Shown here: positions 1-64,000 of the stretch, one piece after another
Layout of the letters: each line of letters opens with the position of its first letter
Position numbering within the stretch: the stretch's first letter is position 1
Source: Sulfuricurvum sp.
GTDB lineage: Bacteria > Campylobacterota > Campylobacteria > Campylobacterales > Sulfurimonadaceae
Assembly (NCBI GenBank): GCA_024637295.1
Contig: JAGXFL010000005.1
Coordinates: forward strand, 1 to 64,000
Reading direction: 5' to 3'
DNA: 64,000 bases
Notes under the pieces: generated by a model
The model's input: only the letters and a program-made list of their open reading frames with translations
Told to the model about the DNA's origin: nothing
The model's database searches: none
Translations under genes and position numbers: made by a program

Positions 1-1
1 G

Positions 2-769
2 GAAACAGCACTCGTTGAAGGTCTACAAGAACGCTATATAGTATTTTCAGGTGATCGTGTACAGCAAAAGACCAGAGAAATATTTCTTAAAGAGTCTAAA
101 ACAGCCAAATCAGAGTGTGATGAGACCAAATGTATGGAAGATATCGCCATCGCATTTCAAGCAGAACTTATTGCTGTTGCAAATGTCACTAAACGCCCAG
201 TCGGGTATTTCCTATCCATCAGTATTCAAAACATCTTTGATAATAAAGTAGTCTATTCAAAGTCTAGAGCATATGAAAACCAAAATGCATTTCAAATTAT
301 TGATAAACTTAGAGAATTGATTACTAATACTACAAGAGTCATGACGGAACAGCCAGTAAATAATATCAAAGGTATTTATTTAGATTTATCAACTAATCTC
401 ATGTGGCAGGATGAGGAATACACGCGAGAAGAAAAAAATCATTATGATAATAATAGTGAAGGTGGAAAAATATTGCACTTTGAACATGCAAAAGAGTATT
501 GTGAAAACCTTAACTTCGTAGGATATAACAATTGGAGATTACCTACTAAAGATGAGCTTTGGGAACTTTATCATAAAAAAAGTAGATTAAAAAGTATAGG
601 ATGGAGTTCTAATAGTGAAGAGTTAGGTGGCGTCTATTGGTCTTATTCTGAGTATCTTCCTGATAATATCAGAGGGCATGGAGTCAGTTTCAACAATGGT
701 TATACATTTGGAAATACTAGATCTACGAGTCGTTATTTAAGTGGTTATGTTCGTTGTGTACGCAGGTAA
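2..769 (+). CDS. CsgG/FlgO-like domain fused to DUF1566 (5' partial)
   Basis: The reading frame is open from the first full codon, so the start lies outside the window; 255 residues are visible. The first ~100 residues match the protein at 3190-3660: a short CsgG/FlgO-like alpha/beta domain with the shared motif KSECDExxC (about residues 37-45). Residues ~125-255 form a DUF1566 (Lcl C-terminal) domain, shown by LMWQDEE, NNWRLPTKDEL, a YWSYSEY core and the terminal GYVRCVRR. DUF1566 is common in exported proteins of unknown function. The start, and any signal peptide, cannot be seen. An exported or envelope role is inferred from the paralogue and from the downstream genes. Confidence 0.75.
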   Translation, partial: ETALVEGLQERYIVFSGDRVQQKTREIFLKESKTAKSECDETKCMEDIAIAFQAELIAVANVTKRPVGYFLSISIQNIFDNKVVYSKSRAYENQNAFQIIDKLRELITNTTRVMTEQPVNNIKGIYLDLSTNLMWQDEEYTREEKNHYDNNSEGGKILHFEHAKEYCENLNFVGYNNWRLPTKDELWELYHKKSRLKSIGWSSNSEELGGVYWSYSEYLPDNIRGHGVSFNNGYTFGNTRSTSRYLSGYVRCVRR

Positions 770-798
770 ATTATATATGATAAATAGCAGGAGAAAAT

Positions 799-1593
799 AT
801 GGAAAAATCTATTAGTTTACGTAGTGATCCAATCATTGCGCTTGTCATTTTAGTTGCTCTTACTGTTGCATATTTTTCGACCAATTCGAAGGCAAAAGAA
901 ATTGAGGCGAAAGATCCGGTGGTGGAAAAGCCAACAGAGCTTGGAAATCTTGTTTTTGAAGATACGTTTTACAATTTTGGGGATGTAATGGAAGGGGACA
1001 TCGTCAAGCATACTTTTGTGCTTAAAAACACAGGTTCTGGGACTCTGAAAATCCTAAAAACTGAAACATCATGCGGCTGTACGACTGCTACAGGCGCGAT
1101 TCGTGAGTATGCTCCGGGAGAATCGGGAACGATGGAAGTTGTTGTCGATACTGTCGGGAAAAAGGGGATGGTGGTTAAAACCGTCACTTTAACCATTAAA
1201 AACAACGCGGTGCCTACAAAGCAGATCTCGTTGGCGATGAACCTCATTCCACAACCGCATCCGATGAAAAGACCACTGGTCAATCTCAACACAGATGCGA
1301 AGTGTAAAACATGTCACTTAGAGAGTGCAAAAGGGCAAATGGGGATATTCTTGTATCACCGTGTATGTTCACAATGCCATGGGAAAAAAGGGACAGGAGG
1401 GCATGCAAGAGCACTTAATGACCCTATGTGGCAAAGCAAGATCAGTGATGACTATCTCAGAGAAAAAATCAAAAAAGGGTGGCCACAACACTCAATGCCT
1501 TCATTTGTTGAGGGAGTAAATCCACCATTGGAATCAGATCAAGTTGAATCTTTGGTAAAATATCTTCGTCAAATGACCGTGAGGGAAGAATAG
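799..1593 (+). CDS. Membrane-anchored DUF1573 domain fused to c-type cytochrome
   Basis: Residues ~11-28 are one hydrophobic segment, a signal anchor. Residues ~45-145 are a DUF1573 (ASH-like beta-sandwich) domain with FGDVMEGDIVKHTF, the CGCTT motif and a VTLTIKNNA end. The C-terminal ~95 residues hold two CxxCH haem sites, C169-H173 and C190-H194, and a SMPSF segment whose Met could be an axial ligand, as in class I cytochromes c. The likely place is the periplasmic face of the inner membrane, with electron transfer as the role; the partner is unknown. AGGAG sits 8 bases before the ATG. The stop codon overlaps the GTG of the next gene by one base, which suggests coupled translation. Confidence 0.85.
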   Translation: MEKSISLRSDPIIALVILVALTVAYFSTNSKAKEIEAKDPVVEKPTELGNLVFEDTFYNFGDVMEGDIVKHTFVLKNTGSGTLKILKTETSCGCTTATGAIREYAPGESGTMEVVVDTVGKKGMVVKTVTLTIKNNAVPTKQISLAMNLIPQPHPMKRPLVNLNTDAKCKTCHLESAKGQMGIFLYHRVCSQCHGKKGTGGHARALNDPMWQSKISDDYLREKIKKGWPQHSMPSFVEGVNPPLESDQVESLVKYLRQMTVREE

Positions 1594-2660
1594 TGGGATA
1601 TCCAATAATAAAAAGTACAGTAATTTTATTGACAGCTGTGGTACCTGCTTTCTCTTCATGTGAATATGCGAGTAATACACCTAAGCCGCAATGGCTTAAT
1701 GGCGGTTATTCAATTCCAGGTTACCATGTTGGAATCGGCACAGCTGAATCAAGCGGAAAAACTGCAAAAGAACAGAGAGATGACTCAGAAAATGACGCTA
1801 AAAAGCATCTTACGGAAGAAATTGAAGTAAAGATTGTTTCTAACTTCGAAGATAAATTTGTCGTTTCTAACAATATAGTTGATAAGTATGCGAGCCATTC
1901 ACTAACATCAAAAGCAGAATTGGTACTTAATAATTTAAAAGTTCAAGATCGCTGGACGGATAAAACGAGTTGTACTATGTATACGCTTGTGATGATAAGT
2001 AATGAAGAAGCATCAAAAGCTATCGAGGAAAAAAAAAGAAAAAACAATATAGAAGATAGCAGAAAAGCGTTAAGTGCTATGAAAGTTCTCATAGCTATGG
2101 GGACGGATAAAAATAAATATAAAGAACCAAAAACACGTAAAGGATATATCGAGGAAGCTCAAAGTATCTATAATACGATCCAATTTGATCTCTTAAATGA
2201 AATGAATAATAAACCTGTATATTCAAAACGAATGTCGGATACAATTTTAGGTATCAATAATGAAATATCTCAATCCAAAGGGCGTATTGCATTATTCGCG
2301 ATCAACCCAGATGGAAAAATTCCTTCTGAAGTTATTGGAAAAATGCTTGATATGCTTCGCGCAAGTAATACAAAAGCCGATCGACTTATGGTTACTTGTT
2401 CAGCCGCTACTGAATGTATGGATAAAGCAAAAGAGGGTGGATTTGAGCTGCTCACATGGCTTAAAATTGATGGCCGCGTGGAAACAACCAGTATGGGTGC
2501 ATTAAAAGGAACTATTGCAGTCTCAAAAACTGATTATGATGTTATCAACAAACGTATTATAAATAAACCGGCTAATGCATCTTCTCAAGTTCTAGGATGG
2601 GGAAATGATCAAATAAATTGGGATATTGCGGCAGAAAAAGCTATAGAAGATTTACATTAA
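1593..2660 (+). CDS. LPP20-like exported lipoprotein
   Basis: A GTG start overlaps the preceding stop, with AGGGAAG just upstream. The first ~22 residues form a signal sequence ending in a lipobox-like AFSSC, so Cys22 is a probable lipidation site, although the box is not textbook. Residues ~33-130 resemble the LPP20 family: PQWLNGG, a GIGTAESS start, then an amphipathic helix with DDSENDAKKHL. The remaining ~220 residues, including a VTCSAATECMDKA stretch, have no family I can name. The likely location is the outer membrane or periplasm. It belongs to the 799-3660 gene run. Confidence 0.65.
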   Translation: MGYPIIKSTVILLTAVVPAFSSCEYASNTPKPQWLNGGYSIPGYHVGIGTAESSGKTAKEQRDDSENDAKKHLTEEIEVKIVSNFEDKFVVSNNIVDKYASHSLTSKAELVLNNLKVQDRWTDKTSCTMYTLVMISNEEASKAIEEKKRKNNIEDSRKALSAMKVLIAMGTDKNKYKEPKTRKGYIEEAQSIYNTIQFDLLNEMNNKPVYSKRMSDTILGINNEISQSKGRIALFAINPDGKIPSEVIGKMLDMLRASNTKADRLMVTCSAATECMDKAKEGGFELLTWLKIDGRVETTSMGALKGTIAVSKTDYDVINKRIINKPANASSQVLGWGNDQINWDIAAEKAIEDLH

Positions 2661-2679
2661 AAGAGTGAGAGGTATTTAG

Positions 2680-3177
2680 ATGTTTAAAAAACATATAATG
2701 AACAGTATTGTCATCATGCTGTCATTAAGTCAGGATATATGGGGACAAAACGGACCGAATATTGGAGATGAATCGCCCAATATTATGGGAAGAACACTGG
2801 ACGATCATTTATATCGTCTCTCTAGTGATACTGAAAAGCCAAAAGTGATCAGTTTTTTTTGGACACAATGCGGTCATTGTAAATTGGAGCTTCCAGAATT
2901 GGCAAAACTTGAAAAAAAATATCCTAAAGTAAAATTCATAGCAGTTCACAGTAAGCCTGAATCACCCGAGGCGGTTAAAAAGTTCTTACGTACTTTACCT
3001 GCAGCACCTAAAATGGTTATGCTCACTACAGGTTCGGTACAAGAAGAGTTCTTATACCAAGGATTACCGCATACAATTATTTTGGATGCAAACAATGTTG
3101 TATTGGCAAATTTCTCAGGATATACCCCACAAAATGTGAAAGAAATGGATACGCTTGTAAGTAAACTAAACAAATAA
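2680..3177 (+). CDS. TlpA-like periplasmic thioredoxin
   Basis: The 165-residue protein begins with a signal peptide (~22 residues). A thioredoxin fold of the TlpA/ResA/AhpC-TSA type follows. The active site is CGHC in FFWTQCGHCK at about residues 65-68, followed by ELPELAKLEKKYP, and the cis-proline loop is LPHTIIL at ~127. TlpA-type proteins are membrane-linked or periplasmic thiol reductants that often serve cytochrome c maturation. That fits the cytochrome c gene two genes upstream, but the substrate is unknown. GAGAGG precedes the ATG. Confidence 0.85.
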   Translation: MFKKHIMNSIVIMLSLSQDIWGQNGPNIGDESPNIMGRTLDDHLYRLSSDTEKPKVISFFWTQCGHCKLELPELAKLEKKYPKVKFIAVHSKPESPEAVKKFLRTLPAAPKMVMLTTGSVQEEFLYQGLPHTIILDANNVVLANFSGYTPQNVKEMDTLVSKLNK

Positions 3178-3189
3178 CAAAGGATGATC

Positions 3190-3660
3190 ATGAGAAATAG
3201 TATGCGGTATATTATCGGAATTGTTTTGATTTTATTTTTCATACCTTCGGCTTTTGCTAATGAAAGGGCCGTATTATTGCCATTGTCAGGGCCGCTTACC
3301 CCTGATGAAAAGACAAACTTGTCTCAACAGATTGCAGAAGTATTAGAGAGTAAATATACTGTTGTTTTTGGTCAAGATGTTGATCGTGTTGTCAAACAGG
3401 TATTCCTAGATGAAAGCCACAAATCAGAGTGTGATGAATCGAGATGCTATCGCCGTATAAGCGAATATTATCAAGCTGATAAAATCATTGCATTTCGTGT
3501 GACAAAGGTGACAAAATCACGATATTTGATCACCTACAATCTCTATGATGTACCAACAGGAGAAGTAGCACAAAGTCGTAGTCAAGAATGTAAAGAGTGC
3601 TCATTTGAAAAGCTTAAATTACTCAGCAGCAGTTTAATATCCATTGAAAAGATCAGATGA
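3190..3660 (+). CDS. Exported CsgG/FlgO-like domain protein
   Basis: The ATG at 3190 is preferred over the in-frame ATG at 3184 because AGG lies six bases before it. A signal peptide (IIGIVLILFFIPSAFA) leads into a ~130-residue alpha/beta domain: AVLLPLSG, an amphipathic helix, the motif KSECDExxC, ADKIIAFRVTKV, then YNLYDVPTGEV. This is the pattern of short CsgG/FlgO/TolB-N-like exported domains. The truncated gene at the window start carries a paralogous domain. A pair of cysteines near the C-terminus (CKEC) is extra. It is the last gene of the compact run that starts at 799. Function unknown; periplasm or outer membrane inferred. Confidence 0.65.
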   Translation: MRNSMRYIIGIVLILFFIPSAFANERAVLLPLSGPLTPDEKTNLSQQIAEVLESKYTVVFGQDVDRVVKQVFLDESHKSECDESRCYRRISEYYQADKIIAFRVTKVTKSRYLITYNLYDVPTGEVAQSRSQECKECSFEKLKLLSSSLISIEKIR

Positions 3661-3740
3661 GATTTTTTAAAACTATATTGGATAGAAAATATATTTGAAA
3701 CATGTTAGTATTATATAAATTACTTCTATAAGGAGTCGAT

Positions 3741-5117
3741 ATGAGACTCGTTCTTTTTATTTTTTTAGCGCTTTCATTACACAGTGCGCCATTAGAGTTT
3801 AAAGCTTTTGGTACGACAGAACGTGAAGCAAAAGAGAATGCTTTATCGGATCTTTCAAGTTATTTAAGTGTCAAAGTAGAAAGTGATTATAACAGCTACA
3901 TAGATTCTACCGGAACTGATGATGCTTCTCAACATCTTCATATCTCATCTAATCTTCCCCTTGGCGGAGCACGTGTTTCGGTCGAAAAAATAGGTCGTGA
4001 CTATCAGGCAGTAGCTTCACTTGATCCATCTTTTTCTCTAAAGTTTTATGAATCTACACTCAAAACTCTGAAAATTCAGATTGATGGACTAGCAACAAAG
4101 CTACCATCCCAAAATGGAGAACTCAAAGAGCAAACACTGGAACTATTAAATCCACTCGTGATCGATTATGCCAAATACTTAGCGGTTTATAAACTACTGG
4201 GTGGTCCTGATCTAATAGAACCATCCATTACATCGGCTGAGATCACATCACAGCTCGCAGGATTGAACAATGAAGTCAATACAATCGATATGGCGATTAA
4301 ACGTCTCACAAAAGATCTAAAAGTCTCTCAAGTCTATATTTCACCTGTTACACCCGATAGCTCACACATTCCTACACCATTTAGCGGAGTTTTACAGGAT
4401 AAATTACTTGCACATCTTCATGGCATCACGAATCAAAACGAAGCCAAAGAGCTGTTGACTGGTCGCTATCGTACAGACGATCATGGGATGCAGCTTACTA
4501 TCTTTATAACTAATGCGATTGATGGTAAAACCCTTGATACACGTACCATTCGATTGCTACCAGAAGCGTACAACACCTATACCTATCAAAGTGTTGACAG
4601 TGATTTTGACAAAGCTATGGCCTCGGGAACAGCTGTGGATAGTAGTTTTCATGCGATACTTTCGACCAATAAAGGATCTAGCGACCTATTATTCAAAGCA
4701 AAAGATGAGATAAAGATAGGGGTAAAAGTAAATAAACCGGGATATTTTTATATCGTAGCTCATGTTAAGAATTCTAAAGAAGAGATGAGCTATCTTTTAC
4801 CTATTTATGATAATGCAAATGGTAATGATAGATACATACGCTATGTTCCTGCCAATGAAGTCAATCGTGACATTAATTTGGGAGAGTTTACTGTTGAGCC
4901 GCCTTATGGATTAGAGAGTCTACAGCTAATCGCTTCAACTATGCCTATTACAAAGCTTCCAGAAACTACAATCAAAGATGATTATGCTGTATTGGAAGAA
5001 AGTAACATTTCAAGTGCCGTTACCCATACAAGAGCACTCAAGCCAAAAACTAGCACCCAAGCTTTATCAGCAGAAGCAACGTTAAGTTACCTAACGACGC
5101 CAAAAGAAGCAAAATAA
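3741..5117 (+). CDS. Exported LPP20/FlgT-N-like and DUF4384 protein
   Basis: AGGAG is placed six bases ahead of the ATG. A short signal peptide (~16 residues) is followed by an LPP20/FlgT-N-like region (EFKAFGTTEREAKENAL, then a strand-rich segment). A helical middle part comes next. The C-terminal domain from ~residue 315 fits DUF4384: DEIKIGVKVNKPGYFYIV, YLLPIYDN, LGEFTVEPPYG, and LQLIAST. DUF4384 often occurs in envelope proteins and beside protein kinase-like or flagellar ring-like genes. Role unknown. It is separated from 3660 by an 80-bp gap and probably has its own promoter. Confidence 0.65.
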   Translation: MRLVLFIFLALSLHSAPLEFKAFGTTEREAKENALSDLSSYLSVKVESDYNSYIDSTGTDDASQHLHISSNLPLGGARVSVEKIGRDYQAVASLDPSFSLKFYESTLKTLKIQIDGLATKLPSQNGELKEQTLELLNPLVIDYAKYLAVYKLLGGPDLIEPSITSAEITSQLAGLNNEVNTIDMAIKRLTKDLKVSQVYISPVTPDSSHIPTPFSGVLQDKLLAHLHGITNQNEAKELLTGRYRTDDHGMQLTIFITNAIDGKTLDTRTIRLLPEAYNTYTYQSVDSDFDKAMASGTAVDSSFHAILSTNKGSSDLLFKAKDEIKIGVKVNKPGYFYIVAHVKNSKEEMSYLLPIYDNANGNDRYIRYVPANEVNRDINLGEFTVEPPYGLESLQLIASTMPITKLPETTIKDDYAVLEESNISSAVTHTRALKPKTSTQALSAEATLSYLTTPKEAK

Positions 5118-5158
5118 ATATATTGACAAGAATTCCATATAGGGAAGGTTGTGAAGTA

Positions 5159-5482
5159 GTGATTCAATATCAGGCATTAGTGATGACGTTAGGGTGTGAG
5201 ATCCCTATTATGACTCTATTGCTTCGTACAAATTCAATTTTTCGTGTTATCATAGTCTCTACAGCCGCATCCCTTATTACGCATCCTTTTGCATGGTATT
5301 TTGCCATGCTTCTATCACCCTCACAATACTTATTTGGAGTAGCTGTTATTGAAGGAGTCGTTATTGTAGTTGAAGGGTTAGTGTATTGGAAATTTATCCC
5401 ATTACCTATCTCTCGTGCAATCCTTTATTCAGCTATTGCCAATATAGGTTCTTTTCTTATAGGCGGGTTGATATTATCATGA
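5159..5482 (+). CDS. Small polytopic membrane protein
   Basis: About 107 residues with four predicted membrane segments and almost no loops. I chose GTG at 5159 because AGGGAAGG lies about ten bases upstream; an in-frame TTG at 5123 is also possible and would add 12 polar residues. No family is recognised. The stop overlaps the next start (ATGA at 5479-5482), so the two membrane proteins are probably translated together and may form one complex. Confidence 0.6.
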   Translation: MIQYQALVMTLGCEIPIMTLLLRTNSIFRVIIVSTAASLITHPFAWYFAMLLSPSQYLFGVAVIEGVVIVVEGLVYWKFIPLPISRAILYSAIANIGSFLIGGLILS

Positions 5483-6405
5483 GTGCTATACTATTTATAA
5501 AACAGCATATTCTCTTAATTGTATGTTTGTATTTTCTTGCTCTTTATTTACCACTACCTCTGTATTTATTTTCTCTGGCACTGTTTGGAATACCGCATGT
5601 TGTGTGGGAGATGGGATTTTTACGCAGTCGTTATGGTGCCAGATGGCCATTAAAATGGTGGTATATGCTCTTTGGTGTATTGCTTATCCAAGCCTTCTAT
5701 CGTACTAATGTTTGGCTTGACCCTAGTTGGGGTGAAAATAGCCAAATCATCGATATGGTCACACTTGGATTATTATTCTTAATTGTCGCTTTTGCACCAA
5801 TGCGTGTTGGATGGGTAGTTCGAAGCGTAGGATTATTATTGGTATCTGTAATCGTATATTTATTAGGGCAGGGGAGTATTCTTCTGGCATTATTGGTGCT
5901 GTCTATTGTACATAATTTTACTCCATTGGCAATGGTGTGGGATTTGAGCCGTAATGATCCTATATTTCAACCCTTGGCATGGATTATGAGCGGTCTGTTT
6001 GTACTGCCATTGTTTCTGATAATGAGCAGTACAAGTGATGTACCTATTTCACTATTTAACTCATATAATCCATTGCTCGATACACAGCTTCCAAGTGCTT
6101 GGGGCGGAACATATCGAAATGGTATACTATCCGCAATAGTCTTATCTCAGTGTCTCCATTATTACAGTGTTATCTACTTACTTCCAACTGCTGAAAACGT
6201 ACGAGTTGAAACGCCAGTCATAACTAAAACCATTCGCATCGTGACGGTATCATTAGTAGTCTTGATACTGGGATATTATATGAGTGATTATGCATCTGCA
6301 CGTAAACTGTACGCTATTGCATCAGGTGCACATGCATGGTTAGAGTGGCCGGTTTTATTGATGGCATTTTTGGCTATCAACAAACAAGATAGTGAAGTAT
6401 TTTAA
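5479..6405 (+). CDS. Multi-spanning membrane protein with conserved-looking His
   Basis: The start is the ATG that overlaps the preceding stop; an in-frame upstream start at 5386 would lie inside the previous gene and is unlikely. The protein has ~308 residues and eight or so hydrophobic segments. Histidines sit inside or at the edge of membrane segments: FGIPHVVWEMGF, LSIVHNFTPL, SQCLHYYSVIYL, SGAHAWLEWP. The FGIPH opening recalls the Brp/Blh (carotene dioxygenase-like) membrane fold, but I cannot assign it. Such histidines could bind metal or haem, which would suit the nearby cytochrome; this is inference only. Confidence 0.6.
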   Translation: MSAILFIKQHILLIVCLYFLALYLPLPLYLFSLALFGIPHVVWEMGFLRSRYGARWPLKWWYMLFGVLLIQAFYRTNVWLDPSWGENSQIIDMVTLGLLFLIVAFAPMRVGWVVRSVGLLLVSVIVYLLGQGSILLALLVLSIVHNFTPLAMVWDLSRNDPIFQPLAWIMSGLFVLPLFLIMSSTSDVPISLFNSYNPLLDTQLPSAWGGTYRNGILSAIVLSQCLHYYSVIYLLPTAENVRVETPVITKTIRIVTVSLVVLILGYYMSDYASARKLYAIASGAHAWLEWPVLLMAFLAINKQDSEVF

Positions 6406-6467
6406 ATAGAATATATATTATGTTAACCAAAGTTTAATTATTATAATAGTTAAGTTATAATTCTATC

Positions 6468-6677
6468 ATGGAATCGTCAAATAAAGAGCTTATCACTGAT
6501 ATACAAAACCTTCTAAACCGTTATGAGGGTCTAACGCCAACTACCATCAACCCAGTATTATTAGAATTCATGGACAGAGAGACCCTTTTACAAATTATTT
6601 CGTCAATATTAAAACAGCAAGAGAACACAAATATAGACAATCTGGAATGGCTTGAGCAGTTTAAACAATATCAATAA
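6468..6677 (+). CDS. Small hypothetical protein (69 aa)
   Basis: A short acidic, helical protein (ELITDIQNLLNRYE at the start, DNLEWLEQFKQYQ at the end). No family is recognised. No Shine-Dalgarno sequence is visible. A TATAAT at 6456-6461 ends only six bases before the ATG, so the message could be leaderless; a second TATAAT at 6442-6447 would give a leader of about 14 bases. It lies just upstream of a receiver protein gene, but that gene has its own strong ribosome site. Confidence 0.5.
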   Translation: MESSNKELITDIQNLLNRYEGLTPTTINPVLLEFMDRETLLQIISSILKQQENTNIDNLEWLEQFKQYQ

Positions 6678-6806
6678 CTATACATTATGTATCAAATAAC
6701 TTATTATCTATTGATATTTTCTTCTTCTTTAAGTTGTTAATAATAGTTTTGTTATATAATTTCACTATATAACACAATGATATTAATTATATAGGGGGAA
6801 ATATCC

Positions 6807-7355
6807 ATGTCAAATGTTGATTTAATCCAGTTAACTGAGCAAACAAAAAAGCTCACTGCAATGATCGTAGAAGATGAAGTTGTTGCTAACGACCTTCTAA
6901 GTTCCACATTTAAAAACTTTTTCGCTGATGTTACATCGGCATATAACGGTGCTGAAGCACTGCGAATGTATGAAAAAGTTAATCCTGATATCGTATTTGT
7001 TGATATCGTTATGCCTGAAATCGATGGTATCGAACTTGCACGTCGTATACGTTCTATTAATCCATCACAGATCATTATCGTAATTTCTGCAAGTAATGAT
7101 ATTCAAAAGATCTCCGAATCGATTGAAGTTGGCGTTAATAGCTTTATACAAAAACCAATTGATACAAAGAAAATCCTAGAAATGCTTCAAAATATTACAG
7201 CAATGATCGCAAAACGTAAAAAAATTGAAACAAAAACATTTTCTATCTCATTACCACTTGATGTGTATGAGCTTGTTGATGATAATGCAAAAGCTGAGAG
7301 TATCTCCAAAAATGCCGTAATTATCCGCGCATTGCGTTCGTTTTATAACGACTAA
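6807..7355 (+). CDS. Response regulator: receiver plus ribbon-helix-helix-like tail
   Basis: Residues ~15-130 are a CheY-like receiver: acidic pair in IVEDE, phospho-acceptor Asp in VFVDIVMPEIDG, Ser/Thr region VISAS, and Lys in FIQKPID. After a short lysine-rich linker, residues ~143-182 have the pattern of a ribbon-helix-helix (CopG/MetJ) DNA-binding unit: one beta strand FSISLPLD, then two helices ending VIIRALRSFYND. Receivers with such an output are uncommon, so the effector call is inferred from pattern alone. AGGGGGA precedes the ATG and a hairpin terminator follows. No kinase gene is adjacent. Confidence 0.75.
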   Translation: MSNVDLIQLTEQTKKLTAMIVEDEVVANDLLSSTFKNFFADVTSAYNGAEALRMYEKVNPDIVFVDIVMPEIDGIELARRIRSINPSQIIIVISASNDIQKISESIEVGVNSFIQKPIDTKKILEMLQNITAMIAKRKKIETKTFSISLPLDVYELVDDNAKAESISKNAVIIRALRSFYND

Positions 7356-7384
7356 TATCACTCCCCTCTTCTCACATACTGATG

Positions 7385-7418
7385 CCTATAGATTTCTATA
7401 GGTTTTAGTTTTTTTTTA
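7385..7418 (+). terminator. Rho-independent terminator
   Basis: A perfect 8-bp inverted repeat (CCTATAGA / TCTATAGG, 2-base loop, 7385-7402) is followed by TTTTAG and a run of T. It lies 30 bp past the receiver protein's stop and ahead of the tRNA promoter. Confidence 0.8.
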
Positions 7419-7430
7419 GTTATTATTTAC

Positions 7431-7436
7431 TATAAT
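7431..7436 (+). promoter_or_regulatory. -10 element of tRNA-Glu promoter
   Basis: A perfect TATAAT stands 50 bp upstream of the mature tRNA. The stretch before it is a T-rich tract with no clear -35 hexamer. The region between promoter and tRNA would be a removable 5' leader. Confidence 0.55.
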
Positions 7437-7486
7437 TTCGGCTCAGGAATTGATCCTTCCTTATAAAACCACGTTCACTTTTAAGT

Positions 7487-7561
7487 GGCTCCATCATCTA
7501 ACGGTTAGGATCCCAGGTTTTCATCCTGGTCACAGGGGTTCAAATCCCCTTGGAGTCACCA
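7487..7561 (+). tRNA. tRNA-Glu (anticodon UUC)
   Basis: The cloverleaf can be drawn by hand. The acceptor stem is GGCTCCA paired with TGGAGTC, and the anticodon stem CCAGG/CCTGG surrounds the loop TTTTCAT, giving anticodon TTC. The T-arm is AGGGG-TTCAAAT-CCCCT and the 3' CCA is encoded. No other tRNA is seen in the window. Confidence 0.95.
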
Positions 7562-7743
7562 CTACATTTTTCTATTTAATCACTAAAATAATCAAAACAT
7601 AAATACAATTGTTATAATTACCTTAAATAAACTGAAATTTAGTCAATATCTTTATTAATTTCACATATATGGTGAAAAATAGAGTATTATTCTATTTACA
7701 TAATTAAATTTAACTCTGATCGAAAAGGTTATCATAATAACGC

Positions 7744-7953
7744 ATGAAAATTAAAAAAGATGATCTTATTACAATTGAAAGTCCAAATGGAAGAACATTG
7801 GGTGAGTGCTTACACGATGAGTTCTTATCAATACGCATGATTCATGGACAATTTGTCTCCACACTCCATATTAAAGATAAACCAAAACGCATGCAACGTG
7901 AAGAAGCTTTGGAGTATTACACAAAAAAACTAAAATCTGCGTGGGAAAAGTAA
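7744..7953 (+). CDS. Small hypothetical protein (69 aa)
   Basis: A basic, soluble protein: a short beta-rich start (DDLITIESPNGRTLGE) followed by a lysine/glutamate-rich helix. No family is recognised. A weak AAGG lies 13 bases or more from the ATG. The stop codon abuts the convergent recQ stop with no gap. Confidence 0.5.
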   Translation: MKIKKDDLITIESPNGRTLGECLHDEFLSIRMIHGQFVSTLHIKDKPKRMQREEALEYYTKKLKSAWEK

Positions 7954-9750
7954 TTAAGGAGCATTCTTTTTTATAGATTCGCACAATACTAAAAATTCTT
8001 CTCCGTATCTTTCAAATTTCACATCCCCTACTCCGCCTACTAGCAACATTTCACTTTTATTTTGTGGAAGTCTTAGTGCTATTTCTTGTAGTGTTTTATC
8101 ATTAAACACCACATATGGAGGAACACCGTTTTTCTTTGCTATGGATAAGCGTAATGTTCTGAATTGTTCAAATGCCTCATGGTTTTCTTTATGGTTTATT
8201 TGTCCTTTACTGGAATATTTTTGATGCTCTATTAGTCGATGAGTATGTATGGTGACTAAAATCGATTTTTTTATGATATCCATCCCAAACTCATCCAATT
8301 GTAATACCCTGTAATCACCCTGCCTTATTGCTTTAAGTTCCAATAACCGATCTCCAAGGGTCAGCCAATAGTGTCGACTTCTATCTTTACCAATGCCATA
8401 AACACTTAGGGTATCATGTTCGTTTAGCACTATCTTATCATTGATAATACCTAATAATACATCTACTACATAATGAAGGCCAAACCTCTGTTTAGTTCGG
8501 TATATACAGGACAAGAACTTAAGAGCATCCTGCGTGATATCACTACATTCTTTATCTGATTGTATACAATTATCGCATTTTGATATACATGCATTGGAAG
8601 TGTCATCAAAATATTCGGCTATGAGTACATGGCGACATATTTGTGATGAAGCGAATCTAGAGGTAGCTTCCAATTTATCTAAAGCTAATGTTTTATAAGT
8701 TGAATCAATTTGTGAATCAATCATACGTTTTCTGTCTGAAAAATCAGATGCCGAAAAGAGCAATAAGGTAGCTGCATCCAATCCGTCGCGACCGGCACGT
8801 CCTATTTCCTGATAATAGTTTTCTATCGTTTTTGGCAGTGTAGTATGGACAACGAAGCGTATGTTACTTTTATCAATCCCCATGCCAAAGGCCACCGTTG
8901 CAACAACAACTTTGATCTCATCATTTAAAAAAGCATGATAGGTGGCATTTTTTTGTTCTGTTGCTAATCCTGCATGATATGCTTGTGCAGGTATGTTTTT
9001 AGCAGTTAAAAAATTGGCAATATTTTCCGCTTCTTTTCGGGTAAATGTATAGACAATACCGCTTTCATTCTCATAATCAGAGAGAAATCTTAGTAATTGA
9101 TCTCTGCCGTTACCGTATCTGTGCATTGTTGTGATATGCAGATTATCACGACGTACCTTGGCTCGGATAAGGACAGGAGTATTCAAGTGAAGTTGAGTGA
9201 GAATGTCTTGTTCTACAGGATGGGTAGCAGTTGCCGTAAAAGCGGCAATAGGAACAGCAGGGAACAGTTCGCGCAATCGGTGCAGTTGACGATAATCTTC
9301 TCTGAATTCATGTCCCCATTCACTCACACAGTGAGCTTCATCTACCACAAAAAAGTTAATAGAGATCTCTCGCAGAACACGAATGAACTCTTCACTTTTA
9401 AGCCGTTCTGGGGCAATGTATAATAATTTGAGTTGAGATTTTTGTGCACGATTGATAATCGTACGGATCTCTTGGGGGGTTTGCATCGATGAGATCATTG
9501 CAGCTTCTATACCAAATGCACTAAGTGCTGTGATTTGATCATGCATCAATGCTAATAGTGGCGATACAACCACGGTAATCCCATCTATAAGTAAAGATGG
9601 AAGCTGATAACATAACGATTTCCCCGCACCGGTTGGGAGGATCATCATCACGTCACGACCGTTTACGATGGCATCCACTGCCTCTTCTTGAAATGCCCTA
9701 AATGAAGCATGTCCAAATACGCTTTTGAGTAGTTGAAACTTCTTCTCCAC
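7954..9750 (-). CDS. recQ: ATP-dependent DNA helicase RecQ
   Basis: The protein has 598 residues, normal for RecQ. Helicase core: Walker A in PTGAGKSLCYQLP (~39-51), DEAH in VVDEAHCVSEWGHEF, motif VI region QEIGRAGRDG. A zinc-binding RQC segment follows with four Cys (SSQICRH ... NACISKCDNC), then a winged helix and a C-terminal HRDC domain of ~75 residues. RecQ unwinds DNA 3' to 5' in recombination and stalled-fork repair. It is transcribed alone, after the signalling gene at 9785. Confidence 0.95.
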   Translation of the reverse strand: MEKKFQLLKSVFGHASFRAFQEEAVDAIVNGRDVMMILPTGAGKSLCYQLPSLLIDGITVVVSPLLALMHDQITALSAFGIEAAMISSMQTPQEIRTIINRAQKSQLKLLYIAPERLKSEEFIRVLREISINFFVVDEAHCVSEWGHEFREDYRQLHRLRELFPAVPIAAFTATATHPVEQDILTQLHLNTPVLIRAKVRRDNLHITTMHRYGNGRDQLLRFLSDYENESGIVYTFTRKEAENIANFLTAKNIPAQAYHAGLATEQKNATYHAFLNDEIKVVVATVAFGMGIDKSNIRFVVHTTLPKTIENYYQEIGRAGRDGLDAATLLLFSASDFSDRKRMIDSQIDSTYKTLALDKLEATSRFASSQICRHVLIAEYFDDTSNACISKCDNCIQSDKECSDITQDALKFLSCIYRTKQRFGLHYVVDVLLGIINDKIVLNEHDTLSVYGIGKDRSRHYWLTLGDRLLELKAIRQGDYRVLQLDEFGMDIIKKSILVTIHTHRLIEHQKYSSKGQINHKENHEAFEQFRTLRLSIAKKNGVPPYVVFNDKTLQEIALRLPQNKSEMLLVGGVGDVKFERYGEEFLVLCESIKKNAP

Positions 9751-9784
9751 CGATTTCCTTATTGCTGTAAACGTAAACGCTATA

Positions 9785-12370
9785 CTATCGTAATCTATGA
9801 ATCAATTCATCTTTAGGTTCACCAAAATAATACCCTTGAGAATAATCAATATCAAGGGTCTTGACCATATTAAATACTTCTTCACAGCAAACAAATTCAC
9901 CGATTGTTTTTATACCGGTACGTTTTGCAAAATCAACAATTGTTTTAACCACTTCAACTGAATCTTCATCTTTGTCTATATGTTTGATAATCGATCCATC
10001 AATCTTGATAAAATCAGGTTTGAGTCGAAGTAAATACTCGAAATTGGAATAACCGGTCCCAAAGTCATCTATGGCAATCGTACACCCATGTTTTTTTGCT
10101 TTTTGTATAAAACTGATGACTTCCTCGAAGTTCTCAATCCCCTCAGATTCCACCAATTCAATTACAACACGCCCCTGAACATCATAATAATCCAACATAT
10201 TAAAGAAATAGTTATTGCAATCAATGGACAGGATGTCTTCAATGGTCAGATTGATAGAAAATGAGACACTTTCTGTCTCAAATTTTTTAAATGCTTTTTC
10301 TATGACTTTTTTGGTGATTTCATGATATTGCTTAGATTTTTTTGCAATCTCTAAAAATATAAATGGTGAGACAATAGTACCGTCTTCATCGATGAGGCGC
10401 ACTAAGACCTCGTATTTTTCAATCATACCATTAGCGTTATTAACGATTGGCTGACAATGGATCACAATCCTGTCATCCTCAATTGCTTTTTTGATTTTAA
10501 GTGCCCACTGAATATTGTTTTCGTATTCTTTTTCCAAAGAGAACTCTTCGGCATAGACAATAAACGGTCGCTTCCGTTTTTTACCGATCGTCAGTGCCAT
10601 GTCTGCTGTTGCAATGATTTTGTCCGAATGCTCAAAAGAGATTCCGATGGTTGTCTCAAGGGGTATCAGTTTTTCTTTTATAATGAGCGGTTTAAAACGT
10701 ATTTCGGCAGCAATTTCATGTAAAACAGTTAAAAAGACTTCTCGATTCATCTGATCACACATCATAGCAAATACATCCGATCCCAATCGATAAATATTCA
10801 TCTTTAGACCGGTAATGGATTTAAGAATATTACTAAGTTCCTTGATGACTTCATCTCCGATGCGTTGACCATAGAAATCATTGATTTCACTAAAATGATC
10901 GACATCGATCAATGCCAATGCTGGATTTTCAACGGACGTTAATGCACTAACCAGCGCAAAGCGATTTCCAAGTCCGGTAAGTGCATCCGTTTTAGCAATG
11001 CGTTCTAGATTTTCTCTTTTTTCAATCAGCTCTGTAATATCATGCCTTACAGCGATATACTCGACAACATCTCCGAACTCATTAAACATAGGAGCGATAT
11101 AGGTGTCAAGAAAATAGGCAGAACCATCTTTATGACGATTCTGCAGGATTCCTCTCCAGACCTTTTTTTGGGTTAATAATCCCCACATCTCAGTGTATAC
11201 ATTTTGGTCAACATCAGGATGCCGAATGAGAGAATGAGACTGCCCTATGAGTTCTTTACGCGTGTAGCCACTCACTTCACAAAACTTATCATTTGCGTAG
11301 GTGATGATCCCATTGAGATCACTTTTGGTAACGATGTTGTGATGATCCAATACCTTTTTATACCGGTCTAACTGCTGGAGAGTATTTGTGAGGTTAATAT
11401 TGCTTTTTTCAACATGGTCAATGAGTATTCCAAGCCAACGTCTAAGAAAATAAAGCAGTATCAAGGCCAACATTAATGCAACAATACCGTACAAAAATAC
11501 TTTCAAATATACTGAATAGACTTTTGCGGTGTTGTCTCGAATAAATATTGCCTTAGCAACCTCTTGATTTTGATAATTTTTTAACGGGACAACGATTGTA
11601 TTGTATCGATAAAAATTGTTTGGTATCTCTATCGTATTAGCGATACCGAATTTTGATTTTTTCAGCTCATCATACATATCGGATGATAATCCGACATCTG
11701 CTTCGAACCATTTATTGAACAATGTTCGTTTGTAAAGTCCTTTTTTTAATAACGGATCACGTGGCATGAGTATAAAACCGGATCGATTGATCAAATCATG
11801 AAACTCTGAAGTCAGACGCTTGGGGTCTGAACCGATTTCGAGGGCACCCTCATATTTTCCATTTATTATGATTGGGACTGCAACACGATAGGCCAAACCG
11901 TATATCCCAATCTCAAATCCGGAGTTTCCGATATGTGATTTATGAACAGCTGCAATCATCGGACGTTTTTTGGAAATCATATCACCGTAATGGTTTTGTT
12001 CATGCATTCGTAGCAAAGAGTTACCATTAGCTTCATGTAACTGAAGTATGATAATGTTGTCACCTTTTACTGCTTCCCAGCGACTATTCCACAAACGAAT
12101 TATCTCAACACGATCACGCTTTACAAACGCTTCATTAAAACCTGGTGTATTGATAAAGTCATTTAAGATGGAGATGTCATTTAATCGTTGTCTCTCAAAA
12201 ATTTGATTATAGGCAAAACGGGAGTATTCAATATCATTTTTTTGCAAGTCAGACAATGCATTATATTCACTGTAAACAAACAACCCGCCCGCGCTCAGGG
12301 CAAAAACAATCATTGCCCCAGTGACTAAAAATAGAGCTTTGTCTTTAATCGATTGTTGCATACGTCCCAT
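9785..12370 (-). CDS. Cache-PAS-GGDEF(degenerate)-EAL membrane signalling protein
   Basis: The start at 12370 is chosen because GAGG sits six bases before that ATG; an in-frame ATG at 12433 would add 21 residues. Order of parts: a membrane segment, a periplasmic double-Cache-like sensor (~270 residues), a second membrane segment (FLYGIVALMLALILLYFL), a PAS domain (SDLNGIITYANDKF ... RHKDGSAYF), then GGDEF and EAL. The GGDEF signature reads RLGSDVF instead of GGEEF, so cyclase activity is improbable. EAL residues look complete: YEVLVRL, ELVESE, DDFGTGYSNF, KIDGSII, SQGYYFGEP. Probably a c-di-GMP phosphodiesterase whose GGDEF part is regulatory. Confidence 0.9.
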   Translation of the reverse strand: MGRMQQSIKDKALFLVTGAMIVFALSAGGLFVYSEYNALSDLQKNDIEYSRFAYNQIFERQRLNDISILNDFINTPGFNEAFVKRDRVEIIRLWNSRWEAVKGDNIIILQLHEANGNSLLRMHEQNHYGDMISKKRPMIAAVHKSHIGNSGFEIGIYGLAYRVAVPIIINGKYEGALEIGSDPKRLTSEFHDLINRSGFILMPRDPLLKKGLYKRTLFNKWFEADVGLSSDMYDELKKSKFGIANTIEIPNNFYRYNTIVVPLKNYQNQEVAKAIFIRDNTAKVYSVYLKVFLYGIVALMLALILLYFLRRWLGILIDHVEKSNINLTNTLQQLDRYKKVLDHHNIVTKSDLNGIITYANDKFCEVSGYTRKELIGQSHSLIRHPDVDQNVYTEMWGLLTQKKVWRGILQNRHKDGSAYFLDTYIAPMFNEFGDVVEYIAVRHDITELIEKRENLERIAKTDALTGLGNRFALVSALTSVENPALALIDVDHFSEINDFYGQRIGDEVIKELSNILKSITGLKMNIYRLGSDVFAMMCDQMNREVFLTVLHEIAAEIRFKPLIIKEKLIPLETTIGISFEHSDKIIATADMALTIGKKRKRPFIVYAEEFSLEKEYENNIQWALKIKKAIEDDRIVIHCQPIVNNANGMIEKYEVLVRLIDEDGTIVSPFIFLEIAKKSKQYHEITKKVIEKAFKKFETESVSFSINLTIEDILSIDCNNYFFNMLDYYDVQGRVVIELVESEGIENFEEVISFIQKAKKHGCTIAIDDFGTGYSNFEYLLRLKPDFIKIDGSIIKHIDKDEDSVEVVKTIVDFAKRTGIKTIGEFVCCEEVFNMVKTLDIDYSQGYYFGEPKDELIHRLR

Positions 12371-12427
12371 AATAAGCCTCATGATTTTTATTATATTGTG
12401 TTTAAGTGTAATACCAATAAGCTTAAT

Positions 12428-12449
12428 TATCACATTAATATCACATTAA
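12428..12449. repeat. Tandem 11-bp direct repeat
   Basis: TATCACATTAA occurs twice head to tail (12428-12438 and 12439-12449) and a third copy begins (TATC). It lies between the divergent 9785-12370 gene and tgt. The 11-bp period puts both copies on one face of the helix, so it could be a regulator site; no regulator is known. Confidence 0.5.
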
Positions 12450-12497
12450 TATCGTTCAATTATTAATTTAATCTGATAAAGTTCAGAATATACTTGA

Positions 12498-14438
<1,941 letters not shown>

Positions 14439-14451
<13 letters not shown>

Positions 14452-15362
14452 AGAGAATCGCCATCAGTGTCGGCGATCTAAACGGTGTCGGATTTGAAAT
14501 CATCCTCAAGGCGCATGATCATATAAAAACATTGTGCGAGCCGATGTACTGTATTAACTATACAATGGCACATCAATCAGCAAGATTGCTCAAACGACAG
14601 ATTCCCAATGATTTTTATATGTACAAGGTATCCGGAGAATTTACCATCATTCCTGGTGAGATCAGCGAATTAAGTGGAAAATACAGTTTTGATTCATTTA
14701 TGAGTGGCGTTGAATTAGCACGCAGTGGTACAGTCGATGCGATTGTCACGCTACCGATACATAAAGAAGCATGGAAGATGGCAGGAATCAACTATGTCGG
14801 GCATACAGATGCACTCAGAGATCTCTTCAAGCAAGAAGCCATCATGATGCTGGGATGTGAAAAAATGTATGTAGCACTGTTTACAGAGCACGTACCTTTA
14901 CGTGATGTTATCAAACATATCAATGTCGAAGAACTCAGTGATTTTATGATCCGTTTTTACGGCAGTATGGCAGCTGATACCATTGGTGTTCTTGGATTGA
15001 ATCCTCATGCCGGTGATAATGGTGTATTGGGAGATGAAGAAAAATTTATAAAAGAAGCGATTAGTAGCGTCAATACTCATTTTGGAAAAGAAATATTTAT
15101 AGGCCCGCTTGTACCCGATGTTGCTTTTACTGCACATCAACGATCACGCTTTAGGTATTTTATTGCAATGTATCATGATCAGGGATTAGCGCCTCTTAAA
15201 GCACTCTATTTTGATGAGAGTATCAATGTCTCGCTTGGGCTTCCTATTGTTCGTACATCGGTGGATCACGGAACAGCTTTTGATATTGCCTACCAACATA
15301 AAGCAGCAACGGCAAGCTATATTAATGCCATTACAGCTGCCATTGCATTTATAAAGGATTAA
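14439..15362 (+). CDS. pdxA: 4-hydroxythreonine-4-phosphate dehydrogenase
   Basis: 307 residues, slightly short for the family, as is common in Campylobacterota. Motifs: ISVGDLNGVGFEI at the start, GHTDALRDLF with a metal-binding His, NPHAGDNGVLGDEE, MYHDQGLAPLK, and TSVDHGTAFDIA. It oxidises 4-phosphohydroxy-L-threonine with NAD to the 3-amino-2-oxo compound that PdxJ uses. It sits directly downstream of pdxJ in the tgt-pdxJ-pdxA run. Confidence 0.97.
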
Positions 15363-15364
15363 CC

Positions 15365-16822
15365 ATTAAACCTAACGCTGTCACTGCCATTGTAGATATA
15401 TTAAAAGCATACTTACCTACCAATCTGTATGCATTGGATTTTACGGTTGAACATTACAAATCTCTTCTTAAAGCACTCAAAATTACTGACAACGAAGAGC
15501 TCTTTAATCTTAAAAAAGGGACATTGATTGATGGTTTAGTTGAATACTTCAATCTATCTTTTCAAAATATATCCGTTGACCTCACATTTACTGATTGTAA
15601 AATCACCAAACATTTTCTCGATAAGAGTGTTTCTGAAACTTTAGACAGAATGATGCACAACAATTCTAAAATACTTATTGATATTGCACAACGGCGTGAC
15701 GAGTACCGTGTATTGCCGTATTTATTATCCGTACCTGAGGAGACAAAAGAGCTTTTATTCAAAGGTTATATCAACAACAATGAAGATATAAGCAATGCAC
15801 GTATGCTCATGCGGTTGCAAATCCAACCTATTTTAAATGCTGGCGATCGTGATATTATTTTCTTCTTGCGAGGGCGTATATGGATCCGTTACTATATGCC
15901 ACCTAAAAAAGTTTTGGATGGAGAGGAGAAGCGGTTTGCCGGAGAATCAGTAGAATCTCTACAAGCAATGTATGATACCTATTTCCCAAAGGGGATGTGG
16001 GATGATATTGAATCGATATTAAACGATGTGCTTGACGAAAAATTAAACTTTTCTCTCATAAGTAGTGAAATATTTAAAAAAACATTTATTCCGGTGTTTC
16101 GAGGAATGATAGAAATATTGTTAATTGATGTCATTAGCCCAAATGAGCGCGACAGAATTGAAGGCTTTACGGGATATGTGTTGCGTAAGTATTTTGATCA
16201 GATTCTCCTTTATACTGCCAAAAACCTATTATTATTTGTCGAAAATAGAGACAAAAATGCGGAATTGTTTATCAAATCTTTTTCTGACACTTCAACAATT
16301 GATGCAAATGGAAATAAAACAAAAATATATCCCATAGTTGATACTAAAAATCAAACATGGAATCATGTGACAATATTATCGATCTTACTCCAATATAAAC
16401 AAGCAAAACAACGGATGGTTTCACAAAACAATATTCTCGCAAGCATAAAGGAACAAATTCACCAATCCGATATGAATCTAAAGTCTGAAGAAAAAATCCA
16501 AGAGACACAAGAAAAAAATATTGATCAATTAATCAAACAAATCGCTGACGATGAGTTAAGTAATTTTAAAAACAAAAAAAATGCTGATCCGGTACGAGTA
16601 AGACGATATGAAGAACTTTTAACAAAAAAGAGAACAGAAGAAAACGAACTCTATTTGATCAAAAATCGTATTGCCAATTTTATAATTGAATTAAAACGAC
16701 AAAAAAGCAAGCTTAAACACGAAACTGAAGCTAAAAACACCCTTATTGAACAGACAGAACCACTCAAAGAGACCTATGAGCGTATTGCTCATGCACTTGT
16801 ACTGGTCCTATCCAAACGATAG
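15365..16822 (+). CDS. Hypothetical coiled-coil protein, possible ATT start
   Basis: I do not recognise this protein. It is soluble, with a mostly helical N-terminal part (about 330 residues including FFLRGRIWIRYYMPP) and a long charged coiled-coil from ~residue 345 to the end. The first ordinary start codon in frame is TTG at 15434, with no ribosome site. The frame is open back to the pdxA stop, and AAGGATTAACC precedes an ATT at 15365, at ideal distance; the residues encoded between read like a normal helix (NAVTAIVDILKAYLP). I therefore give 15365 as start, with 15434 as the fallback. Probably co-transcribed with pdxA. Confidence 0.6.
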   Translation: MKPNAVTAIVDILKAYLPTNLYALDFTVEHYKSLLKALKITDNEELFNLKKGTLIDGLVEYFNLSFQNISVDLTFTDCKITKHFLDKSVSETLDRMMHNNSKILIDIAQRRDEYRVLPYLLSVPEETKELLFKGYINNNEDISNARMLMRLQIQPILNAGDRDIIFFLRGRIWIRYYMPPKKVLDGEEKRFAGESVESLQAMYDTYFPKGMWDDIESILNDVLDEKLNFSLISSEIFKKTFIPVFRGMIEILLIDVISPNERDRIEGFTGYVLRKYFDQILLYTAKNLLLFVENRDKNAELFIKSFSDTSTIDANGNKTKIYPIVDTKNQTWNHVTILSILLQYKQAKQRMVSQNNILASIKEQIHQSDMNLKSEEKIQETQEKNIDQLIKQIADDELSNFKNKKNADPVRVRRYEELLTKKRTEENELYLIKNRIANFIIELKRQKSKLKHETEAKNTLIEQTEPLKETYERIAHALVLVLSKR

Positions 16823-16838
16823 GTCAGTGGATACTTTC

Positions 16839-17984
16839 TCACGATAAACGATTTTTATAATCTTCATACCCAAATTCATGAACGATCTTTAGCTGATTGT
16901 TTTTTGTCCACACTGCTAGTGTCGGTAACTTTACACCGTTAAATGTCGTATTTTTGACAAAGGTATAATGAATCTGATCTTCAAATATAAGCTTGTCACC
17001 GATGCAAAGCGGTGCATCGAATGAATAGTCCCCCATAATATCCCCGGCAAGGCAAGTGTTACCGCCCAAACGATAGGTATGGGCTTTTTCACCCGCTTCG
17101 CCAGAGCCTCGGATCATGGCACGATACGGCATTGCAAGTGTATCTGGCATATGCGCTTCTGCAGAGGTATCCAAAATGGCAATATCCATGCCGTTGTGTA
17201 TGATATCGAGAACAGATGTAACCAATGGGCCCGTTTGCCATCCAACCGCCTCACCAGGTTCTAGATATACCGTTATATTGTTGTGACGCGCTTTGAAGTC
17301 TCGGATGACATTGATGAGACGGTCAACATCATAGTCAGTACGTGTAATGTGATGTCCTCCACCAAAATTGACGTATTTTAATCCATCTATATACGATCCA
17401 AATTTAGATTCAAAGGCTTCTAATACCCCTTCTAATGCATCAACGTTTTGTTCACACAATGCGTGAAAATTCAAACCATCCAGTTTACTCACAATAGATT
17501 TATCAAAATTTGCTATTGTCGTTCCCAAACGGCTGTAAATACCGCATGGATTATACAAATCAACGGGAGAGGATGAATATTCAGGATTGACACGTAATGA
17601 AACACTAATGGAAGGGTTAATGGCTTTTACACGATCATAATAACGGTGAAACTGTCCGGGTGAATTAAAAACAATATCGTCACTGATACAGGCGATCTCC
17701 TCGATTTCATCTTCTTTAAATGCTGGAGAATAGGTATGCACTTCTTTGTTCATTATTTCACGTGCAAGCTTGGCTTCATGCAGACCACTTGCCGTACACC
17801 CATGCAAATATTGTCCAACAAGGTCGAACGTCGACCACATTGCGAACCCTTTTAGAGCTAAAATAACCTTAGCACCGGATTCTTTTTGGACTCGGTCTAA
17901 AAGTTGGAGATTTTTTTCTAAAAGTGCTTCTTGACAAATATACATTGGAGTGTGGGGAATTTGGGAAAAATCGATGTCGGCCAT
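16839..17984 (-). CDS. nspC: Carboxynorspermidine decarboxylase
   Basis: The start at 17984 is favoured because AAGGA lies seven bases upstream. ~381 residues of the alanine racemase-fold PLP decarboxylase type. The PLP lysine is in LALKGFAMWS (Lys45). Other family marks: SRLGTT, LNFHALCEQN, VNFGGGHHITR, LEPGEAVGWQTG, and GNTCLAGD with the cross-subunit Cys. It converts carboxy(nor)spermidine to (nor)spermidine. The partner synthase is encoded at 21074-22258, three genes away on the same strand. Confidence 0.93.
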   Translation of the reverse strand: MADIDFSQIPHTPMYICQEALLEKNLQLLDRVQKESGAKVILALKGFAMWSTFDLVGQYLHGCTASGLHEAKLAREIMNKEVHTYSPAFKEDEIEEIACISDDIVFNSPGQFHRYYDRVKAINPSISVSLRVNPEYSSSPVDLYNPCGIYSRLGTTIANFDKSIVSKLDGLNFHALCEQNVDALEGVLEAFESKFGSYIDGLKYVNFGGGHHITRTDYDVDRLINVIRDFKARHNNITVYLEPGEAVGWQTGPLVTSVLDIIHNGMDIAILDTSAEAHMPDTLAMPYRAMIRGSGEAGEKAHTYRLGGNTCLAGDIMGDYSFDAPLCIGDKLIFEDQIHYTFVKNTTFNGVKLPTLAVWTKNNQLKIVHEFGYEDYKNRLS

Positions 17985-18032
17985 TCGAAGGTCCTTGGGT
18001 TTTAGTGGCATGATTGTACCATAAGAGGGGTA

Positions 18033-18788
18033 TCAGGCGGTTTCGAATCCACCGGTTACTTTGATATGCCATGGCTCATAACGAACGCCAAATAAGTTAT
18101 TTGCCGTATAGCGTATGGTAATATACCCACCGTCATACAATTTTTTAAAAACATCCGTTTCTTGAAATTTTTCAGTAAAGTTATATTGACCGAGACCTAC
18201 TTTTCCGATGTCAAAATCTCCAACGCTGTGAAAAGTGAATCCAGGAGGAGCTATTGATGTAGAGGCGACTCGAAGATCGCCTCCTGCGTTGGCCATTTTT
18301 CGAACAAATAATAAAAGCTGTTTAACCGGTAATCTCACACCAGAGGTGAGGACAAGATTGTTACCGATAAGACGTTTTATTTGTGCATACTTCTCTGTTG
18401 CAGCACCTTTCATAAGAAAATGTCCCGTCTTATTAACGTATACAACATCTTTTTTAGGGGTAACAACCGTTAATTGTGGTACGGTTCTCTCACCAAAAAA
18501 TCCATATTTGCGTGGATCACCATAAAATATAGATTCAATAAAAGCAATTTCATCTTTGTTAAGTGGTTTTTTACATCGAGCTGCCGTTTTAAGCAGTTCA
18601 TCAAAGCTCAAGATATTAAATTGAACATATCCCACTTGATTTTGAACAATGGTAAGTTTTTTGAGTAATGAGACAACAGTCGAATTAACACTTCCTCCTG
18701 TTACGGTAGCATCAATCTCCTCCATCGTGCCCCATAATGTACTGGTGGCAGTTAATGCACTCAACGCCATAAACGTTCTTCTATCCAC
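18033..18788 (-). CDS. M15 (VanY-like) peptidase with Tat-like signal
   Basis: The N-terminus DRRTFMAL followed by a hydrophobic stretch resembles a twin-arginine signal. The C-terminal half has the zinc and catalytic pattern of M15 D,D-/L,D-peptidases: SGVRLPVKQ (~149-157), H187-x5-D193 in FHSVGDFDIG, and E238PWH241. Such enzymes trim peptidoglycan peptides in the periplasm. 251 residues. The stop is 48 bp before the nspC start codon, so the two may share a transcript. Confidence 0.82.
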   Translation of the reverse strand: MDRRTFMALSALTATSTLWGTMEEIDATVTGGSVNSTVVSLLKKLTIVQNQVGYVQFNILSFDELLKTAARCKKPLNKDEIAFIESIFYGDPRKYGFFGERTVPQLTVVTPKKDVVYVNKTGHFLMKGAATEKYAQIKRLIGNNLVLTSGVRLPVKQLLLFVRKMANAGGDLRVASTSIAPPGFTFHSVGDFDIGKVGLGQYNFTEKFQETDVFKKLYDGGYITIRYTANNLFGVRYEPWHIKVTGGFETA

Positions 18789-18959
18789 GGTTTGATATCC
18801 TCTGCAATCATAATAAAGTGTATTGTAGTGTAAAAATAACGATTTATACCTACATGTAAACTAATAAATTATCTATAAGTAAAAAAGCTTAGCAATTTCG
18901 GTTCCATAATAGTTTTAAATCATAAATTATGTTAAAATATACAGATAATGGAGGTAAGG

Positions 18960-19775
18960 ATGAGCAAGCGCACTATGCATTTTGCAGACGTATTATACTC
19001 ATCTAATCCACAACACATACTGGATGCAATACATGGTTTTAACCATATGCTTGAAGAGACACCGGAGATAAATTGGCGTCTTGATATGTTCGTTACCTAC
19101 GGTGTTATTGTTCCGCATGGAAGCTGGGATTTTTCAGGATTTACCGCGAACATGGCCTATCGTGTTTTGGCAGGTTCTCCGGTTGATACCGTTGTAGTTA
19201 TTGGACCCTCTCACCACACAAGTTTGAAGGGAATAAGTATAAGTGATGATGAATCGTTCGAGACTCCTTTAGGAGACATTCCTATTGATAATAATCTTGT
19301 CGACTATATTAAGCATAATTTTGACGTAACCAGCTTTTCATTAGCACATGCAGAGCACAGTACAGAAGTGCAGATGCCCTTCATTCATCACTATTTACCT
19401 AATGCAAAAGTTGTAGAATTGGTCTATGGATTTGCAACTGCTGAATCGCTGCAGCCAATCATCACATATATTTTGGAAAATCGGCGATATGCTGTAGTCA
19501 TCACAACTGATCTTAGTCATCAATACACACTTGAGGATGCTAATGCTATTGATACAATCTGCATTGATGCAATAACGCAAGGTAATGTTGATCTATTAAA
19601 CGATGGTTGTGTGGCATGCGGGTCAATTGCAGTTGAAGCAATTTTAAAAGCTGCATACGAAGAAGACCTTGAAGGTATCTTACTTGATTATTCTACCAGT
19701 GCAGATTCCAATGGTGATTTCACAAGCGTTGTCGGATATATGAGCGCTATCTTTCAAGACAAACTATCCTTGTAA
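18960..19775 (+). CDS. Memo-like (AmmeMemoRadiSam system B) protein
   Basis: The start at 18960 follows GGAGG by five bases; an in-frame ATG at 18948 lies within that ribosome site. The ~271-residue protein has Memo family marks: GVIVPHGSWDFSG, VVIGPSHHTSLKG, AEHSTEVQMPFIHHYLP, TTDLSHQ, and ACGSIAVEA. Memo proteins share the fold of extradiol dioxygenases, and several of these His residues would be metal ligands. In many bacteria this protein accompanies an AMMECR1 protein and a radical SAM enzyme; neither is in this window. Biochemical role unknown. Confidence 0.88.
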   Translation: MSKRTMHFADVLYSSNPQHILDAIHGFNHMLEETPEINWRLDMFVTYGVIVPHGSWDFSGFTANMAYRVLAGSPVDTVVVIGPSHHTSLKGISISDDESFETPLGDIPIDNNLVDYIKHNFDVTSFSLAHAEHSTEVQMPFIHHYLPNAKVVELVYGFATAESLQPIITYILENRRYAVVITTDLSHQYTLEDANAIDTICIDAITQGNVDLLNDGCVACGSIAVEAILKAAYEEDLEGILLDYSTSADSNGDFTSVVGYMSAIFQDKLSL

Positions 19776-19824
19776 TAATTAAGAATAAGTCATCTATAAT
19801 AATAGAATCTAATAAGGAGTGTTG

Positions 19825-21060
19825 ATGGCCGAAACAGATATTTTTATTGGAAGACAGCCTATCTTAAATTTAGACGGTAAATGTATCGCCTATGAACTCC
19901 TTTATCGTAGCAAGGGAGATGTTGAAGCTGTCTTTTCTGACGATACAAAAGCAACTACGAGAGTCATTATAAATTTAGTACATAACATTGGTGTACAGTC
20001 AATTATCGGGGATAAAACAGGCTATATCAATGTTGATGATCATACACTTCTCAGTGATGCTCTTCTCTCTGTACCAAAAGAACAATTCGTCTTTGAAATA
20101 TTAGAATATACCAAAATGTCCGTTGCCATTGTAGAGCGCGTACGTCAACTTCATGATATGGGGTATCGCTTTTCTTTGGATGATTTCTCATGCGATAATG
20201 AGAACATTGAGTATTTTAAATCACTTTTTCCCTATGTAGATATTATAAAAATAGATTTAATGTCAACGGATATAACTAAGATAGATGAAATAATAGCAAA
20301 GTTCAAGCCTTATAATTTGATCATGCTAGCTGAAAAAGTTGAAGATATTGAGATGTTCGAATTGTGTAAAAAGGCCGGTTTTAACCTTTTTCAAGGCTAT
20401 TTTTTCGAAAAACCCACCATTGTAATAGGGAAAAAAATCGAGCCATCCGTTACCAACGCTATGGATCTCATCAATACCTTGTATACTACCTCTGATATGG
20501 ATACAGTAACGCAAAAATTTTCACTCTATCCGGAACTTACTTTTAATTTATTACGATACATAAACTCTTCTAAATACAATTTCAAAAATGAGATTACCAG
20601 CATCAAGCAAATCCTTAATCTTTTGGGACCATCACGTTTACGATCATGGCTTGGATTATTTTTATACGGCAGTAAACAAGACCGTTTGTTCCAAGATGCG
20701 ATAACAGATGCCGCAACATTTCGAGCAAATATGATGAAAGAATTGGTTATTGCTCATGGAAAGGCTGAGCTTGCTGATGAAGCCTTTTTAACGGGGAGCC
20801 TCTCTCTTATTGACACTTATTTACAAGTAGAGATGCACGATATCATCGAAAAAATTCAATTGAGTAAATCAATGCAGGATGCCCTTATAGCGAGAGAAGG
20901 TTATCTTGGTAAATTTTTATCTATTACGGAAAAGCTTGAAAAAACAGACCGTATACAAAGCATGATCGAATATTTGGCGCCAAAAGTTAATTTGGCACCG
21001 TCTCAATTGTATACACTCTATTGTAAAGCTAATGATTTTGAAGTAGTATCCATCGCTTAA
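19825..21060 (+). CDS. EAL-HDOD (YuxH-like) c-di-GMP signalling protein
   Basis: AAGGAG stands five bases before the ATG at 19825. Residues 1-~205 form an EAL domain with the needed residues in place: YELLYRS (Glu24), FEILEY, SLDDFSC, IIKIDLM, AEKVED, LFQGYFFEKP. Residues ~205-411 are HDOD: LLRYINSSKYNF, SIKQILNLLGPSRLRSWL. This architecture (CdgJ/YuxH) often regulates motility or attachment. The EAL part looks able to cleave c-di-GMP; HDOD lacks catalytic HD residues, as usual. A paralogue that has lost the EAL residues is at 33259. Confidence 0.92.
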   Translation: MAETDIFIGRQPILNLDGKCIAYELLYRSKGDVEAVFSDDTKATTRVIINLVHNIGVQSIIGDKTGYINVDDHTLLSDALLSVPKEQFVFEILEYTKMSVAIVERVRQLHDMGYRFSLDDFSCDNENIEYFKSLFPYVDIIKIDLMSTDITKIDEIIAKFKPYNLIMLAEKVEDIEMFELCKKAGFNLFQGYFFEKPTIVIGKKIEPSVTNAMDLINTLYTTSDMDTVTQKFSLYPELTFNLLRYINSSKYNFKNEITSIKQILNLLGPSRLRSWLGLFLYGSKQDRLFQDAITDAATFRANMMKELVIAHGKAELADEAFLTGSLSLIDTYLQVEMHDIIEKIQLSKSMQDALIAREGYLGKFLSITEKLEKTDRIQSMIEYLAPKVNLAPSQLYTLYCKANDFEVVSIA

Positions 21061-21073
21061 ACGCGATGAGTTT

Positions 21074-22258
21074 TTAGGATTCCATCTCAATGACATTCCA
21101 AGGCAATCCTTGGATGTTCATCTCTTCCATAAAGAAATCCGGATCGAGTTGTTCCATATTGAATACACCTTTACCGCTCCATTTACCCTCGACCATCAGT
21201 TTTGCACCGATAACTGCAGGGACACCTGTCGTATAAGAGACACCTTGTGCTTTTACTTCGGCATAACACTCTTCATGATCTTTGACTTGATAGATATAAA
21301 TACGACGTTTTTTACCGTCTTTTAAACCCTCTGCTACGATACCGATATTTGTTTTACCTTTGGTGCGAGGTCCTAATGATGCAGGATCAGGTAGCAATGT
21401 CTTCAAGAACTCCATAGGAACGATCTTCATCCCTTTGTGTTCTACTTCTTTAATTCCTAACATCCCAACATTTTCTAGACATTTCATGTGCGTAAGATAG
21501 CTTTGACCAAATGTCATAAAGAAACGGATACGTTTAAGACCTTTGATGTGCTTTACAAGCGATTCCATCTCTTCATGATAAAGCAAATAACTGTCTTTTG
21601 GCCCTACTTCAGGATAATCCCACACTTGCATAATCTCCATAGGCTCGGTCTCGATCCATTTGCCATTTTCCCAGTAACGCCCTTTTGCACTTACCTCACG
21701 CAAGTTAATCTCAGGGTTAAAATTGGTTGCAAACGCATACCCGTGATCTCCTGCATTACAGTCTAAAATATCAATCGTGTGAATCTCATCAAAATAGTGT
21801 TTTTGAGCATACGCACAAAAGACATTAGTGGCACCCGGATCAAAGCCGCTTCCCAATAGTCCCATTATCCTAGCATCTTTAAATGCCTGATCTTTTTCCC
21901 ATTGGAGTTTGTATTCAAACTTTGCTTCATCGGGATGTTCGTAGTTTGCGGTATCCAAATAGGGTGTATTCGTTGCGATACACGCATCCATAATTGTTAA
22001 GTCTTGATATGGAAGTGCTACATTGATCAAAATGTCAGCATTGACACGTTTGATAAGATCGATTACTTCTTGGGTGTTATCTGCATCTACAGTTGCAATT
22101 TCGAGTGCACCTTTTGGCAATTCACTTTGTATCTCTTCACAACGTCTTAGAGTACGGCTTGCAAGAATAATACGATCAAATGTACTGCCGTTCATGACAC
22201 ATTTGTGCGCAACGACACGCCCTACTCCACCTGCGCCGATAATCAATACTGTTGCCAT
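21074..22258 (-). CDS. Carboxynorspermidine synthase (saccharopine dehydrogenase family)
   Basis: 394 residues with an N-terminal Rossmann NAD(P) site, VLIIGAGGVGRVVAHKC. DTANYEHPDEAKFEY and LLGSGFDPGATNVF are typical of the family branch that makes carboxy(nor)spermidine from aspartate semialdehyde and diaminopropane or putrescine. The nspC gene lies 3 kb away on the same strand, which supports the assignment. It is convergent with, and 13 bp from, the EAL-HDOD gene. Confidence 0.92.
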   Translation of the reverse strand: MATVLIIGAGGVGRVVAHKCVMNGSTFDRIILASRTLRRCEEIQSELPKGALEIATVDADNTQEVIDLIKRVNADILINVALPYQDLTIMDACIATNTPYLDTANYEHPDEAKFEYKLQWEKDQAFKDARIMGLLGSGFDPGATNVFCAYAQKHYFDEIHTIDILDCNAGDHGYAFATNFNPEINLREVSAKGRYWENGKWIETEPMEIMQVWDYPEVGPKDSYLLYHEEMESLVKHIKGLKRIRFFMTFGQSYLTHMKCLENVGMLGIKEVEHKGMKIVPMEFLKTLLPDPASLGPRTKGKTNIGIVAEGLKDGKKRRIYIYQVKDHEECYAEVKAQGVSYTTGVPAVIGAKLMVEGKWSGKGVFNMEQLDPDFFMEEMNIQGLPWNVIEMES

Positions 22259-22309
22259 AAATAACTCCTAAAGTGATAATAATAGTGAAGAATTATAGTC
22301 TATCCTCTC

Positions 22310-22690
22310 TTACGATAGTGTTACACACCCAAATGCAGCTGCCAGTGTCAAAATCCAAATAAACGTCAGTAACGCTAAGGATACAAAGACCAATGCGGCA
22401 CCGGCATCTTTGGCACGTTTTGCCAATTCATGATGATCCAGTGTCACTAAATCCACAACTCGCTCGATCGCGCTGTTAGTGATTTCTGCAATGATAGGAA
22501 TAAAAAGGGAGGTTGCCAAAATAGCCTTGTAATGATATGCGATCGGTAACAGCCATGCCGTAATCATTCCACAGACAAAAAGAAGTATCTGCAAACGAAA
22601 CGACGGTTCATTACGGGTTACCTCGACAAGCCCCTCAAGTGCATAGCGGGTATTTTTAAACAAAGTGTATTTGGGTTTATTTAGAGACAT
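22310..22690 (-). CDS. dgkA: Diacylglycerol kinase
   Basis: 126 residues and three membrane segments, the usual small trimeric DgkA. The signature AEITNSAIERVVDLVT and HELAKRAKDAGAAL holds the active-site Glu, Asn and Asp. It phosphorylates diacylglycerol in the inner membrane to recycle lipid. The start overlaps the end of the upstream acyltransferase-transporter gene by 14 bp, so both lipid genes are probably translated together. Confidence 0.95.
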   Translation of the reverse strand: MSLNKPKYTLFKNTRYALEGLVEVTRNEPSFRLQILLFVCGMITAWLLPIAYHYKAILATSLFIPIIAEITNSAIERVVDLVTLDHHELAKRAKDAGAALVFVSLALLTFIWILTLAAAFGCVTLS

Positions 22691-24530
22691 TGGATTCCTT
22701 TAATTGAGTAATCGCATCATATACTGTTTTCGCATCGCTGTCCATACTTATCGGTTCTCCATAAATAATACGGATACGACGACGCAGGAGATTTGACATA
22801 GGTACATGGCGCTTCTTTGCGCGTGAAAAGATGCTTCCGTATATTCCGTCAATATAAAAAGGGACAATCACCCCTTTCGAGCCTTGCGCTATGATCTGAA
22901 ATCCAGGATATAGTTTTCCTATCTCTCCATCATGGCTAATACTTCCTTCAGGAAAAATAGCGATAATTTTATCTTGTTGTAACCGTATCTTAGCCGATTT
23001 AAAAGCATCTTTGGCGGCTGTTGATGAAACCGGTATAACTCCACCTAGTTTCATAATAGGACGAATAAAACGCTTTTCGTATATTGCACGCTCCATCATG
23101 TACCCAATGCGGCGCTCAACCCCGATTTGAACCAGAATCCAATCGATCCAGCTTATATGATTCCCCAATAAGAGTACGGAACCGTCTGCTGGAATGTTAT
23201 GCAATCCAATAGGTACTATTTCATACCGTAGTGCTAAGGTCTTCTCAAAAACAAGCCATAAAAGATAATCTGCATGACGGACTATTAACCACAGACTCAT
23301 CAGTAATGAGACAGTAAACATAGCCCAAAACAGGGGAATACTATCATACCCTTGTATAGCTACAAATGTGGTAAGAGTAAGAAACACTATCATCACTATA
23401 TTTTGTATCCAATTGTTTCCGGCGAGGATAAACCCTAGTTCATCCTTGTTTGCACGCGATTGTATTAATGCATTTAGCGATACGATCATCAATGCACCAC
23501 CGATACCAAAGCAAAAGAAAACGATCCCAATCGACAATAAAGACTCACTTAATGGTAATAGGAAAAGAGTTATGGTCAGGACAATTGACCCCAATGGAAT
23601 CAATCCGTAATGCAAGTAATATTTACTAATATAGGAAGCCAGATATGAACCTAAAATAATTCCAAATGCGGCCAAAGCCATAAGCCCTTGCACAACGATC
23701 GTATTTTCTTCATGAAGCGTTGATTTCGCATAAGCCCCGAAGGTAGCCAAAATAACTTGCGATATTGACCAAAAAAGTGCTAATAATATAATTGCTTCGT
23801 AAATATTTTTGTTAGTTCGTAGAATCTCCCAATTTTTTCGGAAATAAAATCCACGAATATAACTTTTAAGATCAAACGGCTTTTTATCGACTGCATAGGT
23901 ATGAGGCAAACGCAGTGTCAATAGATACTCCAATACTGATCCGGCCACCAATAACCATCCCAAAGGTGCAATTTGGCGTAAAATATCAGATTCAGTATTG
24001 TAAGCAGTGACCAGTGTTGTTTCAAATAATAGCGTATAGACCATAATACCGGAGAGAATGGCTACGGTTGTGACTGACTGAACGACACCATTGAGTCCAC
24101 TAATACGATCAGTACGGACCAAATCAGTTATATAGCCGTATTTAGCAGGGGAGTATAGAGCACTTTGTGCACCTAAGACAAATGTCAATGCAAAAGCACA
24201 CCAAAACCACCCTTGATAATAGGCAAGTGTAATCCCAAGTGTAATCAATACAGCAAACAGTGCCCCATATTGCATCACCCGTGCTTTTGAAAATCGTTGG
24301 GATACATAACCTGCCGGAGTCAATAATAAAACAAATGGTAAAAGTATCAATGCATTTAAAATCGAAGTCAGAGCAATTTGATCATGGCCGTCATAGATTT
24401 TAAATACCGTATTTTGAATAATGATTTTATGCCCTAAATCGGTAAACGCATTTAGAAAAAGAGCCAGCGTGTAGGGAATGACTCCCTTATGTCTCCAAAG
24501 GGAAGTTCTCACCCTAATACCGTACTCCAC
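22677..24530 (-). CDS. MFS transporter fused to 1-acylglycerol-3-P acyltransferase (LplT-PlsC type)
   Basis: 617 residues. The first ~415 form a 12-segment MFS transporter resembling LplT: an opening TDLGHKIIIQN, then LLLTPAGYVSQRFSKARVM. The last ~190 are a PlsC-like acyltransferase with LLGNHISWIDW (the HX4D box) and AIFPEGSISHDGEIG. Separate LplT and Aas proteins import and re-acylate lysophospholipids; here both activities are in one chain, but without the AMP-ligase part of Aas. Overlaps both neighbours. Confidence 0.9.
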   Translation of the reverse strand: MEYGIRVRTSLWRHKGVIPYTLALFLNAFTDLGHKIIIQNTVFKIYDGHDQIALTSILNALILLPFVLLLTPAGYVSQRFSKARVMQYGALFAVLITLGITLAYYQGWFWCAFALTFVLGAQSALYSPAKYGYITDLVRTDRISGLNGVVQSVTTVAILSGIMVYTLLFETTLVTAYNTESDILRQIAPLGWLLVAGSVLEYLLTLRLPHTYAVDKKPFDLKSYIRGFYFRKNWEILRTNKNIYEAIILLALFWSISQVILATFGAYAKSTLHEENTIVVQGLMALAAFGIILGSYLASYISKYYLHYGLIPLGSIVLTITLFLLPLSESLLSIGIVFFCFGIGGALMIVSLNALIQSRANKDELGFILAGNNWIQNIVMIVFLTLTTFVAIQGYDSIPLFWAMFTVSLLMSLWLIVRHADYLLWLVFEKTLALRYEIVPIGLHNIPADGSVLLLGNHISWIDWILVQIGVERRIGYMMERAIYEKRFIRPIMKLGGVIPVSSTAAKDAFKSAKIRLQQDKIIAIFPEGSISHDGEIGKLYPGFQIIAQGSKGVIVPFYIDGIYGSIFSRAKKRHVPMSNLLRRRIRIIYGEPISMDSDAKTVYDAITQLKESNVSK

Positions 24531-25219
24531 CCTTCGTAATTACCGTGTTCTTGTAGCACAGCATCATAAAGCATCAATGTGGTTTCTTTGACCTGTTCAG
24601 GCAAAATAGACTCTGTTTTGATCACAACGGCACCGTACGTATAATCACTGTCATTATCTTCTACATACTCTTTGAGACTAAATCCGTATGCGCTTAACGA
24701 TTGTAAAAAACGTTCCAGTGCGCTCTTCGTCTGGAAGTAAAAATAATGTTCAACTTCTCGCTCAAGCGATAGATCATCCCCTGCTTCTAACAAAGCCTCA
24801 ACAGTATGTCGATTTTGTATCGTCAAAGCTACATAAGGATCGGGATAAAGACGTTCTAAATACATTTCCCATTTACCGTCTCTCGTGGTTGATCGCTCAT
24901 ATGCATACGGCTGATGTCTTCCCATAGTCTGTGCCACTAAATTTTCAAATACTTTAGGCGTGTCAGCATAAAAATAAAGTTCACACCATCCGTCTTTGGC
25001 TATGGTTCCGGCATAAGACGCGTTAAGTTGTGTTTGCAATGTATCAATCAAATCATTGCGAAAGTCAATAAATTGATTGTCCAATGGGTCACTGTTTTTG
25101 ACAAAAAGCCACAGTAGATAAGGTTTTTGTGCTTGAGGTGCATCATCAAATAATGATAGATCTACCTCACATCTTGCTTCATGCCCTTCTTCGTCTGTAA
25201 ATTCATAATATTCTATCAT
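24509..25219 (-). CDS. DUF695 and RraB-like domain protein
   Basis: 236 residues, acidic and soluble. Residues 1-~130 look like DUF695 (PYLLWLFVKN, GWCELYFYAD). Residues ~135-236 fit RraB: EVEHYFYFQTKSALERFL, YGFSLKEY, then a terminal GNYEGWSTVLG like the family's GxYDGW. RraB binds RNase E in other bacteria; Campylobacterota generally lack RNase E, so the target here is open. Overlaps the transporter-acyltransferase gene by 22 bp. Confidence 0.8.
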   Translation of the reverse strand: MIEYYEFTDEEGHEARCEVDLSLFDDAPQAQKPYLLWLFVKNSDPLDNQFIDFRNDLIDTLQTQLNASYAGTIAKDGWCELYFYADTPKVFENLVAQTMGRHQPYAYERSTTRDGKWEMYLERLYPDPYVALTIQNRHTVEALLEAGDDLSLEREVEHYFYFQTKSALERFLQSLSAYGFSLKEYVEDNDSDYTYGAVVIKTESILPEQVKETTLMLYDAVLQEHGNYEGWSTVLG

Positions 25220-25260
25220 TCATCATTCCATATTTTTGTGATATTTTATCCAAAGATCTG

Positions 25261-26490
25261 TTATTCGGCGGTGTAGCTTTGTCGTAATTTAACCTTATGA
25301 GATAAATCTAAAACCTCTTGTGGCGATACGTTGTGATGGTGCTGTTCTGTAATAGTTTGAGTAAACAGTTTCATCTGAACGATTGCTTCATTGGCCACAT
25401 TTTCTAAGTGTTCACGAAGTTCACGATTTTCTTGTTTCTCATACCCCTCAAGGGTCACTAACAATTCGGTCAATTTGCTTTTTGCGGTGATGAATTCTTT
25501 GTGCAGTAGTTGAGCAGAACTAAATAGGTTTCCTAGTGGTTTAATCGATTCAGTAAGTTCTTTGCTATTTTGACTCATCTCACGCATATGATTAGACGAT
25601 AAAACCATTTGCTGCATAATAAGTTCGCTTTGTTCTCTAGAACCTTTGAGTATTTTTTCATTTTCCAATAATGTCGTAACTATTCCCTCACTTTTTGAGC
25701 CTATAGTTTGTATGTGGTGTGAGAACTCATGAATAATACGGGAAAGTTCATGTTCAATATGATCGATGATCACTTCATGGGACTGCGATTTTGCTAACCT
25801 TTCAAGGACAACTTTGACTTGTTCCAGCTCTTCTTGATACGCTTTTTTCTCTTCGGTTGATATCTTTGCGGCATTTTTTAATTGATTAAAATGATCTTGC
25901 TCTGAAATTCTTAAAAGATCAATATGACGATGTACGACATTATCCAAACTTGGTAGTTCATTAAGGGTGAATTCTTCAAATTTCTCCATTGAAACCTGTT
26001 GCTTAGTCAAAATAGATTCGATTTTTTGGATAAAAAGTTTTTGATTGTTTTGTATAACATTAAGGGCATCTATCTCCTCTTTGAACAAGGCTTTTAGCTG
26101 TGCTTGAGTTGTGTCTTCCATTTGTGTCACTTGACCCAACTTCCCATTGAGTGCAGTAAAAAGGTTTTTTAGCGATCCGACTTCATCATCGATGTTCTGA
26201 ATACGTTGATTATCATCATATTGATTGGCAACATGCTGTGTTTGACTCATGACACTCATAATGGCAGAAAAAACTACCCCGACAATAACGGTCAGCAAAG
26301 ACTCACGCAATGCAAGTAGCCACCCTTCGCCATCACCTGTCATAACAAAATGAAGCAAACCGACTATGATGCCGATTCCAATTACAACTGGAGTATAATT
26401 GATTTTATTACGATCTTTATATACATTAATATGACGTAAAAAAAGTAACGACATCAACACGATAGCTATCAGTAAATCCGATTCAAGCAT
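25261..26490 (-). CDS. Membrane protein with long coiled coil
   Basis: 409 residues, not assigned to a family. Three hydrophobic segments fill the first ~85 residues (LLIAIVLMSLLFL, VVIGIGIIVGLLHFV, LLTVIVGVVFSAIM). The rest is cytoplasmic, helical and coiled-coil, rich in Glu, Gln and Lys, with a short tail. The layout recalls membrane scaffold or RmuC/ZapG-like proteins, but no motif decides it. The start overlaps the HAD phosphatase gene by eight bases. Confidence 0.6.
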   Translation of the reverse strand: MLESDLLIAIVLMSLLFLRHINVYKDRNKINYTPVVIGIGIIVGLLHFVMTGDGEGWLLALRESLLTVIVGVVFSAIMSVMSQTQHVANQYDDNQRIQNIDDEVGSLKNLFTALNGKLGQVTQMEDTTQAQLKALFKEEIDALNVIQNNQKLFIQKIESILTKQQVSMEKFEEFTLNELPSLDNVVHRHIDLLRISEQDHFNQLKNAAKISTEEKKAYQEELEQVKVVLERLAKSQSHEVIIDHIEHELSRIIHEFSHHIQTIGSKSEGIVTTLLENEKILKGSREQSELIMQQMVLSSNHMREMSQNSKELTESIKPLGNLFSSAQLLHKEFITAKSKLTELLVTLEGYEKQENRELREHLENVANEAIVQMKLFTQTITEQHHHNVSPQEVLDLSHKVKLRQSYTAE

Positions 26491-27133
26491 TGCACATCTC
26501 CTCTAAAATAATCGCGGAAAGCTGGGAGGGATCGGTAGCCAAATAATCACCCTCTCCATTGTCGCTAAATCCCCATGCGGCAAAAATACCTGTAATGTTA
26601 GCAGATGCCGCTGCATCCATGTCTTTTTGATTATCACCAACCATCCAAGCGCGATCTTGATCAGGGACAAATCCATGATTCACCAAGTGAAATTCAATCA
26701 TTTGTGGATGAGGTTTAGGAAACTCTACATTATCAGCCCCGATAACATACGTGAAATAATCAGAAAGATTGAGATGAGAAAGCATGCGGTTTGCAAATGG
26801 GCTAGGAGCATTCGTAGCAACCCCTAAGATACATCCATTTGCATGAAGGTCTCGTAAAACCTCAGAAATACCATTGTATGCACGGACATTTTGGATACAC
26901 TGCATATGATAATGCTCTTCAAATAATGCTTTTGCTTTTTCATCATAATGATCTGTTTCGTAAAAAAGGTGTGCAAGATTGCGCTGTGTTGCGTTAATTG
27001 AATCGATTACAAATTGCTCTGATAACCCGTCTAAACCGTAGTACTGCTTTCGAACATAATTGATTGAAAGTGTGATGTCTGTAGCGGAATCGATCAACGT
27101 CCCATCCATATCAAAGATCACAATACGTTTCAT
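26483..27133 (-). CDS. HAD-family phosphatase, phosphoglycolate phosphatase-like
   Basis: 216 residues. HAD motif I is FDMDGTLIDS (nucleophile Asp8), motif II lies in VATNA, motif III Lys in FPKPHPQM, and motif IV is GDNQKDMDAA. A helical cap follows motif I. The substrate is not fixed by sequence; phosphoglycolate is the commonest for this branch. Its start overlaps the hemH stop by one base. Confidence 0.88.
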   Translation of the reverse strand: MKRIVIFDMDGTLIDSATDITLSINYVRKQYYGLDGLSEQFVIDSINATQRNLAHLFYETDHYDEKAKALFEEHYHMQCIQNVRAYNGISEVLRDLHANGCILGVATNAPSPFANRMLSHLNLSDYFTYVIGADNVEFPKPHPQMIEFHLVNHGFVPDQDRAWMVGDNQKDMDAAASANITGIFAAWGFSDNGEGDYLATDPSQLSAIILEEMCNA

Positions 27134-28080
27134 TATCGCATCTTTTCAAAAAGCTCTTTAAGGGTTTGCACAAATAAAGGATGATCATTTGGGCAACGGC
27201 AAACACGATATTCTTGGAAGCCAAGTTCATGAGCAATTTCGGCATATTCAATTGAAAGTTCATAATCCGTTTCGGAATTATCAATCGTAAATGCAATAGG
27301 CATGATAATTACTTTTTTCTTTGTTAGTGAGTTGAGCATCGTTTCTAACGATGGTTCCAGCCATTTCATCGGTCCAACCTTTGATTGATACGCGAGATGA
27401 ACACCACGAAAATAGATCCCTTCTCGGTGAAAAATATCTTTCAGTATCTCAACATGTGCCGCCACTTGGCGCTGATAGGGATCACCTCGATCTACAATCT
27501 TTTGGGGCAATCCATGTGCTGAAAAGACCAGTTCAAATTCATGTGAATCATCTTCTCCAAGTGCGTCTTTTATGAGAGACAAAAGACATTCATTATAAGT
27601 TGCATTGGTAAAAAAGTGTTTGATTTCAACAGTAATAGGAAACCAACCTATTGAACGTGCAGTAACTTCAAAATCATCAATAGAAGATGCCGTTGTTGTA
27701 GATGAATACTGTGGATACAATGGAATCAAATAAACTTTTTGAATCCCCTGCTCCTTTAATTTTTGACATACTTCATACGCCATTGGTGGTGTATACCGCA
27801 TTACAAAATCAACAACAACTTCTTCCCCGACTTCTGTTTGAAGTTTATTGATCAATGCTTTTGTATGGTCTACAATAGGAGATTTTCCGCCGATACTACG
27901 ATATATTTCTTGGGATTTTTCTGTACGGGTCAACGTAATGATTCCAGCTATAAAACGGCGTAGCAAATTACTCTTGGTTTGTATTATGGCAGGATCATTA
28001 AACATATTAGTTAAAAACATCTCTACTTCACGTAGATTATTGGGTCCACCCATGTTCAAAAGAACAATTGCTTCTTTCAT
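27133..28080 (-). CDS. hemH: Ferrochelatase
   Basis: 315 residues, typical of bacterial HemH. Motifs: LLNMGGPNNLREVEMFL, FVMRYTPPM, YPQYSSTTTAS, LVFSAHGLPQ (the metal/porphyrin His), YQSKVGPMKWLEPS, and FTIDNSETDYEL. It inserts ferrous iron into protoporphyrin IX, the last step of protohaem synthesis. GAGG precedes the ATG. First gene of the hemH-HAD-coiled coil run. Confidence 0.96.
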   Translation of the reverse strand: MKEAIVLLNMGGPNNLREVEMFLTNMFNDPAIIQTKSNLLRRFIAGIITLTRTEKSQEIYRSIGGKSPIVDHTKALINKLQTEVGEEVVVDFVMRYTPPMAYEVCQKLKEQGIQKVYLIPLYPQYSSTTTASSIDDFEVTARSIGWFPITVEIKHFFTNATYNECLLSLIKDALGEDDSHEFELVFSAHGLPQKIVDRGDPYQRQVAAHVEILKDIFHREGIYFRGVHLAYQSKVGPMKWLEPSLETMLNSLTKKKVIIMPIAFTIDNSETDYELSIEYAEIAHELGFQEYRVCRCPNDHPLFVQTLKELFEKMR

Positions 28081-28221
28081 CTTGCCTCATTAATGGTTTG
28101 TTTGTACTCGTAGTGTACCATAACGCACTATGAATTTTATAAACTATAATAAATGATAAAGCTTTTTAGCCTATAATGGAATAGAAGCAATGCATGTAAA
28201 CTTTATAAAGCAGGACGGCGT

Positions 28222-29022
28222 ATGACGAGTAGGTGGTTGATACTTTCATTCTTATTCCCCATAACTGTATTATTCGCTGACTCTAGCGTACGACGAGAAC
28301 CTTCACTTTTTTTAGAATATGAGCGTGCTGTTGCCAAAATGGGCGACGCCAATCAAAATGATACCAATCCATTTAAAAAAATACTCTCTCCGATCACTCC
28401 AAAACCTTCTGAGGCACGTCCTGTTTCCTCTGTAGAAATTGCAAAAGTGCAATCATCCGTTGCTAAACCGGCAATCGGAGCAGATGATTTACCGTATTTA
28501 GTCATCAGCAAACCGGTATCTGCATCAAATACGACACCAATCAGTTGCCCAGATCCCGAAATCACCAAAGATAGTATTGCTAAGACAGAGGATAAATCAA
28601 ATAAATCCCTAATTGAAAATATACATTCTATAAAAGATCGCATTATGGCACGCGCTAAAGCTTTATTAGGGACACCTTACGGATACGGTGACAAAAGTAC
28701 ATCACAGACGGATTGTTCTGGATTTACACAACAGGTATTCAGCCAATTTGGTATCTCACTTCCGCATAGTGCAGCTGAGCAAGCCACCTATGGTAAAGAG
28801 GTAGATAGCAACGATTTACAAGTAGGAGATCTAATGTTTTATCATACCTATAAAAATGAACCTTCTCATGTTGCTATATATGCGGGAGACGGCCAGATTA
28901 TTCATGCATCCTATGCGAACCGACGTGTTCAATACGATAGTATTAATAAAGGGTATTACAAACAACGCTTTATGTATGCAAAACGTCTTGCCCTAAATAA
29001 CAATGATAATTCTAATGAGTGA
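28222..29022 (+). CDS. NlpC/P60 cell-wall peptidase
   Basis: AGGA precedes the ATG. A ~19-residue signal peptide is followed by ~120 low-complexity residues rich in Ser, Pro and Lys, then an NlpC/P60 domain (~145-255): LLGTPYGYGDKS, the catalytic Cys in TDCSGF, the His in PSHVAIYAGD, and IIHASYANRRV. It would hydrolyse D-Glu-diaminopimelate bonds in peptidoglycan stem peptides in the periplasm. Confidence 0.92.
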   Translation: MTSRWLILSFLFPITVLFADSSVRREPSLFLEYERAVAKMGDANQNDTNPFKKILSPITPKPSEARPVSSVEIAKVQSSVAKPAIGADDLPYLVISKPVSASNTTPISCPDPEITKDSIAKTEDKSNKSLIENIHSIKDRIMARAKALLGTPYGYGDKSTSQTDCSGFTQQVFSQFGISLPHSAAEQATYGKEVDSNDLQVGDLMFYHTYKNEPSHVAIYAGDGQIIHASYANRRVQYDSINKGYYKQRFMYAKRLALNNNDNSNE

Positions 29023-29039
29023 TAGAGGGATATAAAACA

Positions 29040-29504
29040 ATGTCAGCTCTTTACTCACTTCTCGATAAACATTGGCTATGGAAAGAGATAAACAGTAAAC
29101 TTGAACTCAGTAGCCCGGCTTATAGTTATTGGAATGAGAGTCGCCATATAAAGTTGAATCGGTATGTCTTTATCGAAAAAAACACGCTTCCTAAAAAATA
29201 TGAGTACATTGAGCCCTCACTCACGGATCTATCGGGATGGCTCCCAACCAATTACGCGGCCTCAAGCCTTAGTATGGACAGTCATATCTTTGCGTATAAA
29301 AAAATGCGGCTATACAGTCAGTTTGAATACAAATACGTCAATGATATCAAATTTGTCAATCTCAAACGTTTTTTTACCGAAAATGGGATTGCTCTTACCA
29401 AAAAAAGCTACGTCCACTTGGGACGCTTGAATGATTTAGCCATAACCATCGACTCACGTTTTTACCGCATCGATGATAACTATGGGGTTGTGGTTTACGA
29501 TTGA
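29040..29504 (+). CDS. Hypothetical protein (154 aa)
   Basis: The ATG at 29040 is preferred; an in-frame GTG at 29019 overlaps the previous stop but has no ribosome site. Soluble, aromatic-rich (many Tyr and Trp, such as KHWLWKEI and YSYWNESRHI). No family is recognised. It follows the NlpC/P60 gene closely, so co-transcription is likely. The 3' end overlaps the convergent oxidoreductase gene by 10 bp. Confidence 0.6.
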   Translation: MSALYSLLDKHWLWKEINSKLELSSPAYSYWNESRHIKLNRYVFIEKNTLPKKYEYIEPSLTDLSGWLPTNYAASSLSMDSHIFAYKKMRLYSQFEYKYVNDIKFVNLKRFFTENGIALTKKSYVHLGRLNDLAITIDSRFYRIDDNYGVVVYD

Positions 29505-30550
29505 CCTTTTTTTCGTTTTGCCCAGCGTGGAAAATAGCGTGATGGTGAAAGAGTATCATCCATAACAATCCCATCTACTAAACACTCTTTTAGCCGTTTT
29601 CCAAGGTATGGTGCCAATACAAACCCATACCCTCCTGAGCCATTTACCATCGTCAAATTAGGGTAATAAACGAATTCTTTGGGATCGACGGCTTTACCGT
29701 GCTGTAAATGGGGATGCAATGCCAATGTTGCGTCAGCATCTACCAAACTTCCCAGCATCGGCATATAATCGTTCGATCCACTTCGTAGTCCCATGCAGTC
29801 TTTTACTATATTGATATTATTTAATTCTAATGTTTTTTTGGCTTTTTTGATTAACTCTACACGCCCTGCTTGTACATCATATACGCTATTTGGTTCAAAA
29901 GGAGAATAATGGACATCATGTGTTGCACCTATGGCGATAACACCCTCTTTTAGCGTTGGTGAGATAGAGACATATTCATGAAAAATATGGGGAACATCAC
30001 TGGAGGTCGTAATGTCAATGCGGTGTCCCCAGATACCACGTAAGCCAACGTATTCAATAGGTAAGATTTTAGGATACGCACCTATCGTTAATACAAGATG
30101 TTTCGACCGTATATCTCCACAGTGCCATTGATTGTCATAGTATGTCGGTGATTGCACATCAAAAATATAAAAATCAATTCCCTCAGCCAACGTTTCACAC
30201 GCACTACGTGCATCAACGATAGCACTACGTTCGAGATATATTGGATCTTCACTATCGTCTTGACTTATATGTAAAAGAGGCTTTATGAGAGTATGAGCAG
30301 CTAACACGGTGGTATAAAAAAGGATTGCTTCTTCGTATGCCAGATCCAGAAGTTCTTTGAGAGGACCTTGTTTATTAAACTTGGGAGAGATAAATGCCCC
30401 TGCCGCACCGCTTCCGCCACTGGCAATACCATTTTTATCGACTAAGGCTACTTTCAAACCCGCTTGGTGAAGAAAATAGGCACATGTACAGCCATTGATT
30501 CCTGCACCAGCGATGATTACATCATAATGTAATGTTTTTGATGTCAGCAA
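29495..30550 (-). CDS. FAD-dependent oxidoreductase (DAO family)
   Basis: 351 residues. An N-terminal dinucleotide site YDVIIAGAGINGCTCAYFL and a second FAD contact, GSGAAGAFISPKF. Near the end, VNGSGGYGFVLAPYLG is typical of the D-amino acid oxidase family (ThiO, MnmC C-terminal domain, glycine oxidase). The 'CMGLRSGSNDYMPMLG' stretch is similar to MnmC2, but I cannot choose the substrate. Overlaps glyS by 29 bp. Confidence 0.82.
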   Translation of the reverse strand: MLTSKTLHYDVIIAGAGINGCTCAYFLHQAGLKVALVDKNGIASGGSGAAGAFISPKFNKQGPLKELLDLAYEEAILFYTTVLAAHTLIKPLLHISQDDSEDPIYLERSAIVDARSACETLAEGIDFYIFDVQSPTYYDNQWHCGDIRSKHLVLTIGAYPKILPIEYVGLRGIWGHRIDITTSSDVPHIFHEYVSISPTLKEGVIAIGATHDVHYSPFEPNSVYDVQAGRVELIKKAKKTLELNNINIVKDCMGLRSGSNDYMPMLGSLVDADATLALHPHLQHGKAVDPKEFVYYPNLTMVNGSGGYGFVLAPYLGKRLKECLVDGIVMDDTLSPSRYFPRWAKRKKGQS

Positions 30551-32558
30551 TGGCGTAAATCTCTTGATAAATCATTCCGACAAGGGCTTTACGGTTAGCT
30601 CGGACGCTTAAATCCTCTGCGTTGACCATCACATTGTCAAAGAAGGTATCCAAAGGTGTTTTGAGGGCGAAAAGTGCATCCAAACGCTCTTCCAGCGTTT
30701 CATAGTGATTGTTCATAATCACTTTAGCTGATGAAAAGAGATTGCGTTCCGCATCGTCTTCGAATAAGGATTCATTGACATTAAAGGCTTTATCCATCGC
30801 TTCGTCTTTGAGAATGTTACTGACTCGTTTAAATGTAGAGAACGCTTCAACAAATGACTTGGACGATGCGATGGCAGTAACTGCCCGGATTTTACGGTCA
30901 ATTTCTAGAACATTGAGTTCTACTGAAGCGTCTTTGGCAACAACCGCTTGGATGATAGATGGATTAACCCCTGGGTAAGCACCAGGTAAACGTTCAATAA
31001 TGAATGTTTCAACGTTCTTTTTATACTCTTGATCTTGTGGATATATAGAGGCAAGCTGATCGATTAGAGTAGAAAAATTTAAAGGAATTTGATTGGATAT
31101 TGCAATTTGGACTATTCCATTTACTGCACGTCTCAAAGCAAATGGATCACGTGAACCGGTCGGAATTTCTCCGATACTAAACATTCCAATTAGCGTATCA
31201 AGTTTTATTGCCATAGCTACAATGGAGCTTAAAAGCGTTGAAGGTAAGAAGCTATCTTGCCCTGTCGGTAAATATTGTTCTTTAATCGCAATTGCTACTT
31301 CGGTTGGTTCACCCAATGCAAGTGCGTAATAATATCCCATAAGCCCCTGAAGCTCGGTAAATTCATAAACCATCTCACTCATCAAATCGGCTTTTGCCAA
31401 CTCCATGGCACGCTCTAAATGATCAGTATTAATATTATCATATATTAAATTTGCAATAGTAGATGCAACTACTTTTTCTCGTTTAATTTTTTCCGATAAT
31501 GTTCCCAAACCGTTCATAAACACGACTTTCTCTAGCCCTGCCGTACTAAGACCTTTTTTTAGATCATTACGATAAAAGAAGAGAGCATCGCTAAGTCGTG
31601 GACGTAAAACTCGTTCATTCCCCTCAATCACTTTACTAAAATCATCACATAAGGCATTGGAGACAACACAAAACGCATTGATCAGTTTCCCCTCTTTAAA
31701 CACCGGAAAATAGCGCTGGTGTTCTTTCATAGAAGTGATAATGACCTCAGGAGGGAGCTCTAAAAATGATGCATCAAAAGTGCCGATCAACGGTGTAGGA
31801 TGTTCAGTAATTGCAACGACTTCATCCAAAAGATCAACATCGACTTCGATCATAATCCCATGCTGCTTTTCTAGCTTTGCAAATGATGCTAATATGTGTT
31901 CACGACGCTCTTGCGGAAACAACGTAACTGACCCCTCTTTGAGCAAATCGAAATAGTGGTGGATAGAATTGACGGGTTTTGCTTCAAAATGGCTAATACG
32001 ATGTACATGCGTGGCTGCTTTTGACGCTACACCAAAAAGCTCAACATCAACTATTTGCTCACCCATCATCACATTGACCCAGCGAATCGGGCGTATAAAA
32101 TTCTCTTGATTTGAACCCCAGCGCATTGATTTACCAAAACTGAGGCTTTTGATCCATTGGTCGATCATCTCACCTAAAATTTCACTGCTGGGCTTTCCTG
32201 CAACCGTACGACTGAAATAAAGGACTTCTTTGCCCCCTTTTTGAGAACGGGAGAGTTCATTGAAATCAACACCGCATTTTTTAGCAAAACCAAGTGCCGC
32301 AGGTGTAGCTATCCCATCTTTGATTGCCATTTCGACAGGAGCACCAAAAAACTCTTCTACTTTATCATCTTGTTGTGTTTTAAACTCACGATGCCATAGG
32401 ACTAAACGTCTAGGAGTATAGTAAAATTCAAACTGACCGAGAAGACCGTTTTTTTCGAGCAAAATGGACCATTTTTTTTCAATTTCGCTTAATTCTTTGA
32501 GTAATGGTACCGCTGGAAGTTCTTCTACACCGATTTCTATCAAGAGTGGTTTCAACAT
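30522..32558 (-). CDS. glyS: Glycyl-tRNA synthetase beta subunit
   Basis: 678 residues, as expected for GlyS. Family marks: LLIEIGVEELPAVPL at the start, YYTPRRLVL, SMRWGSNQENFIRPIRW, ITSMKEHQRYFPV, FYRNDLKKGL, and the ALRRAVNGI region. A C-terminal DALR-like anticodon-binding part completes it. It pairs with GlyQ (alpha), which is not in this window. It charges tRNA-Gly in the cytoplasm. Confidence 0.97.
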   Translation of the reverse strand: MLKPLLIEIGVEELPAVPLLKELSEIEKKWSILLEKNGLLGQFEFYYTPRRLVLWHREFKTQQDDKVEEFFGAPVEMAIKDGIATPAALGFAKKCGVDFNELSRSQKGGKEVLYFSRTVAGKPSSEILGEMIDQWIKSLSFGKSMRWGSNQENFIRPIRWVNVMMGEQIVDVELFGVASKAATHVHRISHFEAKPVNSIHHYFDLLKEGSVTLFPQERREHILASFAKLEKQHGIMIEVDVDLLDEVVAITEHPTPLIGTFDASFLELPPEVIITSMKEHQRYFPVFKEGKLINAFCVVSNALCDDFSKVIEGNERVLRPRLSDALFFYRNDLKKGLSTAGLEKVVFMNGLGTLSEKIKREKVVASTIANLIYDNINTDHLERAMELAKADLMSEMVYEFTELQGLMGYYYALALGEPTEVAIAIKEQYLPTGQDSFLPSTLLSSIVAMAIKLDTLIGMFSIGEIPTGSRDPFALRRAVNGIVQIAISNQIPLNFSTLIDQLASIYPQDQEYKKNVETFIIERLPGAYPGVNPSIIQAVVAKDASVELNVLEIDRKIRAVTAIASSKSFVEAFSTFKRVSNILKDEAMDKAFNVNESLFEDDAERNLFSSAKVIMNNHYETLEERLDALFALKTPLDTFFDNVMVNAEDLSVRANRKALVGMIYQEIYAIADIKNITL

Positions 32559-32734
32559 AATTATTCATCCAAATATCATTTTAATTAGAGCTTTATTTTA
32601 CCGCTACAATGGTTAAAAACGGCTGTTGCTTTGATATAAATTAAATAAGATATAAACAATCCTCTTTAGAGAAATTTAAAAGTTTAGCGGTGTACAATGC
32701 ACCATTCATAATAAAATAAAAACAAGGAATTGAC

Positions 32735-33154
32735 ATGCCAACAATTAACAAGTACGTTGATATTGACACAGTAGAAAGAGAAGCCAAAAAAGATCTTATC
32801 GATCGTCACTCTCCGTTTATTACGGTTCAAGGTGAAGTAAAAAAAGGTGAAATGCTTGCAGTAAATGTAAAAATGGGTCAAGAGTACACTCACCCGGATG
32901 ATTTTGATCACTACATCGAAAGCATCACTCTTTTCAATGGTGAAACTAAATTAGCAATGACCACATTCGTACCAGGAACACTTGGTAATGAAAAATCTCA
33001 TGCAGAAGTTACGTTCAACATTCGCCCAATGGGTAAAAAATTGACACTTGTTGCACACGGTTACTGTACTAAACACGGTGTTTGGGAATCAACTCCTGTC
33101 ATCGTAGAAGTTGCTGAAGAAAGCACTTGTTGCGGCGGCGGACACTGCAGCTAA
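32735..33154 (+). CDS. Superoxide reductase (neelaredoxin type)
   Basis: 139 residues without the N-terminal desulforedoxin domain. The iron site can be read as H25, H53, H59, C111 and H114 (DRHSP, YTHPDDFDH, YCTKHGVW), the four-His one-Cys centre of class II superoxide reductase. The usual EKH loop is DRH here, so the transient Lys ligand is missing or moved. A Cys-rich tail, TCCGGGHCS, is an unusual ending and might bind metal. It reduces superoxide to peroxide in the cytoplasm. AAGGA precedes the ATG. Confidence 0.9.
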   Translation: MPTINKYVDIDTVEREAKKDLIDRHSPFITVQGEVKKGEMLAVNVKMGQEYTHPDDFDHYIESITLFNGETKLAMTTFVPGTLGNEKSHAEVTFNIRPMGKKLTLVAHGYCTKHGVWESTPVIVEVAEESTCCGGGHCS

Positions 33155-33157
33155 ATC

Positions 33158-33176
33158 CTTGACCTTTTTGGTCAAG
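33158..33176 (+). terminator. Hairpin downstream of superoxide reductase gene
   Basis: A perfect 7-bp inverted repeat, CTTGACC / GGTCAAG, with a TTTTT loop begins four bases after the stop. No T-run follows it, so it may be a weak terminator or a 3'-end stabiliser. Confidence 0.5.
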
Positions 33177-33258
33177 CATACTCTCATTTATTACTCGCTA
33201 CAATCTCCCATTAACCCATTATCAGCATTGAATATATTTCGCTTTTAAATGAGACTAC

Positions 33259-34503
33259 ATGGATTTTCACTTCATTGCAAGACAGCCCCTCATTGATTAT
33301 GATGGTGATATTTTTGCCTACGACCTTCATTTCTCTATTAGCGGTGACTCCCCTATTTCACTTAGAGCATCCGTTTCCACATTGATTTCAACTTTACTGA
33401 GTACTTATGGCGTTAAAAATATTTTAGGTGAACGTCCAGGTTTTATTCAAGTCGATCACACTGTACTGCTAAGTGACATGGTACGTTCTATCCCCAAAGA
33501 ACATTTTATTTTATCCATCAATGATTCAACAACACTTGACATAGCGGTATATAATAAAATCATCGAACTCTTTAACGAAGGGTATCAGCTAGCAATGCAT
33601 GATATAACGTTAAATTCAATCCCAAAATTGAAAAAATTGAAATTTTTATTTCCCTATCTTACCTATTTTAAAATCAACATGAAAGAGTTTTCCGAACAAT
33701 ATCTAGCAAAGCTAAAAGATATCATCAATACCCACCCTATTCAAGTAATCGGCACACATATCGAAGATTATAATCTCTACGGAAGAGCACTAGGTCTTAG
33801 TTTTCGATACGTACAAGGGAATTACTTTTCTCAACCCGAAACATTTAAACACGAAATTCAAGATAGCAATACCTTTACGATCATCCAGATCTACAATATG
33901 TTAATGTCTGATGTGGAGATCAAAGAGTTGGTTCAAATATTTGAAATAAATCATGAATTAACACTCAAATTGTTGCGATATGTCAACTCACAACATTTTA
34001 ATCTCCAAAATCAGGTCTCGTCAATCCAACAAGTCCTCACCTTATTGGGCCGTAAAGCTCTTGGAAGTTGGTTAATGCTTCTTATTTATGGAAAAGGGAT
34101 CAACAATTCTAAATATCAATCCCCTCTTATGTTGATGGTTCAAAACAGAGTTGTCATCATGGGGAAACTCTTCAAACTTATACATCCAAATGCTACAAAA
34201 GATGAGGAGAGCAAGGTCTTATTTGTAGCCATCATGTCACTATCAAGTGCCGTAATGTCATTGCCTTTATCTCTGATACTAAAAGAGATGAATCTTTCTA
34301 CAGAACTGATCGATGCGTTACTAAATCATGAAGGGTTATTGGGAGAATTGTTGTTGTTAACGCAAGATATCGAAAAACTTGATGTCAAAAAGGTTCAAAA
34401 CTTCACAAAAAAATATCATTTAAAACCAGAATCTGTTTACACATTAATGCGTGAAGCGATTATGAGTGTCAATACATTTGAAAAAGAGACAGAATCTAAA
34501 TAA
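33259..34503 (+). CDS. EAL-HDOD paralogue with degenerate EAL domain
   Basis: 414 residues aligned throughout with the protein at 19825: both begin with ARQPL/GRQPI, then a TLLSD(A/M) segment, SVPKEQF/SIPKEHF, and HDOD marks LLRYVNSQHFNL and QVLTLLGRKALGSWL. The catalytic residues of EAL are gone: YDLHF replaces YELLYRS, MHDITL replaces LDDFSC, and FKINM replaces IKIDLM. It therefore cannot hydrolyse c-di-GMP by the known mechanism and may act as a binding or scaffold protein. Confidence 0.88.
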   Translation: MDFHFIARQPLIDYDGDIFAYDLHFSISGDSPISLRASVSTLISTLLSTYGVKNILGERPGFIQVDHTVLLSDMVRSIPKEHFILSINDSTTLDIAVYNKIIELFNEGYQLAMHDITLNSIPKLKKLKFLFPYLTYFKINMKEFSEQYLAKLKDIINTHPIQVIGTHIEDYNLYGRALGLSFRYVQGNYFSQPETFKHEIQDSNTFTIIQIYNMLMSDVEIKELVQIFEINHELTLKLLRYVNSQHFNLQNQVSSIQQVLTLLGRKALGSWLMLLIYGKGINNSKYQSPLMLMVQNRVVIMGKLFKLIHPNATKDEESKVLFVAIMSLSSAVMSLPLSLILKEMNLSTELIDALLNHEGLLGELLLLTQDIEKLDVKKVQNFTKKYHLKPESVYTLMREAIMSVNTFEKETESK

Positions 34504-34560
34504 TTGGTACTTAAATTGCTTGTAGTAATGTAATATATATTCTTACATTGGAGATGCATA

Positions 34561-34647
34561 ATGCTTTTAAGTGTTTATAGCGTTTATAGTCTGGTTTTAG
34601 AAAATGCGGAGTATCAATTTCAACTCTTGGCTAATAAGATTTTTTAG
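34561..34647 (+). CDS. Possible 28-residue small protein
   Basis: A short reading frame starting MLLSVYSVYSLVLENAEYQF, amphipathic, with GGAG seven to eight bases ahead of its ATG in the gap between the degenerate EAL-HDOD gene and the glycosylase gene. The good ribosome site is the only argument; no homologue is known to me. Confidence 0.3.
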   Translation: MLLSVYSVYSLVLENAEYQFQLLANKIF

Positions 34648-34691
34648 TACACTTTACTATACTGTTTGAATCTAAACTTTAAAGTATATTT

Positions 34692-35354
34692 GTGGACTCA
34701 TATCAAAATTTAGCATTACTCGAAAACCTCTACCGACTAAAGTCATTGGGCTATAAGTATGTCGATCCTATAAGCCCTAATCTACCAAGTATTTCAACCG
34801 CACTGCCTGCTTCCCTCTCACAGCTCAATCAAACTATCAAGCAATGCCATTTGTGTGATCTATCAAAGTCCCGCCGTCAAAGTATGAACGGTTATGGCAG
34901 TATCAATGCTACAGTATTATTTGTGGATGCCTATGTTTCTGCAGCTGAAGATGAATCAAATAGTTATTATACTGGACGTTCAGGTTCAATGCTGCGCGAT
35001 ATGATCGAGAAAGTTCTTGGTCTTACGATAGATCAAGTCTATATTACCCATGCAGTCAAATGCAAACCTTTTGGATTTCAGACTCCTTCTGTCAGCGAAT
35101 GCAATAGCTGTTATCCTTACCTTGCTAAACAAATAGAGATGATTTCTCCAACCATTATCGTTGCCCTTGGAAATGATGCGTATTCACTGTTGCAAGACGG
35201 CGCTGAGGATTTTGATCTATTACGTGGACAGTTGATTCCCTATGGCAATACATTGCTCATACCCCTCTATCATCCAACATTTTTATTGCGAAACCCATCC
35301 TATAAAAAAGATGCTATGCGCGACCTACAAATGATAAAAGATACTCTAAAATGA
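34692..35354 (+). CDS. Uracil-DNA glycosylase, family 4 (iron-sulfur)
   Basis: Starts with GTG. 220 residues with the family 4 four-Cys pattern: C52HLC55, C124 in AVKCKP, and C140 after a 15-residue gap, for a 4Fe-4S cluster. Motif TGRSG (~95), YITHAVKCKP, and the HPTFLLRNP loop near the C-terminus are typical. The usual GEAPG motif reads VDAYVSA here, a divergence that may alter substrate choice. It removes uracil from DNA. The stop overlaps the next start (ATGA). Confidence 0.85.
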   Translation: MDSYQNLALLENLYRLKSLGYKYVDPISPNLPSISTALPASLSQLNQTIKQCHLCDLSKSRRQSMNGYGSINATVLFVDAYVSAAEDESNSYYTGRSGSMLRDMIEKVLGLTIDQVYITHAVKCKPFGFQTPSVSECNSCYPYLAKQIEMISPTIIVALGNDAYSLLQDGAEDFDLLRGQLIPYGNTLLIPLYHPTFLLRNPSYKKDAMRDLQMIKDTLK

Positions 35355-36367
35355 AATACCTAATACTACTTATCTCTATTTTTCTGATCACTGTATCAGG
35401 GGTCGAAACGAGTAGTCTTACACCTAAAATAAAAATAGCACTCATCTCTTCTCCTTTGGTTATCGGTAAATACTCTCAATCGACGTATAACGTTGCACTA
35501 GCAACTCTTTTAGCATCACATGATTCATTTGAGCTACTCGCATATGAAATGCCGAATGAATCATATGAAACAATATTAACTACCGTCGAGAAGATAATTA
35601 ATGAAGGAAATATGGCTATTCTAGCCCCATTGACACTGGATGGAACACGCCATCTTCTGAATATTCCAATCCGAGTTCCGGTGTTTATTCCAACAGTGCA
35701 TAAACGTGATGTCGGTCCTGCAGGTGACAACATTATCTTCGGTTCCATTGATTATGAAGCTCAGATAAAGGCTTTGGTCCCGTATATGGCAAACTCATTA
35801 GCAATATTTTACGGTGATTCTCTTGTGGGGTCTGTGTTAAGTAAAACTACTCAGTCCGTCGCATCTGAGTCTAACAAAAACATTAAAAACTTTTCAACCT
35901 ATTCGGTAGATCTAAAAGGTTCCAATATTGTTAAATATTTGTCCAGACCTGCTGCGTACAATAAAAAAAGCGTTGTCACGCACTTGCCAATAGTAAAAAC
36001 ATCTATGTTGTTGTCTCAAATGACTTTTACAGGAGCTCATGAGAAAAACATACTCTCTACACAAATCAACTATGACCCTGCACTACTCACATTGACACAG
36101 TATCCCGATCGTAAAAATATGATCATCGCTAACTCCATTGTTGAGCTAGCACCCACTATCTATGAGGCAAATGCACTTATGAATAATGACCTCTCCTTTG
36201 ATTGGATCAATTATACGACCAGTGTTGGTGCCGATTATCTTATTTCTTATCTCGCTGGGCATCATCGTGCCTATTCAATGCCACTTATCGATCATCAAAT
36301 CATCTATCCTGTTGAGCTGTTACATCCTACAGAATCTGGATTTGAACCTTATATAGGTAAACCATAA
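35351..36367 (+). CDS. Exported protein, periplasmic-binding-like
   Basis: 338 residues. An N-terminal signal peptide (YLILLISIFLITVSGVE). The body alternates strands and helices in the manner of a type I periplasmic-binding or LpoA-like fold: IKIALISSPLVIGKYSQST, MAILAPLTLDG, VPVFIPTV, and IIFGSIDYEAQIKALV. I cannot name a family with confidence. It overlaps the glycosylase stop and is followed, three bases on, by the Crp-like regulator, so the three genes form one unit. Confidence 0.6.
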   Translation: MKYLILLISIFLITVSGVETSSLTPKIKIALISSPLVIGKYSQSTYNVALATLLASHDSFELLAYEMPNESYETILTTVEKIINEGNMAILAPLTLDGTRHLLNIPIRVPVFIPTVHKRDVGPAGDNIIFGSIDYEAQIKALVPYMANSLAIFYGDSLVGSVLSKTTQSVASESNKNIKNFSTYSVDLKGSNIVKYLSRPAAYNKKSVVTHLPIVKTSMLLSQMTFTGAHEKNILSTQINYDPALLTLTQYPDRKNMIIANSIVELAPTIYEANALMNNDLSFDWINYTTSVGADYLISYLAGHHRAYSMPLIDHQIIYPVELLHPTESGFEPYIGKP

Positions 36368-36370
36368 ATA

Positions 36371-37000
36371 ATGTTGGAAACGATAGAGATATTCAGTCAT
36401 CTCTCGCCCGATCAGATTAAACGTCTTGATGCCGCATCAATATGTCGAAATTATAATTCCAATGAGATCATATTTTATCAAGGTGATCAAAGTGATTATT
36501 TTCATTTTCTAATAGAGGGTGAAGTCTCTTTGTCCAAGTCCAATGACTATGGAACCTTTGAAGTCCACCGTATAAAAGCACCCTCAATGTTTGCAGAGTC
36601 TCCTACCTTGCAGGGGGTAGCTTTTCCAGCGACTTCAGAAACACTCACTGCTTGTCGCATTATAAAGTTGCATCGTGATGCATTTTTAACACTTCTTCAT
36701 GAAGATACCGGATTAAGTATCGCACTTATAACTTCCCTAGCCAATAAAATAACTTCATTGCAACGACTGAATGACCAATTAAGTGCTCCGGATGCTTACA
36801 GTAAAATTGTTCGCCTTATGATGGATCGCCCCGATATTTTTTCTACGTTAAAAGGGATTGAAATCGCTAAAATAGCAGGAATAGCCCCTGAAACCCTTTC
36901 ACGAATAATGACTAGGTTTAAAAAAGAGAACTTGATCGCATTTAAACCAAGAAGGATTTTTGAAATTCTTGATTCAGACGGATTAATAAAATATCGATAA
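36371..37000 (+). CDS. Crp/Fnr-family transcription regulator
   Basis: 209 residues. An N-terminal cyclic-nucleotide-binding-like beta barrel (EIIFYQGDQSDYFHFLIEGEVSL) is followed by a dimer helix and a winged helix with IAKIAGIAPETLSRIMTRFKKENLI as recognition unit. There is no N-terminal Cys cluster, so it is not an oxygen-sensing FNR. The effector is unknown. It lies at the end of the 34692-37000 unit. Confidence 0.88.
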   Translation: MLETIEIFSHLSPDQIKRLDAASICRNYNSNEIIFYQGDQSDYFHFLIEGEVSLSKSNDYGTFEVHRIKAPSMFAESPTLQGVAFPATSETLTACRIIKLHRDAFLTLLHEDTGLSIALITSLANKITSLQRLNDQLSAPDAYSKIVRLMMDRPDIFSTLKGIEIAKIAGIAPETLSRIMTRFKKENLIAFKPRRIFEILDSDGLIKYR

Positions 37001-37021
37001 TTAAATTACGAGTTAGATATG

Positions 37022-37393
37022 TTAAATTGAGGATAAAAATACTTTTTCCAAATCCGGTATTTTAGACACATTACCGGAAAAGTTGATATAGACTAATACT
37101 ATCGTCATTTTAAAAAGTTCCTCTTCACCACGGAAGACTTGCTGCAACAACGTAAAAGAGGCATTTTTGAGCTCAATGAGAGTTGTCTTAATGTCCAAAA
37201 CATCCCCGAATTTTGCACTTTTGAGGTAATCGGCTTCGAGGTGCTTGGCGACAAAATGCCCCTCATCCAATATGGGTGATCGCCCTGCATCAAAAAAAAG
37301 CTGACTTCTCGCCCGCTCACAAAAATTAAGGTAATTGGAATGGTAAACAACACCACCGACGTCTGTGTCTTCGTAATAAATTCTAATTGTCAT
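37022..37393 (-). CDS. YbgC/FadM-type acyl-CoA thioesterase
   Basis: 123 residues, hot-dog fold. The opening IRIYYEDTDVGGVVYHSNYLNFCERAR is the family signature, with the catalytic Asp in YYEDTD and the following Tyr-His. YbgC-type enzymes hydrolyse short or long acyl-CoA and often lie near tol-pal genes, which are not present here. AGGGAC precedes the ATG by four bases. Confidence 0.92.
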   Translation of the reverse strand: MTIRIYYEDTDVGGVVYHSNYLNFCERARSQLFFDAGRSPILDEGHFVAKHLEADYLKSAKFGDVLDIKTTLIELKNASFTLLQQVFRGEEELFKMTIVLVYINFSGNVSKIPDLEKVFLSSI

Positions 37394-37461
37394 AAAAGTC
37401 CCTATTTACCAATGTTTTAGCGTGTTACACAAGAAACACGAATATAGTAGTTTTTACTTGA

Positions 37462-37815
37462 TCACGCACCAAGCAATGATTCATAAGGTACGTGCAACTT
37501 AGCATGAAGATTACGAATCATTGCAATAGAAAGCTGACGTTTGTGATTTAGTACTTCAGATACTTTAGAACGTGATCCGATAATCGGTGTCAGGTCTTTC
37601 GCTTCAAGTCCCATCTGTTCCATTCTAAATTTAATCGCTTCAACAGGATCACATACTGGCATCGAATAGTGTTTAGCTTCGTATGCCTCGACCAATGTAA
37701 CTAGGATATCGAGCTCATCCCCTTCTGGCGTTCCAAGTTGGGCATCCATTAGCTGATCAATGCGTACCAATGCCGCATCATAATCATTTTCGGTTCGAAT
37801 AGGAAAAATATTCAT
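37462..37815 (-). CDS. higA: HigA-type antitoxin
   Basis: 117 residues. The C-terminal half is an HTH domain: AIKFRMEQMGLEAKDL, then GSRSKVSEVLNHKRQLSIAMIRNLHAKL. The acidic N-terminal part (ENDYDAALVRIDQLMDA, GDELDILVTLVEAYE) is typical of the HigA branch that wraps HigB. GGAG precedes the ATG. The toxin gene is 2 bp upstream. It would neutralise the toxin and repress the operon. Confidence 0.92.
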   Translation of the reverse strand: MNIFPIRTENDYDAALVRIDQLMDAQLGTPEGDELDILVTLVEAYEAKHYSMPVCDPVEAIKFRMEQMGLEAKDLTPIIGSRSKVSEVLNHKRQLSIAMIRNLHAKLHVPYESLLGA

Positions 37816-37817
37816 CT

Positions 37818-38111
37818 TTATATCTCCTCTGCGTTTATTTTGTCATATTGGGCATGCGTACCGACGAATCGAACATACACCGTGCTGTAAGGATAATTTA
37901 TCTTTACAATCAAACGATATTTGTTTCCACCGATATTGAACACTACACGATTATCCCGTAAAAAGCTGGCGGTTTTATACTGAGTCTTAATATCCTGTGA
38001 TGACTGCCATGAAGCTTTCATTGTCTCGGCGTACCATCCTGCTAATGGATTCATGGAATCGGAATGAATATTCCAAAAATCTTGTAATGTTCGCTTACTG
38101 ATGACTCTCAT
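37818..38111 (-). CDS. higB: HigB-type mRNA-interferase toxin
   Basis: The start at 38111 gives the usual MRVISKRTLQDFW opening of ~97 residues; an in-frame ATG at 38138 would begin inside the operator palindrome. Family marks: TLQDFWN, SWQSSQDIKTQYKTAS, NRVVFNIGGNKYRLIVKINY, and VRFVGTHAQYDKI. HigB_toxin family, RelE fold; cuts mRNA in translating ribosomes. The toxin-first gene order is typical for higBA. Confidence 0.92.
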   Translation of the reverse strand: MRVISKRTLQDFWNIHSDSMNPLAGWYAETMKASWQSSQDIKTQYKTASFLRDNRVVFNIGGNKYRLIVKINYPYSTVYVRFVGTHAQYDKINAEEI

Positions 38112-38117
38112 GAAAGT

Positions 38118-38148
38118 ATTATAGCAGATGTTTCCCAAAATGGGAAAC
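38118..38148 (-). promoter_or_regulatory. higBA promoter and operator palindrome
   Basis: GTTTCCCA-N3-TGGGAAAC (38130-38148) is a perfect inverted repeat with 8-bp arms. A perfect TATAAT (minus strand, 38118-38123) follows on the gene side and ends six bases before the higB ATG. The palindrome fills the space just upstream of the -10, where bound HigA would block RNA polymerase. The short distance implies a leaderless or nearly leaderless message. Confidence 0.75.
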
Positions 38149-38434
38149 TTTTTAAAAATTAACGAAGATATTAAAAAGTATGTCGGAAAACTAATGTGTC
38201 TATAAAACGGGGGTCATTCAAAAAGTCCTGAAACGATTATACATAGATACAAACTAAAGAGAAAATAAAAAATCTTTATTACCGCACATTTCAGCTATTT
38301 TAATATAGCTTATAGGCATGTCTATTATTAAAATTATCATGATATAAATGCTAAATATTTTTAGACGTGTTGTTCTTATAAAAGAAATGATAAAGTAATC
38401 TAACTTATTGCAGAGCCAATAAGAGGAGCGTCAT

Positions 38435-39430
38435 ATGCGATTACTAATATTGATGACATTTTTAATAACTTTTTGTTTGGCAGATGATTTGTCAGCAATT
38501 GATGCTAATAACTCTTGGCAGCTAAAAAGAACAAATTTTTACTTTGACAATGATGGTTTTATAGGAACTGATAAGCAGTACACTTCAGGATTTAAACTAT
38601 CGAACTTATATTATATACCTGCATTAGAACCTGCTTGGCTTAGAATACCTTTTATATACAATGAAAAAGGTGAACATTTTATATCTATTGGTATTTCACA
38701 ACAAATCTATACACCTGATACCATCACTTCTTCTGCTCTTATACAATCTGACAGACCTTATGCAGGCTGGTTATATGCGGAATTTAGTTCGCACCAAACT
38801 TCTTTAACAGACCTTGATTCTTTAAGTCTACAAGTAGGCATAATAGGAAAGGCTTCACAAGCGGAAATGACACAGACTAAAGTACATAAATTTTTTGACG
38901 GTATTAGACCAAAAGGCTGGGACAATCAGCTTAACAACGAGCTGGGAATAAATTTGATTTATGAGCATAAATGGCGTTTAGTACCTGAGCCTTTATTTGG
39001 AATACAAAGCGATTTTATTCCATTTGTCTTGACAAGTTTAGGTAATGTAAAAACAGAAGTCATTTCAGGCACGAATCTGCGGTTTGGTTGGAATATATTA
39101 AAAGATTTCGGTCACTCATCTATTGATTCTGGCACTGAAAATAGAATTCCTTCTATTGCTAATTATTATGATATTGAACCATGGAGTCTTAGTTTTCTTG
39201 TAGGCGCTGCAGCTAAAGCTGTTGCCAGGGATATTTTTTTAGATGGAAATACATTTGGCAACAGTCATTCAGTTGAAAAAGAAAACTTTGTCGGGTATGT
39301 TTCAGTTGGAGCAAATCTAAGGTATCGTAGGTTCACTGTTGAATATATAAGTAGAAGATATACAAGGCAATTTAAAACAGAGAGCGGAACACATGCTCTC
39401 GGTTCAATTTTTATTTCATATATATATTAG
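38435..39430 (+). CDS. LpxR-like lipid A 3'-O-deacylase (DUF2219)
   Basis: 331 residues with a 16-residue signal peptide. Outer-membrane beta-barrel features: alternating strands and a C-terminal IFISYIY. LpxR family marks: FYFDNDGFIGTDKQYTSG (the Asn-Asp and Thr active-site region), QIYTP, SDRPYAGWLYAE, HKFFDGIRPKGWDNQLNNE with the His. The enzyme removes the 3'-acyloxyacyl group of lipid A at the cell surface. GGAG precedes the ATG. It adjoins the toxin-antitoxin pair in AT-rich DNA, which suggests transfer. Confidence 0.88.
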   Translation: MRLLILMTFLITFCLADDLSAIDANNSWQLKRTNFYFDNDGFIGTDKQYTSGFKLSNLYYIPALEPAWLRIPFIYNEKGEHFISIGISQQIYTPDTITSSALIQSDRPYAGWLYAEFSSHQTSLTDLDSLSLQVGIIGKASQAEMTQTKVHKFFDGIRPKGWDNQLNNELGINLIYEHKWRLVPEPLFGIQSDFIPFVLTSLGNVKTEVISGTNLRFGWNILKDFGHSSIDSGTENRIPSIANYYDIEPWSLSFLVGAAAKAVARDIFLDGNTFGNSHSVEKENFVGYVSVGANLRYRRFTVEYISRRYTRQFKTESGTHALGSIFISYIY

Positions 39431-39831
39431 TTAATAGTATAATAAATAATGTTTGCTAATCTGTAAGCATCCCATACAGAGCCGTTAATGAGTTTAATAG
39501 AATGGAAAGCTGCAAAGAGTGGAAATGTAGAAGTTCTTAATGATACAGATGATTTATACATATTAAATTCATTTTAAAATTTCAACCACTTACATAACCA
39601 ATGTTTTTCGTACACTTACATTGATCAAGCATAAAACCATCTAACAAACTGCCATAAAATATACGAAAAACACTGTCAGTAATTATTTCTAAGTGATAAC
39701 TATAAAATACGGTATTTTCGTAATAGACTCGTATTTTCACGTTAAATTTCCTATTTTCTGAGAATTTATTTATGCATACCGGTTAAATTAGCATGCAAAT
39801 TATACCCATACAAATAGATTATATTAAACGT
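39431..39831. other. 401-bp AT-rich gap with a possible gene remnant
   Basis: No convincing gene. A 29-residue frame at 39488-39577 (+) reads IEWKAAKSGNVEVLN and resembles the first helix pair of an ankyrin-type repeat. It has no ribosome site and may be a leftover of a decayed gene. The rest is AT-rich and holds no clear terminator or repeat. It separates the LpxR gene from the end of the chemotaxis locus. Confidence 0.4.
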
Positions 39832-41058
39832 TTATTCTGTCTGAAAAAACTTTTTTGCGTTGACATCATTTAGAATTTGCGTTGCTAATCCTGATACGTC
39901 CTCAGCAACACTGTCGGTCTTTTCAGCTATTTGTGAATTTTCCTGTGTTACTTTTTCGAGTTCCCTGATAGCTAGGTTGATTTGTGTAATCCCTGTCATT
40001 TGTTCGTTTGATGAGTGTGCTACTTGTTCTACAATTTTTGCCGTATCGTTTATTTTAGTATTGAGAGTATCGAGCCCTTTAATCATTTCCTGAGATATTT
40101 TTATGGCATCATCAGACTTATCATACGCAAATTCACTCAAATCCCGAATGGTTTTAGCGGCTTCTGCACTTCTGGCGGCAAGTTTGCGAACTTCTACGGC
40201 TACAACGGCAAATCCTCTTCCTGCATTTCCGGCACGGGTCGCTTCTATCGCTGCATTGAGGCTTAGGATGTTGGTTTGTGATGCTATGGTATCGATGATT
40301 TTCAGTGCATCTCGTATCTCTTTGGTCGCACTGTTAATCTCAGTGATCGCTGTAACCGTGTTTTTTGCCAGAATGGTTCCATTATCAGCTGATGACTTCG
40401 CTTCATTGGCGATGGTACTCATCGTTATTGTACTTTGTGTATTATCCTCTACTCTTTGTGTCAGCTCATTAATAGAGGATGCCGTTTGGTTCAGAGCTGT
40501 GGCTTGCTGTGTTGATGCAGAGCTGAGGGACTGGGTCGAATGTTTGAGGCTTTCGGCTGATTCAAAAAGTGCCAAGCCATTTTTATGGGACTCTGAGAGC
40601 ATGAGATTGATTTGCGCGCACAGACCGTTTATCTCTTCGACAAGTCGCAGCATATCTCCCTGCCAAGCGCCCTCACCCACAACAAAAGTAAAATCGCCCT
40701 CTTTAACCGCTTCTGAAAGAATACGTATGTCTTGGGTTGTTTTTTCCATCGCATTGACGAATCGGTTGTAATAATCGATTATTTCGGCAACCATACTCGT
40801 ATTATCCGCTTCGGTGTGAATTTTTACAAAATCCCCCTGCTGGAGGGCAAATAGCCCCAATCCTAGCTGTCCGAACATTATATTATCACTGTTTCGTTTT
40901 GCTTTGTACGCCGCTGCGCCCTTTTGGAGAAGGGTATAGAGCTCCATGTATTGAGCCGTTTTGGGGAGTGCAGAAACGGCAGGGATTTCGTTTATCTCAT
41001 CACAGACATAACGGTTATAATCGGTGATTAAATTCTTGATAATCTCAAACTCGTCCAT
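39832..41058 (-). CDS. Soluble methyl-accepting chemotaxis protein, Cet/Aer-like partner
   Basis: 408 residues with no membrane segment. The N-terminal ~150 residues contain two degenerate HAMP-like units ([32 protein letters not shown]). Residues ~170-405 are the signalling coiled coil, with the kinase-contact tip [37 protein letters not shown]. Its start overlaps the stop of the PAS gene upstream by one base. In Campylobacter jejuni, energy taxis uses a receptor and a separate PAS protein (CetA/CetB); here the receptor half is cytoplasmic. It would signal to CheA. Confidence 0.88.
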
Positions 41059-41453
41059 TATTTACCGGCCTCACTCTTCATGGTTTTGTATAGCTGCGTA
41101 TAGCGTTGAACTTCGTCATTCGTCGGTTTACGGCGAATTGAGAGATAGTGGTTGGAGCCATCGGCTGCCGTGATCGGTGAAACGGTCGCATAGACCCAAT
41201 AATGGTCACCATTTTTACATCTATTGCAGACGAATCCATTCCATATAGACCCTGATTTTACGGTTTTCCACAAATCCCCGAATGCCGCAGAGGGCATATC
41301 AGGATGACGAAGGATATTGTGTGGTTGCCCTTTGAGCTGCTCATAGTCATATCCACTCATAGTGACAAAATCTTCATTGGCAAAGGTGATAAAACCACGC
41401 TCGTCGGTCTCAGAGATGATCAACATCTTCTCTGTCAGAAATTTTTCTGCCAT
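41058..41453 (-). CDS. Aer/CetB-like single PAS-domain protein
   Basis: 131 residues, one PAS domain. [20 protein letters not shown], the [17 protein letters not shown] stretch, [19 protein letters not shown] and SPITA match the flavin-binding PAS of Aer and CetB, so redox or energy sensing with FAD is probable. The gene overlaps the soluble receptor gene by one base; together they would be a two-protein Aer. Its promoter carries the repeat array described at 41515-41580. Confidence 0.9.
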
Positions 41454-41477
41454 TCTTGTTCTCCATGGGTAATTGAT

Positions 41478-41510
41478 ATATTGTAAGAAATATTGTAAGA
41501 AATATTGGAG
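41478..41510. repeat. 12-bp tandem repeat in leader of PAS gene
   Basis: ATATTGTAAGAA occurs twice head to tail (41478-41489 and 41490-41501) and a third, altered copy follows (ATATTGGAG). It lies between the -10 element at 41515 and the PAS gene start at 41453, so it would be transcribed as 5' leader. Confidence 0.55.
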
Positions 41511-41514
41511 TGGT

Positions 41515-41580
41515 ATTGTACCTATATAGCAAGGCCATCATGGTCATATAAAATATCATAAAAATGACCAATATGTGACC
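41515..41580 (-). promoter_or_regulatory. Promoter with 11-bp repeat array, site A (PAS/receptor pair)
   Basis: Read on the minus strand: GGTCA (41580-41576), N6, GGTCA (41569-41565), N18, TGACC (41546-41542), N6, a degenerate fourth half (41535-41531, GCCTT), N10, then a -10 TACAAT (41520-41515). The spacings equal those of sites B and D exactly. It precedes the PAS gene by ~60-130 bp. The fourth half-site is the weakest of the set. Confidence 0.65.
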
Positions 41581-41608
41581 TAAATCTTTACTCTATGATT
41601 ATTATGGG

Positions 41609-41824
41609 TTATTTCTTTTGATTATAATATCTTTCTGCCGCTACTACAGTATTTTTAAGCTCTAATAAATCATCCAGTAATTTGATGAATACTTCGTTGT
41701 TTTTTGAATGTTCCTCACAATCAAACCAAGGGTGCTGAGTTGCCAGATCATCAAGCTCTGCTAATGCACTTTTTATATTATTATTGATTACTTCAAATGC
41801 AGCTATTTCGTCGATTTTGTTCAC
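41609..41824 (-). CDS. Small helical hypothetical protein (71 aa)
   Basis: GTG at 41824 is chosen because AGGA is six bases upstream; a longer in-frame start at 41872 would overlap the HD-GYP gene. The protein is acidic and helical (IKSALAELDDLATQHPWFDCEEH, then a KLLDDLLELKN helix). No family is recognised. The HPWFDCEEH segment has His and Cys that might bind metal, but this is guesswork. It lies 28 bp after the HD-GYP gene and is probably the last gene of the che operon. Confidence 0.5.
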   Translation of the reverse strand: MNKIDEIAAFEVINNNIKSALAELDDLATQHPWFDCEEHSKNNEVFIKLLDDLLELKNTVVAAERYYNQKK

Positions 41825-41852
41825 TGTTTTTCCTTTTTTTAGTGTTATTGTC

Positions 41853-43274
41853 TTAATCTTGCATATTTTCACGAATGGTTAAAAACTGATCCAGATGCTC
41901 AAAAAACAGATGTATCATTTTGGGATCGAAATGTTTTCCACGTTCGTCTCTAAAGAGTTCAAGAATTTTCTCTAGCGGCCACGCTTTTTTATAGACACGA
42001 TCGTGACCTAACGCATCAAATACATCTGCAATAGCCGTGATACGGCCATAAATGGGAATATCCTTCCCTTTTAATCCCCTAGGGTATCCGCTCCCGTCCC
42101 ATTTCTCATGATGCGAATATGCGACAATCGCGGAAGTTTTTAAAATTGGACGTTCAGAGGATTTGAGCATCTCGTATCCGAGCTGGGCATGTGTTTTCAT
42201 AATATCGAATTCATTTGACGTCAACTTTCCCGGCTTATTGAGAATATCATCCGGAATACCCACTTTTCCGATATCGTGCATTGGGGATGCCTCTTTGAGC
42301 AATGTTGCTTCTTCTTCACTCAGACCGACTAGTTTAGCCAACACATAGGAATACTCGGCAACACGTTTGACATGCAATCCTGTTTCATGAGAACGGCTCT
42401 CCCCAATCGTCCCCATTGTTGAGACAATCTCTCTTTGGGTATTGATGATCTCTTTGTTTAGATTGGTTATTTCGGTCACATCGTGCATAATTTGCATGTA
42501 CTCGATGACGTTACCCTTAAGATCACGAATAGGATAAAAAAGGTTATTGACAACGTATTCATGATTGTCTTTGGCAATATTGGTCATTATTTTTTGAACT
42601 GTTTTTTTCTTTGACAGCTCATCGCCTGTTTGCTTACAGATTTCTTCTAATCGCTGTTTTTCATGACTTAATACCTCACAGTTGCGTCCGATAAGCTCTT
42701 GGGGCACGTATCCACTTAGATGACAGAACTTATCATTGAGGTAGGTAATAGTATTGTCTGTATCCGTTTTTACAATAGCCGTTGTCGAATTAATAGCTTC
42801 TTCATATTGCGACGTATAATGGAGTTTTTCTTCGAAATTTTTGCTGGTGATGTCTAGCTCATGTTTTAAAAACAACTTGTACTCTTCAAGTTCAGTCACA
42901 TCATGACGTATGGCGATTAACTCAAAAATATTGCCGTTTTCATCAAGAATAGGATTAATTACCGTATGAACCCAATACGTTGTTCCATCTTTTTTACGAT
43001 TTTTAATAACACCTTCCCATGCTTCCATATTTAGTACGTTTTTCCAGAGTTCTTTGAACACTTCGCCTGACGTATCGGGGTGTCGAATAATATTATGGGG
43101 CTTTCCGATTAGTTCTTGTGTGGTGTATCCTGATATTTGAGAAAATTTTTCATTGACAAAAGTAATGATCCCATTTTTATCTGTTTTTGAGACAATGACA
43201 CTTCGATCAACCGCATCTCGGTATTCGTGAAATAATTTTTGTTCACGCTCGATATTACGAAAGTCATGTTCCAT
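41853..43274 (-). CDS. PAS-PAS-HD-GYP c-di-GMP phosphodiesterase
   Basis: The ATG at 43274 is favoured, with AAAGG seven bases upstream. Two Aer-like PAS domains come first (TDKNGIITFVNEKF ... IIRHPDTSGEVFKELW; then TDTDNTITYLNDKF). HD-GYP follows from ~residue 295: HETGLHVKRVAEY, the HD pair in MHDIGKVGIPDDIL, HHEKWDGSGYPRGL, and RITAIADVFDAL. The metal and catalytic residues look complete, so hydrolysis of c-di-GMP to GMP is likely. Being in the che operon, it could connect redox state to swimming. Confidence 0.92.
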   Translation of the reverse strand: MEHDFRNIEREQKLFHEYRDAVDRSVIVSKTDKNGIITFVNEKFSQISGYTTQELIGKPHNIIRHPDTSGEVFKELWKNVLNMEAWEGVIKNRKKDGTTYWVHTVINPILDENGNIFELIAIRHDVTELEEYKLFLKHELDITSKNFEEKLHYTSQYEEAINSTTAIVKTDTDNTITYLNDKFCHLSGYVPQELIGRNCEVLSHEKQRLEEICKQTGDELSKKKTVQKIMTNIAKDNHEYVVNNLFYPIRDLKGNVIEYMQIMHDVTEITNLNKEIINTQREIVSTMGTIGESRSHETGLHVKRVAEYSYVLAKLVGLSEEEATLLKEASPMHDIGKVGIPDDILNKPGKLTSNEFDIMKTHAQLGYEMLKSSERPILKTSAIVAYSHHEKWDGSGYPRGLKGKDIPIYGRITAIADVFDALGHDRVYKKAWPLEKILELFRDERGKHFDPKMIHLFFEHLDQFLTIRENMQD

Positions 43275-43287
43275 ATTCATACCTTTA

Positions 43288-43698
43288 TCAAAAAAACTCA
43301 ATCGATTCGCCGTGATTAGGGTCTATTGCATTACCACTAAAAGCATCACGCTTCTCTTTAGCTGTTTCCAGCGATTTAACAAGTTTAGAAGACAATTTTT
43401 CGATACTGTTTCCCAACAGATTTTGGTCTTGCCTAACGGCGTGAAGATAGACGGATATGTTTTTTTCGATCGACATAATCGCTTCACTGACTGCTGTAAG
43501 CTGCTGAGTAATGATGTCTTGGTATTGAAATCCTTCCAATGTTTTACTATCAGGAACCATGTTGTTTTCCTCGATAAATTGGTGAAAAGTGACTGTGGAG
43601 CGCTCGGAGAGATCCAATACCTCTTTTTGAACATCTTGGATGTGTTTTAATATATCCACGATAGAAGAGAGGACATCTTCTGTTTTATTAAATCCCAT
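43288..43698 (-). CDS. CheZ-like CheY-P phosphatase candidate
   Basis: 136 residues, all helical. FQYQDIITQQLTAVSEAI holds DxxxQ (Asp-Ile-Ile-Thr-Gln), the active pair of CheZ, in the same setting as E. coli FQDLTGQ. The chain ends in GESIEFF, after a flexible segment, like the CheY-binding tail of CheZ (which ends LGF). It is shorter than E. coli CheZ (214). The position in the che operon supports the call, but this remains a motif-level assignment. Confidence 0.65.
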   Translation of the reverse strand: MGFNKTEDVLSSIVDILKHIQDVQKEVLDLSERSTVTFHQFIEENNMVPDSKTLEGFQYQDIITQQLTAVSEAIMSIEKNISVYLHAVRQDQNLLGNSIEKLSSKLVKSLETAKEKRDAFSGNAIDPNHGESIEFF

Positions 43699-43720
43699 TT
43701 ATATAGCCTTTTGATAAAAA

Positions 43721-44824
43721 TTAAAAAAATATGAGATCATCGCTATCATCCGCTGCTACAGCAGGGGTGAACATCGCGACAATCGTCCTTGTATCACTTA
43801 GAATTGAGTCATTAAATAATTTTGGATTTTCTGAGTTGTTTTCCCATACTTCCGCCATAAAAGTCTGCAACCCTGAACAAAATGCACTCACTAATAGTTC
43901 AAAGTTTTTTGCTTCACCAACGACATGATCGCACTCGTCTATAATCAGTTTACCAAGCTCCAATATGGATGTCCCCATATCGCTGAAAAATTGATAATGG
44001 AGCAATACGTTGCCATAACGCATTAACGACGACCCGAGTCTGGAAATATAATGAACATTAGCACCATCGTCAGAAAACGCATTGTATAGGGTTGCATCGA
44101 TTTCATTTAGCTGATCTGTCAGCTCTTCTTTGTCATCGTGTTCCAAATAGCTGTAATAATCCTCATACATCGAGTTATCTATTTCTAAGCATGGAGAATC
44201 GAAACTCTCTTCAAACAAGGGGAAGAATTCGAAATCATCATCCTCTTCTACAATCGATGTGGTTGAGATAGCAGGTGCCAGTAGATTGTTTGAAACAGAA
44301 GCGGCCATTTCATCATGAAAAATAGCGTCTGAGTTTAGATACTTTGTGTGTGCCAATGTGAGCGGATTAACACGTTGTGTATTGGCGATAGCCTGAGAGA
44401 GAACTTCAATTTCCCGTAAATAGGTGTGCATCGCTTGTTTATCAAGGGTCTGATCACAGATTTTACCAAGTACTTCATACATATCATTCGTTGCTAACTC
44501 ACCACTTAGGAAACCGTCGACATTGGCATTTAAAAGTTTGCAATCCGTGTTAACAGAACCATATACAACAATAGATGCATAGAGGCCATCTAGTTTTTTT
44601 ATCTCGTCGATGAGTCCATAGGTATCATCCCCAAGCGTATCAACGTGTATTATCACCAAATCAGTTCTCTGCTGACGGTAAAGAGCTACAGACTCTTGTA
44701 TATTTTTAGCATGGTGGATTTGCTTGAAATAACCGTAAAGCGATTTTTCTAAAGTAGTATTGTCTCCTGCAATCAAAAGTGTCAGTTGTGATGCAGTTTC
44801 TTTTAATATTTTTTGGTACACCAT
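43721..44824 (-). CDS. Pseudo-receiver protein of the che operon
   Basis: 367 residues. Residues ~13-120 resemble a receiver domain, but the acidic pair is incomplete (LLIAGDN), the conserved Lys is replaced (DGFLSGEL), and HVDTLGDD stands where the phospho-Asp should be. The remaining ~240 residues are helical and acidic (DDDFEFFPLFEE, EDYYSYLEHDDKEEL). It ends in DSDDLIFF, much like the tail of its neighbour, the CheZ-like protein. It begins inside the cheB stop (TAATG). I do not recognise the family; perhaps it binds CheY or CheZ. Confidence 0.55.
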   Translation of the reverse strand: MVYQKILKETASQLTLLIAGDNTTLEKSLYGYFKQIHHAKNIQESVALYRQQRTDLVIIHVDTLGDDTYGLIDEIKKLDGLYASIVVYGSVNTDCKLLNANVDGFLSGELATNDMYEVLGKICDQTLDKQAMHTYLREIEVLSQAIANTQRVNPLTLAHTKYLNSDAIFHDEMAASVSNNLLAPAISTTSIVEEDDDFEFFPLFEESFDSPCLEIDNSMYEDYYSYLEHDDKEELTDQLNEIDATLYNAFSDDGANVHYISRLGSSLMRYGNVLLHYQFFSDMGTSILELGKLIIDECDHVVGEAKNFELLVSAFCSGLQTFMAEVWENNSENPKLFNDSILSDTRTIVAMFTPAVAADDSDDLIFF

Positions 44825-45912
44825 TACCCCCTTTTGATGGTTTCTATAATTTGATCCGGTGTTAGTACAGCCATGGATGCCCCGATCTCTACGGCAGCTT
44901 TTGGCATACCGTAAACGATGCAGCTTTCCTCATCTTGCGAATAGGTTTTTGCTCCCCGTTCACGCATCTCTTTAAGCCCCTTGGCTCCATCATCCCCCAT
45001 ACCTGTGAGTAAAAACCCTACGGCATTATCTCCCGCTTCATTAGCACAGGAGCGGAAGAGGACATCGACACTGGGTTTATGACGGCTCACTTTTGGTCCG
45101 TCTTTGATCTCAACGATATACGAATTACCGGAGCGTTTGAGGGTCATATGTTTGTCCCCCGGTGCGATCAATGCCCGACCCGTTAGTAGTTTGTCCCCGT
45201 TCTCTGCCTCTTTGACACTGATATGACAAATACGGTTGAGCCTATCAGCAAGTGATTTTGTAAACCCTACTGGCATATGTTGCGTTATGAGAATCGGAGG
45301 TGTTTTTTCCGGCAGATTGGGGAGGATTCTCTCCAGCGTCTGTACTCCCCCTGTAGAGGAACCTATCGCGATAACCGTATGGGTACGAGTGTGCGATACG
45401 TTCGGTTTGAGCGTGAGAATCGAATCGGCATTTAGGTTTGCCGTATCGGAGACTCTGGTGTGTTTTGTAACTGCTGGGGCTAAAGAGCGTTTTTTCATCC
45501 CCGATTTTGAAGCGTATGCCGCTTTGATCGCATGGATAAGTGTGTAGTGCGACTCTTCCAAAAAGCTTTTCAGCCCCACTTCGGGTTTAGCGATTACCTC
45601 TACCGCACCCAGGGAGAGTGCCTCCATCGCGTTACGGCTCCCGTTTTGGGCTACTGAGGAGCAGATAATAACAGGGGTGGGATTCTCACGCATTATTTTA
45701 CGTAAAAAGGTTATCCCATCCATGCGTGGCATCTCGATATCGAGAATGATGACATCGGGCCAGCCAATCCGTTTAAATTTCGCCTGAGCGAGGATCGGAT
45801 CAGAGGCACTTCCATGTAGCGTTATGTCGTTTTCACCCTCTACCATGGCGGTGATCGTTGTTCTGGCTATCGCGGAATCATCTACGATAAACAGGTTGAT
45901 TTTATCGCTCAT
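44824..45912 (-). CDS. cheB: Chemotaxis methylesterase/deamidase CheB
   Basis: 362 residues. N-terminal receiver: LFIVDDSAIAR, phospho-Asp in IILDIEMPRMDG, Lys in EVIAKPEVG. After a linker, the methylesterase domain shows the catalytic triad regions AIGSSTGGVQTLE (Ser), QHMPVGFTKSLADRLN (His), and LTGMGDDGAKGL (Asp). It removes methyl groups from receptor glutamates. Overlaps cheR by 4 bp (ATGA). Confidence 0.97.
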   Translation of the reverse strand: MSDKINLFIVDDSAIARTTITAMVEGENDITLHGSASDPILAQAKFKRIGWPDVIILDIEMPRMDGITFLRKIMRENPTPVIICSSVAQNGSRNAMEALSLGAVEVIAKPEVGLKSFLEESHYTLIHAIKAAYASKSGMKKRSLAPAVTKHTRVSDTANLNADSILTLKPNVSHTRTHTVIAIGSSTGGVQTLERILPNLPEKTPPILITQHMPVGFTKSLADRLNRICHISVKEAENGDKLLTGRALIAPGDKHMTLKRSGNSYIVEIKDGPKVSRHKPSVDVLFRSCANEAGDNAVGFLLTGMGDDGAKGLKEMRERGAKTYSQDEESCIVYGMPKAAVEIGASMAVLTPDQIIETIKRG

Positions 45913-46709
45913 CGTCTCTCGTTTTTATAGATTGTCGGGCGAATCTGCCGTACGGAATCGGTAATATGTCCAATCGTCTCTGCATGGCCGATAAAGAGGT
46001 AACCGCCCGGTTTTAGCACACGCAATACATTTTGGACAATTCTTTTTTTGTTGTCATTATCAAAATAGATGAGCATATTACGCAAAAAGATCACATCAAA
46101 TTTGCCCAAATCACTTGGTATCGTCTCCATCAGGTTGGCACTGTGGAAATGTACTTTACTTCGGAGATAGTCGTCGATCAAAAACTCCCCTTCATATTTT
46201 CCCGTCCCACGAAGACAATAGCGCTTGAGATAGCTCTCGTCGATCTGATCAGAAAAACGAATCGGATAGAGCCCTTCTGAGGCTTGCTTGAGTACTTCGG
46301 TGTTGATATCAGTGCCCAGCACTTCCCACTCGATAGCTCTTTGAGTAAGGGCATTGTCTAACTCCATTGCGATACTGTACCCCTCCGCCCCGATACTCGC
46401 CGCTGCACTCCAAACTCGAAAAGGTGCAGTTCTAACGTGTGGCAAAATCTCATCGCGCATAAAATCAAAATGATGCGACTCTCTAAAAAAGCTGGTTTCG
46501 TTGGTCGTGATGGTGTTAATCATCGTTTCTAGCTCTTCAGGAGAGGCGATGCAGTGATCGTGATAGGCTTCGTAATCTACGAGATTTAGGTGTCGAAGCC
46601 TCTTTGAGAGGCGTCCGACGACGAGCTGTTTTTTCGAGTCAGCGAGGTGAATCCCGCTGTGGTGTTTGACCAAAGCGGTCAGTTTTTCAAATGCACGGTT
46701 ACTAATCAT
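45909..46709 (-). CDS. cheR: Chemotaxis receptor methyltransferase CheR
   Basis: 266 residues. An N-terminal helical part (SNRAFEKLTALVKHHSGIHL, RLSKRLRHLNL) is followed by the SAM-binding domain with VWSAAASIGAEGYSIAM, LGTDINTEVL, FDVIFLRNMLIYFDN, and LKPGGYLFIGHAE. It methylates receptor glutamates with S-adenosylmethionine. The receptor two genes upstream has a C-terminal pentapeptide that could tether it. Confidence 0.97.
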   Translation of the reverse strand: MISNRAFEKLTALVKHHSGIHLADSKKQLVVGRLSKRLRHLNLVDYEAYHDHCIASPEELETMINTITTNETSFFRESHHFDFMRDEILPHVRTAPFRVWSAAASIGAEGYSIAMELDNALTQRAIEWEVLGTDINTEVLKQASEGLYPIRFSDQIDESYLKRYCLRGTGKYEGEFLIDDYLRSKVHFHSANLMETIPSDLGKFDVIFLRNMLIYFDNDNKKRIVQNVLRVLKPGGYLFIGHAETIGHITDSVRQIRPTIYKNERR

Positions 46710-46725
46710 AATTCAAAAACCTTGT

Positions 46726-47670
46726 TTAAACACGTGCGTACATTTGAATTTTTTGCTGTAAATCTTCAACATCGAGTTTATGGATGACGTGGTCTACCCC
46801 GTGACGTTTCGCCTGATCGATGATCGAGGGGTTTGCCATGTTGGTGTTCATCACAAACGGTATCGAACGAGTCGAGGCGTTATTTTTCACTTCACGAAGC
46901 AGTGCCATACCATCCATCACCGGCATCTCAATATCGCTGAGGATGAGAGCGACATCGTCTGCATTTAGTGTGTTAAGACGATCTAACAACGTTTTACCGT
47001 TATCGAATACCTCAAAATCGAGGTTCATTTGCGTCATTGCCATCTCGACCGCTTTTTGGATGATTTTACTGTCATCGCAAAAGAGGATCTTTTTTGTAAT
47101 AGCGAGATGACCCAGTGAGCTGATTTTGTTCATCTCATGCGCATGCGATTCAGGGAATACCTCGGTTAACAGGGCATCTGAGTTGAAAATAATGCACAGT
47201 TTGTTTTCACCCGCGATACTCATCTCTGTAATTTGTGCACTTTTGGGATCACGCGCGGAGTTATCGATCAGTTTTTCTGCCTCGATGTTTTGGATACCGA
47301 TGACATTTTTGATGATAATCCCGACACGCTGATGACCGAAGTTACACACAATAACCAGTTCATAATCACACTCACGATTTTCTCCTTTTCCAAGCCAGCG
47401 ATCGAAATGGATGACGGAACACATCTCATCACGTATCTTTGCCGTACCCAGAAGGGTTCCGCTGTTTTCGGAATTGATCGCGATGTTGAGCTCTTTGTTG
47501 ACGATCAGCTCTTCAACTTTGGCAACATTGATGGCAAAAAGTTCATCATAACCGTTGCGGAAGATAACGTATTGACTCGTCACATCGGCATTGGAGGTGA
47601 CCAGACGAATCAGTTCATCCGCACTGTCGATTTGACTGCTCGCGTTATTTCTATCGTTTTCTTGGTTCAT
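46726..47670 (-). CDS. cheV: Chemotaxis coupling protein CheV (CheW-receiver)
   Basis: 314 residues. Residues ~30-175 are a CheW-like domain (VIFRNGYDELFAINVAKVEELI, TAKIRDEMCSVIHFDRWLG). Residues ~190-314 are a receiver: ILFCDDSKIIQKAVE, phospho-Asp in LILSDIEMPVMDG, and Lys in HVIHKLDV. CheV couples receptors to CheA and may act as a phosphate sink; it is typical of Campylobacterota. AAGG precedes the ATG. Confidence 0.95.
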   Translation of the reverse strand: MNQENDRNNASSQIDSADELIRLVTSNADVTSQYVIFRNGYDELFAINVAKVEELIVNKELNIAINSENSGTLLGTAKIRDEMCSVIHFDRWLGKGENRECDYELVIVCNFGHQRVGIIIKNVIGIQNIEAEKLIDNSARDPKSAQITEMSIAGENKLCIIFNSDALLTEVFPESHAHEMNKISSLGHLAITKKILFCDDSKIIQKAVEMAMTQMNLDFEVFDNGKTLLDRLNTLNADDVALILSDIEMPVMDGMALLREVKNNASTRSIPFVMNTNMANPSIIDQAKRHGVDHVIHKLDVEDLQQKIQMYARV

Positions 47671-47679
47671 CCTTGATCC

Positions 47680-48171
47680 TTATACGTTTCGTTTTCGTGT
47701 AACGCGAGAGAGTTCGACGATGTCGAGAATCCCCTCCATATCGAGCAGCGTGATAAAACGATCCTCAACCTTTGCCATCATCTGCATAAAATCTTTTCGG
47801 ATTTTGGAGCCGAATTCCGGTGCTTCCATCTTGTGTGATGGATCGATGTCGTAGACCTGATCGACCATGTCAACGATGATCCCCACTTCGGTCTCTTCAT
47901 CTGCAATGGTTGTTTCGATGGTGATGATGCAGCTTTTTTTGCTGATATCGCTAATTCCCAGTCCTAGACGTCCTGAGAGATCGAGGACGGGAATGACATT
48001 ACCGCGAATGTTGGTCACACCTGCAATGAAGCTTTGCATCATCGGCACACGGGTGATCTGTGTGTATTCGATGATCTCGCGGACATAGCCGACGTTGATT
48101 GCGAACATCTCATTTTTAAGGTAAAACGAGAGGAACTGATGCCCCTCGTTCTTATGCGTTATCTCAGCCAT
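47680..48171 (-). CDS. cheW: Chemotaxis coupling protein CheW
   Basis: 163 residues, one CheW domain: FLSFYLKNEMFAINVGYVREII, PMMQSFIAGVTNIRGNVIPVLDLSGRLG, and VGIIVDMVDQVYDI. It bridges receptors and CheA in the membrane array. It lies between the receptor gene (13-bp gap) and cheV (9-bp gap). Confidence 0.97.
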   Translation of the reverse strand: MAEITHKNEGHQFLSFYLKNEMFAINVGYVREIIEYTQITRVPMMQSFIAGVTNIRGNVIPVLDLSGRLGLGISDISKKSCIITIETTIADEETEVGIIVDMVDQVYDIDPSHKMEAPEFGSKIRKDFMQMMAKVEDRFITLLDMEGILDIVELSRVTRKRNV

Positions 48172-48184
48172 GGGTGCCCCGTTT

Positions 48185-50482
48185 TCAGAATGTTTTGAAA
48201 TCTTTCTTATCTACCGCATGGGCTTCGTGCGCTACTTTTGTCTCAGGAGCTTTTTTAGCTGGAGCGATTACTTTTGATGAAGATTTGCCATTGCTATCAT
48301 CGACGACGAAGAACGACATCATCGCTCTTAGTCCCTCTGCCTGAGCCGTCATCTCTTCACTAGCGCTTGCGAGTTCTTCGCTTCCTGCCGCATTTTGCTG
48401 TGTTACGCTGTCCAACATTGCCATTGAGCCGTTGATTTGCTCAATCCCTGCGTTTTGTTCTGCTGATGCCGCTGCGATCTCTTGAACGAGTTCCGCGGTT
48501 TTACGGATATTTGGGATGATCTCTTTGATCAACTCTCCCGCTTTTTCAGAGACCTTGACGCTATCGCCCGTGATTTTACCGATCTCTTGTGCCGCTACTT
48601 GTGAACGTTCTGCCAATTTACGTACTTCGACCGCAACAACCGCGAATCCTTTACCGTGTTCACCTGCACGTGCCGCTTCGATCGCCGCATTGAGGGCTAG
48701 GAGGTTGGTTTGATACGCGATGTCTTCGATAATGCTGATTTTTCCTGCGATCTCTTTCATCGCATCGACAGTTTGATCGACCGCACTTCCGCCGTCTTCC
48801 GCCATTTTAGAAGCGTTAGACGCCATCTCGTCGGTACGTTTTGCGTTCTCTGCGTTTAGGTTGATACTGCCTGTCATCTCTTCGATGGCTGCTGCTGTCT
48901 CTTCGAGGTTGCTTGCTTGTTCTGTCGCACCGTTGCTGAGGCTTTGTGCTGTACCGCTTACTTGTTCACTAGCTGAAGTGATTTGGAGCGCTGCGTTTTG
49001 CGCTTCGATGATAATATCTTGGAGTTTTGACCCCATATCGTTGGTTGCAGTTTTGATCGCTACAAGATCGCCTTTGAAATCGCTGCGGATACGAGCACGT
49101 AGATCACCCTCTGCCATTTTGCCGAGTACTTCACCTGTTTCACCGACTGCACCTTGTACTGCAGATGCCATATCATTGACGGCACGTTTAAACACATCGT
49201 AATCATTTTTATATGCTGTCGTGATGCGAGTAGAGTAATCACCCTCAGAAATTTTAACCAATGCACTGACACCGTCGGTAACCACTGCCGCATAGATGAT
49301 ATCGAGCATATTGTTGACACCGCCGACAACCTCTTGGTATCCACCTTTAAACTGTGAATCGTCCGCACGGAAGGTCAATTTACCCTCAGTTGCATTGTTA
49401 ATAAGGGTTTGTGTTTCGTTACCCATGTTGTTAAGTGCCGACATAACGTCATTGACCGCTTGTTTGAACACATCGTAATCGTTTTTGTATGCCGTCGTAA
49501 TCGGCTGTTTAAAGTTACCCTCAGCAAGACGTACCAATGCACCAACACCGTCATCAACAACCGCCGCATTAATAACCGCTAGCATTTCATTGACACCGCC
49601 GAGGATCGCTTTCCAATCCCCACTAAACTGATCCGCGTTCGCTTTTGCGCTGAGTTTTCCGTCTTTTGCCGAATCGACAAGCATTGTGAGCTGTGACTGC
49701 ATTCCACGAATCGTCTCAATCATCCCTGCCATCGCTGCCTTGAGCTGACCTGTCTCTTCTGTCGTATCTGCCGTGATTTTGATATTCAAATCTCCTGCGG
49801 CAATTTTATTGGCAGCATCAAGGGCTTCGCTCAACGGTGCAGTAATGCTACGGGTGACAAATATACCGATTCCAATCCCCAAAATAGCGGCGATAATAGA
49901 TAATACAATCATCAAATTACGTGCGTTGTTGTAGTCTTGTTCAGCTTTTTTTGCAGCATCGACTACCAGCTGTTTTTGATAATCATTCAGTGAATCGAGC
50001 GCATTGTAATATGTTTTCTGAACATCACGCACTTCGGTAGACAGTACGCGATAGGCTTCATCATTTTTGTTTACTGTCGCAAGTTCAATCACCTTTTTAG
50101 CTGCCGGAGAGAAAACGGCACGTGCATCTACCACTGCTTGGAGTAACTCTTTTCCTTTCTCGCTTTGTATTTCATTCCCAAGCTTATCTAAGCCCTCAGT
50201 GATTTTTTTATTACGTTCAGCGACCTCATTGTTAATTTTTTGTGATTCTGCTATGTCGGTTGTAAGTATAATATTACGCATAGCAGCTCTGTTGTCATTG
50301 GCAATGCTTTTTATTTCGTTCACCATTGCTACTTTAGGGAACTGTTCTTGTGCAACGTTGTCCATTGCATCGTTCATATCACCAAGCCGCATAATCGCTA
50401 TGATCGCTATGATGGATAGTAGTATCAGTAATGTTCCAAATCCAAGCCCGAGCTTGGCACCTATTTTCATGTTTTTAAACAT
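48185..50482 (-). CDS. Membrane chemoreceptor with repeated HAMP-like units and C-terminal tether
   Basis: 765 residues. A membrane segment (~10-32), a four-helix-bundle periplasmic sensor with [18 protein letters not shown], a second membrane segment (~190-212), then a HAMP domain and at least three further HAMP-like units, two of them copies with a 92-residue period. The signalling tip is [41 protein letters not shown], given here only by its ends: DIAYQTNLL and [10 protein letters not shown] flexible ~35-residue tail ends in DFKTF, which fits the aromatic-xx-aromatic rule of CheR/CheB tether pentapeptides. GGAGG precedes the ATG. Confidence 0.93.
49191..49606. repeat. Internal ~276-bp duplication in receptor gene
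   Basis: The stretches from 49191 and 49467 are similar: both begin AACACATCGTAATC and encode [10 protein letters not shown](Q/R)AVND followed by an EG(K/D) and a VGALV/VSALV unit. The 276-bp offset equals 92 residues. This is a duplication of a HAMP-like pair, seen also at the protein level. Confidence 0.75.
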
Positions 50483-50519
50483 CTGTTTTTCCTCCGTGTT
50501 TCTATTAATTTGAACGCCA

Positions 50520-50582
50520 AAGGGGCAAAGCCCCTTCAGCTACGCTAGCCGCTATGGCACTAAAGCTAGCCGCGTGCGCGGC
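50520..50582. other. GC-rich stem-loops between cheA and receptor gene
   Basis: Three elements fill the 116-bp gap. One is a perfect 7-bp hairpin AAGGGGC-AAA-GCCCCTT (50520-50536). The second is a direct repeat GCTAGCCGC (50544-50552 and 50565-50573). The third is a palindrome GCCGCG-TG-CGCGGC (50569-50582). No T-run follows on the minus strand. They could act as an RNA-stability or attenuation signal, or be a REP-like element. Confidence 0.65.
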
Positions 50583-50598
50583 AGAATCCTTTCTACTT

Positions 50599-52608
50599 TT
50601 ACGCACTCTTCATTTCATCCGAGCCCCCCTTGAAGCTTAGGATGTAACTCACCAGCATCGGAACATCGAGGATGAGGGCGACTTTGCCGCTGCCCAATAT
50701 CGTAGAGCCGCTGATACCGTGCAGATCCGCGAAGATTTTCCCCAGCGGTTTGATAACCGTCTGGAACTCCCCAAATAGTTCATCCACGATAAAGCCGTAA
50801 CGACGTCCTGCATAGTGGACGACGACGATGTTGGCACGTGCGTCAGCGGTTTTTTGCTCATCGAACAAATCTCCGACATTGAGAAGAGGGAGAATCGTAC
50901 CGCGCAAGTTGATGTAGTTGTTCCCGTGCATCTCCTCTTTCTCGCGATCAGAGAGTTCGATACACTCCACAACCATATCCAGAGGGATGACGTAGAACGT
51001 CTCACCCACTTTGACCAAAAAGCCGTCGATAATCGCCAATGTAAGAGGAAGTCGGATGATGAAACTCGTCCCCTCCCCTACGCGGCTTTTGATCTCGATG
51101 TTTCCGCGCAGCGCTTCGATGTTTCGTTTCACAACGTCCATCCCGACACCACGACCAGAGAGGTCGGTGACGGCAGGTGCTGTCGAGAATCCCGGTTCTA
51201 GAATGAGCTTGAAAATCTCTTGTTGAGAGAGATGCGCTCCCTCTTCGATGAGCCCTTTTTCGATCGCTTTGCGATAAAGCATCTCATCATCCAGACCCTT
51301 ACCATCATCAGTGATTTCGATGACCACCGTCCCTGCATCGTGGTAGGCGTTTAGGGTCAATGTCCCCTTGGCACTTTTAGATCCGCGATCCGAGGGCATT
51401 TCGATCCCGTGATCGATGGCGTTGCGGATGATGTGCACAAGCGGATCGGTGATTTTCTCCGTCACCGTTTTATCCAGCTCGGTTTCCGCACCCTTTATAA
51501 CGAGTTCAATATCTTTGCCCAGTTTTTTGGAGAGATCCATCACGATTCGTTTGAAACGGTTGAACGTCTCGCCGATTTGTACCATCCGTATTTGCATCGC
51601 GCTCTCGCGGATATCTTCAAGCATCCGTGAGACGATGGAGACAGATTCGATGAGTTCACCGTTTTTCATGTCGATGGATTGTTGGACGACGTTGGCATTG
51701 GCGATCACCATCTCACCGATCTGGTTGATGAGCTGATCGATTTTTTCGGCATCGACGCGGATGGTGTAGGCGTTTTGCGCCTGTACCTGTGTGTTGGCAC
51801 TTTGGGCGGAGATTTTCTTCGGCTCCTCTTTGTTCGCTGTTTGCGCTAGCGCCGCAGGTTTAACCTCGGCTACCGCTTCGCTCAAAAGTATCGTCGTATC
51901 GTCGCGGATGAACTCAAACACGTCGAGAATATCTTCGCGACTGAGTCCCGTCGTAAAAGAGATGTCAAACGTGACGTAACACGCTGTCGGCTCCAGTTCC
52001 TCCATGAGAGGAACCGCCGAGGTATCGACATGCGATTCAAACGCGGTGGAGTTTTTACGCAGATGCGCCAAAAAGCTCGCCGGTTCAAACCCCTGCTCCA
52101 TCACCTCTCGGGCAAAAGAGAGTTTCATCGTCCAGTTTTTATCCGCACATACCTCGATTGCCGCTTTGGAAGTTTCCCCACCGTGATGGTGCATCTCTTC
52201 ACCCAACGTCGTGCACAATGCCTCACCCAGACGTGCCGTCGTGTCGGTAAGCTCCGTTGTCGGCGCCTCCTCATTGTTCGTCGCGACGGCGAACTCGACG
52301 AGATTTTGCATGTGGTCTTTGCACTCCAACAGCAGTTCCCCCAGCTCATCGGTCATCTCGATTTTGCCGTTGCGCACCTGATCGAGGAGATTTTCGGCGA
52401 TGTGGGTAAACCCGACGACGAAGTCGAGTTTGTACATCCCTGCCGCCCCCTTGATCGTATGGGCAGCACGGAAGACAGCGTTGATCATCTCATCGTCCAT
52501 CCCGTTCTCACGGATGCTCATGAGTGATGTCTCCATCGCTTCGAGCAGTTCGAGAGACTCCTCACGGAACTCTTTGGCAATATCGCTAAAATTCATACCT
52601 GAGCTCAT
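50599..52608 (-). CDS. cheA: Chemotaxis histidine kinase CheA
   Basis: 669 residues. An HPt domain with phospho-His50 in FRAAHTIKGAAGMY. A middle domain of ~100 residues (NWTMKLSFAREVMEQGFEP, VFEFIRDD) is present where CheY/CheB binding occurs. Then the dimer helices, the ATPase domain (DPLVHIIRNAIDHGIE, EITDDGKGLD, GRGVGMDVVKRNIEAL), and a CheW-like C-terminus. No fused receiver, unlike many Campylobacterota CheA (CheAY) proteins, which makes this a likely second or accessory system. ATGA overlap with the STAS gene. Confidence 0.96.
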   Translation of the reverse strand: MSSGMNFSDIAKEFREESLELLEAMETSLMSIRENGMDDEMINAVFRAAHTIKGAAGMYKLDFVVGFTHIAENLLDQVRNGKIEMTDELGELLLECKDHMQNLVEFAVATNNEEAPTTELTDTTARLGEALCTTLGEEMHHHGGETSKAAIEVCADKNWTMKLSFAREVMEQGFEPASFLAHLRKNSTAFESHVDTSAVPLMEELEPTACYVTFDISFTTGLSREDILDVFEFIRDDTTILLSEAVAEVKPAALAQTANKEEPKKISAQSANTQVQAQNAYTIRVDAEKIDQLINQIGEMVIANANVVQQSIDMKNGELIESVSIVSRMLEDIRESAMQIRMVQIGETFNRFKRIVMDLSKKLGKDIELVIKGAETELDKTVTEKITDPLVHIIRNAIDHGIEMPSDRGSKSAKGTLTLNAYHDAGTVVIEITDDGKGLDDEMLYRKAIEKGLIEEGAHLSQQEIFKLILEPGFSTAPAVTDLSGRGVGMDVVKRNIEALRGNIEIKSRVGEGTSFIIRLPLTLAIIDGFLVKVGETFYVIPLDMVVECIELSDREKEEMHGNNYINLRGTILPLLNVGDLFDEQKTADARANIVVVHYAGRRYGFIVDELFGEFQTVIKPLGKIFADLHGISGSTILGSGKVALILDVPMLVSYILSFKGGSDEMKSA

Positions 52609-52904
52609 AATTCACCTTTGCATTGAGCATCCCATTCGTATCCGAAGAGAGCCATAAAATTTTCAACCGAACCGCCGACCCCATCCACACAGCACTCTTG
52701 GCCGGAGGCTTTGGTGCTTTTGGTGAGTGAAACGAAAAGCTGAAATCCTGCCGTATCCATTTTGTCCGTTACGGTGAAATCGATCACAACTTCTTTTGCC
52801 TCAGGAAGAAATCCTTTTAGCTCTTTGAGTGTCTCTTCAACCTGATAGATCGTGAGTTCACCCTCGGGGTAAAATCGTAAAGTTGAACCCTCCATGGTAA
52901 CCAT
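52605..52904 (-). CDS. STAS-domain protein
   Basis: The start at 52904 is favoured, with GGTGA five bases upstream; GTG at 52913, directly after the cheY stop, is also possible. ~99 residues, one STAS domain: LRFYPEGELTIYQVEETL, VVIDFTVTDKMDTAGFQLFVSL. The phospho-acceptor Ser of anti-sigma antagonists is replaced by Thr in MDTAGFQ. STAS genes recur beside cheA in polar and deltaproteobacterial systems; the partner is unknown. Overlaps cheA by 3 bp. Confidence 0.88.
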   Translation of the reverse strand: MVTMEGSTLRFYPEGELTIYQVEETLKELKGFLPEAKEVVIDFTVTDKMDTAGFQLFVSLTKSTKASGQECCVDGVGGSVENFMALFGYEWDAQCKGEL

Positions 52905-52913
52905 ATCTCTCAC

Positions 52914-53279
52914 CTACCCTAACAGTTTTGAGACAGCGCCCAGGAGTTTGACCTTGTCAAACGGTTTGACCATCCATGCCTTGACTCCTGCCGCCTTGCC
53001 CGCTTCCATCTCGCTTTGACCTGTGACGGTCGTGAGCATGATAATAGGGACAAATCGGTACGACGCCTCTTCTTTGATCAACCGAGCGAACGTCAATCCG
53101 TCCATTACGGGCATATTGACATCACAGATGATAAGATCTACCGGTGTAGCCTTCGCCCTATCCAATGCTACTTGGCCGTTCTCCGCCTCGATTACTTCGT
53201 ATCCGGTCTCTTTTAAGATCGAGCTCACCGTCATACGCATTACGGTAGAGTCATCGACAATTAGCAGTCTTTTTGACAT
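52914..53279 (-). CDS. cheY: Chemotaxis response regulator CheY
   Basis: 121 residues, one receiver: LLIVDDSTVMR, phospho-Asp in LIICDVNMPVMDG, Thr in MLTTVTGQ, and Lys in AWMVKPFDK. First gene of the chemotaxis operon. Upstream lies the repeat-array promoter at 53329-53394. CheY-P would bind the flagellar switch or act within the pathway's own adaptation. Confidence 0.95.
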   Translation of the reverse strand: MSKRLLIVDDSTVMRMTVSSILKETGYEVIEAENGQVALDRAKATPVDLIICDVNMPVMDGLTFARLIKEEASYRFVPIIMLTTVTGQSEMEAGKAAGVKAWMVKPFDKVKLLGAVSKLLG

Positions 53280-53328
53280 TATTTCCCCTTCTTGGTTTCT
53301 TTTTGACTATTAAAAAATTGCATATGGA

Positions 53329-53394
53329 ATAATACGACAGCGGTGGTCTTCAATCGGTCACGAGTAATAGTGTATATATGACCAAAATATGACT
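53329..53394 (-). promoter_or_regulatory. Promoter with 11-bp repeat array, site B (che operon)
   Basis: Read on the minus strand: AGTCA (53394-53390), N6, GGTCA (53383-53379), N18, TGACC (53360-53356), N6, AGACC (53349-53345), N10, and a -10 TATTAT (53334-53329). The tandem pair occupies the place of the -35. It is the most complete example with site D and stands 50-115 bp ahead of cheY. Confidence 0.75.
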
Positions 53395-53431
53395 TAACAG
53401 AGGTTTTATCTAGAGAGAATATGCTATTTGT

Positions 53432-54268
53432 TTAAATAATAGGCAATGATTGCATACGAGGATTGTAGTCATGCAAAAATTGCATCATATCGGGTGAGCG
53501 TTTTCTCATAAGTCTCATTTCACGGAAATAATCTTTCAGCGTCATCCCATATAAACGTTTAAAGTCATTTAGAAAATGGGACTGGTCATAATAGCCATTA
53601 TCCTGTACACTTGATAGGTCATACCTGCCATGCCCCATTGAATGAATCATTTTTTTTCGTCTCAGGGTGACAAGATAGGTTGACACATTGATACCGATGT
53701 ATTTTTTAAAATAGCGCAACAGAGTACTTTGAGAAATAGCGAACTTCTTTGCGATAAACTCACTGGCATTTGAGGGGAGATCGGTAAAATTTGCATCTAT
53801 GTAATGGATAATTTCTTGCGTGGTTTTATAAGGCTTGGATTCCCATTCTTTATCCATCATCGTTTCAACCCATTTGATCGAATGATCCCTATGCACATCT
53901 TCGGACAAGTCAATACTGATTTTAGATCCTGAGGTGATACTGTTGACCAAAGTGGAAATCGGAATATCCGTTAGCTTGAACATCCCGTATGGATTGAGTC
54001 GGATAACGGTTAGTTTTTTTGAGGTATTTTTAAAAGTGATTTTTATTTTGGGAGGATGGGTAAATTTGCCGCAGACAACATTACCATCAGTCATAAATAC
54101 TTCGCTGTTAAGCTCAAACGTTATGAGTGCGCATTCTTGATTAAGGATAATGTGCTCTTGAATCGTCGGGGTCCCTCTAAAATTGAAATCTTGTTCTATC
54201 ACATACATTTCTACTGGAATATAATATATTGAATCTATAAATGGGCTCTCATGTAATATTATGTTCAT
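53432..54268 (-). CDS. AraC-family transcription regulator
   Basis: 278 residues. The N-terminal ~160 residues form an effector-type domain (LHESPFIDSIYYIPVEMYVIEQDF). The C-terminal part has two HTH motifs: ASEFIAKKFAISQSTLLRYFKKYIG and the signature SSVQDNGYYDQSHFLNDFKRLYGMTLKDYF. AAGGAT precedes the ATG by eight bases. It lies between sites B and C, so it is an alternative candidate for the shared repeat array. Confidence 0.9.
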   Translation of the reverse strand: MNIILHESPFIDSIYYIPVEMYVIEQDFNFRGTPTIQEHIILNQECALITFELNSEVFMTDGNVVCGKFTHPPKIKITFKNTSKKLTVIRLNPYGMFKLTDIPISTLVNSITSGSKISIDLSEDVHRDHSIKWVETMMDKEWESKPYKTTQEIIHYIDANFTDLPSNASEFIAKKFAISQSTLLRYFKKYIGINVSTYLVTLRRKKMIHSMGHGRYDLSSVQDNGYYDQSHFLNDFKRLYGMTLKDYFREMRLMRKRSPDMMQFLHDYNPRMQSLPII

Positions 54269-54459
54269 TAAATCATCCTTTGTGAACAGGCATAATAAAA
54301 TATTAAAATGGTGTATGTCTTGTAAAATTCCGTCAATAAAAAAGTGTACTAAAATTTTATAATGGCTCTTTTTTTAAAACTGTTGATATATAATTAAACT
54401 TATTAACGTATGGTACATTTACCACAGGGCCAAAGTAATCTCATTGTGATACGATTATA

Positions 54460-54491
54460 TGACCGATATGTAACCACAATGATGCTAGAAT
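54460..54491 (+). promoter_or_regulatory. Promoter with 11-bp repeat pair, site C (response regulator)
   Basis: TGACC (54460-54464), N6, TAACC (54471-54475), N10, and a -10 TAGAAT (54486-54491) with an upstream TGC that makes it an extended -10. No clear mirror pair exists at the expected place 18 bp upstream. It lies 33 bp before the GTG of the response regulator. The implied autoregulation is inference. Confidence 0.7.
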
Positions 54492-54523
54492 GTACTGTTT
54501 TTATAATAATAGGAGTTATTATC

Positions 54524-55231
54524 GTGATACAGAATATGTTACTACTCAAAAATAAAAGTGTCCTATTCGCCGATGATGACATTATCACTCGAACTCAGAT
54601 GACTGAGATATTAGAGATTCTTTTTGACAAAGTTTATACGGCTCATGATGGTGATGAAGCCTTGATTATATATGAAGATGAATCACCCGACATTGTCCTC
54701 ACTGATATCAAAATGCCTAAAAGAGACGGTCTTTCTCTCATCAGGCAGATACGCCAACAAGATTACAAGACACCTATCATTTTGCTTACCAGTTTCGCCG
54801 AACAAGAGCTACTGTTAAACGCTGCCAATCTCTCGATAGATGGTTATCTGGTCAAGCCCGTTGAGCTCGAAAAATTGACCTATACGATCTGCAAAGCGAT
54901 CCAACGTACAAACAGGGAGATGGGTGTGGTCGTGCTGGCCAAACAACTCTATTACAATACTGCGACCAAAGAGCTCTATTTCAACGGTACCGTCGTCATG
55001 CTGGGGAATAAAGAACAGGAATTATTGGCTTTGCTCATCAACAACCGGCATAGAACGATCACCAAAGAGGAGATAAGCAGAGCTTTGTGGCCGCTTGACA
55101 CAATGTGCGAATCGGCAATCAAAAACATTATTTTACGATTACGGAAAAAAATGGAGATTGACATCATTATCTCCGTAAGGGGAATCGGCTATCGACTCGA
55201 TACCCGTGAAGTTCCAAGACCAAGTATATGA
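54524..55231 (+). CDS. OmpR/PhoB-type response regulator
   Basis: GTG at 54524 follows AGGAG by eight bases; an in-frame earlier ATG at 54410 is unlikely, since it would put the promoter inside the gene. 235 residues. The receiver has VLFADDD, phospho-Asp in IVLTDIKMPKRDG, Thr in ILLTSFAE, and Lys in YLVKPVE. A winged-helix DNA-binding domain follows: GNKEQELLALLINNRHRTITKEEISRALW, and SVRGIGYRLD. It ends 1 bp before the kinase start at 55233 and is presumably paired with it. It is the main candidate to bind sites A-D. Confidence 0.93.
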   Translation: MIQNMLLLKNKSVLFADDDIITRTQMTEILEILFDKVYTAHDGDEALIIYEDESPDIVLTDIKMPKRDGLSLIRQIRQQDYKTPIILLTSFAEQELLLNAANLSIDGYLVKPVELEKLTYTICKAIQRTNREMGVVVLAKQLYYNTATKELYFNGTVVMLGNKEQELLALLINNRHRTITKEEISRALWPLDTMCESAIKNIILRLRKKMEIDIIISVRGIGYRLDTREVPRPSI

Positions 55232-55232
55232 T

Positions 55233-58200
55233 ATGGAGATTTTATTATTAGCCGCAATAATTGTAATAGTGATCCTCTCCTACAAAATCAGATCACTCAT
55301 ACATGAACGCGATGTTGCCCTCAAAAAGCAGGAATCCGATTCTAAAATTCTCTTTTTACAATCACGCTATGCCTCGATGGGAGAGACCGTCGGAAACATC
55401 GCCCACCAATGGAAACAGCCGCTTAATGCCATCGGCTCTATTCAAAATAGCATCAAAGCTTCACTGATATTCCAAGGTGAAATTTCAAAAGAGAAACTTC
55501 TCAATTCTGTTGATACCAGCTTTAAGCTGCTGCAACATCTGGCCGAGACTATCGATACCTTTTACAGTTTTTTATCCTACAAAGAGAGCAGCAGTTTCGT
55601 CCTATCCGACGAGCTCGAAAAAATCCGCAAAATCACCGAATACTCCTTCGAAAACAGTAACATCACCTTGCAATATGAACTCAATATCAATCCCACGATT
55701 CAAGGAAATGCCAACGAGTTTACCCATTCCATGCTCAATCTCATTTTAAATGCCAAAGACGCATTTGATGAAAGCGATTCGCATTCCCCCACGATCATCG
55801 TCAGAGTTGATGATGGAAACGGCAACTGCAACATAACGGTCTGCGACAATGCCGGAGGAATACGTATAATGCCCATCGAGATGGTTTTCGATCGACATAT
55901 TTCAACCAAAGAATCAGGATCTGGGCTGGGATTGTTTATGACCAAAAACATCATCGAAAACCGATTTAGCGGTACCATCTGTGTCGAAAATAAATCCGGT
56001 GGCGCCTGTTTTACTATCGCTTTGCCTTACGCGCAATACAACGAAAACTTTCCCCTATTAGAAACGACGGATGAGAAACTGAGTTTAGAGCGGATCAATC
56101 AACTCTCCCGCAAAGTCATCGAACTCGAAGAGATCGAAAAAACCCTCAAAAAATGGGCTGAAATCTTTGAACACGCACATTGGGCAATTACCATACGCCT
56201 CGCTAATAGTAATACGCTTGAAATGACTAATCCTGCTTTTAATGCACTTTACGGATATACGACCAATGAAATAAATACACTAAGTGTACCGGATCTTTTT
56301 GCACCACAGAGCTTAGAGATATTGCCAAAAATACAAAAAGAGGCTTTTGAAAAAGGTTTTACCGTATTCGAAACGATACAAAAACGTAAAGACGGTTCTT
56401 ATTTTCCTGCATCCGTTGAGCTCATAGTCATCAAAGATGCACAGGGAGAAGTCTTATATAACGTCGCTAATATCTGGGATTTGACAGAGAAAAAAGAGGT
56501 AGAGGAGAGACTTAAACTTAAAAAATTTGCACTTGAACATATTCAAGAAGCAGTATATTTAATCGATAAAGATTCAAAAGTTCATTATGTAAATGAGAAA
56601 GCCTACACCTCTTTAGGATATACCCAAGAGGAATTGCTGAGCATGACAACTTTGGATCTTAATTCCGATTTAACAATGGAATTATGGAATGCACATTGGG
56701 AAGACATCAGAAAAAATGGTTCAGCTAAGGCTCTAATAGAACATAAAAGAAAAGATGGAGTAGTTATACCTGTAGAAGTAAGCGCAAACTATTTTGAATA
56801 TAACGGTGTAGGCTATAATCTTGCAATTTCACGTGATATTACGGAGCGCCTACTCCTTGAAGCAGAAAAAGAGACCAGAGCACTCAAAACGATTGCCGAA
56901 AATATCCCTGATAATATCGCCCGGTGGGACACAGAGGGTCGCTACCTCTATATAAATCCGACACATGAACGCACTCTGGGAATCTCTAATAGCGAGATAA
57001 TCGGCATGAGTATTTCTGATGAACATACAGAGGTAAAAGAGGCTATCGCAGAAGTGATCACTGCCAAACAAAAAGTAATCGTACATCAACAGGTGCTGAA
57101 CGAGAATGGTGAAAGAGAGATGCACGATGTCACTTTAGTGCCGGAGTTGGATACTGATGGAAAACTCATCAGTGTACTTGGAATCGGTAAAGATATGACC
57201 GACATCTATCGCATGCAAGATACCATTTCCGCACGAGAGAAAGAGTTCCGAACACTGGTTGAGAACCTACCGGACAATGTCATCCGTTACGACAAAGAGT
57301 GTCGGGCTATCTATGTGACTCCACACATGGATAAGCTCCACGGAGAAGATACCGCACTTACGCTACTAAGCAAAACGCCGACGGAAGTTCACAGTGATTT
57401 TGTTGAAACAAGAGAATATCAAGAAAAAATAGTACGTACTATCGCGACAGGAGAGACGAATGAGTTGGAACTGACTTTCCCTATCCATACAGGTGAAATA
57501 CGCACCCACCATATCCGCTTCATAGCCGAACGAGATTTAAATGGTGAAATATACGGTGCGTTAGCAATCGGCACCGATATCACAGAACGCAAAATGCACG
57601 AAAATCTATTAGTTCAAAAAGAACAAGAATCTCGTGCATTACTCAACAATCTGCCAGGCTATGTATATACGCTTAAACTTAGCCCTGAGGGAGAAATGAA
57701 TTTTATTTATCTTAGTCCAGGCGTTGCAGAGGTTTACGGCATAAATGCGGAAGAACCATTGGATGATATGGTAGCAACTATTCATGAGATGATACATCAT
57801 GATGACCTACAGGAAATTGAAGCTAAAATCATTCAATCAAGCCAAGAATTAACCCCTTTCTTTGTGGCTTATCGTATTCATCATCCCACAGATGGTGAAA
57901 AATGGCTTGAGGCACGTTCTATTCCTGAAAAATTACAAGACGGTACTATTGTATGGCATGGAATCGTACTTGATGTGACTAAGCGTAAAAAGCTTGAAGC
58001 TCTATTAGACAAAGAGCGTAAATTCTTAACCGATGCACAGAGAGTTGCACATACCGGCAGCTGGTATCTAGATATCAAAGATGGTGTTCTCACATGGTCG
58101 GATGAGACCTATAGAATCTTTGAGTTTGACAAAGAGGATATAGACGATCTTCATAAGACATTCTACGAGTGTGTCCATCCTGATGATCGAGAAATGGTAA

Positions 58201-59240
58201 ATGCACCTTATTTAGAAACTTTAAAAACAGGAAATGCCTACGAAATAGAACACAGAATTGTTATGGCCGACGGTAGAATCAAATATGTAATCGAAAGATG
58301 TGCACATACATACGATAATGATGGAACTCCTCTCTACTCAATAGGAACAGTACAAGATATTACTGCACGAAAAGAAGAAGAAGAGATTATGCAGCAGAAT
58401 CGAACTCTCTTACATGCCATTTTGGAAAGCTCACCTGATGTCATCACCTTTGCCCTCGATACGAATTACCGCTATATCGCCTTCGACTCCAAGCATGCGG
58501 AAGTGATGCGCACGATTTTTGGTAAAGAGATAACTATAGGGATGGATATGCTGGAGGTAATAGGGTCAATTGCCGACAGGAAAATCGCAAAACGTAGTTA
58601 TGACCGAGCACTTGAAGGAGAGAGCTTTATCGCCGAAGAGGAATACGGCGATGAGAGACTATCACGAAAGTTCTGGCAGATATCGTACTCCCCAATCTGT
58701 AGTAATGAGGGTAAAATCATCGGACTCACCTGTTTTAATCTCGACATTACACAGCGTAAACAGGCCGAAGAGTACATCCATAACCTGAACATGACACTTG
58801 AAAAACGGATCCATGAGCGGACGGTGCAGCTGCAGGAGGCTGTCACGACGCTGCACCAAGAGGTCACTGAACGTAAAAATACCGAAAAACAGCTCAAATT
58901 GATTGAAACGGCGATCAATAGCTCTGATGAAGCGGTCTACATCATAGACGATACCAATCGCATCATTTTTGCTAGCGACGCAGTAAGCACAATGTTGGGA
59001 TATACCAAAGAAGAGCTGATGGAGATGACTATATACGATATTGATGTACATCTGAGCTACGAAGATGTGTGCAAAATTTTCGAAAATTTACCGGTCGAAT
59101 ACAGATTTACATTTAAGACCAAACACCGAACTAAAGAGGGGCGTATCTTTGATGTAGAAGTCAATACGACCTGTTTCACGCATCAAGGAATAGGTTTTGG
59201 AATATCGATCATCAAAGAGATTGGGGGGAAAGATAGTTAG
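55233..59240 (+). CDS. Histidine kinase with N-terminal catalytic core and eight C-terminal PAS domains
   Basis: The ATG at 55233 is taken because it begins right after the regulator's stop; an in-frame GTG at 55206 overlaps that gene. 1335 residues. One membrane segment (~4-20), then H58 in GNIAHQWKQPLNAI, then the ATPase (N box NLILNAKDAF, VCDNAGGI, GSGLGLFMTKNII) up to ~270. Only then come about eight PAS domains (starts near 305, 435, 550, 672, 800, 930, 1055 and 1215). Usual kinases have PAS before the core. The chain ends in PAS8 with no further output domain. Confidence 0.9.
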   Translation: MEILLLAAIIVIVILSYKIRSLIHERDVALKKQESDSKILFLQSRYASMGETVGNIAHQWKQPLNAIGSIQNSIKASLIFQGEISKEKLLNSVDTSFKLLQHLAETIDTFYSFLSYKESSSFVLSDELEKIRKITEYSFENSNITLQYELNINPTIQGNANEFTHSMLNLILNAKDAFDESDSHSPTIIVRVDDGNGNCNITVCDNAGGIRIMPIEMVFDRHISTKESGSGLGLFMTKNIIENRFSGTICVENKSGGACFTIALPYAQYNENFPLLETTDEKLSLERINQLSRKVIELEEIEKTLKKWAEIFEHAHWAITIRLANSNTLEMTNPAFNALYGYTTNEINTLSVPDLFAPQSLEILPKIQKEAFEKGFTVFETIQKRKDGSYFPASVELIVIKDAQGEVLYNVANIWDLTEKKEVEERLKLKKFALEHIQEAVYLIDKDSKVHYVNEKAYTSLGYTQEELLSMTTLDLNSDLTMELWNAHWEDIRKNGSAKALIEHKRKDGVVIPVEVSANYFEYNGVGYNLAISRDITERLLLEAEKETRALKTIAENIPDNIARWDTEGRYLYINPTHERTLGISNSEIIGMSISDEHTEVKEAIAEVITAKQKVIVHQQVLNENGEREMHDVTLVPELDTDGKLISVLGIGKDMTDIYRMQDTISAREKEFRTLVENLPDNVIRYDKECRAIYVTPHMDKLHGEDTALTLLSKTPTEVHSDFVETREYQEKIVRTIATGETNELELTFPIHTGEIRTHHIRFIAERDLNGEIYGALAIGTDITERKMHENLLVQKEQESRALLNNLPGYVYTLKLSPEGEMNFIYLSPGVAEVYGINAEEPLDDMVATIHEMIHHDDLQEIEAKIIQSSQELTPFFVAYRIHHPTDGEKWLEARSIPEKLQDGTIVWHGIVLDVTKRKKLEALLDKERKFLTDAQRVAHTGSWYLDIKDGVLTWSDETYRIFEFDKEDIDDLHKTFYECVHPDDREMVNAPYLETLKTGNAYEIEHRIVMADGRIKYVIERCAHTYDNDGTPLYSIGTVQDITARKEEEEIMQQNRTLLHAILESSPDVITFALDTNYRYIAFDSKHAEVMRTIFGKEITIGMDMLEVIGSIADRKIAKRSYDRALEGESFIAEEEYGDERLSRKFWQISYSPICSNEGKIIGLTCFNLDITQRKQAEEYIHNLNMTLEKRIHERTVQLQEAVTTLHQEVTERKNTEKQLKLIETAINSSDEAVYIIDDTNRIIFASDAVSTMLGYTKEELMEMTIYDIDVHLSYEDVCKIFENLPVEYRFTFKTKHRTKEGRIFDVEVNTTCFTHQGIGFGISIIKEIGGKDS

Positions 59241-59416
59241 GAGGAGATCTCACAACCATCTCCTTTTATGAGAGACTCTATCTCTTGTTTACATTTTTCC
59301 AAGGCCGCTTGATTTTGAGATTTGAGATTATTTTCCGAATTTTTCATTTCTTTTATCGTATTATACATCTCATCAAATGCCAGACAAAACTCACTGTATT
59401 CATCTTCATACTCCAT
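59237..59416 (-). CDS. Small acidic hypothetical protein (59 aa)
   Basis: The ATG at 59416 follows GGGGGAGT by about five bases. A helical, acidic protein: MEYEDEYSEFCLAF, KEMKNSENNLKSQNQAALEK. It overlaps the kinase stop by 4 bp and points toward it. Its start faces the repeat array at 59473-59538, so it is transcribed divergently from the giant PAS gene. No family recognised. Confidence 0.45.
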   Translation of the reverse strand: MEYEDEYSEFCLAFDEMYNTIKEMKNSENNLKSQNQAALEKCKQEIESLIKGDGCEISS

Positions 59417-59472
59417 AATGACTCCCCCTACCCACAACATACAACTGCAATAGAAAATTTTACTTTTTCATC

Positions 59473-59538
59473 GGTCACAGAGTGGTACAAATTTGAGCAT
59501 CAGATGTGACCGATATGCGACCGCAACATTGCTACTAT
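59473..59538 (+). promoter_or_regulatory. Promoter with 11-bp repeat array, site D (giant PAS gene)
   Basis: GGTCA (59473-59477), N6, GGTAC (59484-59488), N18, TGACC (59507-59511), N6, CGACC (59518-59522), N10, and a -10 TACTAT (59533-59538) with TGC in front. Every spacing equals that of site B on the opposite strand. It lies between divergent genes; -10 placement fits the plus-strand PAS gene. Confidence 0.75.
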
Positions 59539-59620
59539 TCTATTCATAAGTGTAATTAGGGTTATTCCCCGATTCGATTTTTTTACTTTGTCACTTAATA
59601 TGAATATTACGGAACCGCAT

Positions 59621-62600
59621 ATGGATAAATTAGAGTACATTTTTGATAATGCCAAAGAGGACATTGCTGTCGGCAACGCTCAGGATAACACCAATGTAAA
59701 AAGAAATGATGATGACATCGTCAAAATCACGAGACAGCTCACTTCACTCGTTTCCACCATTCCCGATTTGCTGTGGGTTAAAGACATCAATGGTGTGTAT
59801 CTGACCTGCAATCCTGCCTATGAACGTTTTATAAATGCCTCAAAAAGCGATATCATCGGTAAAACGGACTATGACTTTTATGAGGCAAATGCGGCAGATG
59901 CCTGTAAACAATCCGATCTCGACGCCATTGCCGCTGATAGCGTCACCCTCAGCTATGAAACCTTTTTCGATCACAATACCGGTGAAGACTCTACATGGGA
60001 GGTGAGAAAAGTTTCCGTCACAATGCCAGGAGGAGAGTCGATGGGGGTATTGGGTATCGGGCGCGATATCACACAACAAAAACAGATGGAAGCATCCCTG
60101 CATGATGCCAACGAACGCTACACCCATATCCTCGACAACAGCATCGATCCTATCTATCTTCTGGAAGTGACAGAGGACGGACGGTTCATCCATATCGAAA
60201 TAAACCAAGCATTTTTAGATGCCACAGGGGTACCCAAAGAAAAAATCGTAGGGCAATACGTCGATGAGATCGAGAATGAAGGGTTCAGAGAGATTCTCCT
60301 CCGAAAGTACGGCTCATGTCTAGCTGCGGGAGTAAAAACCGAATTCACAGCCGAATACGACCTTCCCGACGGACTTAAGACCTATCATTCCATTCTTACT
60401 CCGATTCGAGACGAGAGCGGACGGATAGAGAAGATTTCGGGTATAGCCAGAGATATTACAGAACAAAAAAAAGCAGAGTTAGCTCTAATAGAAAGCCAAA
60501 CTAAACTGCAAACCATTATCGAAAATGAACCGGAGTGCATTAAAATCATCGATGCCAACGGGCACTTGGTCTATATGAATCCAGCGGGTCTGGATATGAT
60601 TGAGGCTACACTGGATCAGGTGCAGGGAAAAGCAGTTCTTGGCGTTGTTGTTGAGGAATACAGGAATTCTTTTGCCCAGATGCACCAGCGGGTCATTGCC
60701 GGTGAAAAAGTTAATTTAATCTTTGAAACCATTGGATTAAAGGGCAAGCACTGCTGGCTAGAAACCACTTCGGCACCGATGCAATTAAACGGGGAACCTG
60801 TTTTATTGGGCGTTACGAGAGATATTACCGATAGAATAAATAATGAAAAAGAGCTGAAGAAAAATGAAGAAGCTCTTAAAATTAGAGAACAAGAGTTTCG
60901 TTCTCTAGCTGAAAACTCCACCGACCCTATTTTCCGCTACGACCTCGATTGCCGTCGTATCTATGTCAATCCGACGGTTGAACGGCTCAGCGGAATCCCT
61001 GCATCCGCATTACTTGGTAAGACTCCTTCGGAAGCGACGACTGTCCCGACGAAAGAAGCGCTAAAGATAGAGGAAACAATCAAAAGGGTAATACAAACGG
61101 GAGAACCAGAGATTTTAGATGTACTCTTTGTCGCACCAGATGGAAAAGAGCACTATTTTCGAAACAACCATATCCCCGAGTTTGACTCTGATGGAACTAT
61201 CACGAGTGTCCTTGCCATATCGCATGATATTACCGCAGTCAAACAGCAAGAAGGGTTGCTTGAAACGATACGCAAGAGCGAGCAAAAATTAAACAATCTG
61301 TATGCGCTTTCTCCACTTGGTATTGCCTTAACCGATATGAATGGGAAATACATCGAATTCAATGATGCATTTTGCACGATATGCGGTTATACACTAGATG
61401 AACTAAAAGAGCTTGATTATTGGGCTTTAACACCGATTGAATATAAGGAGCAAGAGCGTGAGCAGCTTGAGTTACTTAAACGAACCGGACGCTATGGTCC
61501 GTATGAAAAAGTATATCGCCAGAAAAATGGAAATCTGATCCCGATCCAACTCAATGGAGTATTGTTTACAGGAGATGATGGGGAGCAATATATATGGTCA
61601 ATTGTTGAAGACATCACCGAAAGAAAACGTGCCGAAGAAACCATCAATTCAAAATCCATTCTTCTTCAATCGATCTTGGAAAGTTCACCGGATGTAACCA
61701 TGTTTGCGTTGGATACGGGGTATAACTATCTTACTTTCAATCAAAATCATCGTGCAGTAATAAACGAAATATGGGGTCATAATATAACCATTGGTATGAA
61801 TATGCTCGATTATATAACACGTGAAGATGATAGACAAAAATCCAAAGAATTCTTTGATAAAGCGTTAGGCGGGGAGTCTTTTGTCAATGAAAGCGAATAT
61901 GGTGATGAAAATTTCTCTCGTAGCTATTGGGAGACCTATTATTCTCCGATGTATGACGATAACGGTGAAACGATAGGATTAACCTGCTTTAATCTCAATA
62001 TCACCGAACGAAAAGAGCAAGAAGAGCTATTACGTCAAAAAGAGGCGGAATTCCGATCTCTTGCCGAGAGAACTCCCGATACGATTGCACGTTACGACCG
62101 TGACTGTATACGCACCTATGCCAACCCATCTCTGGCTTCAATGATGGGAATCGCTACTGAAGAGCTACTGGGTGAAAAACCTACTGCTTACAACTTCTCC
62201 GTTCAATCAGTAGCCTATGAAGATAAGATGAGTGAGGTAATGCAAAACGGTTTCGAGGGGGAATTCGAATACACTTGGCCCGACAAAACGGGTCAAATGA
62301 TCACCAGTCACGTGCGGATCATCCCTGAAAAAGATGAAAATGGTGTAATTTGTAGCGTATTAGCAATCGGACGTGACATCACAAGTATCAAAGCATACGA
62401 ACAGCGCTTAAAACACAACGAAGATCGTCTAATTAAGGCTCAAAAAGTCGCAAAAATCGGGAGTCTTGAGGTAGAGTTTCCAGGGCTTAAAATCGCTTTA
62501 TCTTCTGAAACCCTCAATATTTTTGAAATTGATTCAAAAGTTTCAGCATTTTCGTATGACCATATTCTCGACGTTGTCCATCCCGAAGATCGAGTGGCTG

Positions 62601-64000
62601 TTGATGCACAGCTTGGTGTTGCAATTGCGAATAAAACACCCTACGAAATCGTCCACCGCCTCCTCTTCCGTGATGGCAGAATTAAATATGTCGAGCAAAA
62701 ATGGGAAACTGTTTTCGACAAGAGCGGTACCCCTATTCGCTCAATCGGAACGGTGCAAGACATCACACAGCGTAAACAGCAGGAACTCCTGCTAAAAGAA
62801 AAAGAGAATGAATATCAAACGCTAGCAAATAACTATCCTGACATTATTATCCGCTATGACCGCTCTTGCCGCCGCGTCTATGTCAATTACAATTTTAAAA
62901 AAATCTTCTCTTATGTGGCCAATGAATTTCTCGGAAAGAGCCCTATAGAGGGTTCTGGGCTGGTTGCTCCACAATATTTTATGGATGAAGTAAAAAAAGT
63001 GATTAACAGTGGCCTATCTAGTGAAATCGAAATAGCAGCCATTAATATACAAAATGAGATGAGATGGTATTTAGCCACCCTCGTCCCGGAATTTGATGGC
63101 AACGAGGTAAGCGGTGTATTATGTGTTGCCCGTGATATTTCTGATTCCAAAGTATACGAATCAGCTCTCCAAAAAAGTGCCAAATTGCAAAAAACTTTAT
63201 CGCGTATGGCTGGAAGTATCCCCGGGTTTGTATTCGTGTTTAAACGCTCTTTAATCGATAAAATGACCTTTACCTATGTCAGTTCCGGCATTATGGCACT
63301 TTGCGGATTACATCCTGAAGAATTGGCAGACGATGCAATGCCGTTTTTCTCTCTGATCCATCCCGATGATCGACACAAAATCGACAATGCTATAAGCATC
63401 TCTGCAATAAACATGTCTCCATTATATGAACAATTACGAATCTATGTACCGGGTGGAGAGATTATGTGGCTTGAGGTAAAAGCCACACCCAAGATTGATA
63501 CCGACAATGATGGGATTGCATGGTACGGTGTTGTACAAGATATTACCCAACGAATCCAACAAGAGCGTAAACTCTCTATGATGGAGTATTTTCTTGATCA
63601 TATCAATGAAGAGCTTTTCTTGATGAGAAATAAAGGTGAATTCGAATACATCAACGAGGCGGCCTGCCGTACCCTGGGATACAGCCGTGAAGAACTAAAC
63701 GGCATGGGAGTTGGTGATATAGACCCTGACTATCAGCCACAGCGTTGGGATGAACATTGGGAATATATAAAAGAAAACACTTCGCAACTTCTCGAAACAT
63801 CCCATACAACAAAAGAGGGAAAGGTCATCCCAGTAGAGATACATGCGAACTATTTCGAATACGACGATACGGGCTACAATCTGGCCATCACTCACGACAT
63901 CACACAACGTAAAGAGAACGAAGCGAAGTTAAAACGCAAAGAAGAGAGGCTCAAGGAGGCACAGCGCATCGCCAAAATGGGGAGCTGGGATTGGGATATC
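59621..64000 (+). CDS. Giant soluble multi-PAS sensor protein (3' partial)
   Basis: The ATG at 59621 has GGAA seven bases upstream; an in-frame ATG at 59600 lacks a ribosome site. The frame stays open to the window end (1460 codons). No signal peptide or membrane segment. At least eleven PAS/PAC units can be counted, first LVSTIPDLLWVKDINGVYL, last NYFEYDDTGYNLAITHDITQRK, with a twelfth starting at the edge (KMGSWDWDI). Several resemble PAS units of the neighbouring kinase. The output domain is outside the window; a kinase or GGDEF/EAL end is possible but unseen. Confidence 0.9.
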   Translation, partial: MDKLEYIFDNAKEDIAVGNAQDNTNVKRNDDDIVKITRQLTSLVSTIPDLLWVKDINGVYLTCNPAYERFINASKSDIIGKTDYDFYEANAADACKQSDLDAIAADSVTLSYETFFDHNTGEDSTWEVRKVSVTMPGGESMGVLGIGRDITQQKQMEASLHDANERYTHILDNSIDPIYLLEVTEDGRFIHIEINQAFLDATGVPKEKIVGQYVDEIENEGFREILLRKYGSCLAAGVKTEFTAEYDLPDGLKTYHSILTPIRDESGRIEKISGIARDITEQKKAELALIESQTKLQTIIENEPECIKIIDANGHLVYMNPAGLDMIEATLDQVQGKAVLGVVVEEYRNSFAQMHQRVIAGEKVNLIFETIGLKGKHCWLETTSAPMQLNGEPVLLGVTRDITDRINNEKELKKNEEALKIREQEFRSLAENSTDPIFRYDLDCRRIYVNPTVERLSGIPASALLGKTPSEATTVPTKEALKIEETIKRVIQTGEPEILDVLFVAPDGKEHYFRNNHIPEFDSDGTITSVLAISHDITAVKQQEGLLETIRKSEQKLNNLYALSPLGIALTDMNGKYIEFNDAFCTICGYTLDELKELDYWALTPIEYKEQEREQLELLKRTGRYGPYEKVYRQKNGNLIPIQLNGVLFTGDDGEQYIWSIVEDITERKRAEETINSKSILLQSILESSPDVTMFALDTGYNYLTFNQNHRAVINEIWGHNITIGMNMLDYITREDDRQKSKEFFDKALGGESFVNESEYGDENFSRSYWETYYSPMYDDNGETIGLTCFNLNITERKEQEELLRQKEAEFRSLAERTPDTIARYDRDCIRTYANPSLASMMGIATEELLGEKPTAYNFSVQSVAYEDKMSEVMQNGFEGEFEYTWPDKTGQMITSHVRIIPEKDENGVICSVLAIGRDITSIKAYEQRLKHNEDRLIKAQKVAKIGSLEVEFPGLKIALSSETLNIFEIDSKVSAFSYDHILDVVHPEDRVAVDAQLGVAIANKTPYEIVHRLLFRDGRIKYVEQKWETVFDKSGTPIRSIGTVQDITQRKQQELLLKEKENEYQTLANNYPDIIIRYDRSCRRVYVNYNFKKIFSYVANEFLGKSPIEGSGLVAPQYFMDEVKKVINSGLSSEIEIAAINIQNEMRWYLATLVPEFDGNEVSGVLCVARDISDSKVYESALQKSAKLQKTLSRMAGSIPGFVFVFKRSLIDKMTFTYVSSGIMALCGLHPEELADDAMPFFSLIHPDDRHKIDNAISISAINMSPLYEQLRIYVPGGEIMWLEVKATPKIDTDNDGIAWYGVVQDITQRIQQERKLSMMEYFLDHINEELFLMRNKGEFEYINEAACRTLGYSREELNGMGVGDIDPDYQPQRWDEHWEYIKENTSQLLETSHTTKEGKVIPVEIHANYFEYDDTGYNLAITHDITQRKENEAKLKRKEERLKEAQRIAKMGSWDWDI

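Follow-up and report, generated by a model that had tools for sequence, protein, structure and literature searches.

A histidine kinase of Sulfuricurvum with eight PAS domains behind its catalytic core, and its tail-bearing relatives in the Campylobacterales

The customary account of signalling in histidine kinases invokes helices that enter the DHp region from its N-terminal side. In CheA, a regulatory P5/CheW-like domain is found behind the ATPase domain. The signalling helix was placed rather strictly N-terminal to kinase domains by its definers (PMC1592074). In ShkA, a hybrid histidine kinase of Caulobacter that binds c-di-GMP, the pseudo-receiver domain REC1 located behind the CA domain receives the signal and controls autophosphorylation (PMC7010744). 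Aureochrome (PMC4721966) and PAL (PMC12797116) each have a single LOV sensor C-terminal to the effector (bZIP or ANTAR), for which a direct, non-covalent signal contact has been proposed, and TodS shows the layout PAS1-HK1-REC-PAS2-HK2 (PMC4861429), in which PAS2 follows one kinase core and precedes a second. The conventional 7TMR-DISM kinases combine N-terminal domains (PF07695/PF07696) with the core. No described kinase with PAS domains alone behind the core was found in the literature searched, which lay mostly outside subscription journals.

The window analyzed here, a stretch of 64,000 nucleotides from a Sulfuricurvum genome (contig JAGXFL010000005.1, positions 1 to 64,000), encodes such a kinase, which is preceded by a response regulator gene ending one base before the kinase ATG. 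The features of the locus are as follows.

54410 to 55231, forward strand: response regulator, REC plus Trans_reg_C winged helix (Pfam Response_reg, Trans_reg_C)
55233 to 59240, forward strand: histidine kinase with C-terminal PAS array, 1335 aa from the ATG
55239 to 55301, forward strand: single N-terminal membrane helix, about residues 3-23 (hydropathy; alignment to DISM-bearing relatives)
55353 to 55577, forward strand: DHp region, residues 41-115, with phospho-acceptor His58 at 55404-55406
55605 to 56036, forward strand: CA (HATPase_c) domain, residues 125-268, with N, G1 and G2 boxes intact
56037 to 56078, forward strand: variable tether, residues 269-282 (38% identity among orthologues; pLDDT below 50 at 271-283)
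56079 to 56180, forward strand: conserved linker helix, about residues 283-316 (identity, AlphaFold2 helix, selection)
56181 to 56498, forward strand: PAS1, residues 317-422 (profile match from 296), fixed first position in tails
56490 to 56855, forward strand: PAS2, residues 420-541, usual second type in tails
56856 to 57212, forward strand: PAS3, residues 542-660, 52% identical to PAS4 of the EAL protein adjoining the kinase of G064
57204 to 57596, forward strand: PAS4, residues 658-788 (PAS profile)
57588 to 57992, forward strand: PAS5, residues 786-920 (PAS profile)
57984 to 58376, forward strand: PAS6, residues 918-1048, PAS_3 type, most conserved tail module
58368 to 58763, forward strand: PAS7, residues 1046-1177, 52% identical to PAS6 of the downstream EAL protein
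58764 to 58871, forward strand: spacer between PAS7 and PAS8, residues 1178-1213, probably helical (sequence and domain limits)
58872 to 59225, forward strand: PAS8, residues 1214-1331, terminal PAS (PAS profile)
59588 to 64000, running past the window end, forward strand: PAS(x12)-GGDEF-EAL protein, 2012 aa (domain profiles)

The kinase frame, starting at 55206 (GTG) or 55233 (ATG), contains no stop codon before 59238-59240, and its domains follow in the order membrane helix, DHp/ATPase core (residues 41-268), linker, eight PAS domains and stop. Pfam search placed HATPase_c (PF02518) at residues 160-267 with an E value of 1.3e-16, whereas HisKA was under the cut-off (E 0.15, residues 49-107); the kinase identity thus rests mainly on HATPase_c and the H-box, NIAHQWKQPLNA, containing the phospho-acceptor His58. 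H58, W60 and P63 are invariant in an alignment of 46 homologues, and the N-box (NLILNAKD), G1 box (DNAGGI) and G2 box (GSGLGL) can all be read, so that the two marks of an orthodox kinase, the H-box His and a HATPase_c domain with its boxes, are both present. Moreover, both sequence and fold searches match the core to solved kinase structures, the fold search returning the ordinary kinase cores HK853, YF1 and LvrB. Collectively, the protein is a histidine kinase whose core is intact by sequence.

No N-terminal sensor domain was found in this kinase, in which just the membrane helix precedes the core, and Pfam gave no match to 7TMR-DISM_7TM. Behind the core, Pfam shows PAS families only, without REC, Hpt, H-kinase_dim or CheW domains. 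The preliminary description, which had placed the kinase core first and about eight PAS domains behind the ATPase domain, was thus borne out by Pfam and by the PAS profile, the latter giving exactly eight; its view that these PAS units lack the usual route from sensor to H-helix also holds, since all of them lie behind the core. The window kinase resembles CheA, including the one encoded in the window itself, in having a regulatory region behind the ATPase domain, but has no Hpt or CheW domain and carries its phospho-acceptor in DHp. Likewise, it shares with TodS a PAS domain behind a kinase core; a second, TodS-like core was looked for by Pfam within the frame and rejected.

A search for proteins of the same order, proposed together with the preliminary description, yielded 18 tail-bearing kinases from four Campylobacterales families (that of the window and three others), each with 2 to 12 profile-detected PAS domains behind the same core; matched GTDB records supply the names Sulfuricurvum, Sulfurimonas and Sulfurospirillaceae, covering two of the four families. 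Among them are the orthologues from five other Sulfuricurvum genomes, whose cores are 68–71% identical to that of the window kinase and which all have a PAS part behind the core. The fragments include G004 and G114, which are cut by contig ends, and the kinase of G207, counted outside the 18, ends in the linker. All core homologues outside this group (more than 90 ORFs in the loci fetched from the GTDB collection) stop no more than about 20 residues past the ATPase domain. Within its own genome, the window kinase alone has PAS domains behind the ATPase domain, being one of 24 CA-bearing proteins examined; this census covered 30 of the 34 HATPase_c places over the cut-off, and the profile detected 24. 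Other CA proteins of the genome with long C-terminal parts carry, as read from their sequences, receiver, CheA-type or unassigned regions. The survey for this order took in close homologues of the core and a single genome, and unrelated kinases elsewhere may have it too.

An assembly error or frameshift fusing two genes, which the preliminary description had named as a possible refutation, finds no support beyond the unusual order itself, and can practically be dismissed. The order recurs in 18 genomes, and the tail-bearing kinases of G317 and G443 are in single-contig genomes, which excludes an assembly chimera; moreover, the linker is conserved, in-frame and free of gaps. Separate translation of the PAS part from an internal start, the other objection then raised, was also rejected at the level of sequence, because no start codon in residues 255-440 is preceded by a Shine-Dalgarno-like sequence. 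We conclude that the kinase with C-terminal PAS domains is a real, uncharacterised variant of a well-known protein class.

The junction between CA and PAS1 was compared among six Sulfuricurvum proteins. Identity was 82% in the gap-free linker (residues 283-312), as against 38% in the preceding loop, 48% in PAS1, 74% in CA and 90% in DHp. Differences at the first, second and third codon positions of the linker were 0.163, 0.035 and 0.396, respectively, and the low second-position value relative to the third shows that the linker is under purifying selection in the kinase frame, across the CA-PAS junction. The earlier reading of one gene is thereby also upheld. The motif KKWADIFxxAxWGI, or a near variant, recurs in nearly all 18 tail-bearing members, and the window kinase follows the pattern of the clade, that is, the core and then a linker of the W308/F312/W317 type and the common PAS1 type.

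An AlphaFold2 model (mean pLDDT, 79; pTM, 0.54), calculated from a 46-row alignment for the monomer and thus saying nothing on docking, has a helix at residues 285-314 and a well-formed PAS1, with pLDDT values below 50 at 271-283 and 308-316. Across the clade, the tether loop differs in length and sequence. A fixed spacing from core to linker, taken as a sign of rigid coupling, was rejected because the spacing ranges over 38–47 residues, being 43 in Sulfuricurvum. The junction would thus consist of a flexible tether and then a functional helix; a variable, poorly predicted loop before a strongly conserved helix speaks, as far as alignment and model can tell, against a rigid coupling through helices and in favour of docking or dimerisation.

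The N-terminal parts of the relatives bear on how this order arose. In six tail-bearing kinases (G424, G529, G376, G396, G213 and G064), Pfam finds 7TMR-DISMED2 and 7TMR-DISM_7TM N-terminal to the core, which is followed by the PAS array, and that of G443 has the 7TM part of DISM before the core. The window kinase differs from these in lacking the DISM sensor, but the single membrane helix of the Sulfuricurvum proteins aligns with the last DISM helix of the relatives and is, by this alignment, a relic of it. Accordingly, the segment that the preliminary description called the only membrane segment is indeed the only hydrophobic one by hydropathy (within residues 1-23), but appears to be a remnant of a larger sensor. 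Among the members without DISM, the N-terminus varies freely (one helix, a DISM fragment or a coiled coil), whereas core, linker and tail are retained: G055 has a fragment that matches positions 153-202 of the 205-position DISM profile (E 0.0026, under the curated cut-off), G117 has lost the membrane helix altogether, and G207 has, on sequence reading, a PAS-like region in its place. As relatives exist with DISM sensor, core and PAS array together, the order is not flipped, as the word "reversed" had implied; rather, the array was probably added behind a conventional DISM sensor kinase, after which Sulfuricurvum and some others lost the sensor in front.

Tail-less kinases are found in six members of the Sulfurospirillum group; DISM was present in all four tested by Pfam, and was assigned by neighbourhood similarity only in the remaining two (L176 and L177), whose frames are broken upstream. 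The tally is therefore 7 kinases with DISM and tail, 10 evaluable ones with a tail and without intact DISM, 6 with DISM and without a tail (two inferred), and 1 with neither. The last, a 302-aa clade kinase from a metagenome-assembled genome (L173, 3061-3969; the same as L074, 6060-6968), shows no open DISM frame directly upstream and is possibly truncated. Front sensor and tail thus each seem dispensable, and nearly every member keeps at least one of them, which fits a tail supplying input. In the core tree, the tail-less group is placed inside the tail-bearing clade (96/92), with G274 as a long branch of uncertain placement. The idea that tail-less kinases are ancestors and that the tail was gained once was rejected on account of this nesting, which requires either that the tail was gained once and lost once or that it was gained twice; the former is favoured by the homology of linker and PAS1 in both tail-bearing groups. 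The natural series of DISM-kinase, DISM-kinase-PASn and kinase-PASn offers a means of examining whether the same core can come under the control of a C-terminal array, and how kinases exchange sensor modules with a c-di-GMP enzyme encoded alongside.

For the window kinase, we put at about even chances an account in which input has moved to the C-terminus, with the PAS tail acting on the core by tethered docking or dimerisation and with a DISM-kinase and a PASn-GGDEF-EAL protein as its origin. The PAS array, and not the membrane helix, would then be the main input; the loop behind the ATPase domain would serve as a flexible tether, with dimerisation, or docking on DHp/CA, falling to the conserved linker helix. 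A change of ligand or redox state in the array would alter this docking or dimerisation and so free or lock CA, with a consequent change in His58 phosphorylation and in transfer to the upstream REC-wHTH regulator, while the usual continuous helix would not be the coupling route from tail to core. By analogy, ShkA, PAL and aureochrome may be regarded as precedents for control from behind by contact with the effector: ShkA also has its regulatory domain behind CA, although this consists of REC and not PAS, and aureochrome and PAL have a PAS-fold sensor behind the effector, although the window kinase has no LOV reactive-Cys motif (NCRF-type) on a motif check. The closest solved PAS domains are generic PAS sensors and indicate no cofactor.

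Several observations weigh against the tail as the main input. Seven relatives keep the DISM sensor, so that the tail need not be the main input; PAS number and type vary among the tails; one lineage of the Sulfurospirillum group is tail-less and still has the kinase; and the 302-aa copy has neither intact DISM nor a tail. It is conceivable that the tail does no more than stabilise dimers or modulate a core whose drive comes from the N-terminus, the membrane helix of the window kinase still carrying the signal, as would suit both the retained DISM sensors and the single unbroken helix (residues 2-81) that AlphaFold2 predicts from the membrane segment into DHp. We regard this as quite unlikely, since the N-terminus of the Sulfuricurvum proteins lacks a periplasmic domain and shows weak constraint (45% identity among orthologues), and since G117 dispenses with the membrane helix.

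As for the source of the tail assumed in the C-terminal-input account, the best match of PAS1 (other than to PAS1s) was, for 18 of 18 tails, the first PAS domain of a kinase-adjacent PAS-GGDEF-EAL protein of Sulfuricurvum, at 32–43% identity; the EAL neighbour in the window does not itself begin with a PAS1-like type. Middle PAS modules are also common to kinases and neighbours, as with PAS7 of the window kinase and PAS6 of the downstream protein. A complete kinase-PASn-GGDEF-EAL fusion was not found among the relatives. The 5' part of a PASn-GGDEF-EAL gene is thus the probable source, and the simplest account would be its fusion to a DISM-kinase gene, followed by module exchange and, in Sulfuricurvum, by loss of DISM, the direction being inferred. 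The broader proposition, that a Campylobacterales clade gave up an N-terminal membrane receptor as its input in favour of a modular C-terminal array derived from PAS-GGDEF-EAL proteins, acting by tethered docking behind the ATPase domain and exchanging PAS domains with the c-di-GMP enzyme, is offered tentatively, at somewhat less than an even chance. The downstream 2012-aa protein extends beyond the window (L009, 589-6627) and is followed there by a 621-aa PAS(x3)-GGDEF protein and an MCP-like protein.

A PAS-GGDEF-EAL gene adjoins the kinase or sits a few genes from it in 13 tail-bearing members (with one gene between in G317, and upstream with two regulator genes between in G055 and G117), and none was seen beside the tail-less kinases; the count leaves G213 aside, and other members are at contig ends. 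This association, together with the PAS types in common, would also suit a tail that serves not as a ligand sensor but as a docking platform, pairing the kinase with the adjacent PASn-GGDEF-EAL protein through PAS-PAS hetero-contacts and thereby linking phosphorylation to c-di-GMP turnover. However, common origin and exchange explain the common PAS types equally well, the tail-less kinases form one clade, so that the contrast in neighbours amounts to one event, and G443 bears a tail with no such neighbour in the DNA fetched around it. We therefore consider the platform rather unlikely.

The modules of the array, to which the C-terminal-input account assigns sensing, are unequally conserved. 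PAS6 was 79–83% identical in four relatives whose cores are 69–78% identical, and 72% in G064 (core, 43%), 63% in G213 (48%), 58% in G376 (43%) and 57% in G021 (76%), thus being conserved at least as well as the core in seven of eight comparisons; the PAS6 type was not found in eight tail-bearing members. PAS6 is accordingly not universal, and may be under constraint or have been exchanged recently. Divergence is faster in most PAS modules than in the core, and this, with the range of PAS number from 2 to 12, might suggest that the tail is a vestigial passenger of gene fusion. This is very improbable in view of the PAS6 conservation, the strong purifying selection on the linker, the largely fixed first PAS positions, and frames that remain open up to 1587 codons past the core in four families. 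In the L066 kinase, residues 1399-1529 are 72% identical to PAS6 of the window kinase (57984-58376), although the cores share just 43% identity, a hint that the module was transferred recently or is unusually constrained.

The same regulator gene precedes the kinase in the loci of relatives, and the upstream REC-wHTH protein is likely the cognate regulator of the window kinase, judging from gene position. At L062 (1765-3309) and L063 (1882-3422), two tandem REC-wHTH regulators, not one, precede the kinase. An AraC-type regulator (HTH_18; 53432-54268, reverse strand) is divergent from the response regulator, with a homologue at the same place in L044 and L045, and a short possible coding frame was seen by eye only between the kinase and the EAL gene (about 59241-59420, reverse strand). 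Further upstream lies a chemosensory cluster (44824-53279, reverse strand) encoding a CheY-like receiver, CheA (50599-52608), an MCP with HAMP repeats, CheW, CheW-REC, CheR and CheB, of which the CheY-like receiver, as well as a small STAS-like ORF, was read from the sequence. A CheA homologue flanks the kinase locus in L065, L066, L165, L166 and L168, in the last three together with a homologue of the CheY-like protein, indicating that the neighbourhood is conserved across families.
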